A DNA stretch of 54,971 nucleotides from a virus. The stretch covers positions 1-54,971 of the IMG/VR virus record IMGVR_UViG_3300024999_000135; one strand, given 5' to 3'. The notes under the pieces were generated by a model that did not search any database, had not been told where the DNA came from, and saw only the letters and a list, made by a program, of their open reading frames with translations. Each line of letters begins with the position of its first letter. The stretch's first letter is position 1. Made by a program: the position numbers and the translations under genes. This document shows positions 1 through 54,971 of the stretch, piece after piece.

Positions 1-2
1 AA

Positions 3-704
3 AGAATGTTAACGGAAGTGTACCCAAATGGAATGTTTTCATATGTTAGCGATAGTTGGGACTTATGGCATGTGTTAACTAATTATCTACCAAAATTAAA
101 AAATATTATTATGAATAGAGATGGTAAGATCGTAATTCGCCCTGATTCTGGTGATCCAGTTAAGATTATTTGTGGTGATTCTGAATCAAGTAATGAAAAT
201 GAACGTAAGGGTGTAGTAGAAATTTTATGGGATATTTTTGGTGGAACAGTCACAGATAAAGGATACAAAGTTTTAGATTCCCATATTGGTTGTATTTATG
301 GCGATGCAATAACCATTGAAAGATGTAAGGAAATTTGTGAACAATTAATGAAAAAAGGATTTGCTTCTACAAATATGGTTTATGGTATTGGTAGTTTTAC
401 TTATCAATACAATACTCGTGATACTTTTGGTTTTGCTTTAAAATCCACATTTGCACAAATTGATAGAGAAGAAAAACAATTATTCAAAGACCCTGTAACA
501 GATAGTGGAATTAAAAAGTCACAAAAAGGTATGGTTGTAATTAGCAATATTAATGAAAAAATTGAATATATTGATGAATTAAATGAAAATGGAAGAAAAT
601 ATTATGAAAATATTGATATTCTTGAAAATGTATTTGTTGATGGAAAATTATTAAGAGATGAAAGTTTAACAGAAATTAGAGAAAGAGTGTTAAGCAATAT
701 GTAA
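3..704 (+). CDS. nampT: Nicotinamide phosphoribosyltransferase, C-terminal part (gene starts before window)
   Basis: The product would join nicotinamide and PRPP to give NMN, the rate-limiting step of NAD+ salvage from nicotinamide. Only the C-terminal half or so is in the window: the frame is open to the left edge, so the ATG at 6 is probably internal. Numbered from that ATG, the family landmarks are IRPDSGDP at 44-51 (PRPP/ribose binding), YGD at 98-100, GIGS at 127-130, TRD at 137-139 (its Arg matches human Arg392) and FKDPVTD near 160. The C-terminal FVDGKLL and EIRER segments also match the family. The stop is followed by an inverted repeat at 720-762. No NMN adenylyltransferase is visible here; it may lie upstream or be supplied by the host. 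The partner logic is with the PARP and macrodomain at 13928-15586. Confidence 0.93.
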   Translation, partial: RMLTEVYPNGMFSYVSDSWDLWHVLTNYLPKLKNIIMNRDGKIVIRPDSGDPVKIICGDSESSNENERKGVVEILWDIFGGTVTDKGYKVLDSHIGCIYGDAITIERCKEICEQLMKKGFASTNMVYGIGSFTYQYNTRDTFGFALKSTFAQIDREEKQLFKDPVTDSGIKKSQKGMVVISNINEKIEYIDELNENGRKYYENIDILENVFVDGKLLRDESLTEIRERVLSNM

Positions 705-719
705 AATATTAATAAGCAT

Positions 720-762
720 ACTATATGTAGTAATATGAAAATAAATATTTACTACATATAGT
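720..762. repeat. 14-bp perfect inverted repeat (stem-loop)
   Basis: The arms are ACTATATGTAGTAA (720-733) and its exact reverse complement (749-762), with a 15-nt loop. It lies just after the NAMPT stop and 3 nt before a copy of the 16-mer at 766-781. The same core (CTATATGTAGTA) is reused in the next intergenic gap at 1473-1516. It could be an AT-only terminator, an RNA-processing site or a protein-binding operator. Confidence 0.8.
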
Positions 763-765
763 AAT

Positions 766-781
766 AAAATCATGATAAAAG
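766..781 (+). promoter_or_regulatory. AAAATCATKAYAAAAG element, copy 1
   Basis: Exact sequence AAAATCATGATAAAAG, identical to the copy at 41161-41176 and one or two bases different from those at 8752 and 53242. All four sit 1-7 nt after an inverted repeat and upstream of a gene with its own RBS. The function is unknown: a phage-specific promoter or a regulator site are both possible. Confidence 0.55.
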
Positions 782-835
782 GAATCTTTGGTAGTAATTA
801 TAATAAAAAATAAATATAAAAAGGAGAAATGAATT

Positions 836-1459
836 ATGAATAAAAATTTAACTGAGATTGTCTTCATCCTTGATCGTTCAGGATCAATGGGACATTTAAC
901 TGATGACACAATAGGAGGATTTAATACTTTTATTGAAAATCAAAAGAAAGAAGATGGCGAAGCAATCTTAACAACTGTATTATTTGATCATCATTATGAA
1001 TTATTATATGATGGAATTAATCTTAAAGATGTTAATCCATTAACTAATAAAGAATACTTTGCTAGAGGTACGACAGCATTGCTAGATGCTATTGGGAAAA
1101 CTATTAATACTATTGGTAATAGATTAAATAATACTAAAGAAGAAGATAAACCTTCTAAAGTGATTATAGTTATTACTACTGATGGAGCAGAAAATGCAAG
1201 TATGGAATTTACACAACCTCAAATTAAAGAAATGATTGAACATCAAACTAATAAATATGACTGGCAATTTATGTTTTTAGGAGCAAATATTGATGCGGTA
1301 TCTACAGCACAAAGTTTTGGTATTAGTGGTCAATTTGCTGCTAATTATACTGCAAGTTCTGTAGGTACAGATGCACTTTATTCTACTTTGAGTAAATCAG
1401 TTTCTTGTGTCAGAGGTATGGGAGTATTAGAAGATAATTGGAAAGATGATTTGAAATAG
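836..1459 (+). CDS. von Willebrand factor A (VWA) domain protein
   Basis: A 207-aa single-domain VWA protein. The metal-ion-dependent adhesion site is complete: DxSxS at D13/S15/S17 (FILDRSGSM), a Thr in ARGTTALLDAI (79-80), and the Asp in TTDGAEN (116). There is no signal peptide or membrane segment, so it is cytoplasmic, like the TerY/YegL-type VWA proteins that act as metal-dependent scaffolds. The start is the ATG 6-7 nt after AAGGAGAAAT. It stands alone between two inverted repeats that share a core sequence (720-762 and 1473-1516). Its partner in the phage cannot be told from sequence. Confidence 0.85.
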   Translation: MNKNLTEIVFILDRSGSMGHLTDDTIGGFNTFIENQKKEDGEAILTTVLFDHHYELLYDGINLKDVNPLTNKEYFARGTTALLDAIGKTINTIGNRLNNTKEEDKPSKVIIVITTDGAENASMEFTQPQIKEMIEHQTNKYDWQFMFLGANIDAVSTAQSFGISGQFAANYTASSVGTDALYSTLSKSVSCVRGMGVLEDNWKDDLK

Positions 1460-1472
1460 GTTTGATTGATTG

Positions 1473-1516
1473 TACTACATATAGTGTTAATATATAATAT
1501 AATGCTATATGTAGTA
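1473..1516. repeat. 12-bp perfect inverted repeat, sister of 720-762
   Basis: The arms are TACTACATATAG (1473-1484) and CTATATGTAGTA (1505-1516). This is the same core as in the repeat before the VWA gene, so the VWA gene is bracketed by related stem-loops. It starts 13 nt after the VWA stop, as a terminator would, but it lacks G+C and a clear U tract. Confidence 0.75.
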
Positions 1517-1581
1517 TGTAAATTTAGATCGAAAATATATTTGTTATTAAATATAAAACTAATAAAAAGGAGAGAATAATC

Positions 1582-2136
1582 ATGGAAAATATTTTTAGAT
1601 GTTCTATTTGTAAAAAAGAATATAGTGGATATGATGCAGAAAAAGATTGTTTAAATGATGAAATCAATTGTCTTAATTTAAAAAGTAAATTAGATGAAAT
1701 TGTTAAAGAGTCTATTAAAATATTAACTGAAAAGTATGAAGTAAAAATAATTGAAGAAAAACATAATGTTCAAGCAAGTTCTAGTAATCATGGACAAGAC
1801 TATGAAATTTATGAATATTTTAATGGTGTAGCAGAATATAAAGGAAATATTTTTAAATTTTATACGAGTAGTGATAGTGTTGGAGATGGAAGATGTGAAC
1901 CTACATTAAATTCAGTTGAAACATTAGTAAATAATTTTATATATAAATATTTAAGAGAAAAAGAAATTGAATCTAACGAAATCATTGGTGTAGTAGAATT
2001 TTATGAAAGTGATGAAATAGATGAGAGCAATGAATATCATTATTATGATAAAGGATATAAGATTGGAAATCAAAATGTAGAAAATTTAATGTATGATTTA
2101 CGAGGGAAGAAAATTAGGATTGAAGTAATTGAGTAA
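1582..2136 (+). CDS. Hypothetical protein with N-terminal zinc-finger-like cysteines
   Basis: A 184-aa protein I do not recognise. The N-terminus has C7-x2-C10 followed by two further cysteines (about 23 and 30), which could bind one zinc. The remainder is acidic and rich in Glu, Ile and Tyr, with no membrane segment. The RBS is AAAGGAGAG, 8 nt before the ATG. Confidence 0.75.
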   Translation: MENIFRCSICKKEYSGYDAEKDCLNDEINCLNLKSKLDEIVKESIKILTEKYEVKIIEEKHNVQASSSNHGQDYEIYEYFNGVAEYKGNIFKFYTSSDSVGDGRCEPTLNSVETLVNNFIYKYLREKEIESNEIIGVVEFYESDEIDESNEYHYYDKGYKIGNQNVENLMYDLRGKKIRIEVIE

Positions 2137-2177
2137 AATTTTGCTTTTGTGATGATTTAAGAAAGGAGTAATATTAT

Positions 2178-2360
2178 ATGATAACCATCAAGGGTAAGGC
2201 TTCGATTAATTACATAGTAAATATACCTGTTAATTCTTTCTCAGAAATTGAAGAAGATAATATGTCTATAAAAGATTCAGACGAAATGATAGGACAATTA
2301 ATATTAAAAAAATATGGGTTTATGCCAGATGATATTTGGGTAGATAAAGAAGTAAAATAA
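2178..2360 (+). CDS. Small hypothetical protein (60 aa)
   Basis: Accepted because GAAAGGAGT stands at the proper distance before the ATG and the gene sits in a tidy co-directional series. It is acidic in the middle (EIEEDNMS) with a C-terminal GFMPDDIWVDKE. No family recognised. Confidence 0.6.
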   Translation: MITIKGKASINYIVNIPVNSFSEIEEDNMSIKDSDEMIGQLILKKYGFMPDDIWVDKEVK

Positions 2361-2405
2361 TTTAATAAATCACACATTTTATATAGATGTATTAAGGAGA
2401 TAATT

Positions 2406-2495
2406 ATGGAAGAATTTAAAGATATTTGTACAATTATATTTATTTGTTGGATTGTAGGATTAATATTTTTAAAATTAAATGGCATTATTAAATAG
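2406..2495 (+). CDS. Micro-protein with one membrane segment (29 aa)
   Basis: The RBS AAGGAG lies 7 nt before the ATG. The product is a short acidic N-terminus followed by a continuous hydrophobic stretch (about residues 8-23, containing FICWIVGLIF) and a short basic tail. It is a single-pass membrane micro-protein of unknown role. Confidence 0.55.
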   Translation: MEEFKDICTIIFICWIVGLIFLKLNGIIK

Positions 2496-2512
2496 TAGAA
2501 AGGAATTTAAAT

Positions 2513-2797
2513 ATGAAACTTACAGAAGGTAAAATGGTTAAAGGTGGTCTAAATGATTCACCTAAAACTACTAGACCAGAAAATAAACCATCAGCACAAG
2601 GTATAAATAAAAATATGAAAACTTATATATGTTTTTATAATGAAGAATATATAATGAATCATTGTGTAAAAATTCAAGCACTAGATTATAATGATGCTGA
2701 AAATAAGTTTAGAAAACATTTAATAGAAAATGAAGTTGAATATATTGATAATGATAAATTGTATATTGAAGATATAGAGGAGATAGAAAGGATATAA
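2513..2797 (+). CDS. Hypothetical protein (94 aa)
   Basis: Good RBS (GAAAGGAAT). The N-terminal 35 residues are basic and low in complexity (PKTTRPENKPSAQG). The rest reads like a small alpha/beta domain (KTYICFYNEEYI, then ALDYNDAENKFRKHL), resembling short phage domains with an ALDxxDAExxF motif. Function unknown. The next gene starts 2 nt after its stop. Confidence 0.6.
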   Translation: MKLTEGKMVKGGLNDSPKTTRPENKPSAQGINKNMKTYICFYNEEYIMNHCVKIQALDYNDAENKFRKHLIENEVEYIDNDKLYIEDIEEIERI

Positions 2798-2799
2798 TA

Positions 2800-3234
2800 A
2801 TGAAATTTAAAAGTAAAACACTATTAATTGATGAAGATGAAAACAATAAAATAAGAGCATGTTATCATAATTATGCAAGAATGAGTATATTAGAATTTAT
2901 GTATAGTGAATTATTTATATGGAAGAGTGTGCAAAGAAATATTATTTATGCTTTTAAAGAAATCATAGAACCAATTAAAGAAATATCTTGGTTTGTATTT
3001 AATATTATTACATTACCAGTATTACCTATTATATTATATTTTCATGCTAAAAAAGAAATAGGAAAAGCAAAGAATGAAGTGTGGGAGAATAAATGTTATA
3101 ATTGTAAATATAGAAAAAACATTCCTTTAATAAAAGGTAGAATTGAAGATATTATAGGAATAGACGAATGTATAAAGTGTAAATTAGTTGATGGGATGCC
3201 TACTGAATTTGTAGAAGATTTAATAGATAGTTAA
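2800..3234 (+). CDS. Hypothetical membrane protein with C-terminal zinc ribbon
   Basis: A 144-aa protein with one hydrophobic segment (about 61-83, around FVFNIITLPVLPIILYF). A cytoplasmic C-terminal part follows with two Cys pairs, CYNCKY near 98 and CIKCK near 128, typical of a zinc ribbon. Family unknown. It is probably translationally coupled to the gene 2 nt upstream. Confidence 0.65.
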   Translation: MKFKSKTLLIDEDENNKIRACYHNYARMSILEFMYSELFIWKSVQRNIIYAFKEIIEPIKEISWFVFNIITLPVLPIILYFHAKKEIGKAKNEVWENKCYNCKYRKNIPLIKGRIEDIIGIDECIKCKLVDGMPTEFVEDLIDS

Positions 3235-3267
3235 AATAAAAAATTAGATTTGTTACGATTTTGGGTA

Positions 3268-3296
3268 TTGACAGAATGTAAAAATAATTATATAAT
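3268..3296 (+). promoter_or_regulatory. Sigma-A-type promoter for RNA ligase
   Basis: TTGACA (3268-3273), 17-nt spacer, TATAAT (3291-3296): a consensus promoter just upstream of the RBS and ATG at 3317. Confidence 0.85.
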
Positions 3297-3316
3297 ATGA
3301 GAGGAGAAAAATAAAT

Positions 3317-4621
3317 ATGAGTTATAATGCATACATAGTTAAAGTTAAAAACATTAGAAAACACTCTAATGCAGACAGACTTCAAGTTGCTACAGTATTT
3401 GGCAATGATGTTATTGTAGGATTAGATGTTAATGAAAATGACTTGATGATTTACTTTCCTACAGATGGTCGGCTTAATGTAGAGTATTGCAGACAGAATA
3501 AACTTCTGAGAGAAAAGGATGAGCAAGGTAATAATATTGGTGGTTATATGGATGAATCAAAATGTCACGTAACTACAATAAAATTAAGAAATGAACGCTC
3601 TGATGGATTATTAATGCCTATAAGAAGTTTAGAAAAATTCACCGATATTAACACTCTAAAAGAAGGAGATATAATCACTACTCTTAATGGAATATTAATA
3701 TGTGAAAAATATATTCCAAGAGGAAAGAATAGAAATAAAGTAGAAGGTACGCCTAAAGATAAGAAAAAGAAGAAAACTGATACAATATCTTACCCTTTCT
3801 TTGAAGAGCATAGAGATACATCACAATTGGCATATAATACAGCACAATTTAAAGAAGGTGATTTGTGTATTATTAGTTTGAAATGCCACGGGACATCAGG
3901 CAGGTCAAGTCATACTATAAAAGAAAAGAAAAAATTGCTTCCATATTGGCTGTATAAAGCACTAAAAATTATTAAAATAAATATACCAAATAAAAAGACA
4001 TGGGATTATGTTACTGGCACAAGAAGAGTAGTGTTGAAAAACTATGATGGTGGATTTTATGGTAATGATAATTTTAGAAAAGAATGGCATAAATTTTTTG
4101 TTGATAAACTTCACAAAGGAGAAACTGCATATTATGAAATAGTTGGTTATGTAAATGAAAATACAACTATTATGCCAGAATGTAATAATAAGAAAACAAA
4201 AGATAAAGAATTTATTAAACAATATGGTGAAACTACTAAATTTACATATGGATGTGGTGTAGGGCAGAATGATATTTATGTTTATAGAATGACTAAAACT
4301 GATGAAGATGGTAAAGTGGTAGAGTATTCAACAAAATATACTCAAATTAGATGTGAACAAATGGGAGTAAAATTTGTACCAGTGTTTGATAAATTCATAT
4401 TTACTACGGTTGATGATTTAATGGAAAGAGTTAATACATATGTTGATGGTACTGATCCTATTGGTAAGAATCACATTAAAGAAGGAATCGTTGTGAAAAT
4501 TGAAGATCGTGAGAAATTTACTGCATTTAAACACAAATCGTTTATGTTTAAACTTTTAGAAGGTATTATTAAAGCAGATGATATTATCGACATGGAGGAG
4601 AATGAATATATTGAAGCATAA
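3317..4621 (+). CDS. RNA ligase, Rnl5 (Deinococcus RNA ligase-like) family
   Basis: A 434-aa ATP-dependent RNA ligase that would seal nicks in RNA through a lysyl-AMP intermediate. The N-terminal region (about 1-130) is the OB-type module of DraRnl/Rnl5 enzymes. The nucleotidyltransferase motifs follow in order: motif I with Lys189 in SLKCHGTSGR, motif III AYYEIVGYV (272-279), motif IV KEGIVVKI (388-395), and motif V FKHKSF (404-409). All catalytic residues are present, so it should be active. It has its own strong promoter and is followed, after a homing endonuclease and one small gene, by a kinase-HD protein; together they could repair cleaved tRNAs. The 3' end overlaps the next gene. Confidence 0.92.
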   Translation: MSYNAYIVKVKNIRKHSNADRLQVATVFGNDVIVGLDVNENDLMIYFPTDGRLNVEYCRQNKLLREKDEQGNNIGGYMDESKCHVTTIKLRNERSDGLLMPIRSLEKFTDINTLKEGDIITTLNGILICEKYIPRGKNRNKVEGTPKDKKKKKTDTISYPFFEEHRDTSQLAYNTAQFKEGDLCIISLKCHGTSGRSSHTIKEKKKLLPYWLYKALKIIKINIPNKKTWDYVTGTRRVVLKNYDGGFYGNDNFRKEWHKFFVDKLHKGETAYYEIVGYVNENTTIMPECNNKKTKDKEFIKQYGETTKFTYGCGVGQNDIYVYRMTKTDEDGKVVEYSTKYTQIRCEQMGVKFVPVFDKFIFTTVDDLMERVNTYVDGTDPIGKNHIKEGIVVKIEDREKFTAFKHKSFMFKLLEGIIKADDIIDMEENEYIEA

Positions 4622-5357
4622 ACAAATTGTTGATTATGAAATTATTATTTATGAAGATGAAATAATCGGTAAAGTATTTTCTAGCAAGTACGGAGAATAT
4701 AAAGTTCTTGGTGCAACTAATAAAAAAAATTATAGTAATATTTTATTTGCTTGTATTTTTATAAAAACAGGATATATAAATATATTTAAAAAACAATCAA
4801 TAATAAAAGGTAGTGTTAAAGACCCTTATTATCCTAGTATTTGCAATGTTGCATGTTATGGAATAGTTGAAAGTAATCATTTTTTATATCATAGATGGTC
4901 TGATATGATTCATAGATGTTACAATATTAATGATAAGGATTATGAATTTTATGGAAAATGTGGAGTTACAGTGTCAGATGAATGGTTATGCTTTGAGAAT
5001 TTCGTCAAAGATGCATCGTTGATAAAGGGATGGGATGAATATAAAGTTAAAAAAGGATTGTTAGAGTTAGATAAAGATAATGCTAATAAGAAAAAATATT
5101 GTTTAGAATATTGTGAATGGATACCTAGAAATAAAAATGTATATTTAGCTAATAAAAATCAAGTTAATAATCTAAGAACATTTATTGCTACAAATAAATT
5201 GAATGGTGAAGTTATTTATTCTAAAAGTATTACTCAATTTGCAAAAGACCATAAATTAGATAAGGGCAATATTTGTAAATGTTTAAAAAATAAATATAAA
5301 CAATATTTAGGTTGGGAATTTAAATACATAGAAGAAAAAGAAAGTAAATCTAATTAA
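4602..5357 (+). CDS. HNH-like homing endonuclease with NUMOD1-like C-terminus
   Basis: About 250 aa. The core is typical of phage endonucleases of the kind YHRWSDMIHRCYN, FYGKCGVTVSDEW, FENFVKD, then an LELDKDN segment and a Cys-bearing YCEWIPRNKN. The C-terminus (NKLNGEVIYSKSITQFAKDH to LGWEFKYI) matches the NUMOD1 helix-turn-helix used for DNA binding. It overlaps the end of the RNA ligase gene, a common place for a free-standing homing gene. The start is uncertain: ATG 4578 lacks an RBS, ATG 4602 is only 1 nt after GGAGGAG, and TTG 4611 has a 10-nt spacing. Confidence 0.75.
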   Translation: MNILKHKQIVDYEIIIYEDEIIGKVFSSKYGEYKVLGATNKKNYSNILFACIFIKTGYINIFKKQSIIKGSVKDPYYPSICNVACYGIVESNHFLYHRWSDMIHRCYNINDKDYEFYGKCGVTVSDEWLCFENFVKDASLIKGWDEYKVKKGLLELDKDNANKKKYCLEYCEWIPRNKNVYLANKNQVNNLRTFIATNKLNGEVIYSKSITQFAKDHKLDKGNICKCLKNKYKQYLGWEFKYIEEKESKSN

Positions 5358-5377
5358 AACAATAAATTAATAATATA

Positions 5378-5424
5378 ATTATACTTATATCTAATCATTT
5401 TTACATATTAGATATAAGTATAAT
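5378..5424. repeat. 18-bp perfect inverted repeat
   Basis: The arms are ATTATACTTATATCTAAT (5378-5395) and its exact complement (5407-5424), with an 11-nt loop. It lies 20 nt after a stop and ends 20 nt before the next ATG, so the next gene's RBS follows immediately. It belongs to a set of long AT-only palindromes in this genome. Confidence 0.8.
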
Positions 5425-5443
5425 ATAAAAAAGGAGATTATAT

Positions 5444-5800
5444 ATGTGTGATTTAGATAAAAGATTCAAAGAAGTCCAAGAATTAAGAAATGAATTAAAT
5501 ATGTATCATACAGAATTGCAAAGTAATCTAAGTATTGTTGATAAAGAAATAGTAGATTTAGAACATTATATTGAATTTTATAATTTTAATGCATCTCAAG
5601 GATTTAAAGCATATAAAATGTTACAAGAAAAATTAATTAAAAGAAGAGAACTTAAAAAATCAATTGAAAAATGTAATATTATTTGGAACGGAAATATACG
5701 AGATTTTGCAATAGGAAAAAGTATAGATAAGCAAATGAAAAATATTGAAAATAAAAAATATACTGCAAGGATACTTAAAGAATTATTTGATAATCAATAA
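5444..5800 (+). CDS. Hypothetical coiled-coil protein (118 aa)
   Basis: Strongly helical with heptad-like spacing (about 10-75, then 85-115). It has no cysteine cluster or membrane segment and no recognised family. RBS AAGGAG with ATG at the proper distance. It lies between the homing endonuclease and the kinase-HD gene. Confidence 0.7.
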   Translation: MCDLDKRFKEVQELRNELNMYHTELQSNLSIVDKEIVDLEHYIEFYNFNASQGFKAYKMLQEKLIKRRELKKSIEKCNIIWNGNIRDFAIGKSIDKQMKNIENKKYTARILKELFDNQ

Positions 5801-5828
5801 GAGGAAGAAAGGAGAATTTTAAAATTAT

Positions 5829-6755
5829 ATGACTAAATTAATTTGCCTTGTAGGTTTACCAGCATCAGGTAAATCATATTACGCAAAGCAATTATCAGAA
5901 CAATACAATGCAAAAATATATTCATCAGATAATCTTAGAGAAGAATTATTTGGAGATGTAAATGAATGTAGCAGAAATGAAGAATTATTTAAAGAATTAT
6001 ACAAAAGGGTTAAAAATAGTTTATCTAATAAAGAAAATGTTATATTAGATTCAACTAATTTGTCATATAAGAAACGTAAAGCAATATTAGAAGAAATGAA
6101 AAAATATAATTGTGAGAATATATGTTATTTAATTGCAACACCTTATGAGAAATGTTTAGAACAAAATTTACATAGGGAAAGAAAAGTACCTGAATATGTA
6201 ATTAAGAAAATGTATATGAATATTAATATTCCTCAGACGTATGAGGGATGGAATGAAATACATATAATATATAATAAAGATAATATGATGTTTAATATAA
6301 GTGAATTATTAAATTCTTTAGATTTTATTAATCAAGATAATAAGTATCACACATTAACTATTGGTGAACATTGTAGAAAATGTGCTGATAATATTAAAAG
6401 TAAAATGTATTATAATAAAATAGTTAATGAAAATTCTGAAAATTTTTATTTAGCAGGTTTGCTTCATGATATAGGAAAACATTTTTGTAAATCATTTAAA
6501 AATAGTAAAGGTGAAATAACTGAAAATGCTACATATTATCAACATCATTTAGTATCTGCTTATGATAGTTTATTTTATTTGAAAGAATTAGGGATGAGTA
6601 AAGATGATATATTAGAAATTACAAATTTAATACAATGGCATATGAGATTATTTAATGAAACTGAAAAGAGTAGGAAGAAATTTATTGATATGGTCGGGCA
6701 AGAATTTTATAATGATCTATTATTGTTGCATGAAAGTGATATAAATGCAAAATAA
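5829..6755 (+). CDS. Polynucleotide kinase fused to HD-domain phosphohydrolase
   Basis: A 308-aa two-domain protein. The N-terminal P-loop kinase has GLPASGKS (9-16), the substrate-binding SSDNLREELFG (32-42) and VILDSTNL (71-78), as in polynucleotide 5'-kinases. The C-terminal HD domain has H181, HD at 213-214 (LLHDIGKH), H239-H240, H271 and D304, a full metal-binding set. Such fusions would phosphorylate 5'-OH ends and remove 3' or 2',3' phosphates, making ends that the RNA ligase 1.2 kb upstream can join. The stop is followed at once by a promoter at 6759. Confidence 0.88.
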   Translation: MTKLICLVGLPASGKSYYAKQLSEQYNAKIYSSDNLREELFGDVNECSRNEELFKELYKRVKNSLSNKENVILDSTNLSYKKRKAILEEMKKYNCENICYLIATPYEKCLEQNLHRERKVPEYVIKKMYMNINIPQTYEGWNEIHIIYNKDNMMFNISELLNSLDFINQDNKYHTLTIGEHCRKCADNIKSKMYYNKIVNENSENFYLAGLLHDIGKHFCKSFKNSKGEITENATYYQHHLVSAYDSLFYLKELGMSKDDILEITNLIQWHMRLFNETEKSRKKFIDMVGQEFYNDLLLLHESDINAK

Positions 6756-6758
6756 ATG

Positions 6759-6787
6759 TTGACAAGTAAGTAACAGAATGTTAAAAT
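6759..6787 (+). promoter_or_regulatory. Sigma-A-type promoter
   Basis: TTGACA (6759-6764), 17-nt spacer, TAAAAT (6782-6787). The spacer begins AGTAAGTAACA, nearly the same as in the promoter at 40619, so the two may be duplicated. Confidence 0.75.
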
Positions 6788-6820
6788 AATAATAATTAAT
6801 AAAGATGGGAGGAATCTTAA

Positions 6821-7741
6821 ATAAAAACAAACATATTTATACCAAAAACCATCAAAGTAGGTTTTCAAAATCGTTCTGATACATATACTCAAAAATTAGC
6901 CTACGTGATTTACTATGATCAAAAAGGTAAATTAAGGAAGGAAGTTAGCTGGAACGGCTGGAGGGACAAAAGTATTGAACCACAAGAATTCTCAAATGAA
7001 CCAACTTCAGGATTTGTATTAAATAAAAAGGTTGGTGATTATAAAAGTTCTTGGAGTCATCGACATGCTTACTGTAGAGTATATGACCCTCGCAATTTTG
7101 AGATAGAAATATCAATAGAAAATTTACTATATATTTTGGAAAATAATTCATCAATTAAAGGAAAAGGATTAGAAGGATTATTTGTTTATGGTTGGGATGA
7201 TAAGAATCTCATATTAATTCCTACAGATTCACCTGACTATAAAGAAATGATGGAACTTAATGATTTAAGACATGAAAAGAAGAAATTTGATAGTAAAAAT
7301 ATGATTATTGGAGCAACATACAAAACCGACCAAAATTATGAATTAATATATTTAGGTAGATTTTATGAAAGCAACGAAGATAATAAAGAAACTAAATCAT
7401 ATTTCTTCTATGATAGAGATAATAAATGGAGTAAGATTACTATTATTAAATCTCTAACAGGAAATATTATTGATGTAGTAAATGAAAATTGTGTTGAAGA
7501 CTATGCAGAATTAATGGATGAATTATTAAAAAGTAGTTATTATTCTACTAGAGAACAAAAATATGATGAATATAAAGATTATACATTAGAAGAATTTAAA
7601 AAGAGTTTAGATAAACGCAATGGATTTTATAGTAGTAGATATTATATAGAAATTAATGATAAATTAGAAAGATATTATATAAAAAGGAATATAGTTATTG
7701 GAGATATAATTCAGAAACTAAATATAGTGTATATACAATGA
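6821..7741 (+). CDS. Conserved phage hypothetical protein, AUA start, probably frameshifted near its end
   Basis: The first ATG/GTG in frame (GTG 6905) would remove a conserved N-terminus. The frame is open back to 6821 and the upstream residues (IFIPKTIKVGFQNR, then TQKLAYVIYYD) match the usual N-terminus of this widespread phage protein as I remember it. GGGAGG at 6807-6812 is 8 nt before an ATA at 6821, so AUA is the likely start codon. Near the 3' end the frame reads into an unlikely tail after an A5 run at 7681-7685. A one-base slip there would continue through 7866 (see the next entry). Function unknown; about 306 aa as read. Confidence 0.72.
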   Translation: MKTNIFIPKTIKVGFQNRSDTYTQKLAYVIYYDQKGKLRKEVSWNGWRDKSIEPQEFSNEPTSGFVLNKKVGDYKSSWSHRHAYCRVYDPRNFEIEISIENLLYILENNSSIKGKGLEGLFVYGWDDKNLILIPTDSPDYKEMMELNDLRHEKKKFDSKNMIIGATYKTDQNYELIYLGRFYESNEDNKETKSYFFYDRDNKWSKITIIKSLTGNIIDVVNENCVEDYAELMDELLKSSYYSTREQKYDEYKDYTLEEFKKSLDKRNGFYSSRYYIEINDKLERYYIKRNIVIGDIIQKLNIVYIQ

Positions 7742-7866
7742 ATAGAGGTCATAAAGATGAAAGAATTATTGATGAAAAATCAATAGAATATGTTTATAAT
7801 CAAATAAAACCAAAATATTTAGTAACTTATGATAAAAATAAAAATATAATAAAAGAGTGGAGGTAA
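7686..7866 (+). other. Detached C-terminal reading frame of the preceding gene
   Basis: From the A5 run at 7681-7685 the -1 frame continues with a convincing protein (KKEYSYWRYNSETKYSVYTM, then residues ending in IIKEWR) to a stop at 7864-7866, directly before the next RBS. Read alone it offers only a 42-residue ORF from ATG 7738, overlapping the previous stop. It is best explained as the true C-terminus, reached by ribosomal slippage or separated by a one-base deletion. Confidence 0.5.
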
Positions 7867-7870
7867 TATT

Positions 7871-8287
7871 ATGTCAAAACAAAACATAAATGATGAGAAG
7901 ATTCTACAATTGAAAGCACAAATTAAGGAGAAGAAAGGTAAATTAAAAGGTAAAAAGAGATTTACACCTGTCACGAATTGTAGTTTAGAATTAAGAGGGA
8001 TTAGATATAATTTAAATGTATTAAATAAAGAACAATTAACTACATTATTATTAGAATTAAATTTGTTTAAAATGTCGGCAATTGATTTGGATTTAGAAGA
8101 TGAATACATTGTAAGTGGATTTAGCGTTGATGAATGGATTAAAGATATTAAGGCAAAGTTAGAAATTATAGTTATGATGGAAGAAGAAAGAAAATTGCAA
8201 GAATTGGAACAGAAATTGGAATATATGTTGTCTAATGAGAAGAGGATTGAATTAGAGATTAATGAGATAGAATCAATGATTAAATAA
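7871..8287 (+). CDS. Hypothetical coiled-coil protein (138 aa)
   Basis: A basic N-terminus (about 1-32, many Lys), a central LELRGIRYNLNVLNKEQL segment, and a long C-terminal helix (about 85-138) rich in Glu and Lys. No family recognised. RBS GTGGAGGTAAT. It starts 4 nt after the detached frame ends, so it is probably co-translated. Confidence 0.7.
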   Translation: MSKQNINDEKILQLKAQIKEKKGKLKGKKRFTPVTNCSLELRGIRYNLNVLNKEQLTTLLLELNLFKMSAIDLDLEDEYIVSGFSVDEWIKDIKAKLEIIVMMEEERKLQELEQKLEYMLSNEKRIELEINEIESMIK

Positions 8288-8306
8288 CATTAAAAGGAGA
8301 AAATAT

Positions 8307-8687
8307 ATGTCAACTAGAAAACAATTATATTCAGATGAATTTTATAAATTAGCATTTGCAAATTTCCCTACATCAGATAAACATAATAATTCTGAATATT
8401 ATATTCATTTAGAAATAATTAAAGGACAATATGATTCAGTAAATATTGCCGAAGAATTAGAAAAAACAATAAAAGGTAATTTCTATTATAGAGATTATAC
8501 AAAGGATGGATTACCTTTTGTTGAAGAAGGAAATATTTACTGGTCTGAATTTTGGTTTCAATATAAAAATGATGCAATTAACTTTGCAAATAGTTATAAA
8601 GGTGTTTGTAAAGGGAATTGGGAAGAAGGATATAAGGAATTTATGCTGGATTGCAATAGGAAGAGGAATAATGATTATAAATCATAA
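8307..8687 (+). CDS. Hypothetical protein (126 aa)
   Basis: No recognised family. It is rich in Tyr, Phe and Trp (YWSEFWFQYKND near the centre) and looks like a small globular alpha/beta protein. RBS AAAAGGAG, 8 nt before the ATG. Confidence 0.65.
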   Translation: MSTRKQLYSDEFYKLAFANFPTSDKHNNSEYYIHLEIIKGQYDSVNIAEELEKTIKGNFYYRDYTKDGLPFVEEGNIYWSEFWFQYKNDAINFANSYKGVCKGNWEEGYKEFMLDCNRKRNNDYKS

Positions 8688-8714
8688 AAATTAAGAATTA
8701 GAGAAAAATGTGTA

Positions 8715-8747
8715 TTCACAAACCCTTGATTTTATTGGGTTTGTGAA
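8715..8747. terminator. Stem-loop of the CAAACCC family
   Basis: The arms are TTCACAAACCC (8715-8725) and GGGTTTGTGAA (8737-8747), with loop TTGATTTTATT. It follows a stop by 28 nt and is followed 4 nt later by the 16-mer element. Near copies occur at 9954, 41127 and, degenerate, at 11356, 37047 and 48540. The T-rich tail is weak for a classical terminator. Confidence 0.65.
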
Positions 8748-8751
8748 AACC

Positions 8752-8767
8752 AAAATCATTATAAAAG
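8752..8767 (+). promoter_or_regulatory. AAAATCATKAYAAAAG element, copy 2
   Basis: AAAATCATTATAAAAG, one base different from copies 1 and 3. It lies between the stem-loop and the gene at 8805. Confidence 0.55.
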
Positions 8768-8804
8768 ACGCATTTGGAAGCAAAATAAAAGGAGGAATAA
8801 TTGT

Positions 8805-8972
8805 ATGGTAATGAAACCAGAAGAATTTGATAATTTGTATCTATCGTTTTTAAATGGCAATGAATTATCTAGAGAAGATGTTAAAAATTTATTTGATACT
8901 TTTGGAGAATTAATAAATGAATATAAAGAATTATTAGAAGGATGTAAGAGATTATCATCATGTAATTTATAA
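8805..8972 (+). CDS. Small acidic hypothetical protein (55 aa)
   Basis: AAAGGAGGAAT lies 8 nt before the ATG. The helical acidic sequence ends in CKRLSSCNL. It contains FLNGNELSREDVKNLFDTFG, which resembles a helix-loop-helix, but I cannot assign a family. Confidence 0.6.
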   Translation: MVMKPEEFDNLYLSFLNGNELSREDVKNLFDTFGELINEYKELLEGCKRLSSCNL

Positions 8973-9010
8973 TAATTAAAAATAAAAATAAAAAAATTAG
9001 GAGGAATAAT

Positions 9011-9889
9011 ATGATTATTTTAACGCATTCAGATTATGACGGGATTTCAGCAGGAATTGTAGGTAAAGTAGTATACCCTAATGCAAAAGTAGAATTCTGT
9101 AATTATGATGATATTAATGAAAAGGTATTAGAATACTTAGGTAAGGATACTATCATGATCACTGATATATCAGTTAATGAAGAAGTTGCAGAAAAGATTG
9201 AAAAGAATAATTCTGAATATAATGATTGTGCATTATTATTTGATCATCATAAAACTGCAAAATGGTTAACTAAATATAATTGGGTTACATTTGCAGATGA
9301 TAAATGTGGTGCTAAAGTATTTTATGAATGGTTATTAAATTATTGCATGGAATTAAAACTTGATTGGTTATCATACGAACTAACAAAATATGTTGATTTA
9401 ATTACATATACTCAAGATTATGACCTTTGGTATCATAAATATCCTATGAGTAAAAAGTTAAATATGCTTGCTTATGAATATGGATTTGAAAGATTTATGA
9501 ATAGATTTTTAGATAATCCAGATTGTACCTTAACTAAATCAGAAGAATTAATATTAGAATTAGCAGAAGAACGTAAAATGAAATTTATCGAAGAACAAAA
9601 GAAAAATATGAAATTGTATAAAGATAATCAGAATAAAACTGTTGCTGTATTTTTATCTACACAACATGCAGGAGAAATTAGAGATTTTATCAATGATGAT
9701 AATATTGATTATTATTTATTCTTTAGTTTAAATAAAGACATTGCTAGTTTAAGAACTAAAGGAGAAGTAGACTGTTCTGAGGTTGCGAAGAAGTTTGGAG
9801 GAGGCGGGCATATGAAAGCTGCTGGATTTCAATTTAAATTTGATTTAGATAGTTTTGTGAGGAAATATGGTTTGGTTGAAAGATTATAG
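9011..9889 (+). CDS. DHH/DHHA1-family phosphoesterase
   Basis: A 292-aa phosphodiesterase of the DHH superfamily. Motif I is HSDYDG (6-11), motif II ITDIS (50-54), the DHH signature FDHHK (77-81), and the DHHA1 substrate-binding motif GGGGHMKAAG is at 263-272. With only these two domains it is closer to the NrnA/oligoribonuclease-like members than to RecJ. It could degrade nano-RNAs or short or cyclic nucleotides. A cyclic-nucleotide role would suit an anti-defence function but nothing in the sequence proves it. A second, RecJ-like DHH protein is at 22695. The next promoter's -35 overlaps its stop. Confidence 0.9.
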   Translation: MIILTHSDYDGISAGIVGKVVYPNAKVEFCNYDDINEKVLEYLGKDTIMITDISVNEEVAEKIEKNNSEYNDCALLFDHHKTAKWLTKYNWVTFADDKCGAKVFYEWLLNYCMELKLDWLSYELTKYVDLITYTQDYDLWYHKYPMSKKLNMLAYEYGFERFMNRFLDNPDCTLTKSEELILELAEERKMKFIEEQKKNMKLYKDNQNKTVAVFLSTQHAGEIRDFINDDNIDYYLFFSLNKDIASLRTKGEVDCSEVAKKFGGGGHMKAAGFQFKFDLDSFVRKYGLVERL

Positions 9890-9918
9890 TTGACATGGAG
9901 TAAAAAGAATGTTAAAAT
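9890..9918 (+). promoter_or_regulatory. Sigma-A-type promoter
   Basis: TTGACA (9890-9895), 17-nt spacer, TAAAAT (9913-9918), preceded by TGT as in the other members. The RNA it starts would meet the stem-loop at 9954-9982 within about 30 nt. Confidence 0.7.
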
Positions 9919-9953
9919 AAATAAAAACAAAAATATTTAGAAAAATCCAATTT

Positions 9954-9982
9954 TACAAACCCTTGAAATATAAGGGTTTGTA
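9954..9982. terminator. Stem-loop in the leader of the GIY-YIG gene
   Basis: The arms are TACAAACCCTT (9954-9964) and AAGGGTTTGTA (9972-9982), 11 perfect pairs with a 7-nt loop. It lies between a promoter (9890) and the GIY-YIG gene (10111), so it could act as an attenuator rather than a simple terminator. Confidence 0.6.
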
Positions 9983-10053
9983 GTACCTAATATTTGAACA
10001 AAATCACAGTTTGGTTATGATATTATAATAATATAAATAAATAACATTAGGAG

Positions 10054-10100
10054 AACTTGCAAGTTAACATAGGATAGCTATCCCTCCTAGACGTAGGAGG
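10054..10100 (+). promoter_or_regulatory. Structured leader that hides the RBS of the GIY-YIG gene
   Basis: Three adjacent self-complementary sequences: AACTTGCAAGTT (10054-10065), GGATAGCTATCC (10072-10083), and a hairpin CCTCCTA (10083-10089) / TAGGAGG (10094-10100) with loop GACG. The last arm is the Shine-Dalgarno sequence itself, so the folded RNA would block translation of the TTG-started gene at 10111. The first two are perfect 12-bp palindromes. Established knowledge: T4 I-TevI is also held back by a hairpin over its RBS. Confidence 0.7.
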
Positions 10101-10110
10101 TAATATAGAG

Positions 10111-11028
10111 TTGGAAGATAGAAATTATATATTATATATGCATATTAATAAAATAAATAATAAAAAATATATTGGTATTACATGTCAAAATCCAGAAAAA
10201 CGATGGAGAAAAGGCAAAGGATATAAATATTATTTTAAAAATGCAATTCAATTATATGGATGGCATAATTTTAAACATTTAATTTTAGCTTCAAATTTAA
10301 CTGAGACAGAAGCTAAAAATTTTGAAAAAATACTCATTGATAAATTACGAAGCAATAATATAAATTATGGATATAATTTAACTAATGGTGGTGAAGGGAC
10401 TAGAGGATATAAACATACAGAATTATCAAAACAAAAAATGAGTGAAAATAAAAAGGGTAAATATACTGGAAGTAATAATCATTTTTATAAAAAAACTCAT
10501 AGTAATGAAATTAAAGAAAAATTTAGTCAAGATCGCAAAGGTAGAAAACTATCAAAAGAATGGAAAGAAAAATTAAGGGAATCACATTTTAAAAAAATAA
10601 TCAATATAGATACGGGAGAAATATTTGATAGTATTTTAGATGCTTCAAAAAAATATAATGTTACAAATACTAATTTAGTAAAATGTTGCAAAGGAAAAAC
10701 AAAAACTTGTAAAGGATATAGATGGATGTATTTAAAAGATTATGAAAATAGTGATAAATGTTTTATACCTCTTAATGAATTTTTATTAGGAATTGAAAAA
10801 ACAAAATATAAAAACAGTGGTAAAAATAAAAAATCTGTTATTTGCTTAAATACTAAAGAAATTTTTAACTCAATAAGTGAAGCAAGTATAAAATATAAAA
10901 TATCAACCGGAAGTATATGTAATTGTTGCAAAAAGAAAATTAATTCAGTAAAACATCCAGAAACAGGTGAACCTTTAAAATGGATGTATTACGATGAATA
11001 CATAGAACAACAAAATAAAAGTGCTTAA
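10111..11028 (+). CDS. GIY-YIG homing endonuclease with NUMOD modules
   Basis: A 305-aa free-standing homing endonuclease. The N-terminal GIY-YIG domain shows ILYMHINK and KYIGIT (7-24), RWRKGKG (31-37) and the Glu-bearing FEKILIDKL (71-79). Next is a NUMOD3-type loop (GYNLTNGGEGTRGYKHTE). Two NUMOD1-like helix-turn-helix copies follow, each ending in a KGYRWMYL- or LKWMYYDEY-type strand. The start is TTG, 10 nt after AGGAGG. Expression seems controlled by the RBS hairpin just upstream. No intron boundary could be recognised around it, so it is probably an intergenic mobile gene. Confidence 0.88.
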   Translation: MEDRNYILYMHINKINNKKYIGITCQNPEKRWRKGKGYKYYFKNAIQLYGWHNFKHLILASNLTETEAKNFEKILIDKLRSNNINYGYNLTNGGEGTRGYKHTELSKQKMSENKKGKYTGSNNHFYKKTHSNEIKEKFSQDRKGRKLSKEWKEKLRESHFKKIINIDTGEIFDSILDASKKYNVTNTNLVKCCKGKTKTCKGYRWMYLKDYENSDKCFIPLNEFLLGIEKTKYKNSGKNKKSVICLNTKEIFNSISEASIKYKISTGSICNCCKKKINSVKHPETGEPLKWMYYDEYIEQQNKSA

Positions 11029-11048
11029 AATAAAGGAGGTTATATTTT

Positions 11049-11216
11049 ATGCGTAAAAAGAAAATTATTGAAATAAAAAGAAATAATGACGGAGTTGTAA
11101 AAGAAGTAAGGCTTGATGGGAATAAAACATTCACTAAATTAAATACAGTATTAAATATGGCTAAAAATAATGAAATAGAAAATGTTCATGTATCTACTTC
11201 ATTAAAAAAACAATGA
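11049..11216 (+). CDS. DUF3892-like small protein (55 aa)
   Basis: RBS AAAGGAGGTTATA with the ATG 8 nt on. The order (IIEIKRNNDGVVKEVRLDG, KTFTKLNTVLNMAKNNEIEN, VHVSTSLKK) fits DUF3892-type small proteins, which usually read like ITxVRKNxxGxIxxVKLxNG with a C-terminal VHVG. Function unknown. Confidence 0.65.
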   Translation: MRKKKIIEIKRNNDGVVKEVRLDGNKTFTKLNTVLNMAKNNEIENVHVSTSLKKQ

Positions 11217-11299
11217 ATATTTAAGGTCTAATCCAAATAAAAACAAAAAAGATAATTTAAATAATATTTAAGTAATTAATAAAATCTTCGTTTTATCAT

Positions 11300-11350
11300 G
11301 ATATAGGTAAAATTACGCAATATCGTAATAATATTAATTTTACCTATATC
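11300..11350. repeat. 16-bp perfect inverted repeat
   Basis: The arms are GATATAGGTAAAATTA (11300-11315) and its exact complement (11335-11350). The 19-nt loop contains CG...CG that can extend an alternative inner pairing (ATTACG with CGTAAT). It is the longest arm-plus-loop element in the window. Confidence 0.8.
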
Positions 11351-11455
11351 AATACCAACAAACCCTTAATATATAAGGATTTAAGAGCAATTATATACAT
11401 AAAATAAAAGTATAATATAAATATTAACACCAAAGAAAGATTTGGTTCAAACTTC

Positions 11456-11484
11456 TTGTCAAGTTATCATTAAAATGTTAAAAT
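11456..11484 (+). promoter_or_regulatory. Sigma-A-type promoter
   Basis: TTGTCA (11456-11461), 17-nt spacer, TAAAAT (11479-11484), 22 nt upstream of the ATG at 11507. Confidence 0.65.
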
Positions 11485-11506
11485 AAATAAAGGAAAATTA
11501 ATTATT

Positions 11507-11797
11507 ATGGAAAATAATAAAACATTAGAAAAAATAAATAATACATATCAAAATAATTTAGAGCAAATTGAAAAAGTATTATTAAATATTGGAATTAATA
11601 TAAGAAAAGATAAAGATGAATTGAAATCATTATCAGAAGTACTTGAAGAAATATCTACAAAATGGGATGAATTATCTACAGAAGAAAATAAGTTTATTAA
11701 TAAATGGATTTGTATGAATATAGCAGGTATAAAAGATGAGAATTATTTAAGGGTTTTAATTGATAAATTGAATAATAATATAGATAAGGAGAATTAA
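11507..11797 (+). CDS. Small protein resembling a tape-measure/minor-tail motif (96 aa)
   Basis: The middle reads VLLNIGINIRKD, then LSEVLEEISTKWDELSTEEN, then NIAGIKDENYLRVLID. This matches, in order and spacing, the repeated motif of phage tape-measure proteins (LNxIGIxIRD ... LxxKWxxL ... MAGxRQxExFLxLM). Here it is a stand-alone 96-aa protein among DNA-metabolism genes. It may be a scavenged fragment, a chaperone-like mimic, or an independent helical protein. RBS AAAGGAA. Confidence 0.6.
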   Translation: MENNKTLEKINNTYQNNLEQIEKVLLNIGINIRKDKDELKSLSEVLEEISTKWDELSTEENKFINKWICMNIAGIKDENYLRVLIDKLNNNIDKEN

Positions 11798-11798
11798 A

Positions 11799-12032
11799 TT
11801 GAAAGATATTCGTTGTTTATTTGGTATTCATGATTGGAAATATGAAGCAACAGCAATTCGTAGTTGTGGTTCTGAATTAGAAAAACATTATCGTTGTACA
11901 AGATGTGGAGAAAGAAAATATATGGGTTGTGATACAAGTCCTGAAGGATGTAAATATTTTAAGTTTCCTAGATGTATTTATGTTACAGTAGATAATCCAG
12001 AGTGTTATAGAATGAGAAATAATAAATCTTGA
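11799..12032 (+). CDS. DUF1660-like zinc protein (77 aa)
   Basis: The N-terminus CLFGIHDWKY followed by YRCTRCGERKY matches the phage DUF1660 pattern (CRLFGHKW... CxxCG). Further cysteines at about 23, 44, 51, 59 and 69 may bind a second zinc. It starts with TTG, 8 nt after AAGGAG, and 1 nt after the upstream stop, implying translational coupling. Confidence 0.7.
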   Translation: MKDIRCLFGIHDWKYEATAIRSCGSELEKHYRCTRCGERKYMGCDTSPEGCKYFKFPRCIYVTVDNPECYRMRNNKS

Positions 12033-12057
12033 CAGAATGTAAATATAATGATAAAAT
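12029..12057 (+). promoter_or_regulatory. Sigma-A-type promoter
   Basis: TTGACA (12029-12034), 17-nt spacer, TAAAAT (12052-12057). The -35 overlaps the DUF1660 stop codon. Confidence 0.7.
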
Positions 12058-12100
12058 ACGTTTGGAATGAAAATAAATTTTTAAAAAGGAGAATAAAAAT

Positions 12101-12493
12101 ATGTCAAATGAATTATGGAATAAATTAGCACAACAATCAATGTTATCTATTAATACAAATAATGAATATGATAATCCTATCAACACAATAGAGAAAGATA
12201 ATAAAAAGTATTTACAGTATGAATTAATAGGGTTGAATAGCAAACATATTAAAGTTGAGAAGAAATTTGTTAACAGAACTAGAGAGTTATTTGTTATTGT
12301 AACTGGTAAATTCAAAGATGAAGTAACTGGATGGGAAAATGATATTAATATTAATTTAAGAGTAGATTGGAGAGTATATGATAAGGTTACATATAATATT
12401 CAAGACGGTATTTTAACTATTATATTACATGAAATTATTAATGAAGAACCAGAGGTAGAATTATATCCTGATTATGGTTGGATGAATTTATAA
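12101..12493 (+). CDS. Hypothetical protein (130 aa)
   Basis: No recognised family. The C-terminal half is rich in beta-forming residues (NINLRVDWRVYDKVTYN, GILTIILHEII) and ends YPDYGWMNL. It has its own promoter and RBS (AAAAGGAG), suggesting it is well expressed. Confidence 0.65.
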   Translation: MSNELWNKLAQQSMLSINTNNEYDNPINTIEKDNKKYLQYELIGLNSKHIKVEKKFVNRTRELFVIVTGKFKDEVTGWENDININLRVDWRVYDKVTYNIQDGILTIILHEIINEEPEVELYPDYGWMNL

Positions 12494-12509
12494 TATTTGA
12501 AATTAGGTA

Positions 12510-12538
12510 TTGACAGAATGATAAAATAATGTTAGAAT
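12510..12538 (+). promoter_or_regulatory. Sigma-A-type promoter for DNA ligase-macrodomain-PARP operon
   Basis: TTGACA (12510-12515), 17-nt spacer, TAGAAT (12533-12538), followed by AAGGAGG and the TTG start at 12571. No other promoter or terminator was seen until after 16324, so ligase, macrodomain, PARP and HNH gene may share a transcript. Confidence 0.7.
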
Positions 12539-12570
12539 GTGAATAGTTAAAAATTGAAGGAGGTTATATT

Positions 12571-13899
12571 TTGCAAGAAGTATTAAAGATTGTTAATCAA
12601 TTAGCGAGTACATCTAGTCGTTTAGAAAAAGAATCTATTTTAAAGAAAAATCAAAATAATCAATTATTTAAAGACATTCTTACATTTGTTTATAATACTT
12701 TAGAAGTAAAAACAGGTATTAAACGTAAAAAACTTGAGAAAAAAGTTAAATCTAAACCAACAGTAATTATAAATAATTTCTATGATTTAAGAAATTATTT
12801 ATCTAATCATAATACTGGTTCAGATGAAGTAATTGCAAATATTCAACAATTTTTATCTCAACAAGAAGATAATATGAAAGAATTCTATATTCAAATTATA
12901 CTTCAAGATTTACGTTGTGGATTAAAAGAAAAAACTATTAATAGTGCTTTTGGATATGAATTTATCTACATACATAAGTTAGAAAAAGGTGAAGTCGCAG
13001 AAGAAAAACATCTTAAATGGCTTAAAGGTAAAGAGTTTGGTATTTATAAAAAGGCCGATGGATATAGAAGTGAGATTGAAGTAGGTAATGGAAAAGTTAA
13101 AATAATGTCTTCTGGTGGAGAAATTTATAAAGAATTAGTAGATATTGAAAAAGTATTATCTGAAACTGATTTACCACATGGAGTATTTGCTTGTGAATTA
13201 TTAGCAGTAGATAATGAAGGTGTTATGTCTAGGATAGAGAGATTTAATAAAACTGGTTCCATTCTCAGAAAAGATGGAGAAAAACATGGAATAGAAGTTA
13301 ATATATTTAACTTTATACCTGATGATGGATTTTATAAAGGTTTTCATTCTATGATTTGCAGGGATAGAAAGAATTTAGCAAAAGAATTAGTTGATAAGAT
13401 CAATTCTCCTTTAGTTAAAAATATCGATCCTTTTTATGTAGGAAAAGATATTGCTCAAATTGATTATTGGTTTGAAAAAATGATGGATCAAGATGATGAG
13501 GGTGTCATGGTTTTACCTTTAGATGCTAAATATGAAGGTAAAAAATCTTATAAACAAATGTTAAAGGTTAAGACTGAAAAAGAAGCGGATTTGGTTATCA
13601 TAGGTTTTGAGAAAGGTGAAAAAGGGAAAGAATTTGAAAATACATTAGGGAAAATAATTGTAGATTATAAAGGTAAACCTGCAAAAGTAATGTGTGGTTA
13701 TAAAGTAAAATATAATCCAGATAAATACGATAATAGAATGGTAAGAGATTATATTTGGAATCATCAAGATGAATTGATGGGAAAAATTGTTAAAGTGAGA
13801 TATACAGATGAAAATGTTAATGAAAAAGGTGAATTAGATTTAAGATTGTGTAGATTGATTGAATTTAGGGATGATAAGAGTGAACCTAGTTATAATTAA
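12571..13899 (+). CDS. ATP-dependent DNA ligase
   Basis: A 442-aa ligase of the T4/T7-like ATP-dependent kind that would seal nicks during replication and repair. The adenylated lysine is K161 in YKKADGYRSE (motif I, KxDG). Motif III is VFACELLAV, motif IV DEGVMVLPLD, and motif V is MLKVKTEKEADLVI. A C-terminal OB-fold follows, ending KIVKVRYTDEN and LRLCRLIEFRDD. The N-terminal 130 residues form the helical region typical of larger ligases. TTG start with GGAGG 8-9 nt upstream. It heads the operon that contains the macrodomain and PARP genes, so nick sensing and ADP-ribosylation may be linked. Confidence 0.92.
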   Translation: MQEVLKIVNQLASTSSRLEKESILKKNQNNQLFKDILTFVYNTLEVKTGIKRKKLEKKVKSKPTVIINNFYDLRNYLSNHNTGSDEVIANIQQFLSQQEDNMKEFYIQIILQDLRCGLKEKTINSAFGYEFIYIHKLEKGEVAEEKHLKWLKGKEFGIYKKADGYRSEIEVGNGKVKIMSSGGEIYKELVDIEKVLSETDLPHGVFACELLAVDNEGVMSRIERFNKTGSILRKDGEKHGIEVNIFNFIPDDGFYKGFHSMICRDRKNLAKELVDKINSPLVKNIDPFYVGKDIAQIDYWFEKMMDQDDEGVMVLPLDAKYEGKKSYKQMLKVKTEKEADLVIIGFEKGEKGKEFENTLGKIIVDYKGKPAKVMCGYKVKYNPDKYDNRMVRDYIWNHQDELMGKIVKVRYTDENVNEKGELDLRLCRLIEFRDDKSEPSYN

Positions 13900-13927
13900 A
13901 ATATAAAAATAAAAGGAGGAAATTATT

Positions 13928-14350
13928 ATGATTTTAAAAGAAGAACAAAGGGATTTATTTTCAGTACCACATGGTTATTATTTTGCACATTGTATTTCTG
14001 GTGACTTTGCTTTAGGTGCAGGAATTGCAGTAAAATTTAATGAATTATATAATATGCGTAAGAAATTGAAAGGTTTATATGATTATGAGATTACTGATAA
14101 TTGTGCTATTCTAATTGACAATGTATTTAATCTAGTAACTAAACGAAGAGCATTTCATAAACCTACATATGAAAGTTTACGAGAAGCATTAGAGGATATG
14201 ATTGAGACAATTGAGACATTAGAAATTGAAAAAATTGCTATGCCGATGATAGGATGTGGACTAGACAAACTTTCTTGGGATAGAGTAAAAGAAATTATTG
14301 AAGAAGTATTTGAGGATGTAGATGTTGAAATTTTAGTTTGCTATTTATAG
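13928..14350 (+). CDS. TARG1/OARD1-like macrodomain ADP-ribosyl hydrolase
   Basis: A 140-aa single macrodomain predicted to remove ADP-ribose from acidic side chains or from DNA bases. The substrate loop is FAHCISGDFALGAGIAVKF (19-37). LVTKRRAFHKPTYESL gives K72, and GCGLDKLSW gives D113. These correspond to the TARG1 catalytic Lys84 and Asp125, in the same sequence setting as the human enzyme (LVTKERYWHKPTYSSL, GCGLDRLQW). DarG antitoxin macrodomains share the fold, but no DarT-like gene is adjacent. Instead a PARP starts 12 nt downstream, so a writer-eraser pair is the simple reading. Confidence 0.9.
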   Translation: MILKEEQRDLFSVPHGYYFAHCISGDFALGAGIAVKFNELYNMRKKLKGLYDYEITDNCAILIDNVFNLVTKRRAFHKPTYESLREALEDMIETIETLEIEKIAMPMIGCGLDKLSWDRVKEIIEEVFEDVDVEILVCYL

Positions 14351-14362
14351 GAGAGTGGATAT

Positions 14363-15586
14363 ATGCAAAATCCATTATATCTAGTTAAGGTAGAACCTAA
14401 CGCAAATAATAATAAGATGTATAGAATGATACCTAATGGAGATTATTTTGAAGTGCAATTTGGTAGAATTGGCAATTCAGGTTTTCAAACTACTTCTTAT
14501 CCTATGTCACAATGGGATAAGAAACTAAAAGAGAAGATTAAAAAAGGATATGTAGATCAGTCAAGATTAGTTGCAGAAACTACTATTACACCAAACAAGA
14601 AGAAAAAATATCTTGATATTAATAATCCTTCTATAGCACAAATTGTAGCAAGGCTTCAATCAATGGCACGACAAGCAATTAAAGATAATTATACAATAAA
14701 TTCTCAGAATGTTACTCAGGTTATGGTGGATGAGGCACAATTAATTTTAAATAACTTAATTGATACTGAAGATATTAAATTATTTAATAAAATATTAGTT
14801 GATTTATTTAAAACTATTCCTAGAAAAATGGGAAAAGTTAAAGATTATCTTGCAAAAGATGATAAAGATTTTTCAGAAATAATTCAAAGAGAACAAGATT
14901 TGCTTGATGTAATGAAATGTCAGGTTGTTGAACATTCGATAGAAGAAAAAAATGAAAATAATGTAACAGAAGTAGAAAATAATAAAACAATATTAGATGC
15001 AATGGGATTGCAATTTGAAGAAGTTACACAAGAAGAATTAAAAATGATTAAGAAAGAATTAGGTGAAATTAGTAATAAGTTTTATTCTGCATGGAAAGTT
15101 ATTAATTTAAAAACACAGGAAAGATATGATAGGTACGCACATAATAATAATATAAAAGATAAAAAATTGTTATGGCATGGTTCTCGCTCAGAGAACTTTT
15201 GGAGTATTATTAATATGGGATTATCTTTAAAACCACAAGCAATATTAACAGGATCTCTCTACGGAAATGGGATTTATTTCGCTCCAAAAGCACGTAAAAG
15301 TCTAGGCTACACATCTTTAAATGGTAGTTATTGGGTAAGAGGTAATAGTAATTCAGGGTTTATGGCTTTATTTGAAGTTACGTATGGGAAACCTTATGAT
15401 GTGTATACTTTTGATAGTAAATATCATAATTTAAATTATGAAAATCTTCAAAAGGTATGTTTTGGAGCAAATTGTTTACATGCACATGCAGGAGCAAATA
15501 TTGGATATTCAACATTAAAGAATGATGAAATAGTAGTATATAAAGAAGAACAATGTACTATTAAATATTTAATTGAATTGAGGTAA
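14363..15586 (+). CDS. WGR-domain poly(ADP-ribose) polymerase (PARP1-like)
   Basis: A 407-aa PARP. The N-terminal WGR-like domain (about 1-70) contains FEVQFGRIGNSG, the nucleic-acid-sensing module. Residues about 85-185 look like the helical regulatory domain. After an acidic linker the ADP-ribosyltransferase domain shows the full H-Y-E triad: H272 in LLWHGSRSENF, Y305 in GNGIYFAPKARKSLGYTS, and E389 in LKNDEIVVYKEEQ. The Glu implies polymer formation or efficient transfer rather than a dead domain. The order WGR-HD-ART is that of minimal DNA-dependent PARP2/3-like enzymes. It would use NAD+ and release nicotinamide, the substrate of the NAMPT at 3-704. The macrodomain partner ends 12 nt upstream. 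Confidence 0.94.
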   Translation: MQNPLYLVKVEPNANNNKMYRMIPNGDYFEVQFGRIGNSGFQTTSYPMSQWDKKLKEKIKKGYVDQSRLVAETTITPNKKKKYLDINNPSIAQIVARLQSMARQAIKDNYTINSQNVTQVMVDEAQLILNNLIDTEDIKLFNKILVDLFKTIPRKMGKVKDYLAKDDKDFSEIIQREQDLLDVMKCQVVEHSIEEKNENNVTEVENNKTILDAMGLQFEEVTQEELKMIKKELGEISNKFYSAWKVINLKTQERYDRYAHNNNIKDKKLLWHGSRSENFWSIINMGLSLKPQAILTGSLYGNGIYFAPKARKSLGYTSLNGSYWVRGNSNSGFMALFEVTYGKPYDVYTFDSKYHNLNYENLQKVCFGANCLHAHAGANIGYSTLKNDEIVVYKEEQCTIKYLIELR

Positions 15587-15592
15587 TGATTA

Positions 15593-16324
15593 TTGATAAA
15601 AGTAAAAGAAGATTTAACAGGTAGAAAATTTGGAAGATGGAAAGTAATAAAACAAGCAGAAGATCATATTGGTAAAAGTGGAAAATCAAAAATAGCATAT
15701 TGGGTAGTTCAATGTTCTTGTGATAAAGGAACAATTTCTGAAGTGAGTGGATGTAGTTTAAAAAGAGGAGAAAGTAAAAGTTGTGGTTGTCTAAAAAGTG
15801 AAATAATAACAAAAATTAAAAATAATCAAATTAAATTTAATACATATGATTTAACAGGAGAATATGGAATAGATTATGATAGTGACAATAAAGAATTTTA
15901 TTTTGATTTAGAAGATTATGATAAAATTAAATCATTAGAAAGATGTTGGAAATTAGATAATAAAGATTATGTATATGCTAAACATAAAGATCGTAGAATT
16001 GGTTTACATAGATATTTAATGGATATAGACGATCCCAATATCATTGTTGATCACAGAGATAGAAAACCAAATAATAATAGAAAATATAATTTACGTGTTG
16101 CAGATAAACCTAAAAATGCTTTTAATCGTAAATTAAATTCAAATAATATATCTGGAGTTACAGGAGTACATTTTCATGAAAAGAAAAATAAATGGGTTGC
16201 AAAAATAAATGCAAATAGTTTAGAATTAAGGGAAAGTTTTGATTTATTTGATGATGCAGTAGAACAAAGAAAAATATGGGAAAAAGAATATCATAAAGAG
16301 TATTCTAATGGAAGATTAGAATAA
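15593..16324 (+). CDS. HNH homing endonuclease with zinc ribbon and AP2-like C-terminus
   Basis: 243 aa. The N-terminus LTGRKFGRWKVI with CSC...CGC cysteines (to about 65) is the ribbon seen in many phage HNH proteins. The HNH core is RRIGLHRYLM, IIVDHRDRKPNNNRKYNLR. The C-terminus (SGVTGVHFHEKKNKWVAKI) is an AP2-type DNA-binding fold. TTG start, 8 nt after GAGGT. It begins 6 nt after the PARP stop, so it sits in the same operon, most likely as a homing passenger. Confidence 0.85.
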   Translation: MIKVKEDLTGRKFGRWKVIKQAEDHIGKSGKSKIAYWVVQCSCDKGTISEVSGCSLKRGESKSCGCLKSEIITKIKNNQIKFNTYDLTGEYGIDYDSDNKEFYFDLEDYDKIKSLERCWKLDNKDYVYAKHKDRRIGLHRYLMDIDDPNIIVDHRDRKPNNNRKYNLRVADKPKNAFNRKLNSNNISGVTGVHFHEKKNKWVAKINANSLELRESFDLFDDAVEQRKIWEKEYHKEYSNGRLE

Positions 16325-16347
16325 TGTAATTAAGTATTAAATTTTGT

Positions 16348-16388
16348 TCAAGGGAAAATAAATTAAAAATAAATAAAATTTCCCTTGA
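16348..16388. terminator. Inverted repeat overlapping the next promoter
   Basis: The arms are TCAAGGGAAA (16348-16357) and TTTCCCTTGA (16379-16388). The right arm contains the start of the -35 hexamer TTGACA (16385-16390). It could end the ligase-PARP transcript and, as DNA, be an operator over the replication promoter. Confidence 0.55.
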
Positions 16389-16413
16389 CAAAATGTAAAA
16401 ATAAATATATAAT
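16385..16413 (+). promoter_or_regulatory. Sigma-A consensus promoter of the replication region
   Basis: TTGACA (16385-16390), 17-nt spacer, TATAAT (16408-16413), perfect in both hexamers. Just downstream the 7-mer AGGAGTA occurs three times in tandem (about 16419-16439), giving a series of RBS-like sequences in the leader without a start codon directly after them. Confidence 0.85.
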
Positions 16414-16500
16414 GTAAAAGGAGTAAGGAGTAAGGAGTAAGAAACTTAATCCAAAAAACAAATTCAAAAAATTAAATTGAAAAGGAGAAATGATTTATTT

Positions 16501-16833
16501 ATGGTAGAAATTAAGGTTGATCCGTACAAATCAGTAGTAATTTTAGATGCAGATGGTGAAGAATTAACTATTTCAGAAGGAGATAGCATCCAATTCTGTC
16601 TTGATTCTGGTCTAGTAAAGGAAGGTAGAATAACAAAACTACAAGGTAAAGGAGATAAACTTAAGATTCAAATGATGCCAAAAGAAAAGGAATGTGAGGA
16701 AATTTGGCCTGCTGTAGTTATTAGTGAAGGTAGTCTTAGGTTAATTGAGGAAGATGAAAGTGGTGATGATGGAGAGGATAGTAAGGATAGTAAGGATGAT
16801 AAGGATGATAATGGTAGCGAAGATGAAGAATAG
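16501..16833 (+). CDS. Hypothetical protein with highly acidic tail (110 aa)
   Basis: The start is ATG 16501, because AAAAGGAGAAAT lies just upstream; an in-frame TTG at 16477 precedes the RBS. Residues 1-80 look like a small beta-barrel (VVILDADGEELTI, then GRITKLQGKGDKLKIQMMP). Residues 82-110 are almost only Asp, Glu, Ser, Lys and Gly. Acidic tails in replication genes commonly recruit partner proteins, as in SSB. First gene after the strongest promoter; probably abundant. Confidence 0.7.
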   Translation: MVEIKVDPYKSVVILDADGEELTISEGDSIQFCLDSGLVKEGRITKLQGKGDKLKIQMMPKEKECEEIWPAVVISEGSLRLIEEDESGDDGEDSKDSKDDKDDNGSEDEE

Positions 16834-16950
16834 GGTTTAATCGGTAGATTTATTAGGATTTTGGCATATTGGTAAATTATTTAAATAGCTACATAGTTAC
16901 ATAGGAATATAAAAATAAAAATATAAATTTAAAGGAGATTAGATATACAT

Positions 16951-18000
16951 ATGGCAGAAAAAGTTAAAAAAGGTCACGGAGAACATGGTCTACCTATGAC
17001 TGAAGGGCAATTTAAAGTTAGAGGATTAGTTACTGGAACAAAAAAAGGTGATAAATTCTTTTCACAAAAGACTCAAAAAAATGGTTTTGAACGTAATAAT
17101 GTAAACTTTGCTGTAAAAACTTCGGAAGACAATGAAGTATATGTTCAAATTTCAGATTCAGAAAAAGAAGATGCCTTTTTCTATAAAAAATCTGATACAA
17201 AAGGAGAACCAGGAACTACTAAAAAGATTTCTTGGGGTCAGCGTAAAAATTTTAAAGAAGAAGGATTTACCCCTATTGGTGTCATTATAGGACTTGAAAA
17301 AGATGAAAAGAATAAAAATATAAGTAAAAGTTTATTTGAATATGATGCTGCTGAATATCTTTCTCAAAAACTTAAAGACGATATGGCAGTAATGATTGTA
17401 GGAGAATTAGAATTTAGTTCCAATGAAGGTGAAAATGGTAAAAATAGATATAAAAAACTTAAAATAAAGAAACTTTATAATTCTATTGTAGATTTTTCTA
17501 AAGAGGATTTTAAAGAAGAAAGTCATTTTAAACAAAAGTGTATCTTTATGGACATTACTCAAGCTAAAAAAGATAATAAACCAGATATCGAAGATCCTCG
17601 TTGGATTGTAAAAGCTAAAATTGTTACTTATAAAACACTTGAAGATATTGAATATATTATAAGGAATAAAGTTCTTGCAAATAATTTTAAAAAGCATTTA
17701 AAACCTTATAATAGAATTTCTGTTCATGGAGTAATAAATAATAAGCGTATGGCAGAAGAAATTAAAAATACTCCTAATGACGATTGGGGTGGAGAATCAG
17801 ATCCATTTAATTTTATTGGTACACCTCGTAAATTTGAGTTTGAAATTACAGGTATTGATACAAAAGATATTGATACCAAAACTTATTCAGAAGATATTAT
17901 AATTAATGCATTTAAAGCACAAGATGAATTTGGAAGCGAAGATGTACCTTGGAACAGTGATGATAATACAATAGAAGAAGATGATGAAGTAGGTTGGTAA
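16951..18000 (+). CDS. Putative single-stranded DNA-binding protein
   Basis: 349 aa. No classical SSB signature is visible, but the architecture fits a phage SSB: beta-rich repeats (FKVRGLVTGTKKGDKFF, FAVKTSEDNEVYVQIS, then KAKIVTYKTLED and ISVHGVINNKR), large Lys-rich segments, and an acidic C-terminal tip ending IEEDDEVGW, the typical partner-recruiting tail. The position is right too: first large gene of the replication operon, directly before a RecA-fold ATPase and upstream of a RecJ-like nuclease. Assignment is by architecture and context, not by homology that I can verify. Confidence 0.6.
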   Translation: MAEKVKKGHGEHGLPMTEGQFKVRGLVTGTKKGDKFFSQKTQKNGFERNNVNFAVKTSEDNEVYVQISDSEKEDAFFYKKSDTKGEPGTTKKISWGQRKNFKEEGFTPIGVIIGLEKDEKNKNISKSLFEYDAAEYLSQKLKDDMAVMIVGELEFSSNEGENGKNRYKKLKIKKLYNSIVDFSKEDFKEESHFKQKCIFMDITQAKKDNKPDIEDPRWIVKAKIVTYKTLEDIEYIIRNKVLANNFKKHLKPYNRISVHGVINNKRMAEEIKNTPNDDWGGESDPFNFIGTPRKFEFEITGIDTKDIDTKTYSEDIIINAFKAQDEFGSEDVPWNSDDNTIEEDDEVGW

Positions 18001-18008
18001 TATCTGTT

Positions 18009-18046
18009 TTATTAATTATTAATTATTAATTATTAATTATTAATTA
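18009..18046. repeat. Tandem TTAATTA heptamers
   Basis: About five copies of the 7-mer TTATTAA/TTAATTA in a row just after the SSB-like stop, directly before the 32-bp palindrome. It could be an easily melted or bent DNA element, or simple slippage. Confidence 0.65.
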
Positions 18047-18051
18047 AATAT

Positions 18052-18083
18052 TAGTAGTAAGTAATAATTATTACTTACTACTA
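18052..18083. repeat. 32-bp perfect palindrome
   Basis: Half-site TAGTAGTAAGTAATAA (18052-18067) is followed directly by its exact complement, with no loop. It lies between the SSB-like gene and the RecA-fold ATPase. As DNA it is a dimeric-protein site of unusual length; as RNA it would be a hairpin with a tight loop. Confidence 0.85.
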
Positions 18084-18124
18084 TAATAAAAATAAAAAAT
18101 AAAAATAAAGGAAGGTAATTATAT

Positions 18125-19294
18125 ATGGCAAGAGCAAGAATTGGTAGTAATGTAGAAAAAGGATTAAAGTATTTTGTTTATGGTAAACATGGTACAAGAA
18201 AAAGTAACTGTGTGGCTGATTTTGCAAAAATGAAAAAAAATGATAGACCTTTAAGAGTATTATATCTTGACTGTGAAACAGGTAGTATTGATGGTTTTGG
18301 TTTAGATAGACTTGAATCTGAAGGGGTAGACCTTAGAAATATTTACATAGTTTATACTTCTGCACTATCTGAAGTTAGATATTATTGTGATAAAGCTATT
18401 AAAAATGAAACATTATATCATCTTGATGAAGAAGGAATCGAAACAGAAGAAATAGTATTAGATGCTGATGGTAATGAATTTATAGCAGATGCTATTATTA
18501 TAGATGGTATTACTGTTATTGCTGATAATGTTTCTGATGCAGCTATTAATTTATCTGAAAAAAGAGCATCAATTAGAGCTGAGTTACAAGGTAAAACATC
18601 AGACGAAAAAGAAGTAATGATTGGAACTGCTGGTTTAGAATTTAAGGATCATAATAAAATCAAGTCTAATGGTAAATCACTAGTTAGAAATCTTATTACA
18701 AACACAGATAAATATGTTGCTATTACTGGTAGAGCAAAAGATAAAAAAGAAATGGTTAAAAATAATAAAGGTGAAATGGTACTTACAAATATGGGTTATG
18801 AAGTACCTGAATCTTGGGATTTTTGTCAGTATGAAGTATTTACAGTAATTCATAATATGATAGATGCAGATGGAGAAGTTTATGGTGTAATTGAACAAAA
18901 AGATAGAACTGGTAAATATAAACCTAATGAAGTTATTAAAGAACCTTCTGTTGCTTTATGGCAAGATGTAATTGATAATAATAAAAATAGGGGTAAAAAT
19001 GTAGGAATGTCACAAGGCAATATTAATGAAGTGACAAGGAAAAATGAAGAGACATATAAAGAAATTGTGGGGTATACTGATAAACCATTAAATAACACAA
19101 ATCCACCTTCTGATGAAAATGTATCAGTAGAATCTTTAATTAAAACCTTAGAAAAAATTAAAGAAAATATGCCTCCAGCAAAACGTAAATCAATGAAACC
19201 TTTACTTGAAAATGAAGGTTTACCAATCAAATTTACATCTGATTTATCTATTGAAACACTTCAAAAAATATACGAAGTAATGACTAAAAACTAA
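18125..19294 (+). CDS. RecA-fold (AAA_24/Sak4-like) ATPase with unusual Walker A
   Basis: 389 aa. The order fits phage Sak4-type single-strand annealing/recombination ATPases: YFVYGKHGTRKSN at 16-28 as the P-loop, LYLDCETG (46-53), and Walker B ADAIIIDGIT (121-130). A domain with VAITGRAKDKKE follows, then a charged C-terminal extension. The Walker A is GKHGTRKS, in which the Gly before the catalytic Lys is replaced by Arg. Binding could be altered, or this may be a subfamily trait. The C-terminal 110 residues are probably a separate helical domain. It follows the SSB-like gene across a long palindrome. Confidence 0.8.
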   Translation: MARARIGSNVEKGLKYFVYGKHGTRKSNCVADFAKMKKNDRPLRVLYLDCETGSIDGFGLDRLESEGVDLRNIYIVYTSALSEVRYYCDKAIKNETLYHLDEEGIETEEIVLDADGNEFIADAIIIDGITVIADNVSDAAINLSEKRASIRAELQGKTSDEKEVMIGTAGLEFKDHNKIKSNGKSLVRNLITNTDKYVAITGRAKDKKEMVKNNKGEMVLTNMGYEVPESWDFCQYEVFTVIHNMIDADGEVYGVIEQKDRTGKYKPNEVIKEPSVALWQDVIDNNKNRGKNVGMSQGNINEVTRKNEETYKEIVGYTDKPLNNTNPPSDENVSVESLIKTLEKIKENMPPAKRKSMKPLLENEGLPIKFTSDLSIETLQKIYEVMTKN

Positions 19295-19306
19295 TGTAAT
19301 ATTAAA

Positions 19307-19338
19307 ATTAATAGGTAAGTATATACTTACCTATTAAT
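19307..19338. repeat. 32-bp perfect palindrome
   Basis: Half-site ATTAATAGGTAAGTAT with its exact complement adjacent, centred at 19322/19323. It lies 13 nt after the ATPase stop and 26 nt before the next ATG. Length and form match the palindrome at 18052, though the half-sites differ apart from a shared GTAAGTA core. Confidence 0.85.
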
Positions 19339-19364
19339 AAATTTTTATTCTAATAGGTGATAAA

Positions 19365-20045
19365 ATGAAGGATATTTTAAGAAAATGTACATATTGTGAT
19401 AGTAAAGGAATTAAAAGTATAAAAATTGGTAGAGATAAATTTATTTACTATAATAATAAATATTATCATTATGATTGTTTTATTGATTATAAAATTAAAA
19501 ATAATGAATATAATTTATCCCAAGAACAGATTATTAATATAGCAAATGAAATGGTATTAAAAACCAAAACAATAAAATCAGTAAAAGATTCAATTAATAA
19601 AGATAGACTTATTTATTGGCTTTATGATTATTATAATGTATCAACTTTTTCTAATTTATTTTTTCAAAAATTAACAAAGATTAATAATGGAACATATAGT
19701 GATAAATTAATTGTACCAATATCTTGTTATGATTTATTACAAATATATAAAAAAATGAAGTCTTATCTTAATAAAGTAAACAGTAATAACGAAAGAAATG
19801 GTAAAAATATAAGTTTAACTAATAGAATACATTATGATTTAGCCATTATCTTAAATAATTATGATGAATATATAAAATGGAAACAAAAACAAAAAACCGA
19901 AAATGTTGAAAAAATAAAATTACAAGAAGAGATAAAATCTAAAAAAGATATATGTATTAATAATATAACTAGTATCAAAAAAAATCAAAATCAAAATAAT
20001 AATAAAGAAATAAATATAGCAGAAATACTAGATGAAGTATTTTAA
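19365..20045 (+). CDS. Hypothetical replication-region protein with N-terminal zinc site
   Basis: 226 aa, not recognised. C7-x2-C10 (RKCTYCD) and a later YHYDCF give a CCHC-type zinc site within the first 45 residues. The rest is basic and helical with many Asn and Lys, ending in an acidic IAEILDEVF. RBS AATAGGTGATAA. Its place between the RecA-fold ATPase and the DnaB helicase suggests a helicase loader or primosome accessory; this is inference from position only. Confidence 0.65.
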   Translation: MKDILRKCTYCDSKGIKSIKIGRDKFIYYNNKYYHYDCFIDYKIKNNEYNLSQEQIINIANEMVLKTKTIKSVKDSINKDRLIYWLYDYYNVSTFSNLFFQKLTKINNGTYSDKLIVPISCYDLLQIYKKMKSYLNKVNSNNERNGKNISLTNRIHYDLAIILNNYDEYIKWKQKQKTENVEKIKLQEEIKSKKDICINNITSIKKNQNQNNNKEINIAEILDEVF

Positions 20046-20075
20046 AAATGTTTATAAATGAGAGTAGGTGTTACA

Positions 20076-21626
20076 ATATTAATAGAAATTAAGAATCACA
20101 ATATTGCTAATGAAACACTTTTAGTAGGAAGTATGTATAAAAATCCTGATATTTATGTTGAATATGGACATGTAATGCGTCCTAAATATGATTTTTATGA
20201 TAGTTCTTGTCAATTTTTTTATAATAGTTTTGAAATTATGTATCAAACATTTTCACAAGATTTTAATGAAAATAATATAAATATTTTTATGTCACAGGAT
20301 AAAAAAAGAAATAATCAGTATAAAGAATATGGTGGTTATAAAACAATTGAAAAAATGATGGAACTTTCAAATATAGATGATTTTAAAAACTATTTTAATA
20401 TAGTTAAAAAGTATTCTCTTATTAGGGAATATGAACGAAATGGATATCCAATACAAAAAATATTGGAACATAAGAAATTTGATTTATTTACTGCCACTGA
20501 TATTTATAAAATGATAAAATCTAAAGCGGATAAGATAAATACAGTCATTAGTGGTGGAGAAGATAGTATTTTATTAGGTAAAAAATCTAAAAATAGAATT
20601 AAAGAATGGATTAAAAAACCAAGTTTTGGTATTACTTTTCCTTGGAATTATTGGAACATATTTTTTAGAGGATTTAGAAAGAAAAAATTAATAGTAGAAG
20701 GAATGCTATCAAATGAAGGTAAGTCAAGAAAAATGGTTGCACTTGCTACACATATATCATTGGTTGAAAAAAAATCTGTATTAATAATGACTAACGAAAT
20801 GTCAGAAGAAGACATTGAAGCTTGTAAAATTGTAACTGTTATAAATGACCCAATACATAAAAAAAACTTTGATTTTGATTTAAGTAAAACAGAAGAAGAA
20901 ATTGTTCTTGGAAGATATAGAAATGACACCGGAAATTTTATAATTAGAGAATTAGATAAACACGAAAATCCTGTTTTAACAGATGAAGAATATGAAGAAA
21001 AACTATTTAATGAATCGACAGAATATAGAAATACTCTCCAAATTGCTGAATGGATAGAAGAAAATACTAAAATATATTTTAAAGAAATGAGAGAATATGC
21101 TGATGATGATTTAGAAATGGAAATACGAAAACATGTTCTTTCTAAAAATGTTGGATATGTAATGTATGATACCTTAAAAGGTTACAGAACTGATGATTGG
21201 GGAACTATTAAACAAACTGCAACAAGACTTGAAGAACTTGCTAAAGAATTAAATATCGGTATTTATGCTAATTTCCAACTAACAGATGATTCAGTTTATC
21301 TTGAAGTATTTGACCTTAATAGTATGAATTTAGCCAATAGTAAACAAGTATTTCATGTTCTTGATTATTTAGTTTTAGGTAAAAGACTATTTCGGGATGA
21401 TTATGATAAATATTCTATTATTGACGATTGGGGTGGAGAAATACCACTTGATATTAATAAAACATATTATGGACACAGATTTGCAAAAAGTAGAACTGGT
21501 GGGAAAGGTAAAGTTACTGTATGTGAAGTAGATTTAGATAAAAATACATGGATTGAAGTTGGATTACTTATAAAAAAAGGTAATAAAAATAGCGATTCTA
21601 AACCAAAACAGAGAATTGGGGCATAA
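20076..21626 (+). CDS. dnaB: DnaB-like replicative helicase
   Basis: About 516 aa. N-terminal DnaB-like helical domain (NIANETLLVGSMYKNPDIY), then a RecA-fold core: Walker A GMLSNEGKS (Lys about 216), a helix carrying TNEMSEEDIEACK, and Walker B VGYVMYDTLKG. The arginine-rich HRFAKSRTGGKGKV near the end is the family's C-terminal motif. ATG 20058 has no RBS. AGGTG at 20066-20070 instead fits ATA at 20076 (or ATA 20082), so I place the start at AUA. It should unwind DNA ahead of the phage polymerase and pair with the primase that begins 3 nt downstream. Confidence 0.85.
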   Translation: MLIEIKNHNIANETLLVGSMYKNPDIYVEYGHVMRPKYDFYDSSCQFFYNSFEIMYQTFSQDFNENNINIFMSQDKKRNNQYKEYGGYKTIEKMMELSNIDDFKNYFNIVKKYSLIREYERNGYPIQKILEHKKFDLFTATDIYKMIKSKADKINTVISGGEDSILLGKKSKNRIKEWIKKPSFGITFPWNYWNIFFRGFRKKKLIVEGMLSNEGKSRKMVALATHISLVEKKSVLIMTNEMSEEDIEACKIVTVINDPIHKKNFDFDLSKTEEEIVLGRYRNDTGNFIIRELDKHENPVLTDEEYEEKLFNESTEYRNTLQIAEWIEENTKIYFKEMREYADDDLEMEIRKHVLSKNVGYVMYDTLKGYRTDDWGTIKQTATRLEELAKELNIGIYANFQLTDDSVYLEVFDLNSMNLANSKQVFHVLDYLVLGKRLFRDDYDKYSIIDDWGGEIPLDINKTYYGHRFAKSRTGGKGKVTVCEVDLDKNTWIEVGLLIKKGNKNSDSKPKQRIGA

Positions 21627-21629
21627 TCT

Positions 21630-22694
21630 ATGGAAGTAAAAGAATTATTTAGTAAAATTATAAAACATAATGATATTAGAAAAATACTTGAAAACTTAGA
21701 TATGCACCATATTAACGATAAAGGAGAGTATTATACTTGTGGGTTTCCAGATGGAGACAATATTAAAAGTGTTGTCATTTATAAAGATAATTTATGGATA
21801 AATGCCTATACAAGAGATATATCAGATAAATATGGTTATACAAATATAATATCTCTTGTTACTTTTATTAAAGGTTTATATTTTACTCAATCAATTAAAT
21901 GGATATGTGATATTTGTAATTATAATTATTACGAAGAACCAAAATCTAAAACAGAAATGATAAAATTTTTAGATTATATTTATAATGAAAAACATGGTAA
22001 CGATAAAAAAGAACAAGATGAAGTAATTTATTTAAAACCAATAGATGAAAATATTTTAAAATATTATGGAAACTATTCAAACAAATTATTTTTACAAGAT
22101 AATATAGATATACAAACACAAATTGATTTTGGTTTAGGATATGATTTAGAAACTCATTCAATCACTATCCCTATAAGAGATGAATTAGATATTCTTATAG
22201 GTGTAAAATCAAGATTATATAAAAAATCTTGTGAATTAGAAGAATGGGAAAGTAAATATTTTTATCTTATACCATGTGCTAAATCTAAAATATTATATGG
22301 ATTAAATAAAACTATGCCATATATTAAAAGGGCAGGTTACGTTATTGTAGGTGAATCAGAAAAAATGCCCATGCAATTATGGTCATATGGAATTAAAAAT
22401 GCTGTTGCTATTGGTTCACATACAATATCAAAATATCAAGCAAAAAAACTTACTCATTTAGGTGTAGATATTGTTTTAGCTTATGATAAGGATGTAATGT
22501 TTAATGAGAATGGTAAGTTTAATAAAAAATTTTATGATAAAGAATGTGCAAAGTTTTTAGATAATCAAATAGTATATTGTTTATTTGATGAAGATGGAAT
22601 ATTAAAAGAAAAAGAATCACCTACTGACAATTTTGAAAAATATAAAATATTATACGAAAATAGACGTATTTTGAAAGGAGTAAATATAAAATAA
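21630..22694 (+). CDS. DnaG-like primase (TOPRIM)
   Basis: 354 aa. The C-terminal half is a TOPRIM fold: GYVIVGESEKMPMQLWSYG gives the conserved Glu, and DIVLAYDKDVMF gives the DxD. The middle KSRLYKKSCELEEWESKYFYLIP resembles the DnaG RNAP-basic subdomain. The N-terminal region keeps the shape of the zinc domain (EYYTCGFPDGDN) but lacks a full CHC2 cysteine/histidine set, so it may not bind zinc. It would synthesise RNA primers with the DnaB helicase just upstream. It ends directly against the RecJ-like gene. Confidence 0.82.
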   Translation: MEVKELFSKIIKHNDIRKILENLDMHHINDKGEYYTCGFPDGDNIKSVVIYKDNLWINAYTRDISDKYGYTNIISLVTFIKGLYFTQSIKWICDICNYNYYEEPKSKTEMIKFLDYIYNEKHGNDKKEQDEVIYLKPIDENILKYYGNYSNKLFLQDNIDIQTQIDFGLGYDLETHSITIPIRDELDILIGVKSRLYKKSCELEEWESKYFYLIPCAKSKILYGLNKTMPYIKRAGYVIVGESEKMPMQLWSYGIKNAVAIGSHTISKYQAKKLTHLGVDIVLAYDKDVMFNENGKFNKKFYDKECAKFLDNQIVYCLFDEDGILKEKESPTDNFEKYKILYENRRILKGVNIK

Positions 22695-24386
22695 ATGAAA
22701 TTTAAAATAATAGGTGAAAATAATTATAATGCTAGTAATTTAATTTATGAGATATTAAAAAATAGAGGTATTAAAGACATTGATAGTTTTCTAAATATAA
22801 ATGAAAGCGTTATTACTAATCCGTATGTCTTTAAAAATATGGATATTGCTATAAAGTGTTTATTGAAACATTTAGAAAATGAATCAAATATATTAATTAT
22901 TCCTGATACAGACGTAGATGGCATCACATCATCAAGTTTACTTTATAACTATATAAAAGAAATATATCCAAATGCAAAATTATTTTTTAAAAACCATACT
23001 AAAAAAACACATGGTATTATGTTAGATGATTTACAAGATATATTACCACAAATACAACTTTTAATACTTCCAGATGCTTCAAGTGAACAATTCAAAGAAC
23101 ATAAAATAGTAAAAGATATGGGAATTGATATTATAATTATTGATCATCATAGTGTAAAAGATTATAGTGCTAATGCTATTGTGATTAATAATCAATTATC
23201 TAAAATATCAACTAACTTGTCAGGGGTTGGTATGATTTATAAATTTTGTAAAGCATTGGATGAAGAATTATGGGAAGATAAGGCAGACAATTATTTGGAT
23301 TTAGTAGCAGTTGGACTTATAGCGGATTATATGAATACGAGAGATTTAGAAGTACAATATTACATAAGAAAAGGTTTAAGTAATATAAAAAGTCCTGCAT
23401 TAAAGGCATTAATAGAAATACAAGAATTTTCTCTTAAAGGAGAAATTAATCCAATTGCTATAGCATTTTATATAGCACCATTAATTAATTCAGTATATAG
23501 ATTAGGTACAATTGAAGATAAGGATTTAATGTTTAAATCATTTGCTAATATTGATACAGATAAAATTTTTATATATAAACCTACTAGGGGTTCTCGAAAA
23601 GGTGAAGAAATTGAAGAAACTATATATCAAAATTGTGCCAGAATGTGTGCAAGTTATAATGGTAAAAGAAAAAGATTATCTGATAAATTAATTAAACCGA
23701 TAGAAAGTCAAATAGATTTAAATAATAAAATTATATGTGTAAAAGTTGATAAAGAAGAATCTGAAGGAATGTCGGGTTTATTGGCAAATGCTTTATTGGG
23801 CAAATATAATAAACCATCAATTGTATACTCTATTAATGAAAAAAATGAAGTAAAAGGTAGTATGAGAGCAAATACAGGAGATTTTAAAGAAAAACTTCAA
23901 AATACAGGATTATTTGTATTTGTTTCTGGACACCAAGATGCAGCAGGGATACAGATAAAAGAAAAATATTTAAAAAATATTAATGATAAATTAAATGAAT
24001 ATTTTATAAATGAAAATTTTGAAAAAATATATGAAGTTGATTTTAAAATACCGTTTGAAAAAATTTCATTTGAATTTATTAAAGATATCACAGATTTAAA
24101 ATACATATATAGCACTAATATACAAGAACCATTAATATATATTGAAAATATAAAAGTAAGTACACAAAACATTAAATTACTAGGTGAGAAAAAGAATACT
24201 ATAAAAATAGAAACTGACGAAGTTGATTTTATTAAATTTAAAAGTAATGAAGAAATTTATAGTAATATGGTTGATTGGAAAGATGAAGTAATATTAAATA
24301 TTATTGGTAGAGCAAGTATTAATGAGTATAATGGTAAATTAACTGGGCAGATAATGGTTGAGAAATGGGAAATAATTGATTTATAA
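22695..24386 (+). CDS. recJ: RecJ-like single-strand DNA exonuclease (DHH/DHHA1)
   Basis: 563 aa, the length of RecJ-type enzymes. DHH motif I is IIPDTDVDG (68-76), motif II LILPDAS (123-129), the DHH signature IIDHHS (148-153), and motif IV VGLIADYM. The DHHA1 motif is VSGHQDAAG, a substitution of the usual GGHxxAAG. The C-terminal OB-like domain reads VILNIIGRASINEYNGK. RecJ acts 5' to 3' on single strands in repair and can process replication ends. ATG overlaps the end of the primase region; RBS GAAAGGAGTAAAT. Confidence 0.88.
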   Translation: MKFKIIGENNYNASNLIYEILKNRGIKDIDSFLNINESVITNPYVFKNMDIAIKCLLKHLENESNILIIPDTDVDGITSSSLLYNYIKEIYPNAKLFFKNHTKKTHGIMLDDLQDILPQIQLLILPDASSEQFKEHKIVKDMGIDIIIIDHHSVKDYSANAIVINNQLSKISTNLSGVGMIYKFCKALDEELWEDKADNYLDLVAVGLIADYMNTRDLEVQYYIRKGLSNIKSPALKALIEIQEFSLKGEINPIAIAFYIAPLINSVYRLGTIEDKDLMFKSFANIDTDKIFIYKPTRGSRKGEEIEETIYQNCARMCASYNGKRKRLSDKLIKPIESQIDLNNKIICVKVDKEESEGMSGLLANALLGKYNKPSIVYSINEKNEVKGSMRANTGDFKEKLQNTGLFVFVSGHQDAAGIQIKEKYLKNINDKLNEYFINENFEKIYEVDFKIPFEKISFEFIKDITDLKYIYSTNIQEPLIYIENIKVSTQNIKLLGEKKNTIKIETDEVDFIKFKSNEEIYSNMVDWKDEVILNIIGRASINEYNGKLTGQIMVEKWEIIDL

Positions 24387-24419
24387 ATAATTAATAAAAT
24401 ATTATAAGGAAGTGATTGT

Positions 24420-27400
24420 TTGAGTAAACCAGAATATAGAACTGAATTACATACTCATAGTTACTATTCTCTCCTTGATGGTCTACCAAGTCCTACAGAA
24501 ATTATTGAAAATGCAATCAATAAAGGAATGAAAAGTATTGCTCTTACTGATCACGGATTTCTTGGAGGTATGGCAGAATTCTTTTTACAAGCAAAGAAAA
24601 ATAATATTAAACCTATTTATGGTATAGAAGCATATGAAACATCTGATGTTTTAAATAAAGATAAAGATAATAGATATTATCATTTACTTATACTCTGTAA
24701 AAATAATAATGGGATGAAGGAACTTAACAAAATAGTAAAAAGGTCTACACAAGAAGAAAATTTTTACTATAAACCACGTATTGAGATTAATTGGTTAGAA
24801 CCATTTGCAGATGATTTGATTATTAGTACAGCTTGTTTAAATGGAAGAATTAATAAAATAGGTAAGGATGAAAAAATAGAATTTGTCAAACAAATGAAAT
24901 CTGTTTTTAAAAATTTTTATATCGAACTTCAAAGTCATGATACTGAAGACCAAATTGTTTGTAATAAGGAATTGATAGAAGTTTCAAAAATAACTAATAC
25001 TCCTATTGTTATTACATGTGATTCTCATATGCTTAATGAAGAAGATTTGGAATTACATAGTAGATTTAAATCTATAGTAATGAATAGTAAAAAGACTCCT
25101 GATGAAATTGGCGAAGCATATAAAGATTGTTATATACAAACTGTAGATGATATTTATAAAAAAATGTCTTACTTACCAGAAGAGACTATTTATGAAGGTA
25201 TAAATAATAGTAATTTAATAGCGAATATGTGTAATGTTGAAATAGATTTTTACAATATAAAATTTCCAGAAATTAATATTCCACTACAGTATAAAGATAT
25301 TAGACAATTTATTGAGTCAAGGATAAATGAAGGTTGGCAAGAAAGAGAGTATTATTTAAAATCACAAAAAAGACAACAGGAAGCTAAAGAAAGAATTAAA
25401 TATGAATTAGATGTTATTGATACTAAAGGTTACTTAGATTACTTTGCAATTGTAGATGATTTTTTGAGATATAATAAAGAACAAGGATATTTACCACCTA
25501 AAGGTAGGGGATCTGCAGGAGGATCATTAGTAGCATATTTTATGATGATTCATGATATTGATCCATTAGATTATGATTTGTTATTTGAGAGATTTCTTAA
25601 TCCAGATCCTAACGATACTCATATTCCGGATATTGACATAGATTTTAGTCATTTAGTTAGACAGGATATAGTTGATTATTGTATAAAAAAGTATGGTAAT
25701 AGTAAAGTTTGTAATATTGGACTTTATTCTTATATGAAAGCAAAAACAGCAATTAAAGATGTTGGTAAATCTCTAGAAATACCATTTTTTGTAACCAATG
25801 AGATTTCTAAGACATTATCAGATGATACAAAATTATCAGAATATATAGAAGAAGAAAAACATCTAAAGTGGATTGAAAAATATAGTAAATTTCAAATCAA
25901 AGAAATGTTTGAATTTGGAGCAAAACTTCAAGGAATCCCTAAAAGTTTTGGTAGTCATCCTTCAGGCAAAATTATATCAAATATGATTCTTGAAGAAGAA
26001 ATGGGAATGGCAGTGATAGATGGTGAAAATGTATGTATGTATGATATGCACTATGTTGAAGATTTAGGGTTTATTAAATTTGATTTTCTTGGATTAAAAA
26101 CTAATACAACAATTTATGAAACTTTGAAATTAATTAATAAGGATGCAAAATTCATTGAAACTGCAAGACTAGATTTTAATGATGACAAAGTTTACGAACA
26201 ATTCAGACTAGGAAATACATCAGGTATATTTCAATTTAGTTCTTATGGGATGAGAGAAGTATTATCTAAGATGCAAGTAGACTGTATTGAAGATTTAATC
26301 GCTGCTAATGCTTTATTTAGACCAGGAGCTATGGATTATATTGATGCTTTTTGCCATAATAAACAACATCCAGAAGATATTAAATATATAAACGATAGTC
26401 TTAGTGATATACTTAAAGTTACATATGGGCAACTTGTATATCAAGAACAAATGATGGCTGTTGGTAAAATGGCTAATGTACCTTCTATAGATGATTTACG
26501 TCGAGCTTGCGGTAAAAAGAAAATTGATCTAATGAAACAACAAGAAGTTTTCTTAAAAGAAGGATTGCTTAAAAAGGGATGGAAACAAAAAGAAGTAGAT
26601 ATCATATGGGAACAGATGGTAAAATTTGGATCATACGCTTTTAACAAATCGCATTCCGCAAGTTATGCAATTATTGCATATATTACTATGTATTTAAAAG
26701 TATATTATCCTGTTGAATTTATGACTTCTTTATTAAATGCTTATAATAATGATAATCAATTAACCAGTAAATATATTGCTGAAGCACAACGAATGGGAAT
26801 TAAAATTAAAACACCTAATATTAATAAATCAGAAAAAAATTTTACAGTAAATGATGGTTCTATACTTTTTGGTTTAAAAAATTTAAAAGATTGTGGCGAA
26901 GTATTTGTTAATAAATTATTAGAAGAAAGAAATAAAGAACCATTTAAAAATTTTACAGATTTTTATAAGAGATTAAAACCAGATAAACCTTCAGTTGTTT
27001 CGCTTATTAAAGCGGGAGCATTTGGTATTAAAAATAGAGAACAATATCTTTTAAATTTTATAGAATCTCTATTTGAGAAAAAAGAATATTCTCCAGTTAC
27101 TACTTCATTACCAACTATTAAAAAACTTAAAGAACAATGGGGCATAGAAGCAAAAAATAAAGAAGATAGATTAAAATATTATAATGCAAAACGTAAGATA
27201 TTATTTGACGAAGAACAAATAGTTAAACATGAAAAACATGTTTCAGAATTAAAAGAAAAATATATGAGTAATTATGAGATGTGGGAATATGATACCATGT
27301 CAATGTTTATTACTTTTAATCCATTAGAAAAATATAGTAAACATATTAGAAATTTTGAATCAGTTGAAGAAGGTAATGAAATTGTATTAATAGGTGTTAT

Positions 27401-27635
27401 TGCTAGTGTCCAAAAGAAAACAGATAAAAATAAAAAACAATTTGCATTTTTAGATATTTATCAAAATGGAGATTTAATAGAAGTTATATGTTGGCATACT
27501 CAATTTAAAGATTATGTAAACATGTTAACTAGAGGTAAAGTGGTGGTTATATTAGGTAAAAAAAGTGAAAGTAAAGTAATATTAAAAGAATTAAAAACTT
27601 TAGAACAATGGAAATTGCAAAAGGGGATTAGTTAA
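24420..27635 (+). CDS. dnaE: C-family DNA polymerase (DnaE-type Pol III alpha) with PHP domain
   Basis: 1071 aa. The PHP domain at the N-terminus is intact: ELHTHSYYS (H11, H13), LTDHGF, YGIEAYE, YYHLLIL, STACLNG, YIELQSHD and ITCDSHM supply the metal ligands, so it could be a proofreading exonuclease. The polymerase core has GRGSAGGSLVAYF and the acidic motif PDIDIDF (403-409). Later motifs are FDFLGLKTN, LFRPGAMDYI, YQEQMM and NKSHSASYA. The C-terminal OB domain (IVLIGVIASVQKK) follows the HhH region. TTG start, RBS AAGGAAGTGA. No separate epsilon subunit or clamp gene is visible. The stop overlaps the next ATG by 1 nt. Confidence 0.95.
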   Translation: MSKPEYRTELHTHSYYSLLDGLPSPTEIIENAINKGMKSIALTDHGFLGGMAEFFLQAKKNNIKPIYGIEAYETSDVLNKDKDNRYYHLLILCKNNNGMKELNKIVKRSTQEENFYYKPRIEINWLEPFADDLIISTACLNGRINKIGKDEKIEFVKQMKSVFKNFYIELQSHDTEDQIVCNKELIEVSKITNTPIVITCDSHMLNEEDLELHSRFKSIVMNSKKTPDEIGEAYKDCYIQTVDDIYKKMSYLPEETIYEGINNSNLIANMCNVEIDFYNIKFPEINIPLQYKDIRQFIESRINEGWQEREYYLKSQKRQQEAKERIKYELDVIDTKGYLDYFAIVDDFLRYNKEQGYLPPKGRGSAGGSLVAYFMMIHDIDPLDYDLLFERFLNPDPNDTHIPDIDIDFSHLVRQDIVDYCIKKYGNSKVCNIGLYSYMKAKTAIKDVGKSLEIPFFVTNEISKTLSDDTKLSEYIEEEKHLKWIEKYSKFQIKEMFEFGAKLQGIPKSFGSHPSGKIISNMILEEEMGMAVIDGENVCMYDMHYVEDLGFIKFDFLGLKTNTTIYETLKLINKDAKFIETARLDFNDDKVYEQFRLGNTSGIFQFSSYGMREVLSKMQVDCIEDLIAANALFRPGAMDYIDAFCHNKQHPEDIKYINDSLSDILKVTYGQLVYQEQMMAVGKMANVPSIDDLRRACGKKKIDLMKQQEVFLKEGLLKKGWKQKEVDIIWEQMVKFGSYAFNKSHSASYAIIAYITMYLKVYYPVEFMTSLLNAYNNDNQLTSKYIAEAQRMGIKIKTPNINKSEKNFTVNDGSILFGLKNLKDCGEVFVNKLLEERNKEPFKNFTDFYKRLKPDKPSVVSLIKAGAFGIKNREQYLLNFIESLFEKKEYSPVTTSLPTIKKLKEQWGIEAKNKEDRLKYYNAKRKILFDEEQIVKHEKHVSELKEKYMSNYEMWEYDTMSMFITFNPLEKYSKHIRNFESVEEGNEIVLIGVIASVQKKTDKNKKQFAFLDIYQNGDLIEVICWHTQFKDYVNMLTRGKVVVILGKKSESKVILKELKTLEQWKLQKGIS

Positions 27636-30073
27636 TGGAGGAATTAATATTAGATTTAAAGAAAACCAAAGAAAAAATAGATATGGATAAATTATATGAA
27701 TTTATCGCTACAATTACATTTCCTTTATATTATAATCAAAATAATAATTTTGGTGTATATGAATTTACTTGTGATGAAGAATTACCATATACTATACCAT
27801 ATGTTTATAAGGATAAAAATAAATATGTAGGTTGCTTAAATGGTAATATGCAAGAACTATATTGTGAAACTGAATATAAGGTAAAAGCAAAATTAAAATA
27901 TAATAAAAAATATAAAAAATATGATTATAATGTTGAAAGTATTATTAACGAGCAACCTAAAACTTTAGATCAACAAAAAAAGTTTTTAGAAGTATTATGT
28001 ACACAAAAACAAGCCGATTCTTTATTATCAGTTTATCCTAATATAGTTGAAGATATTATGACAGGTAATTATATTGATATAACTAAAATAAATGGTATAG
28101 GAAATATCACATTTGAAAAAATTAAAGATAAAATATTAGATAATTATATAATTCAAGACGTTTTAGTATTACTTAGACCACTTGGAGTAACTTTTAATAC
28201 AATAAAAAAGATGATAGGTTATGAAAATAATCCTTCTCTTTTAAAACAAAAAATAATCGAAAATCCTTATATATTAACTTCAGTGCATGGTTTAGGATTT
28301 ACAAAAGTTGATATATTGGCCTTGAAATTAGCACCTGATTTAAGAGTAAGTTTACAAAGAGTTAAAGCATTCTTATTTTATAAATTAAAGGAAATTGCTA
28401 ATTCAGAAGGTCATACTTGGATTAGTAAGCGAGATTTAATTGGATATATTAGAAAAGATTTAAGAGAATGTATCGATATCTATAAGGAATTTATTGAAAA
28501 GGAAATAAAAGAACCTGAATTGCTATATATTGATAATGATAAAGTCGGATTATTAAATTATTACAATAAAGCAAAAAATATAGTTGAACAATTATATTGG
28601 TTGGATAGTTTAGAAAGTATGATTGAACCATTTACAGAAGAAGAAATGGACAAATCAATATTAGAAACGGAAAAAGAATTAGGTTTTAGTTTTACTGAAG
28701 AACAAAAAAAGGCAATTAAAAGTATTAATGAAAATAATGTTATTATTGTGACAGCTCCAGCCGGATCTGGAAAGACTAGTGCTGTCAAAGGTATATTTGA
28801 TTTATTTACAAAAGCAAAAATAAAAGAAAAATTTATTAAAAGTGAATATAATCAAATACATGAAGAAGATAAAATGAAAGAAGATGAATTAGATTTGTTT
28901 GGAAGTTTGACACAAGGAAAATACAATGGTTTATCTGCTATAGATGACACTACAATTATAAGAATTGGTCAATGTGCATTATCAGCAAAAGCAGCAAAAA
29001 GAATGAAAGAGGTATCTGGTCAAGATGCTATGACTATGCATCGTATGTTGGGATTTGGTAATTCAGGATTTGCTTATAAAAAAGATTTTCCTATGAGGTA
29101 TCATAATAACGTACTTGATGAAGGTTCAATGGTAAATAAATCACTTATAAATAATTATATAAATGCTATTAAACCTCATAGTAAACTTATTATAATATTT
29201 GATTTTGCACAATTGCCACCTATTGGTTCAGGAGATTTTACAAGAGATTTATTAAAAAGTAAATTATGTATAAATAAATTTAATAAAGTACATCGTCAAG
29301 GTGAAAAAAGTGGAATTTTAATGGATGCTAATAAAATTAGAATTGGTGTTAATCCAATTGATAAATTAGAAAGAAAAATTGTTCATGGTGAACTAAAAGA
29401 TATGTTTTATATATTTGATACAGATAAAGAAAAAATGAGAGATTTAGCTATTAAATCTTATTTAAAATCTGTTAAAGATATTGGATTAGATGAAACAGTT
29501 ATAATTACTCCAAGAAGAAGAAAATGTATTAATAGTGCTGTAGAAATTAATAAAATAATTCAAGACAAATTGATACCGAATGATGTATTGCAAATGATAA
29601 GATGGAAAGATGGAGAAAAATGTATTTTTAAACTTGGTGCAAAAGTAATGCAAAAGAAAAATAATTATGATAAAAATGTATTTAATGGTGATGAAGGTTA
29701 TATCACTGATATCCAAAAAGATTATTTTACTGTTACATTTAATTTAGAAAATGGTCAAAAACCAATAATATATTCTAATAATGAATTAGATCAAATGGAA
29801 TTAAGTTATGCTATTTCTGTACATTCTGCCCAAGGAAGTCAATACCATTCAATTATTTGTGTTTTTGATATGAGTAGTTATATAATGTTAAATAGAAAAA
29901 TATTATATACTGCTATTACTAGGGCAAGAAAAAGATGTATGTTAATAAGTGAACCAAGAGCATTTAAAGCATGTTTAGATGATGAAAATAATAAACCAAG
30001 AAATACATTTTTAAGTGAAATGTTTGAAATTTACGATAAAGAAAATGGTTGGGATAATATATTAAATATTTAA
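27635..30073 (+). CDS. RecD2-like SF1 DNA helicase
   Basis: 812 aa. The N-terminal region has an OB-like part and a helix-hairpin-helix segment (DITKINGIGNITFEKI; also SVHGLGFTKVD), as in RecD2. The SF1 core has Walker A TAPAGSGKT with K380, an LDEGSMV Walker B in place of the usual DE-rich motif, FDFAQLPPIGSGDF (motif III), and VHSAQGSQ and YTAITRARKRC (motifs V and VI). It is probably a 5'-3' helicase in recombination or fork processing. It is translationally coupled to the polymerase (TAATG overlap) and is the last gene of the replication operon. Confidence 0.9.
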   Translation: MEELILDLKKTKEKIDMDKLYEFIATITFPLYYNQNNNFGVYEFTCDEELPYTIPYVYKDKNKYVGCLNGNMQELYCETEYKVKAKLKYNKKYKKYDYNVESIINEQPKTLDQQKKFLEVLCTQKQADSLLSVYPNIVEDIMTGNYIDITKINGIGNITFEKIKDKILDNYIIQDVLVLLRPLGVTFNTIKKMIGYENNPSLLKQKIIENPYILTSVHGLGFTKVDILALKLAPDLRVSLQRVKAFLFYKLKEIANSEGHTWISKRDLIGYIRKDLRECIDIYKEFIEKEIKEPELLYIDNDKVGLLNYYNKAKNIVEQLYWLDSLESMIEPFTEEEMDKSILETEKELGFSFTEEQKKAIKSINENNVIIVTAPAGSGKTSAVKGIFDLFTKAKIKEKFIKSEYNQIHEEDKMKEDELDLFGSLTQGKYNGLSAIDDTTIIRIGQCALSAKAAKRMKEVSGQDAMTMHRMLGFGNSGFAYKKDFPMRYHNNVLDEGSMVNKSLINNYINAIKPHSKLIIIFDFAQLPPIGSGDFTRDLLKSKLCINKFNKVHRQGEKSGILMDANKIRIGVNPIDKLERKIVHGELKDMFYIFDTDKEKMRDLAIKSYLKSVKDIGLDETVIITPRRRKCINSAVEINKIIQDKLIPNDVLQMIRWKDGEKCIFKLGAKVMQKKNNYDKNVFNGDEGYITDIQKDYFTVTFNLENGQKPIIYSNNELDQMELSYAISVHSAQGSQYHSIICVFDMSSYIMLNRKILYTAITRARKRCMLISEPRAFKACLDDENNKPRNTFLSEMFEIYDKENGWDNILNI

Positions 30074-30092
30074 CAGAATATAAAAATAAATA

Positions 30093-30121
30093 TTGACATC
30101 CAAGCCTTAAACAATTATAAT
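30093..30121 (+). promoter_or_regulatory. Sigma-A consensus promoter upstream of tnpB
   Basis: TTGACA (30093-30098), 17-nt spacer, TATAAT (30116-30121), perfect hexamers. It is followed by a hairpin (30131-30179) and the RBS of the TnpB gene. Confidence 0.8.
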
Positions 30122-30130
30122 AATAACCAA

Positions 30131-30179
30131 GGGAAGAGATAAAATCCATAATAAATTTTCAACACAACAATCTCTTCCC
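30131..30179. repeat. 10-bp inverted repeat before tnpB
   Basis: The arms are GGGAAGAGAT (30131-30140) and ATCTCTTCCC (30170-30179), with a 29-nt loop. It is more G+C-rich than the genome's usual palindromes. It could be the left-end hairpin of the IS200/IS605-type element or an attenuator between promoter and gene. Confidence 0.6.
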
Positions 30180-30209
30180 AAAATAATAAATAAAAAGGAG
30201 GTGAAAATT

Positions 30210-31400
30210 ATATTAATTTATAAAACAATAATTGTACCAGTCAATTGTAATAAGTCAGATTATAATTATCTAATGCAGTGTAATAAATATTCAGCTATAA
30301 TTTGGAATAACTGTGTGAAAGCAGATCAAAAGAGCAGAGAAGAAAATAATAAATCACTTACACGATCAGAATTACAATTTATGATGAAGAAGACAGTACC
30401 ACATATATTGGCAAATAGTATCAATATGGTTATATTTAAGTACATTACTGCTAGAGACGCAATGTTTCGTTCCATTAAAGCAAAACATGAAAATAGTAGT
30501 AAAGTAAAATTACCATATAAGGAAAAGAAATTTTATAACACAGGATGGACTTATCAAAATATAAGAATATATAAAGATAAGGGATATTTAACTTTAGCTA
30601 AACCATTATTACCAGGTCATACAAAACAAAAACCCATGAAATGTCACTTAAAAAATATTCCAGATAATATTGTAGAGATTGAATTGATTTATCATAATAA
30701 ATTATATCTTTATATTAAAACTAAACAAGAAAATGATAATATTTTAATTCAATCCAATAATGAAGCAAGTATTGACCTTGGAGAGATACATAGTATTACA
30801 AGTATAGACAATAACCAAAATGCAATTATAATTACTGGTAGAAAAATTAGAGAAACAAAACAATTAAGAAATAAACATATGGGTAAATTAAAAAGTCGAA
30901 GAAGTAAATGTATTAAGGGTAGTAGGCAGTATAAAAAATATAGCAGAGCAATAAAGAAGTTAATGTATAAAACAAATAATAAAATTAAAAATTATGTACA
31001 TAAGATTACAAAATATTACTTAGATTATTGTATTAAAAATAATATTAGTAAAGTTTATTATGGTGACTTAGATAGTTGCACTAGAAATACTAAAAAAGAA
31101 CATCGTGGTAGTAAAAAAATACATCAAAAATTAAATGAATGGAATTATGGACAAATAATGAGAGAACTTACAAATAAATTAACAAGATGTGGTATTCAAT
31201 TAGTTAAGGTTAAAGAGTATTATACATCTAAAAAATGTCCTGTTTGTAATAAATTAAATAGTCCAAAGGGAAGAAATTATAAATGTGATTGTGGATACGT
31301 AATGCATAGGGATGTAAATGGAGCAATTAATATACTTAACGATAATTCACAATATAATATTAATAAGTATAAAAGTTTAAAGTATCTACAAATTACTTAA
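30210..31400 (+). CDS. tnpB: TnpB RNA-guided nuclease (solitary IS605/IS607-type OrfB)
   Basis: About 396 aa. The N-terminal basic region (KTIIVPVNCNKSDYNYLMQC) is of OrfB_IS605 kind. The RuvC motifs are ASIDLGEIHS (Asp about 189), VYYGDLDS as RuvC-II (Asp where many TnpBs have Glu) and HRDVNGAINI as RuvC-III. The zinc finger CPVCN...CDCGY is intact. No tnpA lies nearby, so it is a TnpB-only element. The RBS AGGAGGTG contains the only GTG (30201); the proper distance falls on ATT 30207 or ATA 30210. The 3' end leads straight into a structured region, the likely guide RNA. Confidence 0.88.
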   Translation: MLIYKTIIVPVNCNKSDYNYLMQCNKYSAIIWNNCVKADQKSREENNKSLTRSELQFMMKKTVPHILANSINMVIFKYITARDAMFRSIKAKHENSSKVKLPYKEKKFYNTGWTYQNIRIYKDKGYLTLAKPLLPGHTKQKPMKCHLKNIPDNIVEIELIYHNKLYLYIKTKQENDNILIQSNNEASIDLGEIHSITSIDNNQNAIIITGRKIRETKQLRNKHMGKLKSRRSKCIKGSRQYKKYSRAIKKLMYKTNNKIKNYVHKITKYYLDYCIKNNISKVYYGDLDSCTRNTKKEHRGSKKIHQKLNEWNYGQIMRELTNKLTRCGIQLVKVKEYYTSKKCPVCNKLNSPKGRNYKCDCGYVMHRDVNGAINILNDNSQYNINKYKSLKYLQIT

Positions 31401-31530
31401 TATAATTTATTAAGTATGAGTAGTAGATGTTCAGGGACAGAACCTAGTTAATGACTGGTAGCCTATTGTAATTGAATAGGAAAATTTAAATAGAAATATT
31501 TAAATGTGTTCCGAACCTCGATTTCGTCAT
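31401..31530 (+). ncRNA. Putative omega-RNA (reRNA) and right end of the TnpB element
   Basis: The segment directly after the tnpB stop has no ORF, has higher G+C than its surroundings, and can fold: CCTATT...AATAGG (about 31463-31481) and a longer ATTTAAAT...ATTTAAAT pairing (about 31486-31508). The end near CCGAACCTCGATTTCG resembles right ends downstream of clostridial TnpB genes as I remember them. TnpB guide RNAs are known to come from this position, with the guide read from the downstream flank. The exact boundary, near 31525, is not determined. Confidence 0.6.
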
Positions 31531-31621
31531 AAATATTCTAACAACATAACTTCACAAAATAGGGTATAATAAAAACAAACATAACCATAAAAACAAAACT
31601 CAGAAAGAAGGTATTCCACAT

Positions 31622-32359
31622 ATGCAAAAATTAGAAATAGGTCAACCCTACACCCTATTCACCGGAAAATAACATGAAAAATCAAACTGGATGCCTCTTT
31701 GAATGTATAAAAGATGGTACACTACTTCTCAATATCTATATCAACAATATGACAGCATCAGAAAACAATCACTTAGATTTGATAAAATTGAAGTACGTAT
31801 CATAGAAGAAAATAATTTCCTCTACACATTACTTAAATTTGGTGAAACTCTCATGTTTGAATTAGATTTCGATCCTACCTTATATAAAGACGATAGAATT
31901 ATTAACATTATTAAAAGTAATCTTGTACATTTAATTAGTACAGAAAGTAATAATAATCTAATTCAAACTCTCCGTTTAGTAAACGTTCCATTAAAATTAT
32001 TCATAAAATGGCACACTATTTGGATTAATGCTAAAGATATTGATAACTATAGTAAAAAATATAAAAATTGGGTATTTGACTTGCAAATAGATATTCACCT
32101 ACTGAATTATGGGAATATGGAAAATATATTGGAAAGATGGGAGAATAAAAATATGAATTACTCTATCAGTCTAAGTGAAGTAATCAATATAATTAAAGAA
32201 AATCAAATATTTAAGGCAAATTATGCAATAAATCAATATTGGTATATAACTAAACATGCTGGATTTATATGGTATTGTGATGAAAATGGTATAATTGATG
32301 AAGTTGTTCCTTTAACATATAGTAATATAAATGCAAAATATGAATTAATTAAAGAATAA
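31622..32359 (+). pseudogene. Decayed phage hypothetical gene (stops and frameshifts)
   Basis: AGAAAGAAGG and ATG 31622 start a frame (MQKLEIGQPYTLFTGK) that meets TAA at 31670 and TGA at 31700. The codons between them (HEKSNWMPL) and the 218 residues from 31703 on are in the same frame. Between about 31697 and 31775 the +1 frame looks more natural (ECIKDGTLLLNIYINNM) before the original frame resumes with RFDKIEVRIIEENNFLYTLL. A T gained and a T lost would explain both switches. The C-terminal 218-aa ORF may still be translated. It lies directly after the TnpB element. Confidence 0.6.
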
Positions 32360-32380
32360 AAATAAAAAGGAGAATATATT

Positions 32381-32566
32381 ATGGATGAATACAAACAATG
32401 TGCCGATTGTGGCAAACTTTTAAAATTATCAGAATTAAAACCTCATAATAAATACGAGCAATATAATGATGTGTTTTGCGATGAATGTTTAGAGCATTGT
32501 CCTGTATGCGGAGTATTATTTGCTGATTATACTGAATCAGGTAAATGTGATAGGTGTGCAGATTAA
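32381..32566 (+). CDS. Zinc-ribbon protein (61 aa)
   Basis: Four CxxC-type pairs: CADCGK, CDECL, CPVCG and CDRCAD. It would hold two zinc ions. It has a good AAAAGGAG RBS. It is the first of many such small zinc proteins in the following 20 kb. No specific family recognised. Confidence 0.7.
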   Translation: MDEYKQCADCGKLLKLSELKPHNKYEQYNDVFCDECLEHCPVCGVLFADYTESGKCDRCAD

Positions 32567-32585
32567 ACAAAAGGAGATATAATTT

Positions 32586-32642
32586 ATGATTAATAATATA
32601 ACTATATTGAAATGGATGGAGATTAAAAATTATGATAACTAA
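32586..32642 (+). CDS. Possible 18-codon leader peptide
   Basis: AAAAGGAGATATAATTT precedes ATG 32586. The frame ends at 32642, overlapping the ATG of the next gene (32632). It is either a short leader coupling translation to the next gene or a chance ORF. Confidence 0.35.
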   Translation: MINNITILKWMEIKNYDN

Positions 32643-32898
32643 GAAACAATTTTGTGAAATTCAAATTAAAAAATTTTGTTACAAAAATAATACTACTAAA
32701 GATGTATTAGGTGATGGATGGATATATAATTCATCAACCTTGGCAGTATGTATGGAATATTTAAATATGTTAAAATCTGAAGAAGCAAAAGAATATGTTC
32801 AATCCAGAGATGGAATATTATATACGTATTGGGACGAAGATAAAACTAAAGTATGTGCTTTATCAGTTAGAGAATTTCTTGATTTGTTGCCTGATTAA
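32632..32898 (+). CDS. Conserved-looking phage hypothetical (88 aa)
   Basis: It resembles small phage proteins with a Trp-Ile-Tyr middle (GDGWIYNSSTLAVCMEYL) and a C-terminal SVREFLDLLPD. Function unknown. The RBS TGGAG lies inside the preceding leader ORF. Confidence 0.6.
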   Translation: MITKKQFCEIQIKKFCYKNNTTKDVLGDGWIYNSSTLAVCMEYLNMLKSEEAKEYVQSRDGILYTYWDEDKTKVCALSVREFLDLLPD

Positions 32899-32927
32899 AA
32901 ATAATAATTAAAGGAGGTTAATTTACA

Positions 32928-33200
32928 TTGAATAACATCCTAACTAAACAAATAGATAATATAATAAATAATAAAAAATTAATTAAAGAGAAAATGACAG
33001 TTTTATTTAAAGAAGAATTAGAAGAAAATACAAAACTTAGTAATATAGAAGATACATTAAACATATCAATTTCAAATTGTAAAAAATGCTATGGTACTGG
33101 TGAAATTTCAGATAATAGTGGTTATGGTGGATGCTCAATATCATATTATACTTGTGAAAAATGCAATGGAAAAGGTTATATAATTACTGAGAAAATATAA
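32928..33200 (+). CDS. Coiled coil plus DnaJ-like zinc motifs (90 aa)
   Basis: An N-terminal helix (1-50) precedes CKKCYGTGEI and CEKCNGKGYI, two CxxCxGxG repeats as in the DnaJ central domain; together they would bind one zinc. TTG start, 8-9 nt after AAAGGAGG. A similar design recurs at 51879-52133, so the two may be distant paralogs. Confidence 0.7.
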   Translation: MNNILTKQIDNIINNKKLIKEKMTVLFKEELEENTKLSNIEDTLNISISNCKKCYGTGEISDNSGYGGCSISYYTCEKCNGKGYIITEKI

Positions 33201-33219
33201 AAGAAAGAAGGTATAAATC

Positions 33220-33570
33220 ATACATAATACAGAAGAAGATAATATTGAAGAAAACAATGAAGATGATAATATAGAAAATATTACAGATTTCACAGAATCA
33301 CCTAATCAAAACAATTGTCCAAATTTAATCACTGAAATTATTAAAAAAGAATGGTATCCAGAAGGATTTGAAAAAATGTACATAGAGTTTCCAAGAAGTA
33401 CATGCAAAGATAAAACCGTGAAAGGGATTGTTGGTTGTTGTGGCAATATTAAACAGTGTGATAAGAAATTAAGTAAGGATAAGAAAGAAAAAGGCAAAGA
33501 TGAAAATAATAGTAAACTAGCCTTAGAAATTAAAAAAGTTAAGAAAAAACAAAAAAATAAAGGAGAATAA
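33220..33570 (+). CDS. Hypothetical protein, AUA start (116 aa)
   Basis: The frame is open from the RBS AGAAGG with ATA (33220) at 8 nt. The only in-frame ATG is at 33376, far inside and without an RBS. The N-terminal part is acidic (EEDNIEENNEDDN). The middle EWYPEGFEKMYIEF and KGIVGCCGNIKQC is compact, and the last 35 residues are almost only charged. Function unknown. The downstream gene's ATG is 2 nt after the stop. Confidence 0.6.
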   Translation: MHNTEEDNIEENNEDDNIENITDFTESPNQNNCPNLITEIIKKEWYPEGFEKMYIEFPRSTCKDKTVKGIVGCCGNIKQCDKKLSKDKKEKGKDENNSKLALEIKKVKKKQKNKGE

Positions 33571-33571
33571 T

Positions 33572-34168
33572 ATGAATAATTATCTACAAACAATAATTAA
33601 TAAATACACTGAATTTGATACATACTTAAAAGAAATCAATATAAATGAATTTAAACAATTCACAAGAGAAGAATTAACTCAATTTAAAAATGAATTACCC
33701 TCTTGTTTTTCATTTAGATATTTAACATCAGAAATCAATGATATTATAGAAGAAAAGAAACTACAAGAATATCCTGAATTATTAGGTGTGCATCATTATC
33801 CTGAAATTAAAGAATTAAACTGTATATCAGAAGAAGATAAGATTAAATTAGATAACTTCCTAGTAGAATGGAGACTTCATTCTTATCTACATAAATATAC
33901 TCATAAATTACGTGAAATGTCAAAAAATTGGTCAGACAAAATTATTAATGAGATATTAGAATTCTTAGTATCAAAAGAAATATTAAAGAAATATTATAAA
34001 TTTTATATATGCTGTGATTATATTATTATAGATGAAGAAAAAATAAATAAGTATCTTAGATCGTTTGAATTATCTAAGATTAAAGAATTGTCGGATGGTG
34101 AATGGGAAGAATATAATAAACTACAACAAGAATTAAATTATGTTTATGATTATTGCCCCCGAATGTGA
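33572..34168 (+). CDS. Hypothetical protein (198 aa), C-terminus probably frameshifted
   Basis: Helical and rich in Lys, Glu and Tyr, with no known domain. The frame ends YVYDYCPRM just after a C5 run (34156-34160). With one C fewer it would read CPECDNEIEITEKM and continue to a stop at 34272-34274, directly before the next RBS. That gives a CxxC zinc pair and a more natural C-terminus. Either a real mutation or a homopolymer error. Confidence 0.6.
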   Translation: MNNYLQTIINKYTEFDTYLKEININEFKQFTREELTQFKNELPSCFSFRYLTSEINDIIEEKKLQEYPELLGVHHYPEIKELNCISEEDKIKLDNFLVEWRLHSYLHKYTHKLREMSKNWSDKIINEILEFLVSKEILKKYYKFYICCDYIIIDEEKINKYLRSFELSKIKELSDGEWEEYNKLQQELNYVYDYCPRM

Positions 34169-34287
34169 TAATGAAATTGAAATCACAGAAAAAATGATTA
34201 TGGATACAATTAATAATCCTGATTATTTGTATAAGATAATTAAGGAAAGAGATAAGAGTTATGATAAATTGTAGAAAGGAGAATATA

Positions 34288-34476
34288 ATGTCATATAAAA
34301 AATGGGAAACAAAAATAACTTGTACAGAATACGTTGAAGCAGTTATTAATATAGATATATTAAATTTAAGAATAAAATATTTACTTGATAACTTAGAATG
34401 GTATGATCGTATTTATTTAAGCAATGAATTAAATTGTATTTTGTTAAAGTATGAAAATGAAATAGAAAATCAATAA
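34288..34476 (+). CDS. Hypothetical protein (62 aa)
   Basis: Start at ATG 34288, 7-8 nt after AAAGGAG; an upstream in-frame ATG (34261) lies inside the preceding frame. Helical, with Trp at KKWETK and LEWYDR. Function unknown. Confidence 0.6.
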   Translation: MSYKKWETKITCTEYVEAVINIDILNLRIKYLLDNLEWYDRIYLSNELNCILLKYENEIENQ

Positions 34477-34492
34477 AGGAGAATAAATACCA

Positions 34493-34867
34493 ATGAAACT
34501 AACTTTCACAGTAGAATTATCTGATTATGATAATCCATCAACAATAGAAGATAAAATAGTAGAATCCGCAGCAAGACAAATGATTAACGAGGTAATGAAT
34601 AATAGGTATGAAAAATCAGGTAAAACTTTTAGAGAAAAATTAATAAATGAAGTAAAAATAATGATGTTAGATATTATGGATACAGACTTTAAAGAAGAAG
34701 TTAAAGATAGTTTAGTTGATGATTTAAATAAAAAATATATAAAAACAAAACAATATAAAGAAGTTAAAGAGCAATTTGATATTAAATCTGATACGGAGAT
34801 TAAGAATGGATTGAAAGTTATTGTATCTGAATTAGTTGGTAGTGAAATGAAAAAGAGATTCAAATAA
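34493..34867 (+). CDS. Hypothetical protein (124 aa)
   Basis: A charged helical protein without cysteines. The start MKLTFTVELSDYDNPSTIEDKIVE suggests a beta strand followed by long helices. RBS AAAGGAG at 14 nt, a bit far. Not recognised. Confidence 0.6.
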   Translation: MKLTFTVELSDYDNPSTIEDKIVESAARQMINEVMNNRYEKSGKTFREKLINEVKIMMLDIMDTDFKEEVKDSLVDDLNKKYIKTKQYKEVKEQFDIKSDTEIKNGLKVIVSELVGSEMKKRFK

Positions 34868-34882
34868 AGGAGATATAATAGT

Positions 34883-35137
34883 ATGTCTAATTTTAAACTT
34901 TTCAATGTTATTGATACAGATGAATCATTACAATATTTATATAATATTTCAATTGAAAGAGATACAGATAAATTTTTAATTAAAAAACTTACATTGGATG
35001 TACGTAATAATAATGATGCATTCTATATATTCTTAATTTATAAAATTGATAATAAAAGTATTATAGAAGTAGATGGAATTAAATATGAAGTTATTAGGTG
35101 TAATATAATTGATAAAAATATTTATGTTTATGTGTAA
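34883..35137 (+). CDS. Hypothetical protein (84 aa)
   Basis: RBS AAAGGAG, ATG at 10 nt. Mixed alpha/beta composition (DAFYIFLIYKIDNKSIIEV), ending in NIYVYV. No family. Confidence 0.55.
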   Translation: MSNFKLFNVIDTDESLQYLYNISIERDTDKFLIKKLTLDVRNNNDAFYIFLIYKIDNKSIIEVDGIKYEVIRCNIIDKNIYVYV

Positions 35138-35300
35138 AGGAGTAATGATATTAAAGGAATTGGTAATAACATATAATTAATAAAATTCTCTCCGAAGGAT
35201 TATTATATACCATATATTATTGCTTCTCCACCAACTCCTCTAATAGAAATTATAACCTTAATTAATATAAAATATTCTGGGAATTAAAGGAGATAAAATC
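35138..35300. other. 163-nt gap without a supported gene
   Basis: It begins with an RBS-like AAAGGAG and an 11-codon ORF (ATG 35147) that stops early. The middle (CTCCACCAACTCCTC) is pyrimidine-rich and unlike the surroundings. Possibly the remnant of a lost small gene. Confidence 0.35.
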
Positions 35301-35498
35301 ATGAATAATAAATTAAATTTAACTTGGAAAGATGTATTTAATAGTCAAAAAATGTGGCCTATGAATTACAATCAATGTAGAGAATGGGCAGAAAGAACAG
35401 GATATAAGTATTTAGCATTTAATGGTGAAATATTTAGTGTAGATGATATAAATATGAAAAATATTATATGTTTAGATAATGAATTAGAAAGTAGATAA
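35301..35498 (+). CDS. Hypothetical protein (65 aa)
   Basis: AAAGGAG precedes ATG 35301. Aromatic-rich start (LTWKDVFNSQKMWPMNY), then REWAERTGYKYLAFNGEIF, which resembles short phage proteins with a compact alpha/beta fold. Function unknown. Confidence 0.55.
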   Translation: MNNKLNLTWKDVFNSQKMWPMNYNQCREWAERTGYKYLAFNGEIFSVDDINMKNIICLDNELESR

Positions 35499-35518
35499 TA
35501 TTTTTAAAGGAGAAATTT

Positions 35519-35692
35519 ATGGAATATACATTGAAAGAACTAAATTATGATCTACAAATATTCATAGAAGAAAATAAACTATCAGATGAACAAAGAATTA
35601 AAATTATCGATATGGTAAATAATGCGTATAATTTAGGCTATAAAGCAGGAAGATTAGAGAGTAAAATATTGCTTGATATAAAAGATGAATAA
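35519..35692 (+). CDS. Small acidic helical protein (57 aa)
   Basis: RBS AAAGGAG, 8 nt before ATG 35519. Two amphipathic helices (ELNYDLQIFIEENKLSDEQR, then MVNNAYNLGYKAGRLESKI). Not recognised. Confidence 0.55.
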   Translation: MEYTLKELNYDLQIFIEENKLSDEQRIKIIDMVNNAYNLGYKAGRLESKILLDIKDE

Positions 35693-35744
35693 AAAATCAA
35701 TTCCAAATAAAAATATGTCACAAATTTATCAAAGGAGAATAATT

Positions 35745-35957
35745 ATGCCAATAATATATTTTCAAGATTATCCTGACGAACAAAGTTTAATTAAGGGATG
35801 GATTGATTCAGAAACAAAAGAAGGATTGGCAGAAATATTTAAGAAAACTACAACAATAGGAATAGATATTAACGAAAATGGTGCAATGAAAAATCCAAGC
35901 ACTAATAAACAATATGCGTATAAGTTTGCATCGGAAGCATTGGATAGATTAAAATAA
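35745..35957 (+). CDS. Hypothetical protein (70 aa)
   Basis: The RBS AAAGGAGAAT places the start at ATG 35745, not at the in-frame ATG 35685 that overlaps the previous gene. Sequence includes IIYFQDYPDEQSLIKGW and GLAEIFKKTTTIGI. Unknown function. Confidence 0.55.
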   Translation: MPIIYFQDYPDEQSLIKGWIDSETKEGLAEIFKKTTTIGIDINENGAMKNPSTNKQYAYKFASEALDRLK

Positions 35958-35992
35958 ATCTTTTATTTTATGAAGAAAGGAGTAATAATCAA

Positions 35993-36214
35993 GTGGTAAC
36001 TAAACAACAATATATTGATAGCATTTTTAATGAGAATCAAAAAAGAAAATATTGTACAGTTCCATATAAAGATTTAAATATAAGAAATGAATGTATTTGT
36101 GACTGTGGAAATGAAAAGTTTTATCGTCTAGTAGATGACTACATTGTTTGTTCAAAATGTTTTGCTGGTTATGGAGTAAATATTGATCAATGTTATTTAC
36201 AAGCAAGAAAATAA
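35993..36214 (+). CDS. Zinc-ribbon protein (73 aa)
   Basis: CICDCGNEKFYRL and VCSKCFAGY provide two Cys pairs for a zinc ribbon of the kind that reads CxCGxxxFxxx...VCxxC. GTG start, with GAAAGGAG upstream. Possible nucleic-acid binder. Confidence 0.6.
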   Translation: MVTKQQYIDSIFNENQKRKYCTVPYKDLNIRNECICDCGNEKFYRLVDDYIVCSKCFAGYGVNIDQCYLQARK

Positions 36215-36248
36215 TTAATTAAAATGTTTGGAGTAAAGGAGAATAATC

Positions 36249-36443
36249 ATGAGAGAAAGATTATATGAAATTTTAAAAGAAAAAGATCAATATCTACAAG
36301 ATGATGAAGTAATAATACTTGTTAAAAATGGAGAAATGATCGCTGAATATAATAATGGTGAAGAATTGTGTGAAGTCAACGGTATTGTAAATAAAAGATT
36401 AGAATGGTTTTTAGATTGGCTATATGACGAAAATGAATATTAA
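36249..36443 (+). CDS. Hypothetical protein (64 aa)
   Basis: AAAGGAGAATAATC precedes the ATG. Acidic, with EVIILVKNGEMIAEYNNGEE in the middle and a Trp-rich C-terminus (RLEWFLDWLYDEN). Unknown. Confidence 0.55.
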   Translation: MRERLYEILKEKDQYLQDDEVIILVKNGEMIAEYNNGEELCEVNGIVNKRLEWFLDWLYDENEY

Positions 36444-36479
36444 TTCCAATCTTTTATTTACTATGAGAAAGGAGAAAAT

Positions 36480-36611
36480 ATGAATATTATTTGCATACAC
36501 TACACAGAAGAACAAGTTGAATGTTTAATTAATGATGAAAAGTGTCATTGTGATTTAGGATTAAAATGTCCCAAAGAATTTCAATGTCCACAATATGAAA
36601 CAACAAAATAA
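36480..36611 (+). CDS. Cysteine-rich mini-protein (43 aa)
   Basis: RBS GAAAGGAGAAAAT. Cysteines at CHCDLGLKC and FQCPQY, with CIHYTEEQVEC before, could bind one zinc. Too short for a family call. Confidence 0.5.
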   Translation: MNIICIHYTEEQVECLINDEKCHCDLGLKCPKEFQCPQYETTK

Positions 36612-36659
36612 TAATTAATTTAAACTGTTTTATTTGTGATGAGAAAAGGAGTAGAAATT

Positions 36660-37016
36660 ATGAATATCAAAATAATTCAAGAAGCAATAGAACAATTTAA
36701 AACTTCTAAAGAATTTGCTTTTGTTGATGAAAATATAAGAATGGAACAATTTTATGAATTAGCAATTAAAGTATTAGAAGAAAAATTAAAATTACTAAAT
36801 AATTGTAGTAGCAAAAATAATATTAATGTGACAGACGAAGAAATAGAATTTAATCAAGAAACGGAAGAACAAATTGAAATTTATACATGTTCTGATTGTG
36901 GTAAACAATTTCCGTCAATTTGTAATTCTGCACCATATAAAAATTTTGATTTATGTATAAATTGTTTAACAAATAATGAAAAGAAAAAATTACTATATAA
37001 TAGAGTTGACATATAA
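36660..37016 (+). CDS. Hypothetical zinc-finger protein (118 aa)
   Basis: The start is ATG 36660, after AAAAGGAGTAG; the upstream in-frame ATG lies before the RBS. An N-terminal helical region (IQEAIEQFKTSKE), then CSDCGKQFPSIC and LCINCL near the C-terminus form the zinc site. A degenerate CAAACCC-type stem-loop follows at about 37047. Confidence 0.6.
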   Translation: MNIKIIQEAIEQFKTSKEFAFVDENIRMEQFYELAIKVLEEKLKLLNNCSSKNNINVTDEEIEFNQETEEQIEIYTCSDCGKQFPSICNSAPYKNFDLCINCLTNNEKKKLLYNRVDI

Positions 37017-37046
37017 AAAATTCAATATAAAAGAAAATTGCAAGTC

Positions 37047-37074
37047 TATAAACACTTGTAAAATAAGGGTTTGT
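37047..37074. repeat. Degenerate CAAACCC-family stem-loop
   Basis: TATAAACACTT...AAGGGTTTGTG: the right arm is intact but the left arm has mismatches against the family form. It follows a stop by about 30 nt, as the better copies do. Confidence 0.45.
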
Positions 37075-37133
37075 GAATTTCAATATTATGATCAAATACA
37101 CGATTTATAATGAAATTAAAATGAGGTATCTAT

Positions 37134-37442
37134 ATGACAGGTCAAGATAAATTAAATTTTAAAGAAAAATATCAAAATAATCCTGTTGCCTTTGTTGAAG
37201 ATTTTTTAAATGTTAAACTACAATCTTGGCAGAAATTATATTTAAAAACTATAATTGCAAAAGATAAAATTGTTTCATATTTCACTCCTTATAGGTATGG
37301 GAAAGCAATATTATATAAAGGACAATTAGAATACATGAAAGCAATGGAAATGGATTTTCAGATATGGAAAACAGATGGTATTGATGTTTATAAAAAAGGC
37401 GTATTAGTTAAAACAATTAAACATAAAATAATGGAGGAATAA
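37134..37442 (+). CDS. Terminase-large-subunit-like N-terminal fragment (102 aa)
   Basis: NPVAFVEDFLNVKLQSWQKLYLKTI is close to the start of phage large terminases (xxFxExxLGIKLxxWQKxLL), where the adenine-binding Gln lies. No Walker motifs follow. Instead the protein ends within 60 residues with a KAILYKGQLEYMKAM segment. It is either a stand-alone terminase-like small protein or a remnant. Confidence 0.5.
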   Translation: MTGQDKLNFKEKYQNNPVAFVEDFLNVKLQSWQKLYLKTIIAKDKIVSYFTPYRYGKAILYKGQLEYMKAMEMDFQIWKTDGIDVYKKGVLVKTIKHKIMEE

Positions 37443-37447
37443 TTAAT

Positions 37448-37633
37448 ATGTATTTTGTAAGTTATAATTGTGCTAATGAAGATTTATTTTTATGTAAATC
37501 CTATCCTGGAAATGCAATAATCTTTAAAAATATCGAAGATGCTAAAACTGCAATATTACAAAGTATTAATAAAGATGAATTCAAATTAAAACATAACTAT
37601 AAAATATTAAAAGTTATTTGCGAACAAAAATAA
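37448..37633 (+). CDS. Hypothetical protein (61 aa)
   Basis: ATGGAGGAATAATTAAT precedes ATG 37448, 5 nt after the previous stop. The sequence starts YFVSYNCANEDLFLCKSY and reads as a small alpha/beta fold with INKDEFKLKHNYKILKV. Unknown. Confidence 0.55.
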   Translation: MYFVSYNCANEDLFLCKSYPGNAIIFKNIEDAKTAILQSINKDEFKLKHNYKILKVICEQK

Positions 37634-37653
37634 AATAAAGGAGAGATAATATT

Positions 37654-37857
37654 ATGTCAACAGAATTTGCTCCAACACTACAATTCGAATACAAAAACTG
37701 GTTAGGGAAAGTAAGTATAAGAAAAGTAGTACCTTATGATATTTGGTTTGGTAGTACAGAATTTCATCCAGAAGATCAATGGTTTTTACATGTGTTTGAC
37801 ATGGATAAGGGAGAAGAAAGAAATTTTGCTTTAAGGGATATTATTAAGTTTTTGTAG
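37654..37857 (+). CDS. Conserved-looking phage hypothetical (67 aa)
   Basis: The sequence YKNWLGKVSIRKVVPYDIWFG, then EDQWFLHVFDMDKGEERNFAL resembles a WYL-like beta-barrel fragment (usually a ligand-binding domain of regulators) found as small proteins in phages. The family is tentative. Ends with TAG. Confidence 0.55.
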   Translation: MSTEFAPTLQFEYKNWLGKVSIRKVVPYDIWFGSTEFHPEDQWFLHVFDMDKGEERNFALRDIIKFL

Positions 37858-37870
37858 GAGGAAGTTTAAT

Positions 37871-38221
37871 ATGTTAAATAGTATAAAAAGGTATCAATTA
37901 AAATCTGATATTACTAAAGAAAAATTAATTGAAGTAGGATTTAAAAATAGTGATTGGCAAGAGAAATTTAAAAAACCAATGGTAAACTATTTTGCAAACC
38001 TTATAGATGACATAGAATTACACATAGAAATTAAAACAGATTTAATGGAATTTGATGATTTTGAAAATGTGTTAGTGTTAGATAGTAATTTTGGTCAACC
38101 TTATACTCCTTTCTATAATGCTAAAATTAGTTTTGAATTTTTAGATAAGGTAATTGAAAATTATAATATGCAGATGGATAAATTAGTGGATAAAGGTATA
38201 TTGGATTATAAAATTAATTAA
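37871..38221 (+). CDS. Hypothetical protein (116 aa)
   Basis: RBS TAGGAGGAAG overlaps the previous stop, implying coupling. The middle region FANLIDDIELHIEIKTDLMEFDDFENV reads as beta strands, followed by a C-terminal helix. Unknown family. Confidence 0.6.
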   Translation: MLNSIKRYQLKSDITKEKLIEVGFKNSDWQEKFKKPMVNYFANLIDDIELHIEIKTDLMEFDDFENVLVLDSNFGQPYTPFYNAKISFEFLDKVIENYNMQMDKLVDKGILDYKIN

Positions 38222-38235
38222 AGGAGTAATAAATA

Positions 38236-38370
38236 ATGAATATTCCATTAGAATGCGAAGGTTGCTTATGTTATAACTGTAAAAAGAAGAATATTTGTAA
38301 TATATGTATATATTGTTTAAATGCAGAGTATTATCCTATATATGATTGTAAAGAAGGAGATAAAATATAA
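38236..38370 (+). CDS. Cysteine-rich mini-protein (44 aa)
   Basis: Eight cysteines in 44 residues (CEGCLCYNC, then CNICIYC and DCKEG), enough for two zinc ions. RBS AAAGGAG. No family. Confidence 0.55.
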   Translation: MNIPLECEGCLCYNCKKKNICNICIYCLNAEYYPIYDCKEGDKI

Positions 38371-38371
38371 T

Positions 38372-38638
38372 ATGAAAACAGGTAAAGAAATAATACTTGA
38401 CTATTGTGATAATATTAAAACAGGTGATATAGAACATCTTCAAGGATGTATAAATATTAGAGAATCATTGAGAAGAGATGAAAATGATAGAAATTATTTA
38501 ATAAGTCATTGTCCTAGTGCGTTTGGATTAGATGATTTTACTGGAGATTGTGAAATAGAAAATGTGGGAATAGATTCTAAAGAACAATTAAAACAGTGTA
38601 AAAAATGTTGGAATAGAGCGTTGAATCTGATTGAATAA
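38372..38638 (+). CDS. Phage zinc-type hypothetical (88 aa)
   Basis: The start is ATG 38372 behind AGAAGGAGATAAAATATAAT. The C-terminal pattern HCPSAFGLDDFTGDC, then CKKCWNRAL is a known small phage motif (CPSxxGL ... CxxCWxxAL), probably a zinc site. Function unknown. Confidence 0.65.
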   Translation: MKTGKEIILDYCDNIKTGDIEHLQGCINIRESLRRDENDRNYLISHCPSAFGLDDFTGDCEIENVGIDSKEQLKQCKKCWNRALNLIE

Positions 38639-38656
38639 AATGAAGGAGAAATAAAT

Positions 38657-38827
38657 ATGTATTGTTTAATATGCGAACCAACAGTTAAATTAACAGAACA
38701 AGAATTAGACGAAAATGAAGGTTTGTTCTACCAATATTATATATGCCCTGAATGTAATACAAGACATTATTGCACTTCACAATCAGGTGATATGATTCAA
38801 GAATATTTAAATTTGTGTGAATGTTAA
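38657..38827 (+). CDS. Cysteine-rich small protein (56 aa)
   Basis: YCLICEPTV, then YICPECNTRHYC form the likely zinc site; it ends LNLCEC. RBS GAAGGAG. Unknown. Confidence 0.55.
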   Translation: MYCLICEPTVKLTEQELDENEGLFYQYYICPECNTRHYCTSQSGDMIQEYLNLCEC

Positions 38828-38838
38828 AGGAGTAAATT

Positions 38839-38940
38839 ATGGCAAATTGTAATATATGTTTAAACAAAAATAAAGCATGTCATATTTGTGGAATAGGTTA
38901 CTATTGGGTGATGTATTTAAAACCTAAAAATAAAAAGTGA
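38839..38940 (+). CDS. Cysteine-rich micro-protein (33 aa)
   Basis: NCNICLNKNKACHICGIGYYW has a CxxC...CxxC ribbon core, then a basic tail. RBS AAAGGAG. The stop is overlapped by the RBS of the next gene. Confidence 0.5.
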   Translation: MANCNICLNKNKACHICGIGYYWVMYLKPKNKK

Positions 38941-38950
38941 GGTGATTATT

Positions 38951-39259
38951 ATTAATTATTGTGCTGAATGTAATTCACCAACTAATTCTATATATTACGA
39001 TTATTCAATAGGTTTTCTATGTGGAAAATGTGTAAAAGAACATGGAGAGTATAAAATAGAAGAATTAAATAAAGATAAAGATAAAATAAATAAACAAATT
39101 CAAGAAATAAAAGAACAAATTACAATAGCAATTCAGTCTGATTGTAAACATGAAAATTCTTATGGCTTATGTTATGGATATTACAATTATGACAAACATA
39201 AATTTATAGAAAAATATGAATGTCCTAATTGTAAATTATTATTTTATAAAGAATGTTAA
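38951..39259 (+). CDS. Zinc-finger and coiled-coil protein, AUU start (102 aa)
   Basis: The RBS AGGTG (38940-38944) contains the only nearby GTG (38942), so the start at a proper distance is ATT 38951 (or 38948). Zinc pairs CAECNSP and CGKCVKEH at the N-terminus, a coiled coil (KDKDKINKQIQEIKEQI) in the middle and CPNCKLLFYKEC at the C-terminus. Unknown function. Confidence 0.6.
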   Translation: MNYCAECNSPTNSIYYDYSIGFLCGKCVKEHGEYKIEELNKDKDKINKQIQEIKEQITIAIQSDCKHENSYGLCYGYYNYDKHKFIEKYECPNCKLLFYKEC

Positions 39260-39299
39260 TATATAAAACAAAAACAAAAATAAAGTGAGGTGATATGTA

Positions 39300-39905
39300 A
39301 TACTTTTAAATGAAAACTATAATAAAAATGAGTCAAGAGAACATTACGAGCTTAAGCAAATTGCCAAATATATTCTATACTCAAAAGGTTACAATTGTAT
39401 AGCAACAGAAGTACAATTCCCTAAAAATTCTAATTATCTAAAAGATTATGAATGGTTTAATGGTAAAGCAGTAACTAAAAATATCATAGATGTAGTTGGT
39501 ATTAAAGGCAATCTATTAAATCTTAAAGAAAATAACGTAAATAAATATAAAGTTATGGGCATTGAAGCGAAAGCAAGTTATTCAGATTTTCTAAATGGTT
39601 TTTGTACTCAATGTGAATACACATACATAATTGCACCTGTTGGGATTATACCCGTTGATAAATTACCTAAAGGTATAGGATTAATTACTGTCGATCTTTC
39701 AAACTATAAAATAAGGTTAAAAAATAAATTTGAATTAATTAAAGGTATTACTACAATTAAACAATGCTCTAGCAGGAGAAAAGAGATATATAAACGCAAT
39801 GATATTTATCTCATAGATACCTTCAATATTTTAAGAAAAATTGCATATCGTAATACTGTTAACGATTTATTTAAGAAAAATGAGATTGAAATTCAAGGAT
39901 TGTAA
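39300..39905 (+). CDS. PD-(D/E)XK-like nuclease-fold protein, AUA start
   Basis: 201 aa. The only in-frame ATG (39555) would cut the fold in half, while the frame is open back to the RBS GAGGTGA with ATA 39300 at 7-8 nt. The conserved core is: helix YELKQIAKYILYSKGYNCI, strand with D64 (NIIDVVGI), then GIEAKASYSDF with E89-x-K91, and a strand YTYIIAPVGIIPVDKLP. This is the MmcB-like/restriction-endonuclease fold (D...ExK). It could cut host or rival DNA, or take part in repair. The non-AUG start may hold expression low. Confidence 0.7.
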   Translation: MLLNENYNKNESREHYELKQIAKYILYSKGYNCIATEVQFPKNSNYLKDYEWFNGKAVTKNIIDVVGIKGNLLNLKENNVNKYKVMGIEAKASYSDFLNGFCTQCEYTYIIAPVGIIPVDKLPKGIGLITVDLSNYKIRLKNKFELIKGITTIKQCSSRRKEIYKRNDIYLIDTFNILRKIAYRNTVNDLFKKNEIEIQGL

Positions 39906-39920
39906 AGGAGGATACAAATT

Positions 39921-40025
39921 ATGCCAGAAGATTGTCCTTATTATTCAAATTTTAAATGCCCATATGTGGGTATGTATTTCTGCATTTCGCCTTGTTGTGA
40001 TTGTTTTTATGGCGAAATTAATTAA
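39921..40025 (+). CDS. Cysteine-rich micro-protein (34 aa)
   Basis: RBS AAAGGAGG. Cysteines in EDCPYYSNFKC, FCISPCCDCFYG. Such an arrangement suggests one zinc or a disulfide-rich mini-fold. Confidence 0.5.
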   Translation: MPEDCPYYSNFKCPYVGMYFCISPCCDCFYGEIN

Positions 40026-40057
40026 AAATAAAATATAATAAAGGAGAGTAAATTAAC

Positions 40058-40360
40058 ATGAATACAATTATAATCAACGGAACAAAAATACAAACTAGTG
40101 GTAAAAGTATTTCAGTAGATGGTAATCTCATAGTAGATAATTTAAAAGGTACTGTAGATATTAAATTTGAAGGGGATTTAGCAAGTTTAAAATGTCAAGG
40201 TAGTGCAATTATTTATGGTAATATTAAAGGAAATGTTGATGTTGGAAGTTCTTTAAATTGTAAAGATATAATAGGGAATGTGGATGCTGGTGGATCTATA
40301 AAATGTGGAAGTGTTAGCGGTGATATTGATGCAGGTGGAAGTGTTAGTATAAAAAGATAA
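40058..40360 (+). CDS. Bactofilin-like beta-helix protein (100 aa)
   Basis: It is built of short repeats with regular Gly and hydrophobic positions (GNLIVDNLKGTVDI, GSAIIYGNIKGNVDVG, SLNCKDIIGNVDAG, SIKCGSVSGDIDAGG), the hallmark of a right-handed beta-helix as in bactofilins. Bactofilins polymerise without nucleotide; a phage protein of this size would be a minimal version. RBS AAAGGAGAG. Role unknown. Confidence 0.65.
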   Translation: MNTIIINGTKIQTSGKSISVDGNLIVDNLKGTVDIKFEGDLASLKCQGSAIIYGNIKGNVDVGSSLNCKDIIGNVDAGGSIKCGSVSGDIDAGGSVSIKR

Positions 40361-40377
40361 GAAAGGAGAATAATCTG

Positions 40378-40605
40378 ATGTTCACAATTAATACAGATAA
40401 TACACTTTTAGGAGAAATTAAATGCTCTTGTGGTTCTAATGAAATCGAAATTATTTATCACAAAACTGGTGTATGTATAATGTGTAAATCATGTAATAAT
40501 CAAACAACATTACATAATAAAGAATATGCATTTGAATATTATAGACAAGAAAATAATACAAAAATTAATTATCATTGTGGTTGTATGGAAGATATTTATA
40601 ATTAA
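40378..40605 (+). CDS. Zinc-ribbon protein (75 aa)
   Basis: CSCGSNEIEIIYHKTGVC and MCKSCNNQTTL give a ribbon of the transcript-factor type; a second CGCMEDIYN ends the protein. RBS GAAAGGAG, 10 nt before the ATG. Possible nucleic-acid binding. Confidence 0.6.
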   Translation: MFTINTDNTLLGEIKCSCGSNEIEIIYHKTGVCIMCKSCNNQTTLHNKEYAFEYYRQENNTKINYHCGCMEDIYN

Positions 40606-40618
40606 TTCATAAATATAC

Positions 40619-40647
40619 TTGACAAGTAAGTTACAAAATGTTAAAAT
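40619..40647 (+). promoter_or_regulatory. Sigma-A-type promoter
   Basis: TTGACA (40619-40624), 17-nt spacer, TAAAAT (40642-40647). The spacer AAGTAAGTTACA resembles that of the promoter at 6759. Confidence 0.75.
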
Positions 40648-40687
40648 AAATATAAATTAAGAAGTATTAAATAAAGGAGGTGATATT

Positions 40688-40858
40688 TTGTGTAATTTAA
40701 CTTTGTGTAGAAATGATGATTGCAAGAAAGCACAGAATTGTCTTAGGTTTCTGGCAAGACCAGATAAATATCAAAAATATATGAATGAAAATGATGATTG
40801 TGACGAGGATAATGGTTATGAATATTTTATGGAAGTAAAAATGTTGAATAAATGTTAG
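40688..40858 (+). CDS. Small Cys-rich protein (56 aa), paralog of next gene
   Basis: TTG start after AAAGGAGGTGATA. It begins CNLTLCRNDDCKKAQNCLRFLARPD, aligning with the next gene's start (NVALCLNSSCVKINDCYRYLAKPD), so the two genes are tandem paralogs. The four cysteines are shared, suggesting a zinc or disulfide core. Function unknown. Confidence 0.65.
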   Translation: MCNLTLCRNDDCKKAQNCLRFLARPDKYQKYMNENDDCDEDNGYEYFMEVKMLNKC

Positions 40859-40893
40859 AATAATAAAATAAATATATGAAAGGTGGTGATAAT

Positions 40894-41094
40894 TTGCCTA
40901 ATGTTGCACTTTGTCTAAATAGTAGTTGTGTAAAAATTAATGATTGTTATAGGTATTTAGCAAAACCTGATGTTGAACAACTTTATAATATGAGAATGGA
41001 GATAATTTGTAATAAAAGTAATGATTATGGAGAGTTTATCAAGGTGAAGAAAGGAGATAAACTGAATAAAAGTTTGGGTAAGGTTAAAAGTTAA
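40894..41094 (+). CDS. Small Cys-rich protein (66 aa), tandem paralog
   Basis: The RBS AAAGGTGGTG points to TTG 40894 as start. The N-terminal 30 residues are homologous to the preceding gene; the C-terminus is longer and basic (FIKVKKGDKLNKSLGKVK). It probably arose by tandem duplication. Confidence 0.6.
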   Translation: MPNVALCLNSSCVKINDCYRYLAKPDVEQLYNMRMEIICNKSNDYGEFIKVKKGDKLNKSLGKVKS

Positions 41095-41126
41095 AAATAT
41101 TTAAAAAATTAAAAATAGTATAGCCA

Positions 41127-41153
41127 ACAAACCATTGATTTTATTGGGTTTGT
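41127..41153. terminator. CAAACCC-family stem-loop
   Basis: ACAAACC (41127-41133) pairs with GGTTTGT (41147-41153), with a loop sequence (ATTGATTTTATTG) nearly identical to that at 8726. It is followed after 7 nt by the 16-mer element. Confidence 0.6.
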
Positions 41154-41160
41154 AAAACTG

Positions 41161-41176
41161 AAAATCATGATAAAAG
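41161..41176 (+). promoter_or_regulatory. AAAATCATKAYAAAAG element, copy 3
   Basis: AAAATCATGATAAAAG, identical to copy 1. It runs into the RBS AAAGGAGG of the second tnpB, so it sits only about 12 nt from the start codon. Confidence 0.55.
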
Positions 41177-41187
41177 GAGGATTGATT

Positions 41188-42405
41188 ATTAAAGTAAATA
41201 GAGTGGAAAAACATAGAATAAGAAATAAAAGTCCTGCATGGGAAATAATAGATGGTTTAAGTTTTAAATCAAAAAACTTATATAATTATGCTAATTATTA
41301 TGTAAGACAGGAATTTATAAATAATAAAAAATATATAGGCTATTATGATTTAAAAAAGATTTTAAAAACTCATAAACCTTATAAAGAATATGGTTCACAA
41401 ACTGCACAACAAACATTAGTAGTATTAAATCAAAATTGGCAATCATTTTTTGTAGCAATTAAAGATTGGAGTAATAATCCCACCAAATATTTAGGTAGAC
41501 CTAAATTGCCAAAATATAAAGATAAAGAAAAGGGTAGATTCCCAGTAATTATAACTAATATTCAATTTACAATTTTAGATGGATATATTAGATTTAGTTG
41601 GACACCATTAAAATCTCTTAATAAAATGTTTAAAACAAATATTAAACATAAACTGATGCAGATTAGATTCATTCCCAAGGGTGCTGATTATATTTTAGAA
41701 ATAGTCTATGAAATAAACATACCTGAAATAAATCAATATAACCAAAGAATTGCAGGGATTGATATAGGTGTTAATAATCTTGCAACAGTATCTAATAATA
41801 TAGGAGTGATGCCTTTTATAATTAATGGTAAACCACTTAAATCTATAAATCAATATTACAATAAAAAGAAAGCACAGATGCAATCAGATTTAAAGAAAAA
41901 TCATAATAAGAATTGGAGTAAGAGATTAGAAAAACTAACTTCAAAACGTACTAATAAAATTATTGATTATATGCATAAAACAAGTAAATACATAGTGAAT
42001 TGGTGTATTGAAAATAACATTGATTTATTAGTAGTAGGTTATAATAAGAAATGGAAACAAAGTAGTAAATTATCTGAAAGAGTAAATCAAAATTTTGTAC
42101 AAATACCTTATCAGATGTTTATTAATCAATTAAAATACAAATGTCAGAATATAGGAATAGAATTTGTTATATCTGAAGAAAGTTATACTTCTGGAACATC
42201 TTTTTTAGATAATGAGAAACCAATAAAGGAATATTATAATAAAAATAGACGTAAATATCGTGGTTTATTTATTAGCAATAAAAATATTAAAATTAATGCA
42301 GACTTAAATGGAGCATACCAAATTATTAAGAAAGTAGCACCAAATGTTTTTAACAATGGTGTAGAGGATGTATGTTTACATCCAGTTAGGGTTAATATAA
42401 TCTAA
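41188..42405 (+). CDS. tnpB: TnpB-family protein without zinc-finger cysteines (second solitary copy)
   Basis: About 406 aa, of the OrfB subfamily ending SGTSFLDNE ... NADLNGAYQIIKK ... LHPVRVNII. RuvC motifs are GIDIGVNN (Asp192), LLVVGYNKKWKQ in the RuvC-II place, and NADLNGAYQI (Asp). The usual CxxC finger is replaced by YTSGTSFLD, a known trait of this subfamily. No tnpA is present, and only 45 nt separate its stop from nrdJ, leaving little room for a downstream guide RNA. ATG 41167 precedes the RBS (GGAGG 41176-41180); ATT 41188 lies 7 nt after it, so an AUU start is likely. Confidence 0.82.
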   Translation: MKVNRVEKHRIRNKSPAWEIIDGLSFKSKNLYNYANYYVRQEFINNKKYIGYYDLKKILKTHKPYKEYGSQTAQQTLVVLNQNWQSFFVAIKDWSNNPTKYLGRPKLPKYKDKEKGRFPVIITNIQFTILDGYIRFSWTPLKSLNKMFKTNIKHKLMQIRFIPKGADYILEIVYEINIPEINQYNQRIAGIDIGVNNLATVSNNIGVMPFIINGKPLKSINQYYNKKKAQMQSDLKKNHNKNWSKRLEKLTSKRTNKIIDYMHKTSKYIVNWCIENNIDLLVVGYNKKWKQSSKLSERVNQNFVQIPYQMFINQLKYKCQNIGIEFVISEESYTSGTSFLDNEKPIKEYYNKNRRKYRGLFISNKNIKINADLNGAYQIIKKVAPNVFNNGVEDVCLHPVRVNII

Positions 42406-42450
42406 TAAATTAAACTGAAAAGTTTAAATAAATGGAGGGTTTTATTCAAA

Positions 42451-45400
42451 TTGAAAGTTGTTAAAAGAAATGGAACAATAGTTAGTTTTGATGAGAGTAG
42501 AATTATTAATGCAATAGAAAATGCTATGAGAGAAACAAAGATTGGATTAGACAATGAAATAAGTCAATTAATTGCTAAACAAATTAAAAATCAAAACATT
42601 GATGTAATTCAAGTAGAACAAATACAAGATATGGTTGAAGAATTACTTATGAATACTGACAGAAAAGACGTTGCAAAAACATATATATTATATAGAAATA
42701 ATAGAAATAAAACAAGAAATAATAAAAATAATGGATTATTATCTGAAGAATTTTTAAGTAAATATAAACATAGACCATCTCCTATGAATCAATTAGGTAG
42801 TTTTGTTTATTATAGAACTTATTCTAGATGGTTGCCAGAAGAACAAAGAAGAGAATATTGGTGGGAAACTGTAAAAAGAGCAGTTGAATATAATTGTAGT
42901 CTTGTACCAACATCAAGAGAAGAAGCAGAAAAATTATATGATAATATTTATAATTTACGTCAATTTTTAAGTGGTAGAACATTATATATAGGTGGAACAT
43001 TGGTATCAGAAAAATTTCCTACTTCTAATTATAATTGTTCATTTTCAGTAGTTGATAATTTTGAAGTATTTAAAGATGCTTTTTATCTTTTAATGATTGG
43101 TTCGGGATTTGGATTTCGTATTTTGAAAAGCGATGTTTTAAAATTGCCTAGAGTAAAATCGAATGTGGAAATTATACATAAAGAATATACATCAATATCA
43201 AAAGATAAACGAGAAGATAATACATCTATTCAATTTGTAAATAATAATATGATTAAAATTACAGTAGGAGATAGTAAAGGTGGATGGGTTCAGGCATTAG
43301 ATTATTATCTAAAAATTTTATGGGATAAAGATTTTACTGATATTGAAACAATTATATTTATTTATGATCATGTTAGACCAAAAGGAGAAAGATTAAAAAC
43401 ATTTGGTGGCACTGCTTCAGGATATGAGAGTCTAAAATCAATGTTTACTAAAGTAAGTAAAATAATTAAAAACGAAGGAATTAATCAAAATAAAGAAAGA
43501 ATTAAACTTAAACCAATTAATTGTTTGGACATATTAAATGCTATTGGTGAAAATGTTGTAATTGGTGGTGTACGGAGAACTAGCGAAATAGCATTAATTA
43601 ATTCAGATGACGAGGAATGTATTAAAGCAAAAAGCAATCTTTATAAACAAACAATCAATGGTAAATGGGAAATAGATACAGAAATGACACATAGACAAAT
43701 GAGTAATAATTCTATTTACTATAAAGAGAAACCTTCTAGAGAACAGATACATTGGCAAATTGAACAAATGAGATATTCTGGTGAACCAGCTTTTGTTAAT
43801 GAAATTGCAGGAAATAAACGTAGACCAAATTTTAATGGTGTTAACCCATGTGCGGAAATTTTACTTGATTCTAATGGATTATGCAATTTAACTACTGTGA
43901 ATGTTTTTGCATTTGTTGAAAATGGTAAATTGAATATTGAAGAACTTTTAAAAGCACAAAGATTATCAGCGAGATCAGGATATAGAATGACATGTGTAGA
44001 ATTAGAACTTCCAAAATGGGATACAGTACAACAAAGAGACAAACTTACTGGTTGTTCATTAACAGGTTGGCAAGATATGGTTAATGCAATATCAATGTCT
44101 AAAAATGAAGAAATTGAATTATTGAAAAAATTACGCCAAGTGGCTCATGAAGAAATTAATACATATTCACAAGAATTGGGATTAACAGAATCATTGTTAA
44201 TTACTACCTGTAAACCAGAAGGATGTTGGACTTTAGATCATATTAGAACATTGGATAATGGTTTACTTAGACTTGATGAAATTAATGAAAACATAGAGAT
44301 GGAAAATGGATTTAAAGAGATCGATGGATATACTAAAAATGGTTATAAAATAACTAAAACTTATTCAAATGATATTAAAGATATTTTAAAGATAAAATTA
44401 AAAAATGGCAGAGAATTAAAAATTACTAATTCACATCCTATGTCTGTTAATGGAGAATGGATTGAAGCACAAAACATTAAAATTGGAAATATTATTGATT
44501 ATAAATTAGGAGAATATAAAAATAATAAGCATTATGAATTAATAGATGTTACTGTTGATGAATTTAGAAGTGATATAAGAGACTACAAAACTCCAAAATA
44601 CATAAATGAAGATGTTTCATGGTTAATTGGAGCGTATATGGCAAATGGTTCATTTACAACAAATGATAGAATTAAATTTCATTGTCAACATCTTAATGTT
44701 CATGAAAAAGTACAAAGAATATGGTTAGAACAATTTGGTGTAGAAACTAATATAGTAAAATCAACAGATAGGGATTCTTACACTCAGGATTTTAGAAGTA
44801 CAAAAATTATAAAATGGTTGAATTTTAATTGTTTAGATAAAGAATATAATTATAAATTGGGGATAATACCAAAAGCAATAAGACAATCATCGGTAAATGA
44901 TATAATTAATTTTATTGTTGGATATGCAGATAATGATGGATGTTTTTATAATAATTCTTTTTGTATAGATAGTATAAATGAACCATTAATGAGACATATG
45001 CAAGAAGTAGGAGAAGCAGTAGGTATTTCTTTTGGAATTAGTATTAACTCAAAAAGAAAAAGTTTTGGAAGAAATCCAGTTTATAAAATACATTTATCAA
45101 GAAGTTTTTCTAATGAAGATGTTATAAATTATATTAATCAAATTTCAGTGAAGGCACAAGACAATCCTATTATAAAATCTCATAATATTCGTTCTACTAA
45201 TCCTTATAAAGTTGTAGAAATAAGTGAAATTAAACAACAAAAAACATATGATATTGAGATTGATACTGAACATTGGTATTATCAAGGTGGTTTAAAATCG
45301 CATAATACACTTAGTCAATTACCAGGAGTTACATCTGGTGTTCATTATTCTGAATCTGAATGGTTTGTTAGAAGAGTAAGAATCAATTCTCACGATCCTT

Positions 45401-45867
45401 TGGTAAAAGTATGTGAAGAATTAAATTATCCTATTTTTCCTGAAGTTGGTCAAACAATAGAAAACTGCACAACAAAAGTAATAGAATTTCCTATGAAATC
45501 ATCTGGTGGAAGAACTAAATATGATGTATCAGCAATTGAACAACTTGAAAATTATAAAATGTTTATGACTTATTATGTAGATCATAATGCTTCAATTACT
45601 GTTACTGTTCGTGATGAAGAATGGGAAGAAGTAAAAGAATGGGTATATAATAATTGGGATGATATTGTTGCCGTAAGTTTTTTATCCTTGTCAAATTCAT
45701 TCTACCAATTAATGCCATATGAAGCAATTACGGAAAAAGAATATAATAAAAGGGTAAAAAACATGAAACCATTTATACCATCATTAATTAGTAAATATGA
45801 AAAAACTGAAACTGAATTTGATATTGGCAATGAAGGATGTGAATCAGGAGTTTGTCCGATCCGCTAA
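42451..45867 (+). CDS. nrdJ: Class II (B12-dependent) ribonucleotide reductase with intein
   Basis: 1138 aa as read; 777 aa after removal of a 361-residue intein (592-952), near the 739 aa of the monomeric Lactobacillus enzyme. An N-terminal ATP-cone (1-90) is followed by the catalytic barrel with NYNCSFSV (C196) and NPCAEILLD (C467), the pair oxidised in each turnover. KPEG is directly before the intein and TLSQLPGVTSG directly after. The C-terminal GCESGVCPIR supplies the shuttle cysteines. It would reduce ribonucleoside triphosphates using adenosylcobalamin. TTG start with TGGAGGG upstream. dUTPase follows. The phage must rely on host B12. Confidence 0.93.
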   Translation: MKVVKRNGTIVSFDESRIINAIENAMRETKIGLDNEISQLIAKQIKNQNIDVIQVEQIQDMVEELLMNTDRKDVAKTYILYRNNRNKTRNNKNNGLLSEEFLSKYKHRPSPMNQLGSFVYYRTYSRWLPEEQRREYWWETVKRAVEYNCSLVPTSREEAEKLYDNIYNLRQFLSGRTLYIGGTLVSEKFPTSNYNCSFSVVDNFEVFKDAFYLLMIGSGFGFRILKSDVLKLPRVKSNVEIIHKEYTSISKDKREDNTSIQFVNNNMIKITVGDSKGGWVQALDYYLKILWDKDFTDIETIIFIYDHVRPKGERLKTFGGTASGYESLKSMFTKVSKIIKNEGINQNKERIKLKPINCLDILNAIGENVVIGGVRRTSEIALINSDDEECIKAKSNLYKQTINGKWEIDTEMTHRQMSNNSIYYKEKPSREQIHWQIEQMRYSGEPAFVNEIAGNKRRPNFNGVNPCAEILLDSNGLCNLTTVNVFAFVENGKLNIEELLKAQRLSARSGYRMTCVELELPKWDTVQQRDKLTGCSLTGWQDMVNAISMSKNEEIELLKKLRQVAHEEINTYSQELGLTESLLITTCKPEGCWTLDHIRTLDNGLLRLDEINENIEMENGFKEIDGYTKNGYKITKTYSNDIKDILKIKLKNGRELKITNSHPMSVNGEWIEAQNIKIGNIIDYKLGEYKNNKHYELIDVTVDEFRSDIRDYKTPKYINEDVSWLIGAYMANGSFTTNDRIKFHCQHLNVHEKVQRIWLEQFGVETNIVKSTDRDSYTQDFRSTKIIKWLNFNCLDKEYNYKLGIIPKAIRQSSVNDIINFIVGYADNDGCFYNNSFCIDSINEPLMRHMQEVGEAVGISFGISINSKRKSFGRNPVYKIHLSRSFSNEDVINYINQISVKAQDNPIIKSHNIRSTNPYKVVEISEIKQQKTYDIEIDTEHWYYQGGLKSHNTLSQLPGVTSGVHYSESEWFVRRVRINSHDPLVKVCEELNYPIFPEVGQTIENCTTKVIEFPMKSSGGRTKYDVSAIEQLENYKMFMTYYVDHNASITVTVRDEEWEEVKEWVYNNWDDIVAVSFLSLSNSFYQLMPYEAITEKEYNKRVKNMKPFIPSLISKYEKTETEFDIGNEGCESGVCPIR
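44224..45306 (+). mobile_element. LAGLIDADG intein inside nrdJ
   Basis: A 361-residue intein: first residue Cys (CWTLDHIRTLDNG), splicing block B NSHPMSVNGEW, last residues GGLKSHN, and Thr as +1 extein residue. The two homing-endonuclease motifs are LIGAYMANGSF and FIVGYADNDGCF, both keeping an acidic residue, so the endonuclease may be active. The insertion site KPEG/TLSQLPG is a very conserved part of the RNR active-site region, a typical intein site. Confidence 0.93.
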
Positions 45868-45908
45868 TAAGAAAAAATTATAAATTAAAAAGGAGATTAA
45901 ATATACAT

Positions 45909-46412
45909 ATGACAAACATAAACAACACAAACAAACAAATTAATTGTGTAATAGACGATCAAAATATCACTCTTCCCAAATACGAATCAATCTGTGCCTC
46001 CGGTATGGATTTAAGAGTATGGAAATATTCATTACCGGAAAATCTAAAAGAAACACATGATTTTATTGAGGAAGGTATTGATTTATATCCAGGTGATAGA
46101 ATTTTAATTAAAACAGGATTACATATCCAATTACCACCAAATACAGAAGCACAAATTAGACCACGTTCTGGTTTAGCATTAAAACATGGCATCTCAATTG
46201 TTAATTCTCCAGGCACAATTGACGAAGATTATGTTGGTGATGTAGGAGTTGTTCTTATTAATATGGGTACTGAACCATTCAATATTAAACAAGGTGATAG
46301 AATCGCTCAAATGGTATTTCAAGAAGTTAAAAAATATAATTTAAAAATTGTTGATAAATTATCTGAAACTATTCGTGGCAAAGATGGTTTTGGTTCTACT
46401 TTAGTAAAATAA
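45909..46412 (+). CDS. dut: dUTPase (deoxyuridine triphosphatase)
   Basis: 167 aa, with five motifs: SGMDLR (I), RPRSGLALKHG (II), GTIDEDYVGDVGVVLINMG (III), GDRIAQMVFQ (IV) and RGKDGFGST (V). It would hydrolyse dUTP to dUMP, keeping uracil out of phage DNA and feeding dTMP synthesis, next to the ribonucleotide reductase. The start is ATG 45909, behind AAAAGGAG; the upstream in-frame ATG (45852) lies inside the nrdJ end. Confidence 0.95.
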   Translation: MTNINNTNKQINCVIDDQNITLPKYESICASGMDLRVWKYSLPENLKETHDFIEEGIDLYPGDRILIKTGLHIQLPPNTEAQIRPRSGLALKHGISIVNSPGTIDEDYVGDVGVVLINMGTEPFNIKQGDRIAQMVFQEVKKYNLKIVDKLSETIRGKDGFGSTLVK

Positions 46413-46421
46413 ATAACTAAC

Positions 46422-46448
46422 TTAGCGGGGACTAAAAATCCCTGCTAA
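46422..46448 (+). terminator. Rho-independent-like terminator after dut
   Basis: TTAGCGGGGA (46422-46431) pairs with TCCCTGCTAA (46439-46448), one G-U pair, 7-nt loop. It is the most G+C-rich hairpin in this window and lies 10 nt after the dut stop; the T tract is weak. Confidence 0.75.
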
Positions 46449-46484
46449 ATATTAAATAAAAATAGAAAATAATGAAAAATGTCA

Positions 46485-46513
46485 TTGACAGAACAAAAAA
46501 ATAAATGTATAAT
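46485..46513 (+). promoter_or_regulatory. Sigma-A consensus promoter
   Basis: TTGACA (46485-46490), 17-nt spacer, TATAAT (46508-46513), 23 nt before ATG 46536. It follows the dut terminator and opens the next transcript. Confidence 0.8.
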
Positions 46514-46535
46514 AACTACATAGAAAGGACAACCA

Positions 46536-46769
46536 ATGGAAGAAAAAGAATTTAAATGTATTAAAGAAAAATGTTTTCTATATTTTTCTAGTGACAACTA
46601 CTATGAAGTTTGTCAATTAGTAAGTAAATATGTTCTACTAGATAAGTGTTATGGTATTAAAGAAATTCCTAATAAAAAAGAAGAAGTTGTTTGTAAAATT
46701 GCAAACTTAGTAAAAGAATTAAACTGTTTGAATGAATTAGAGGAATTAATTAGAAGTAACCAAAATTAA
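46536..46769 (+). CDS. Hypothetical Cys-containing protein (77 aa)
   Basis: Five cysteines scattered at CIKEKCF, CQLV, KCYG and NCLNE in a helical context (KIANLVKELN at the C-terminus). Own promoter; RBS GAAAGGA. Unknown. Confidence 0.55.
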   Translation: MEEKEFKCIKEKCFLYFSSDNYYEVCQLVSKYVLLDKCYGIKEIPNKKEEVVCKIANLVKELNCLNELEELIRSNQN

Positions 46770-46822
46770 ATTTAATAATATAATACAAATATAAAATATT
46801 AATATAAAAGGAGATTATAACT

Positions 46823-47200
46823 ATGAAATCATTATTTATTTGTGAAAAATGCGATGCTCAATTTCAAACTGAACAAGAGTGTATTGATCATGAAAAAGAT
46901 TGCAATCCAATGATTACATATATATGTGATAAATGTGGGAAAACAAAATCCTACAAACCAGATGAAAATATTCCTCCTATATGGCATTCTATTGATTTAG
47001 GTACGCCAAATTATGGAAGTTTATTAGAAAATCGAAATGTGAGATTTGAACTATGCGACAGGTGCTTATATGATTATATTAATTCGTTTAAATACAAAGA
47101 TAATATTTTAAATAGTAATGAAGAACAATGGGATGAAAGATATAAATTAAATATAGATATAACTGAAGAAATGTTTGAAGGATTGCAATTAGTTAAATAA
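46823..47200 (+). CDS. Zinc-finger protein with C2H2-like N-terminus (125 aa)
   Basis: FICEKCDAQFQTEQECIDHEKDC (residues 5-27) has the spacing of a C2H2 finger (CxxC...HxxxxC). Then YICDKCGKTKSY and LCDRCLYDYI make a second zinc ribbon. Possible DNA- or RNA-binding regulator. RBS AAAAGGAG. Confidence 0.65.
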   Translation: MKSLFICEKCDAQFQTEQECIDHEKDCNPMITYICDKCGKTKSYKPDENIPPIWHSIDLGTPNYGSLLENRNVRFELCDRCLYDYINSFKYKDNILNSNEEQWDERYKLNIDITEEMFEGLQLVK

Positions 47201-47238
47201 TTAATACAATATAAATATATTAAAAAAGGAGATTAAAT

Positions 47239-47994
47239 ATGCCTGAATCAACTGAAATAGTTGAAATAAACAATCCAACCAATCCTCATCACATTGCAAT
47301 TGAAAATCCAGATTCTACATGTTTTAATTGCCTACAATCATATCCACAATTACACACAATTCATATTCCACAACTTAATCATGGTAGTGAATTTAAACAT
47401 TTCTCATTTAAACTAAATTTATGCTCCAATTGCCTATCCCTAACAAATCCTAATTGGTGGAAACTGGAAATAATAAAATCATATTCAGAAGATAATATGA
47501 TGCAATTAAATTATAAATACGAAAAAGAAATATTAGAATTCATAAACCAAATGCCACTTTCTGGTCAAGAATTGTTTTATGCTAGATTTGGTCAAGGTGT
47601 ACGTTCCGATCTTATGCGTGGTCAAGATTGGATTGATTATTCACTAGGTATTCTACCACACGAAAAATGTAAAAAATACGGTTACTACTCACCTCAAGAA
47701 ATTCAAGCATATAAAGAAAGATTTCCTAAATGTGAACATCCTGTTAATAGAATTTGTAATAATGAATCAAAAAATACTTGGTGTTCATTTGGTGCTATTG
47801 GAGAATATAATCAAAAATACTATAAAAATGGAAAAGATGATAATTGTTATGAGTGTGAATATTTTCAAGAAAGAATAACTCCTATCAGAGATATTATGGA
47901 ATGTGAATGGAATGATTATGAAATATATTATAAAAGTAAAATAAATATGGATAAATATAAAGGGATGTTTGAGAGAGGAGAATTAAATGATTAA
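47239..47994 (+). CDS. Cysteine-rich hypothetical protein (251 aa)
   Basis: Not recognised. Cysteine groups: CFNCLQSY near 33, LCSNCLSL near 61, CEHPVNRICN near 172, and NCYECEYF near 203. Between them lies a helical domain with GQELFYARFGQGVRSDLM. No membrane segment. RBS AAAAAGGAG. It overlaps the next gene by 8 nt, implying coupling. Confidence 0.65.
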   Translation: MPESTEIVEINNPTNPHHIAIENPDSTCFNCLQSYPQLHTIHIPQLNHGSEFKHFSFKLNLCSNCLSLTNPNWWKLEIIKSYSEDNMMQLNYKYEKEILEFINQMPLSGQELFYARFGQGVRSDLMRGQDWIDYSLGILPHEKCKKYGYYSPQEIQAYKERFPKCEHPVNRICNNESKNTWCSFGAIGEYNQKYYKNGKDDNCYECEYFQERITPIRDIMECEWNDYEIYYKSKINMDKYKGMFERGELND

Positions 47995-48493
47995 CAAAAT
48001 AAAGCAATACATTAACAATATAAAAATAAAATCATATCGTATATTCTATAATATTCAATATTTCCTAGAACTAAGAAAATATAAAAGACTTTATTCAGAT
48101 TATGCTGATGATGAATATAATAATGGTCATCTAAAATTTATTTGGGGAATCACTTCATGGGATGATTTAACTGGAAAAGATTCTAATTTATTCACAATGA
48201 ATGATATTGATATAATTTATAATAGAAAATCTAAATTATACATGTTAGGTATTGAAACTGCTTGGATATTTGATGGAAATGCAGAAGAAATAAAGAAGGG
48301 CGAATGTAGATATTTAAGACAATTATTAGATGCTTTTACTAAATTTATGGACGATAATGGATATTTAAAAGATTATGGTACTTGTCTTTATATGCGTAGA
48401 CCGCGTTTAAATGATTCAGCTGAATCAATAGGTGAATTATATTTTAATTTTAAGGTATTTGTTGAAGGATACTGTAATATTTGTGGTTGTTAA
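47987..48493 (+). CDS. Hypothetical protein (168 aa)
   Basis: RBS GAGAGGAG inside the previous gene's end. A basic N-terminal helix (about 1-35), then IWGITSWDDLTGKDSNLF and LGIETAWIFDGN. It ends CNICGC. The later part looks globular, of unknown family. Confidence 0.6.
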   Translation: MINKIKQYINNIKIKSYRIFYNIQYFLELRKYKRLYSDYADDEYNNGHLKFIWGITSWDDLTGKDSNLFTMNDIDIIYNRKSKLYMLGIETAWIFDGNAEEIKKGECRYLRQLLDAFTKFMDDNGYLKDYGTCLYMRRPRLNDSAESIGELYFNFKVFVEGYCNICGC

Positions 48494-48539
48494 TTAAAAA
48501 AACAAATAATTATTAAAAGAAATCATAAAATCACCAATT

Positions 48540-48569
48540 CATAAACCCTTGATTTTATTGACTTTCTAG
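48540..48569. repeat. Degenerate CAAACCC-family element (right arm lost)
   Basis: ATAAACCCTTGATTTTATTG matches the left arm and loop of the 8715 copy, but the right arm is changed (ACTTTCT in place of GGTTTGT). A TTTTGTCATGATTTAAGG sequence at about 48596-48613 resembles the 16-mer element in its palindromic core. Confidence 0.5.
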
Positions 48570-48627
48570 CACTTAATATTGTTCCAAAGAGAAATTTTGT
48601 CATGATTTAAGGAGGGAATTTATTATT

Positions 48628-48837
48628 ATGAAAATTTTTAAATGTAGTAAATGTGAGTATTTTGAAAAGGCAGATTGGTCAAATGGTGATTTAGAACAAA
48701 AAATATTTGGTGTGTATGGTCATTGTATGGATATTATGAATCCAGATTTTAATTTATTTGCACAAACATTTGGAAGAGGCATACCTAAATCACAGGTAAT
48801 ACTTAGTCCTAAATGGTGTAGATTAAGAAATAAGTAA
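48628..48837 (+). CDS. Small zinc-type protein (69 aa)
   Basis: KCSKCEYFEKA at the start and HCMD and WCRLRN later make four cysteines for zinc. Family not recognised. RBS AAGGAGGG. First gene after a degenerate regulatory element. Confidence 0.6.
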   Translation: MKIFKCSKCEYFEKADWSNGDLEQKIFGVYGHCMDIMNPDFNLFAQTFGRGIPKSQVILSPKWCRLRNK

Positions 48838-48853
48838 ATTAAAGGAGAATAAA

Positions 48854-49945
48854 ATGAATCTGATTAAAGACATTCACATATCAAAAAGTTTTTATTGGTT
48901 AGGTAGTAGTCTTGAAAAATGTTTTGATTGTAAATATTGCAGAGCAAAACCTAAGCAACCATGTAGTTATGATGTATTACCATCAAAAATAAATAAAAAT
49001 TTTATTAATTTACCTGTAGTTATTAATCTATTCTATGGCGATCCTTTACTTCAAATTGAAAACACAAAAAGATATTTAGAGTTGCTTGAGCAAGTAAATC
49101 ATAAAGCACCTGCAATAATAATTACTAAAGGAAATTTACATCAATTAGGAGAATTAAATTATAATTTAGACATACATATTGCATTAAGTACAATAGGAAA
49201 AAATAGTTGGGTAGATAATATAGGACATAATAATTTCATAAATAATTTAAAGTATATTGAAAGCAATAAAAACAGTAAAATAAAATTTTCATGTGAATTT
49301 AGACCAATTATGTATCAAATAAATGATGATAAAGAAACAATAGATAATGTGTTTAAATTATGTTCAGAATACAATTTACCTATAGGGTATAGTGGTTTGC
49401 AAGGCTCACCTGATTTAGTTGAATACTGGAAAGAGAATAATATAGATTTAAAACCTTTTCCCAATTATGATTTTAGTATTAAAAAACCAATATCTTATGA
49501 ATGTGAACAAATAATTAAAGAAACATCTAGTAAATATAATGTACCAATATTTAAGAAAACATCTTGTTTAATTAGTTATAGTCATAATTTAGAACGAGAT
49601 TATAATGCACACTACTATAGACCAAATGAAATGAATTGTACTGAGTGCTTAATGAAAAATAAATGTACGGAATATAAAAATAAACAACATACAAATAAAG
49701 AATTATTAAAACATATTATACCATTTGATTTTCAAATTGAATTTAAAACTAAACATAAATGTTTACTACATAATTCATGTCCACATCCTCATTCTGATTG
49801 CACAAATATTAATGGTAATTTAATTATCATAGATAAGAAAATAACTACTGCTGATGTTAGAGTTATAAAATGGTTAACTGGATATACAGTTGTAGCACCA
49901 TTTGTAGAATCAAGTTATTTAAGTGTTGAATGGGATGAGAGGTAA
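48854..49945 (+). CDS. Radical-SAM-like protein with unusual cysteine spacing
   Basis: 363 aa. The first 130 residues fit a radical SAM barrel: cluster-type cysteines KCFDCKYC (C23, C26, C29), then VVINLFYGDPLLQ (the usual GGEP-like motif) and IIITKGNLHQL, LDIHIALSTIG strands. The cysteines are spaced CX2CX2C rather than the standard CX3CX2C. A C-terminal region with MNCTECLMKNKC and HKCLLHNSCPHPHSDC could bind further metal clusters. No partner is apparent. It may modify nucleic acid or peptide, but the substrate is unknown. RBS AAAGGAG, 8 nt. Confidence 0.6.
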   Translation: MNLIKDIHISKSFYWLGSSLEKCFDCKYCRAKPKQPCSYDVLPSKINKNFINLPVVINLFYGDPLLQIENTKRYLELLEQVNHKAPAIIITKGNLHQLGELNYNLDIHIALSTIGKNSWVDNIGHNNFINNLKYIESNKNSKIKFSCEFRPIMYQINDDKETIDNVFKLCSEYNLPIGYSGLQGSPDLVEYWKENNIDLKPFPNYDFSIKKPISYECEQIIKETSSKYNVPIFKKTSCLISYSHNLERDYNAHYYRPNEMNCTECLMKNKCTEYKNKQHTNKELLKHIIPFDFQIEFKTKHKCLLHNSCPHPHSDCTNINGNLIIIDKKITTADVRVIKWLTGYTVVAPFVESSYLSVEWDER

Positions 49946-50003
49946 AATAAAATTTAAGATTTATTATGTATAAGAAATACTAATATAAAAGGAGGTTATA
50001 ATT

Positions 50004-50864
50004 ATTCAATTTAATAAAGAAAATTTAATAAAATCTCCACTTAACTACGTCGGAGGAAAATACAAATTACTTCCTCAAATTCTACCATTATTCCCTGAAG
50101 ATATAGATACATTTATTGATTTATTTTGTGGTGGAGCAAATGTAGCAGTTAATGTAAAAGCAAATAAAATATATGGAACAGATATTCAAAAAGAAGTTAT
50201 TCAATTCTTAGACCATTGCGTACATAATAAATCTGAAGAAATGTTAAATGTAATTAATAAATTAGTTGATAAATATCAATTAACTAAAACAAATAAAGAA
50301 GGATATTTAAAAATTAGACAAGAGTATAATAATGGCAATAAATCATGGGATATGTTTTATACTCTTATATGTTATTCTTTTAATAATCAAATAAGATTCA
50401 ATTCAAAAGGTGAGTATAATATGCCTTTTGGAAAAGACCGAAGTAGTTTTAATCCTACTTTAGAACAAAAATTTATTAGATTCATAGATTGTTTAAAGAA
50501 TATAAATATAAAATTTATACATAGTGATTTCAGAAAATTAAAAATTAATAACTTAATTACAAATGATTTTGTGTACATTGATCCTCCATACCTAATAACT
50601 TGTGCTTCATATAATGAAAATGGTGGATGGAAAGAAAAAGATGAAATAGACTTATTAAATCTACTTGATAAATTAAATCATAATAGTGTTAAGTTTGCTT
50701 TATCAAATGTGCTTGAAAGTAAAGGTAAGAGCAATGACTTATTAAAAGAATGGTCTAAGAAATATAATATACATAGATTGAATGTTAAATATGGTAACGC
50801 TAATTATCAAAGAAAAGAAAAAGATGATAGTACAACTTTAGAAGTTTTAATTACAAATTATTAA
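50004..50864 (+). CDS. dam: Dam-type (D12 class) adenine-N6 DNA methyltransferase, AUU start
   Basis: About 286 aa. SAM-binding region: SPLNYVGGKYKLL then FIDLFCGGANVAVN; catalytic motif IV VYIDPPYLIT (DPPY at 193-196). The order (FxGxG-like motif first) is that of the D12/Dam class, with DpnM-like features, so methylation of a GATC-like site is possible. The first in-frame ATG (50241) would delete the SAM site. The frame is open up to GGAGG at 49991-49995, and ATT 50001 or 50004 follows at 5 or 8 nt, so AUU must be the start. It could protect phage DNA from restriction. Confidence 0.88.
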   Translation: MQFNKENLIKSPLNYVGGKYKLLPQILPLFPEDIDTFIDLFCGGANVAVNVKANKIYGTDIQKEVIQFLDHCVHNKSEEMLNVINKLVDKYQLTKTNKEGYLKIRQEYNNGNKSWDMFYTLICYSFNNQIRFNSKGEYNMPFGKDRSSFNPTLEQKFIRFIDCLKNINIKFIHSDFRKLKINNLITNDFVYIDPPYLITCASYNENGGWKEKDEIDLLNLLDKLNHNSVKFALSNVLESKGKSNDLLKEWSKKYNIHRLNVKYGNANYQRKEKDDSTTLEVLITNY

Positions 50865-50922
50865 TATAAATAACATCACAAAATTTAGTATTTATTCAAT
50901 AATTAAAAAGGAGATATAATTT

Positions 50923-51123
50923 ATGAAATTTACAATAAATAATCATATTACATATGAAGTAGAAGAACAATTATTTTATAATCTTCTTAAGCAAGAGAAT
51001 ATAACTATAGAAGATTATAAGAAAGTAGTATGTAATGATTTTAAAGAAATGCTAAAATCAGAAATTGGTACATCAGAACAAATTAAAAATGTTGTAATCG
51101 AAACGGATATTCAAATATTATAA
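50923..51123 (+). CDS. Hypothetical protein (66 aa)
   Basis: AAAAGGAGATA precedes the ATG. Acidic, with EVEEQLFYNLLKQENITIEDY as a likely helix pair. No family. Confidence 0.55.
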   Translation: MKFTINNHITYEVEEQLFYNLLKQENITIEDYKKVVCNDFKEMLKSEIGTSEQIKNVVIETDIQIL

Positions 51124-51142
51124 ATAAGGAGAACAATCTAGT

Positions 51143-51292
51143 ATGAACAGTAAATGGCATTTATATTTATCAAATTTAAAATCATTAATAAGAATTGCAG
51201 GTTGTTCATTATCATTAATATATAATGAATGGTCTATATTAGTAATTAGCTTTGTGATAGGCAGAGGTACTTGGAGTATTAGAAGAAATTAA
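51143..51292 (+). CDS. Small membrane protein (49 aa)
   Basis: RBS AAGGAG. Two hydrophobic stretches, LIRIAGCSLSLIY and WSILVISFVIG, separated by a short loop, then a basic C-terminal RRN. Probably membrane-inserted; role unknown. Confidence 0.5.
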   Translation: MNSKWHLYLSNLKSLIRIAGCSLSLIYNEWSILVISFVIGRGTWSIRRN

Positions 51293-51332
51293 AGATGAAA
51301 GATAAAATAAATAAAAGGAGAAAAATATACAT

Positions 51333-51854
51333 ATGAAAAACAAAACAAATTGTAAAAAGTGTCATTGGAATGGTAACGATTCTTTTTGTTGGACAACACC
51401 ACCTGAGATATGTAATCATTTCAAACCTAAATACAAAGTATATCTAGCAAATCCTTATGGATTCTCAAAACAACAAAAAGAAGAATTATTACCTAAATTA
51501 GTATCTAAAATTGAATCTTTAGGATATGAAGTATGGGAACCGTTTGAAAGAAATAACCAAGTAGACTTTTCAAACGAAAATTGGGCATATGACGTAGGTC
51601 AAGCAGATAAAAATGACGTAGAAAACTGTGATATTGTTTTTGCTGTTGTTAATGGCACTCCACCAGATGAAGGAGTGATGATTGAATTAGGAATGGCAAT
51701 TGCTTTAAATAAGAAAGTATATTTATTTAGAGATGATTTTAGAAAATGTACAGATTCAGGCAAATATCCATTAAATTTAATGTTGTTTACAGGATTACCT
51801 AAAGATGATTGGGAGAAATATTATTTTACTTCAATGGAAGAAATAGATTTTTAA
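51333..51854 (+). CDS. Nucleoside 2-deoxyribosyltransferase-like protein with zinc motif
   Basis: 173 aa. The N-terminal 30 residues carry CKKCHWNG, C19 and C27 (a zinc site). The rest is a nucleoside 2-deoxyribosyltransferase fold: VYLANPYGFSK (36-46), YEVWEPFERN (65-74), CDIVFAVVNGTPPDEG (99-114), and GVMIELGMA (114-122) with the nucleophile-type E118. NDT enzymes exchange bases on deoxynucleosides, a salvage function fitting this phage's nucleotide metabolism; the fold is related to TIR/SLOG types, so other NAD-like ligands are possible. RBS AAAAGGAG. Confidence 0.85.
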   Translation: MKNKTNCKKCHWNGNDSFCWTTPPEICNHFKPKYKVYLANPYGFSKQQKEELLPKLVSKIESLGYEVWEPFERNNQVDFSNENWAYDVGQADKNDVENCDIVFAVVNGTPPDEGVMIELGMAIALNKKVYLFRDDFRKCTDSGKYPLNLMLFTGLPKDDWEKYYFTSMEEIDF

Positions 51855-51878
51855 TAATAAATATAAAAGGAGATAATT

Positions 51879-52133
51879 ATGACAGTACAAGAAATATTAT
51901 TACAATTAAATAAAGAAAAAGATATAATTACAAAAGAAATATTAACTAAAGAAAAAGAATTACAAGAAATAAATATTACAATAGCAAATTTAACAAAAAT
52001 AATAAATAATGTTGAATTAATTTGCAATAAATGCAATGGTACAGGTAAAATATTTAAACGTGCTTGTGCGGAAGATGATGGTGATTATTATATGTGTAAT
52101 AATTGCAATGGGAAAGGTAGAATTAAATTATAA
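51879..52133 (+). CDS. Coiled coil plus DnaJ-like zinc motifs (84 aa)
   Basis: Residues 1-45 form a coiled coil (LNKEKDIITKEILTKEKELQ), followed by CNKCNGTGKI and CNNCNGKGRI, two CxxCxGxG motifs. The same architecture is seen at 32928-33200. It could hold a zinc and bind a chaperone or RNA partner. RBS AAAAGGAG. Confidence 0.7.
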   Translation: MTVQEILLQLNKEKDIITKEILTKEKELQEINITIANLTKIINNVELICNKCNGTGKIFKRACAEDDGDYYMCNNCNGKGRIKL

Positions 52134-52156
52134 ATACATAAAGGATGATAATATAT

Positions 52157-52372
52157 ATGAAAGGTTTATATCAAAAATACATAATTCAAAAAGCAGACGG
52201 AACACCTATAGATCTTAATGCAGATTATTTTGTATTAAGATTAGATACGGATAAATATGCTAGAGAAGCATTAAAATTTTATGGGAGTGCTATTTATCAA
52301 GACAATCCTGAACTTGCATATGATATTTTTAGAAAATTAAATTGTTATTGGGAGAAGGAGCAATTAATATGA
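52157..52372 (+). CDS. Conserved phage hypothetical (71 aa)
   Basis: YIIQKADGTPIDLNADYFVLRLDTDKYAREAL is a widespread small phage/prophage protein pattern in Firmicutes. Function unknown. ATG 52157 is chosen because AAAGGATG lies 10 nt upstream; ATG 52145 is too close. The stop overlaps the next ATG (ATGA). Confidence 0.75.
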   Translation: MKGLYQKYIIQKADGTPIDLNADYFVLRLDTDKYAREALKFYGSAIYQDNPELAYDIFRKLNCYWEKEQLI

Positions 52373-52566
52373 CAAAACCACTCATAGAATTAATAACTTG
52401 CAATGCAGGTGATTGGAGTGTATTAAGAGTTAATTTAGGTGAAGATTTTGAATTTCAAGGTCATTCAATACCTGATCATGAATGGATTAGATTATTAGAA
52501 TTGTTAGGTTATAAAGTTGAAGAAAGAAATATTAATGATGAAGATATGGAATATGGAAATTATTAA
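52369..52566 (+). CDS. Conserved phage hypothetical (65 aa)
   Basis: LIELITCNAGDWSVLRVNLGEDFEFQ and HSIPDHEWIRLLELLGYKVE are typical of the partner commonly found next to the preceding protein in phage genomes. ATG 52369 follows GAAGGAG; the 4-nt ATGA overlap implies translational coupling. Unknown role. Confidence 0.75.
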   Translation: MTKPLIELITCNAGDWSVLRVNLGEDFEFQGHSIPDHEWIRLLELLGYKVEERNINDEDMEYGNY

Positions 52567-52588
52567 TAGATAAAAAGGAGAAATTACA

Positions 52589-52774
52589 ATAGAAAAACTT
52601 CTAAAATCTTTAACAGAGCAAGAAAAACAAATATTAAAAATTGCTACTAATGCAATATATTTTAATGATAATTCAGATTATTTATCTGCTCTATGGGATA
52701 TTGTGAACGAAATTTCAGGTTCAAAAATTGAATATTGTGACAGTAAATTATTTAATTTATTAAATTATGATTAA
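52589..52774 (+). CDS. Hypothetical protein, AUA start (61 aa)
   Basis: Between two well-supported genes lies a 61-codon open frame with no ATG, GTG or TTG at a usable distance. AAAAAGGAG is followed after 8 nt by ATA 52589. The product (IEKLLKSLTEQEKQILKIA, then LSALWDIVNEISGS) is a credible helical protein. It ends directly before the next RBS. Confidence 0.65.
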   Translation: MEKLLKSLTEQEKQILKIATNAIYFNDNSDYLSALWDIVNEISGSKIEYCDSKLFNLLNYD

Positions 52775-52788
52775 AGGAGAATGAATTT

Positions 52789-53001
52789 ATGGCAAAGATA
52801 ATATGTTGTGATAAATGTAAAAGTACAAATATAAATAAAATTGGTGAAGAAAAAAGAAATCAACATACAACTAAAGAAGAAGGATGGTTTGGTCTTGGAG
52901 GTAGTTGGGACGTTATATATCATTCACATTATAATTTATATGGTAAATATAAATGTAACGAATGTGGTTATGAATTTAGTGAGTTAGAATATAGTCATTA
53001 A
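52789..53001 (+). CDS. Zinc-ribbon protein (70 aa)
   Basis: CCDKCKSTNINKIG and YKCNECGYEFSELEY are a clear CxxC...CxxC ribbon, with Gly- and His-rich sequence between. RBS AAAGGAG. Probably nucleic-acid binding. Confidence 0.65.
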   Translation: MAKIICCDKCKSTNINKIGEEKRNQHTTKEEGWFGLGGSWDVIYHSHYNLYGKYKCNECGYEFSELEYSH

Positions 53002-53019
53002 TAAAAGGAGAATTATTAT

Positions 53020-53181
53020 ATGAGAAGAAAAGTTAAAGCAAAAATTAAAGGTAATTTTAGTGGAATTGCTATTGTTATTTTAGATAGCAATGGTAATATC
53101 GAAGAAATAGATGAAGTATTAGAAATTGATGAAGTGGATGATTGTGAAATTATTGAAGAAATATATCAAGTTGGTGGATAA
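53020..53181 (+). CDS. Small acidic protein (53 aa)
   Basis: Basic start (MRRKVKAKIKG), then acidic (EEIDEVLEIDEVDDCEIIEE). Perhaps a small beta-sheet protein. RBS AAAAGGAG. Unknown. Confidence 0.55.
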   Translation: MRRKVKAKIKGNFSGIAIVILDSNGNIEEIDEVLEIDEVDDCEIIEEIYQVGG

Positions 53182-53192
53182 TAACTTAAAAT

Positions 53193-53240
53193 ATACTAGA
53201 TATAGTGTGTAAATGAGAGTTAAACCACTATATCTAGTAT
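53193..53240. repeat. 15-bp perfect inverted repeat
   Basis: The arms are ATACTAGATATAGTG (53193-53207) and CACTATATCTAGTAT (53226-53240), with an 18-nt loop. It contains the ACTATAT core of the 720 and 1473 repeats and is followed after 1 nt by the 16-mer element, as at 720-781. Confidence 0.8.
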
Positions 53241-53241
53241 T

Positions 53242-53257
53242 AAAATCATTACAAAAG
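53242..53257 (+). promoter_or_regulatory. AAAATCATKAYAAAAG element, copy 4
   Basis: AAAATCATTACAAAAG, two bases different from copies 1 and 3. It lies between the inverted repeat and the broken HNH gene. Confidence 0.5.
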
Positions 53258-53303
53258 TTCGAATTGGTGTTGATTTATAAATTAATCTAAAGAGGTGTTT
53301 ATT

Positions 53304-53990
53304 ATAAGTAAAAAAAGATATAAATATGAAGAATATCATAAAGAAATAGATAATGTATTATATAAAAAATGTGCATATCATGAAGAAATATTTGGAGAAG
53401 AAAAGTGGTTACCATGTAATGAAGATTACTTTTATAAAAATCCTAAAAATAAATCTGATGGGTTATATCCAGAATGTAAAGAGTGTGCTAAAGTTAAATC
53501 TATTAAATGGAGTAAAGAAAATTATGAAAGACGTAAAGAAATTTTAAGTAAATCCCAAAGTAAACCAGAAAGAAGAGACTATGTTAATGGGATTAAAAAG
53601 AAACAAAAAGAAAGAGGAATGTTTACTAAATGGAGAAGAGAAAATAAAGATAAAGTAAAAGAATATAATAAATTAAGATATCATAAAAAACATAAAATAT
53701 CTAACAAAGAATAGTTAAAATGTAAAGAATATTTTAATTATCAATGTGCATATTGTGGTATGTCTGAGATTGAACATAAAAAATTATATAATGAACAATT
53801 ACATAAAGAACATGTTATTCATGATGGTAGTAATGATATAAAAAATTGTATTCCTGCGTGTAAATCATGTAATAGTAGCAAGAGAAACTATGACATGCAA
53901 GATTGGTATAAACAACAAAAATTTTATGATATAAATAAATTAGATAAAATAATACTATGGTTAAAATGGATGAAATCAAAATATAAATAA
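53304..53990 (+). pseudogene. HNH endonuclease gene interrupted by an in-frame TAG
   Basis: One continuous frame has an N-terminal region with CAYHEEIF, LPCNEDYFYKNP and YPECKECAK, then TAG at 53712, and then FNYQCAYCGMSEIEHKK, HKEHVIHDGSNDIKNCIPACKSCNSSKR, the catalytic HNH. TAG stands where related proteins have EEW-like Trp (NKE-stop-LKCKEYF), so one base change from TGG would explain it. TAG is a normal stop elsewhere in the window (VWA gene, 37857), so recoding is unlikely. RBS AGAGGTG suggests an AUA (53304) start. As it stands it would make a 137-residue product without the HNH. Confidence 0.7.
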
Positions 53991-54008
53991 ATAAAAGGAG
54001 AATAAACT

Positions 54009-54185
54009 ATGAAAAAATATGTTGTAGAAATAGCAGTAGGATTTTGTGCTAGTTTAACTGTTGATGCTAGAAATAAAGAAGAAGCAATTATAAAAGCAAA
54101 AGAATTAGTATTAGAAGATGCTACTGAATATTATGATGGTAATTTAGAGATAGAAAATGTTAATTTTGTTCAAGAAGTAGAATAA
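54009..54185 (+). CDS. Small hypothetical protein (58 aa)
   Basis: RBS AAAAGGAG. KYVVEIAVGFCASLTVDARNKEEAIIKAKELV reads as beta-alpha-beta, as in small phage proteins with a DAxxxEEAIxKA motif. Unknown role. It leads to the proteasome-like gene. Confidence 0.6.
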   Translation: MKKYVVEIAVGFCASLTVDARNKEEAIIKAKELVLEDATEYYDGNLEIENVNFVQEVE

Positions 54186-54214
54186 TATAAAATAAAAATT
54201 AAAGGAGATATATT

Positions 54215-54802
54215 ATGACTTGTATTATAGGATTACTAGATAAAGAAAAAGATTGTGTTTACGTAGGAGCAGATTCTTTAGGTTCGAGTTGGTGTAATCA
54301 AGCAATATTCAAAAATCGTAAAGTATTTAAAGCAAAAGACAATACTAATATATTAATGGCAATATGCGGAGATTTCAAATTGCAAAATATCCTTTCAATT
54401 GAAGAAAATATTATTGAAGAAATAAAACATTATAAAAACGAAATTAACTTTGAACATATGGTTAAATATGTTTCTCCAAAAATAATGAATTTAGCAAATC
54501 AATATTATTGTCTTAAATATAAAGATGGTTATCGAAGTATGGAAGGTGATATTATATTTGCCTATAAAAATCAATTATACATAATTGAATCTAATGGTCA
54601 AGTGTTAGAACCAGAGGATGAATATATTGCTGGTGGTTCAGGTGGTAATTTTGCTATTGCAGTTTTATCACAAAATAAAGATAAAGATACTATTGCAAGA
54701 ATCAAAGAGGGATTAGAAGCAGCAGAAAAACATGCGGTAGGAGTAAAAAGACCATTTTATATAATGAATACTTTAGATGATGAAATTGTTGTGATTGAAT
54801 AA
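54215..54802 (+). CDS. HslV/proteasome-like Ntn hydrolase
   Basis: 195 aa. MTCIIGLLDKEKDCVYVGADSLG supplies an N-terminal Thr2 that would be freed by Met removal as the nucleophile, and D19 in VGADS. The middle matches the family (VFKAKDNTNILMAICGD), and the end has YIAGGSGGNFAIAVL and LEAAEKHAVGVKRPFYIMN, as in HslV and proteasome beta subunits. No HslU/ATPase partner is in the window; it may use the host's or act alone. A phage-coded protease compartment could remodel host proteins. RBS AAAGGAG. Confidence 0.85.
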   Translation: MTCIIGLLDKEKDCVYVGADSLGSSWCNQAIFKNRKVFKAKDNTNILMAICGDFKLQNILSIEENIIEEIKHYKNEINFEHMVKYVSPKIMNLANQYYCLKYKDGYRSMEGDIIFAYKNQLYIIESNGQVLEPEDEYIAGGSGGNFAIAVLSQNKDKDTIARIKEGLEAAEKHAVGVKRPFYIMNTLDDEIVVIE

Positions 54803-54828
54803 GATAAATTATTAAAGGAGAATAAATT

Positions 54829-54971
54829 ATGGATAATATATTTAATACATTTTATAATACTTTCACTTATGCAATTTTATATATTTCTTGGGATGGATTA
54901 AGAATTATTAAATGTGAAAACGAACAAGACATGGATAAAAAATTTGATGAATATTCAAAAATATACACATA
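54829..54971 (+). CDS. Partial hypothetical protein (runs off window)
   Basis: AAAGGAG before ATG 54829; at least 47 codons to the right edge without a stop. N-terminus hydrophobic (FNTFYNTFTYAILYISW), then charged. Nothing more can be said without the rest. Confidence 0.55.
   Translation, partial: MDNIFNTFYNTFTYAILYISWDGLRIIKCENEQDMDKKFDEYSKIYT

What the first reader, a model, noticed from the sequence alone, without database searches (positions are those of the whole stretch)
30093..31621. Solitary TnpB with probable omega-RNA, promoter and left hairpin in a phage replication region
Seen: consensus promoter, 10-bp inverted repeat, TnpB with full RuvC and zinc finger, then a structured non-coding 130-nt segment whose end adjoins a decayed gene. 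No tnpA. Inferred: a functional RNA-guided nuclease used by the phage as a homing gene or weapon. The guide would come from the sequence just after about 31525.
Basis: partly seen in the sequence, partly recalled or inferred. Interest (0 to 1): 0.55.

Follow-up and report, generated by a model that had tools for sequence, protein, structure and literature searches.

The report
Phage TnpB parked on repeated motif
A phage carries a small RNA-guided DNA-cutting enzyme with its guide RNA but no transposase, and in this enzyme's close relatives the guide usually reads a DNA motif repeated between the phages' own genes, so it probably spreads between phages by cutting copies that lack it.

Summary
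The TnpB gene and an omega-RNA are real. The RNA (about 31380-31512) has five covarying helices, one a pseudoknot (96.6% of cells paired, 17 of 30 pairs changed on both sides). Three details of the finding change. The promoter and 10-bp hairpin belong to the phage: the same arrangement follows recD in a relative before a different gene. The RuvC is the 'alternative glutamate' type (GDL; E336 six residues before CxxC). The guide starts at 31513, not about 31525.

New: in all 5 omega-RNA-bearing copies from motif-rich phages, the guide coincides in exact register with an intergenic, roughly palindromic motif ('M') repeated through these genomes (guide-only p 1e-5 to 3e-4). For one relative (L008) the same locus without tnpB exists in another phage and matches the guide at 19 of 20 bases. 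At the window's own locus, related phages carry HNH endonuclease genes instead. No Y1 transposase lies in the window's record.

Best reading: a TnpA-less, RNA-guided homing-endonuclease-like element (about 0.5). Against: the window's own target was not found, the left boundary is unresolved, and three further guide RNAs do not fit M significantly.

The parts
27635..30073 (+). recD2-type helicase gene, left neighbour; left flank of a locus that holds HNH endonuclease genes in related phages
   Evidence: Pfam; L040 80% DNA identity to window 20664-30044, ending at the recD end; HNH gene follows in L040 and L041
30093..30121 (+). sigma-70-type promoter TTGACA-N17-TATAAT; part of the phage, not of the element
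   Evidence: 12 of 12 matches; promoter-like sequence also follows recD in L042, L043, L044 and L045, by eye
30131..30179 (+). 10-bp inverted repeat in the presumed 5' leader (arms 30131-30140 and 30170-30179); phage feature, not a transposon left end
   Evidence: equivalent hairpin before another ORF in the L001 phage
30195..30202 (+). ribosome-binding site AAGGAGGT; approximate left edge of the conserved cassette
   Evidence: DNA similarity to relatives starts at 30179-30191
30210..31400 (+). tnpB. Open frame from GTG 30201, which overlaps the RBS; start codon unresolved (in-frame ATA at 30210). RuvC D189, alternative E336, D368, zinc finger C343/C346/C359/C361 (numbered from 30210)
   Evidence: Ealt definition read in PMC10711439
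31380..31512 (+). omega-RNA scaffold; core 31418-31512; 5' part (AAGTATCTAC) overlaps the tnpB 3' end
   Evidence: covariation with pseudoknot 31434-31439/31507-31512; covariance model finds 7 of the 8 family members; both tnpB-less copies in phage E3 keep AAAGTATCTAC
31513..31532 (+). predicted guide GAACCTCGATTTCGTCATAA
   Evidence: first 20 nt after the pseudoknot strand; same register as in relatives
31502..31538 (+). motif M overlapping the omega-RNA 3' end and guide (right arm from 31522)
   Evidence: PWM score 12.4 at offset 0, next best within 100 nt -4.8; guide part alone p = 2.1e-4
31621..32359 (+). frameshifted gene right of the guide, related to Brevibacillus phage Sundance gp067
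48584..48609 (+). an unoccupied copy of motif M upstream of a gene
766..791 (-). an unoccupied copy of motif M
11280..11305 (+). an unoccupied copy of motif M

Best explanation
A TnpA-less TnpB cassette (RBS, tnpB, omega-RNA) lives in large Firmicute-type phages as an RNA-guided counterpart of a free-standing homing endonuclease. Shown by sequence: an intact Ealt-type TnpB, a conserved omega-RNA directly upstream of the flanking phage DNA that serves as guide, that flank coinciding with a repeated intergenic motif M, and alternative nuclease genes at the same locus in relatives. Inferred: during co-infection the TnpB-omega-RNA complex cuts the uninvaded allele of the same M-bearing site in a related phage. 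Repair from the cassette-bearing genome then copies the cassette, so cassette and neighbours spread. Using a conserved regulatory motif as target would keep sites available.
For: Omega-RNA structure with covarying pseudoknot. Family found in phages in different contexts: window, L001, L002, L003, L008, L011, E3, plus a 149-kb phage contig in a Clostridium MAG carrying portal, terminase and tape-measure genes. M in exact register after the scaffold in 5 of 5 copies from M-rich phages. Of M sites scoring >=16, intergenic: 12 of 12 in the window, 28 of 32, 32 of 43 and 35 of 44 in three others. TnpB-less allele in the L001 phage matching the L008 guide at 19 of 20, with colinear flank up to the scaffold end; same locus without tnpB in the L002 phage, 3 mismatches. 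HNH genes at the post-recD locus in L040 and L041, and beside tnpB in L008 and L011. No Y1 TnpA in 6 of 7 virus records that carry the family; the seventh, E3, has it in a separate IS605.
Against: The window's own guide has no target: none within 4 mismatches in the loci scanned, none for an exact 19-mer in the viral collection. M fit is weaker in E3 (own guide p = 9e-4, second-best offset) and not significant for E3's two orphan omega-RNAs (p 0.017, 0.032) or L011 (p 0.19). The left junction does not show M: 7 copies, P = 0.11 against ordinary RBS flanks. In L008 about 155 nt of the unoccupied allele are missing, so it is not a clean insertion. L001 has tnpB but no recognisable omega-RNA in its 24-kb record.
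Confidence: 0.5

Rival explanations
1. An ordinary solitary IS605/IS1341-type TnpB element, moved by a TnpA supplied in trans. The guide is just whatever flanks the insertion, and M is hit because the element inserts next to AT-rich intergenic sequence.
For: Distant chromosomal relatives (39-40% identity) in two genomes of the MAG's order also have tnpB with a related RNA 3' end; Y1 TnpA genes lie elsewhere in those genomes. E3 carries a complete IS605 next to its copy.
Against: Exact register with M in 5 of 5 copies from M-rich phages, next-best offsets far lower. Of other TnpBs in the same phages, two canonical ones in G003 and E3 GP155 show no M at the 3' end; E3 GP144 has a moderate hit (10.3).
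Confidence: 0.25
2. A weapon against competing phages: TnpB cuts M-bearing sites in rivals without copying itself.
For: Same guide-target evidence; M is widespread and intergenic.
Against: Each guide includes a variable stretch of about 6 nt, so it fits one site rather than all M sites.
Confidence: 0.1
3. An RNA-guided regulator that binds M near phage genes without cutting, like the phage-encoded TldR proteins.
For: Guide lies on a putative regulatory motif; phage TldRs exist (PMC13418256, abstract).
Against: D189, E336 and D368 are invariant in 8 of 8 members; TldRs have a dead RuvC (recalled).
Confidence: 0.07
4. A decaying remnant without function.
For: Downstream gene frameshifted; no good start codon at normal spacing; L001 lacks the RNA.
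Against: Catalytic and zinc residues invariant at 54-86% identity; RNA pairs kept by compensatory change.
Confidence: 0.08

Closest known systems
TnpB of IS200/IS605-type elements (OMEGA nucleases), Ealt/D-Phi-G clade (PMC10711439, passages read)
   Same: Pfam domains, zinc finger, Glu six residues before CxxC, DLG at RuvC-I, omega-RNA at the 3' end ending in a pseudoknot
   Different: No TnpA in cis and no detectable transposon left end; guide lies on a repeated phage motif
Free-standing phage homing endonucleases (HNH genes at boundaries of phage exchange; PMC10448857, abstract and outline read)
   Same: Same locus after recD holds HNH genes in two relatives; similarity between phages breaks there
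   Different: Specificity by guide RNA taken from the flank, not by a protein DNA-binding domain
TnpB as a gene drive of insertion sequences in plasmids (PMC11870625, passages read)
   Same: Nuclease removes or converts the allele lacking the element
   Different: That element has TnpA and spreads in plasmids; here phages and no TnpA
Phage-encoded TldR regulators (PMC13418256, abstract and outline read)
   Same: TnpB descendant kept by phages
   Different: Here the catalytic residues are intact

Membership tests
TnpB (IS200/IS605-type OMEGA nuclease) | OrfB_IS605 and TNB/zinc-ribbon domains | tested here: met
   both above curated cut-off; Foldseek best hits are TnpB and Cas12f (from a low-confidence model, pTM 0.48)
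TnpB (IS200/IS605-type OMEGA nuclease) | RuvC D-E-D triad | tested here: met
   In the rearranged Ealt form: D189, E336, D368 invariant in 8 of 8
TnpB (IS200/IS605-type OMEGA nuclease) | omega-RNA overlapping the gene end, with pseudoknot before the guide | tested here: met
TnpB (IS200/IS605-type OMEGA nuclease) | RNA-guided cleavage next to a TAM | not testable with these tools
   no biochemistry; TAM not resolved
IS200/IS605 transposon | Y1 TnpA in cis | tested here: not met
   none in G000 or in five other virus records carrying the family; E3's belongs to a separate IS605; several records are fragments
IS200/IS605 transposon | sub-terminal hairpins at both ends | tested here: inconclusive
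   no conserved left end upstream of the RBS; an omega-RNA hairpin near the right end could correspond to a right-end hairpin
Homing endonuclease gene (by function) | recognition sequence present in alleles lacking the gene | tested here: met
   met for relative L008; not found for the window's own copy
Homing endonuclease gene (by function) | clean empty site showing both boundaries | tested here: inconclusive
   right side exact, about 155 nt replaced on the left
Homing endonuclease gene (by function) | site-specific cutting and copying in crosses | not testable with these tools
   needs mixed infection
TldR regulator | inactivated RuvC | tested here: not met
IStron | group I intron around the element | tested here: not met
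   no Rfam match at gathering threshold in the window

The most novel reading that the evidence does not exclude
Several TnpB families in large Firmicute-type phages have become TnpA-free, RNA-guided homing elements specialised on one repeated dyad regulatory motif of the phage. The omega-RNA 3' end imitates one half of the motif, so insertion leaves the operator working while the other half becomes the guide. In Geobacillus virus E3 one such TnpB may be served by two extra tnpB-less guide RNAs in trans.
Probability: 0.28. Interest if true: 0.82.

Novelty: new variant of a known kind. Interest (0 to 1): 0.6.

Why it matters
If true, RNA-guided nucleases took over the role of homing endonucleases in phages, which would explain why phages keep TnpB without a transposase. 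It also gives a concrete guide-target pair (L008 guide, L001-phage site) that can be tested directly. It would show a selfish element using a conserved regulatory motif as a renewable target, and it points to orphan guide RNAs in trans in an isolated phage (E3).

Tried and rejected
Left hairpin as transposon end: rejected, because it precedes a different ORF in the L001 phage. RecD of the window alone as a query found nothing; a two-sequence alignment worked. The L002 downstream gene found only its own record. Search for the window guide in viral contigs: 0 hits. Left half of M at the left junction: 7 copies of this family P = 0.11; 14 cassettes of several TnpB families P = 0.001; not used as proof. 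An earlier, looser control looked stronger because it did not demand AAAGG before the RBS. The PWM used cassette sites as seeds, so the one relied on was retrained without the six cassette windows; their reverse-complement windows were not removed from the 346 training windows, a small leak. In one search the piece named frameB was cut wrongly and is ignored. The last nucleotides of L002 and E3 were cut short in A4 and A5; A6 is the corrected alignment. The structure model has low confidence, so active-site geometry was not argued from it.

Full report
What is there. The window is a 54,971-base virus record. After DNA polymerase III alpha and a RecD2-type helicase lies an open frame, 30201-31400, with OrfB_IS605 and Cas12f1-like_TNB domains. 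Its closest relatives are in other virus records: L001 86%, L002 83%, L008 80%, L003 71%, Geobacillus virus E3 58%, L011 54%, and 74% in a 149-kb contig of a Clostridium MAG. That contig carries portal, terminase-like and tape-measure genes, so it is a phage. In 225 genomes of the MAG's order only that phage contig and two distant chromosomal copies pass 1e-60.

Nuclease. D189, D368, the zinc finger and a Glu at 336 are invariant in 8 of 8 members. The canonical RuvC-II position is Gly (YYGDLD). The Glu lies six residues before CxxC, which is the 'Ealt' arrangement described in PMC10711439 (passages read), here with DLG at RuvC-I. So the enzyme is probably active, but not with the textbook RuvC.

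Guide RNA. Aligning six copies gives five helices, one a pseudoknot between the first hairpin's loop and the 3' end. 96.6% of cells are paired, 17 of 30 pairs change on both sides, 0 of 500 shuffles reach any measure, and sliding by 1-3 columns drops pairing to 34-47%. The covariance model finds the RNA in 7 of 8 family members, L011 weakly at 7e-4. It is absent from the whole 24-kb L001 record. In E3 it finds two further copies without a tnpB, E = 3.8e-8 and 3.1e-9. Both keep AAAGTATCTAC, which suggests that the RNA starts inside the end of tnpB, at about 31380 here. The scaffold ends at 31512, so the guide starts at 31513.

Promoter and hairpin. They are real but belong to the phage. In the L001 phage the same promoter and GAAGAGAT hairpin follow recD before a different ORF, promoter-like sequences follow recD in L042, L044 and L045 too (by eye), and similarity among tnpB copies starts only at the ribosome-binding site.

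Motif M. The bases after the scaffold looked alike in copies with different surroundings. They match a motif repeated in intergenic DNA, roughly AAATCATGATAAAA-N6-TTTTATCATGATTT, each arm with a TA/GG (or TA/CC) alternative. With a matrix trained without the cassette windows, M sits at offset 0 in the window, L002, L008, L013 and L003 (scores 9.9-20.6), with nothing comparable within 100 nt; in E3 it is one base off because my scaffold end was one base short there (corrected). Guide bases alone give p 2.1e-4, 2.6e-4, 9.8e-6, 3.2e-5 and 5.1e-5 for those five. E3's own guide gives 8.9e-4 (second-best offset); the two E3 orphans 0.017 and 0.032; L011 0.19. So 5 of 9 fit well, 1 moderately, 3 not. 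Sites scoring >=16 are intergenic in 12 of 12 (window), 28 of 32, 32 of 43 and 35 of 44 cases, where intergenic DNA is 12-22% of bases. Block-shuffled sequence gives 0-3 such windows against 19 in the window and none against 65 in 100 kb of the MAG phage. M looks like an operator or promoter element; that is inference.

Unoccupied allele. L008 is colinear with the window at 8831-16467, where the window has no tnpB. A better comparison is the L001 phage: same promoter and leader, no tnpB, then AAATCGTGTCC-AAAGGAATATTTGGTCATGATTTGTAAAAG. L008 after its scaffold reads AAAGGAATATTTGGTTATGATTTATGAAAAAG and stays colinear beyond. The L008 guide thus matches a real allele lacking the gene, 19 of 20. 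The L002 phage has the same locus without tnpB, 3 mismatches. On the left, about 155 nt present in both unoccupied alleles are missing from L008, so a simple insertion is not shown.

Locus. L040 is 80% identical to window 20664-30044, then breaks off at the recD end; an HNH gene follows in L040 and another in L041. HNH genes also lie beside tnpB in L008 and L011 and about 1.1 kb downstream in L001. This resembles the published pattern of nuclease genes at boundaries of phage exchange (PMC10448857, abstract and outline read).

Other TnpBs as controls. The second TnpB of the window (41167-42405) and its relative in the MAG phage have M close to their 3' ends (16.8, 17.7). Three related TnpBs in the L003 phage have weaker matches (12.8, 9.4, 7.7). 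Two canonical ones in the L002 phage have none at the 3' end. In E3, GP155 has none and GP144 a moderate hit.

Transposase. No Y1 TnpA in 6 of 7 virus records with this family. E3 has one, in a separate IS605. The MAG has some, none on the phage contig.

Mechanism. Shown: intact enzyme signature, conserved RNA, guide on a phage motif, one real guide-target pair, alternative nuclease genes at the locus. Inferred: cutting of the allele that lacks the cassette and copying by repair. A TnpB gene drive has been shown for plasmids with a TnpA-bearing element (PMC11870625, passages read). The window's own target was not found.

Print. Paper searches (open-access PMC only) listed no paper whose title or abstract start describes TnpA-less TnpB homing in phages or guides parked on a repeated phage motif. 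Subscription papers were not searched.

Noticed in passing
window 41167-42405 and L022:9292-10509: A second TnpB without the usual zinc-finger cysteines, directly before an apparently intein-bearing ribonucleotide reductase gene (by eye). Its left edge abuts a motif-M half-site (AAATCATGATAAAA) and M follows its stop codon; the relative in the MAG phage also has M at its 3' end.
   Followed up: partly
L056:10356-10441 (-) and L055:22250-22350 (-), Geobacillus virus E3: Two orphan omega-RNAs of this family without a tnpB beside them, in unannotated gaps: possible guide RNAs in trans. The first is flanked by inverted copies of an M-like sequence.
   Followed up: partly
L001 (tnpB at 5004-6197): TnpB 86% identical to the window's, at the same post-recD locus, but with no recognisable omega-RNA in the whole 24-kb record.
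   Followed up: partly
window 30195-30215; L001, L002, L008, L013: No ATG/GTG/TTG at normal distance from the ribosome-binding site. In-frame ATA lies there in the window, L001, L002 and L013 but not L008 (TTA); L003 and E3 have ATG. Possible non-standard start.
   Followed up: partly
window, about 12 intergenic places (e.g. 766-791 -, 11280 +, 48584 +, 53242-53267 -): Motif M itself: a repeated, roughly palindromic intergenic motif in this phage group, function unknown, often just upstream of a ribosome-binding site.
   Followed up: partly
L011:5863-7182: TnpB open frame continuous in frame with an upstream small DNA-binding-like domain, suggesting a fusion or an insertion into that gene.
   Followed up: no
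L034, L036, L037 (L003 phage): Three paralogous TnpBs (472-478 aa) in one phage, each with a similar RNA-like tail and preceded by a small gene with paired cysteines.
   Followed up: no
L041:11545-13357: A recombinase-like gene followed by a canonical TnpB (looks like an IS607-type element) about 2 kb after the post-recD HNH gene.
   Followed up: no
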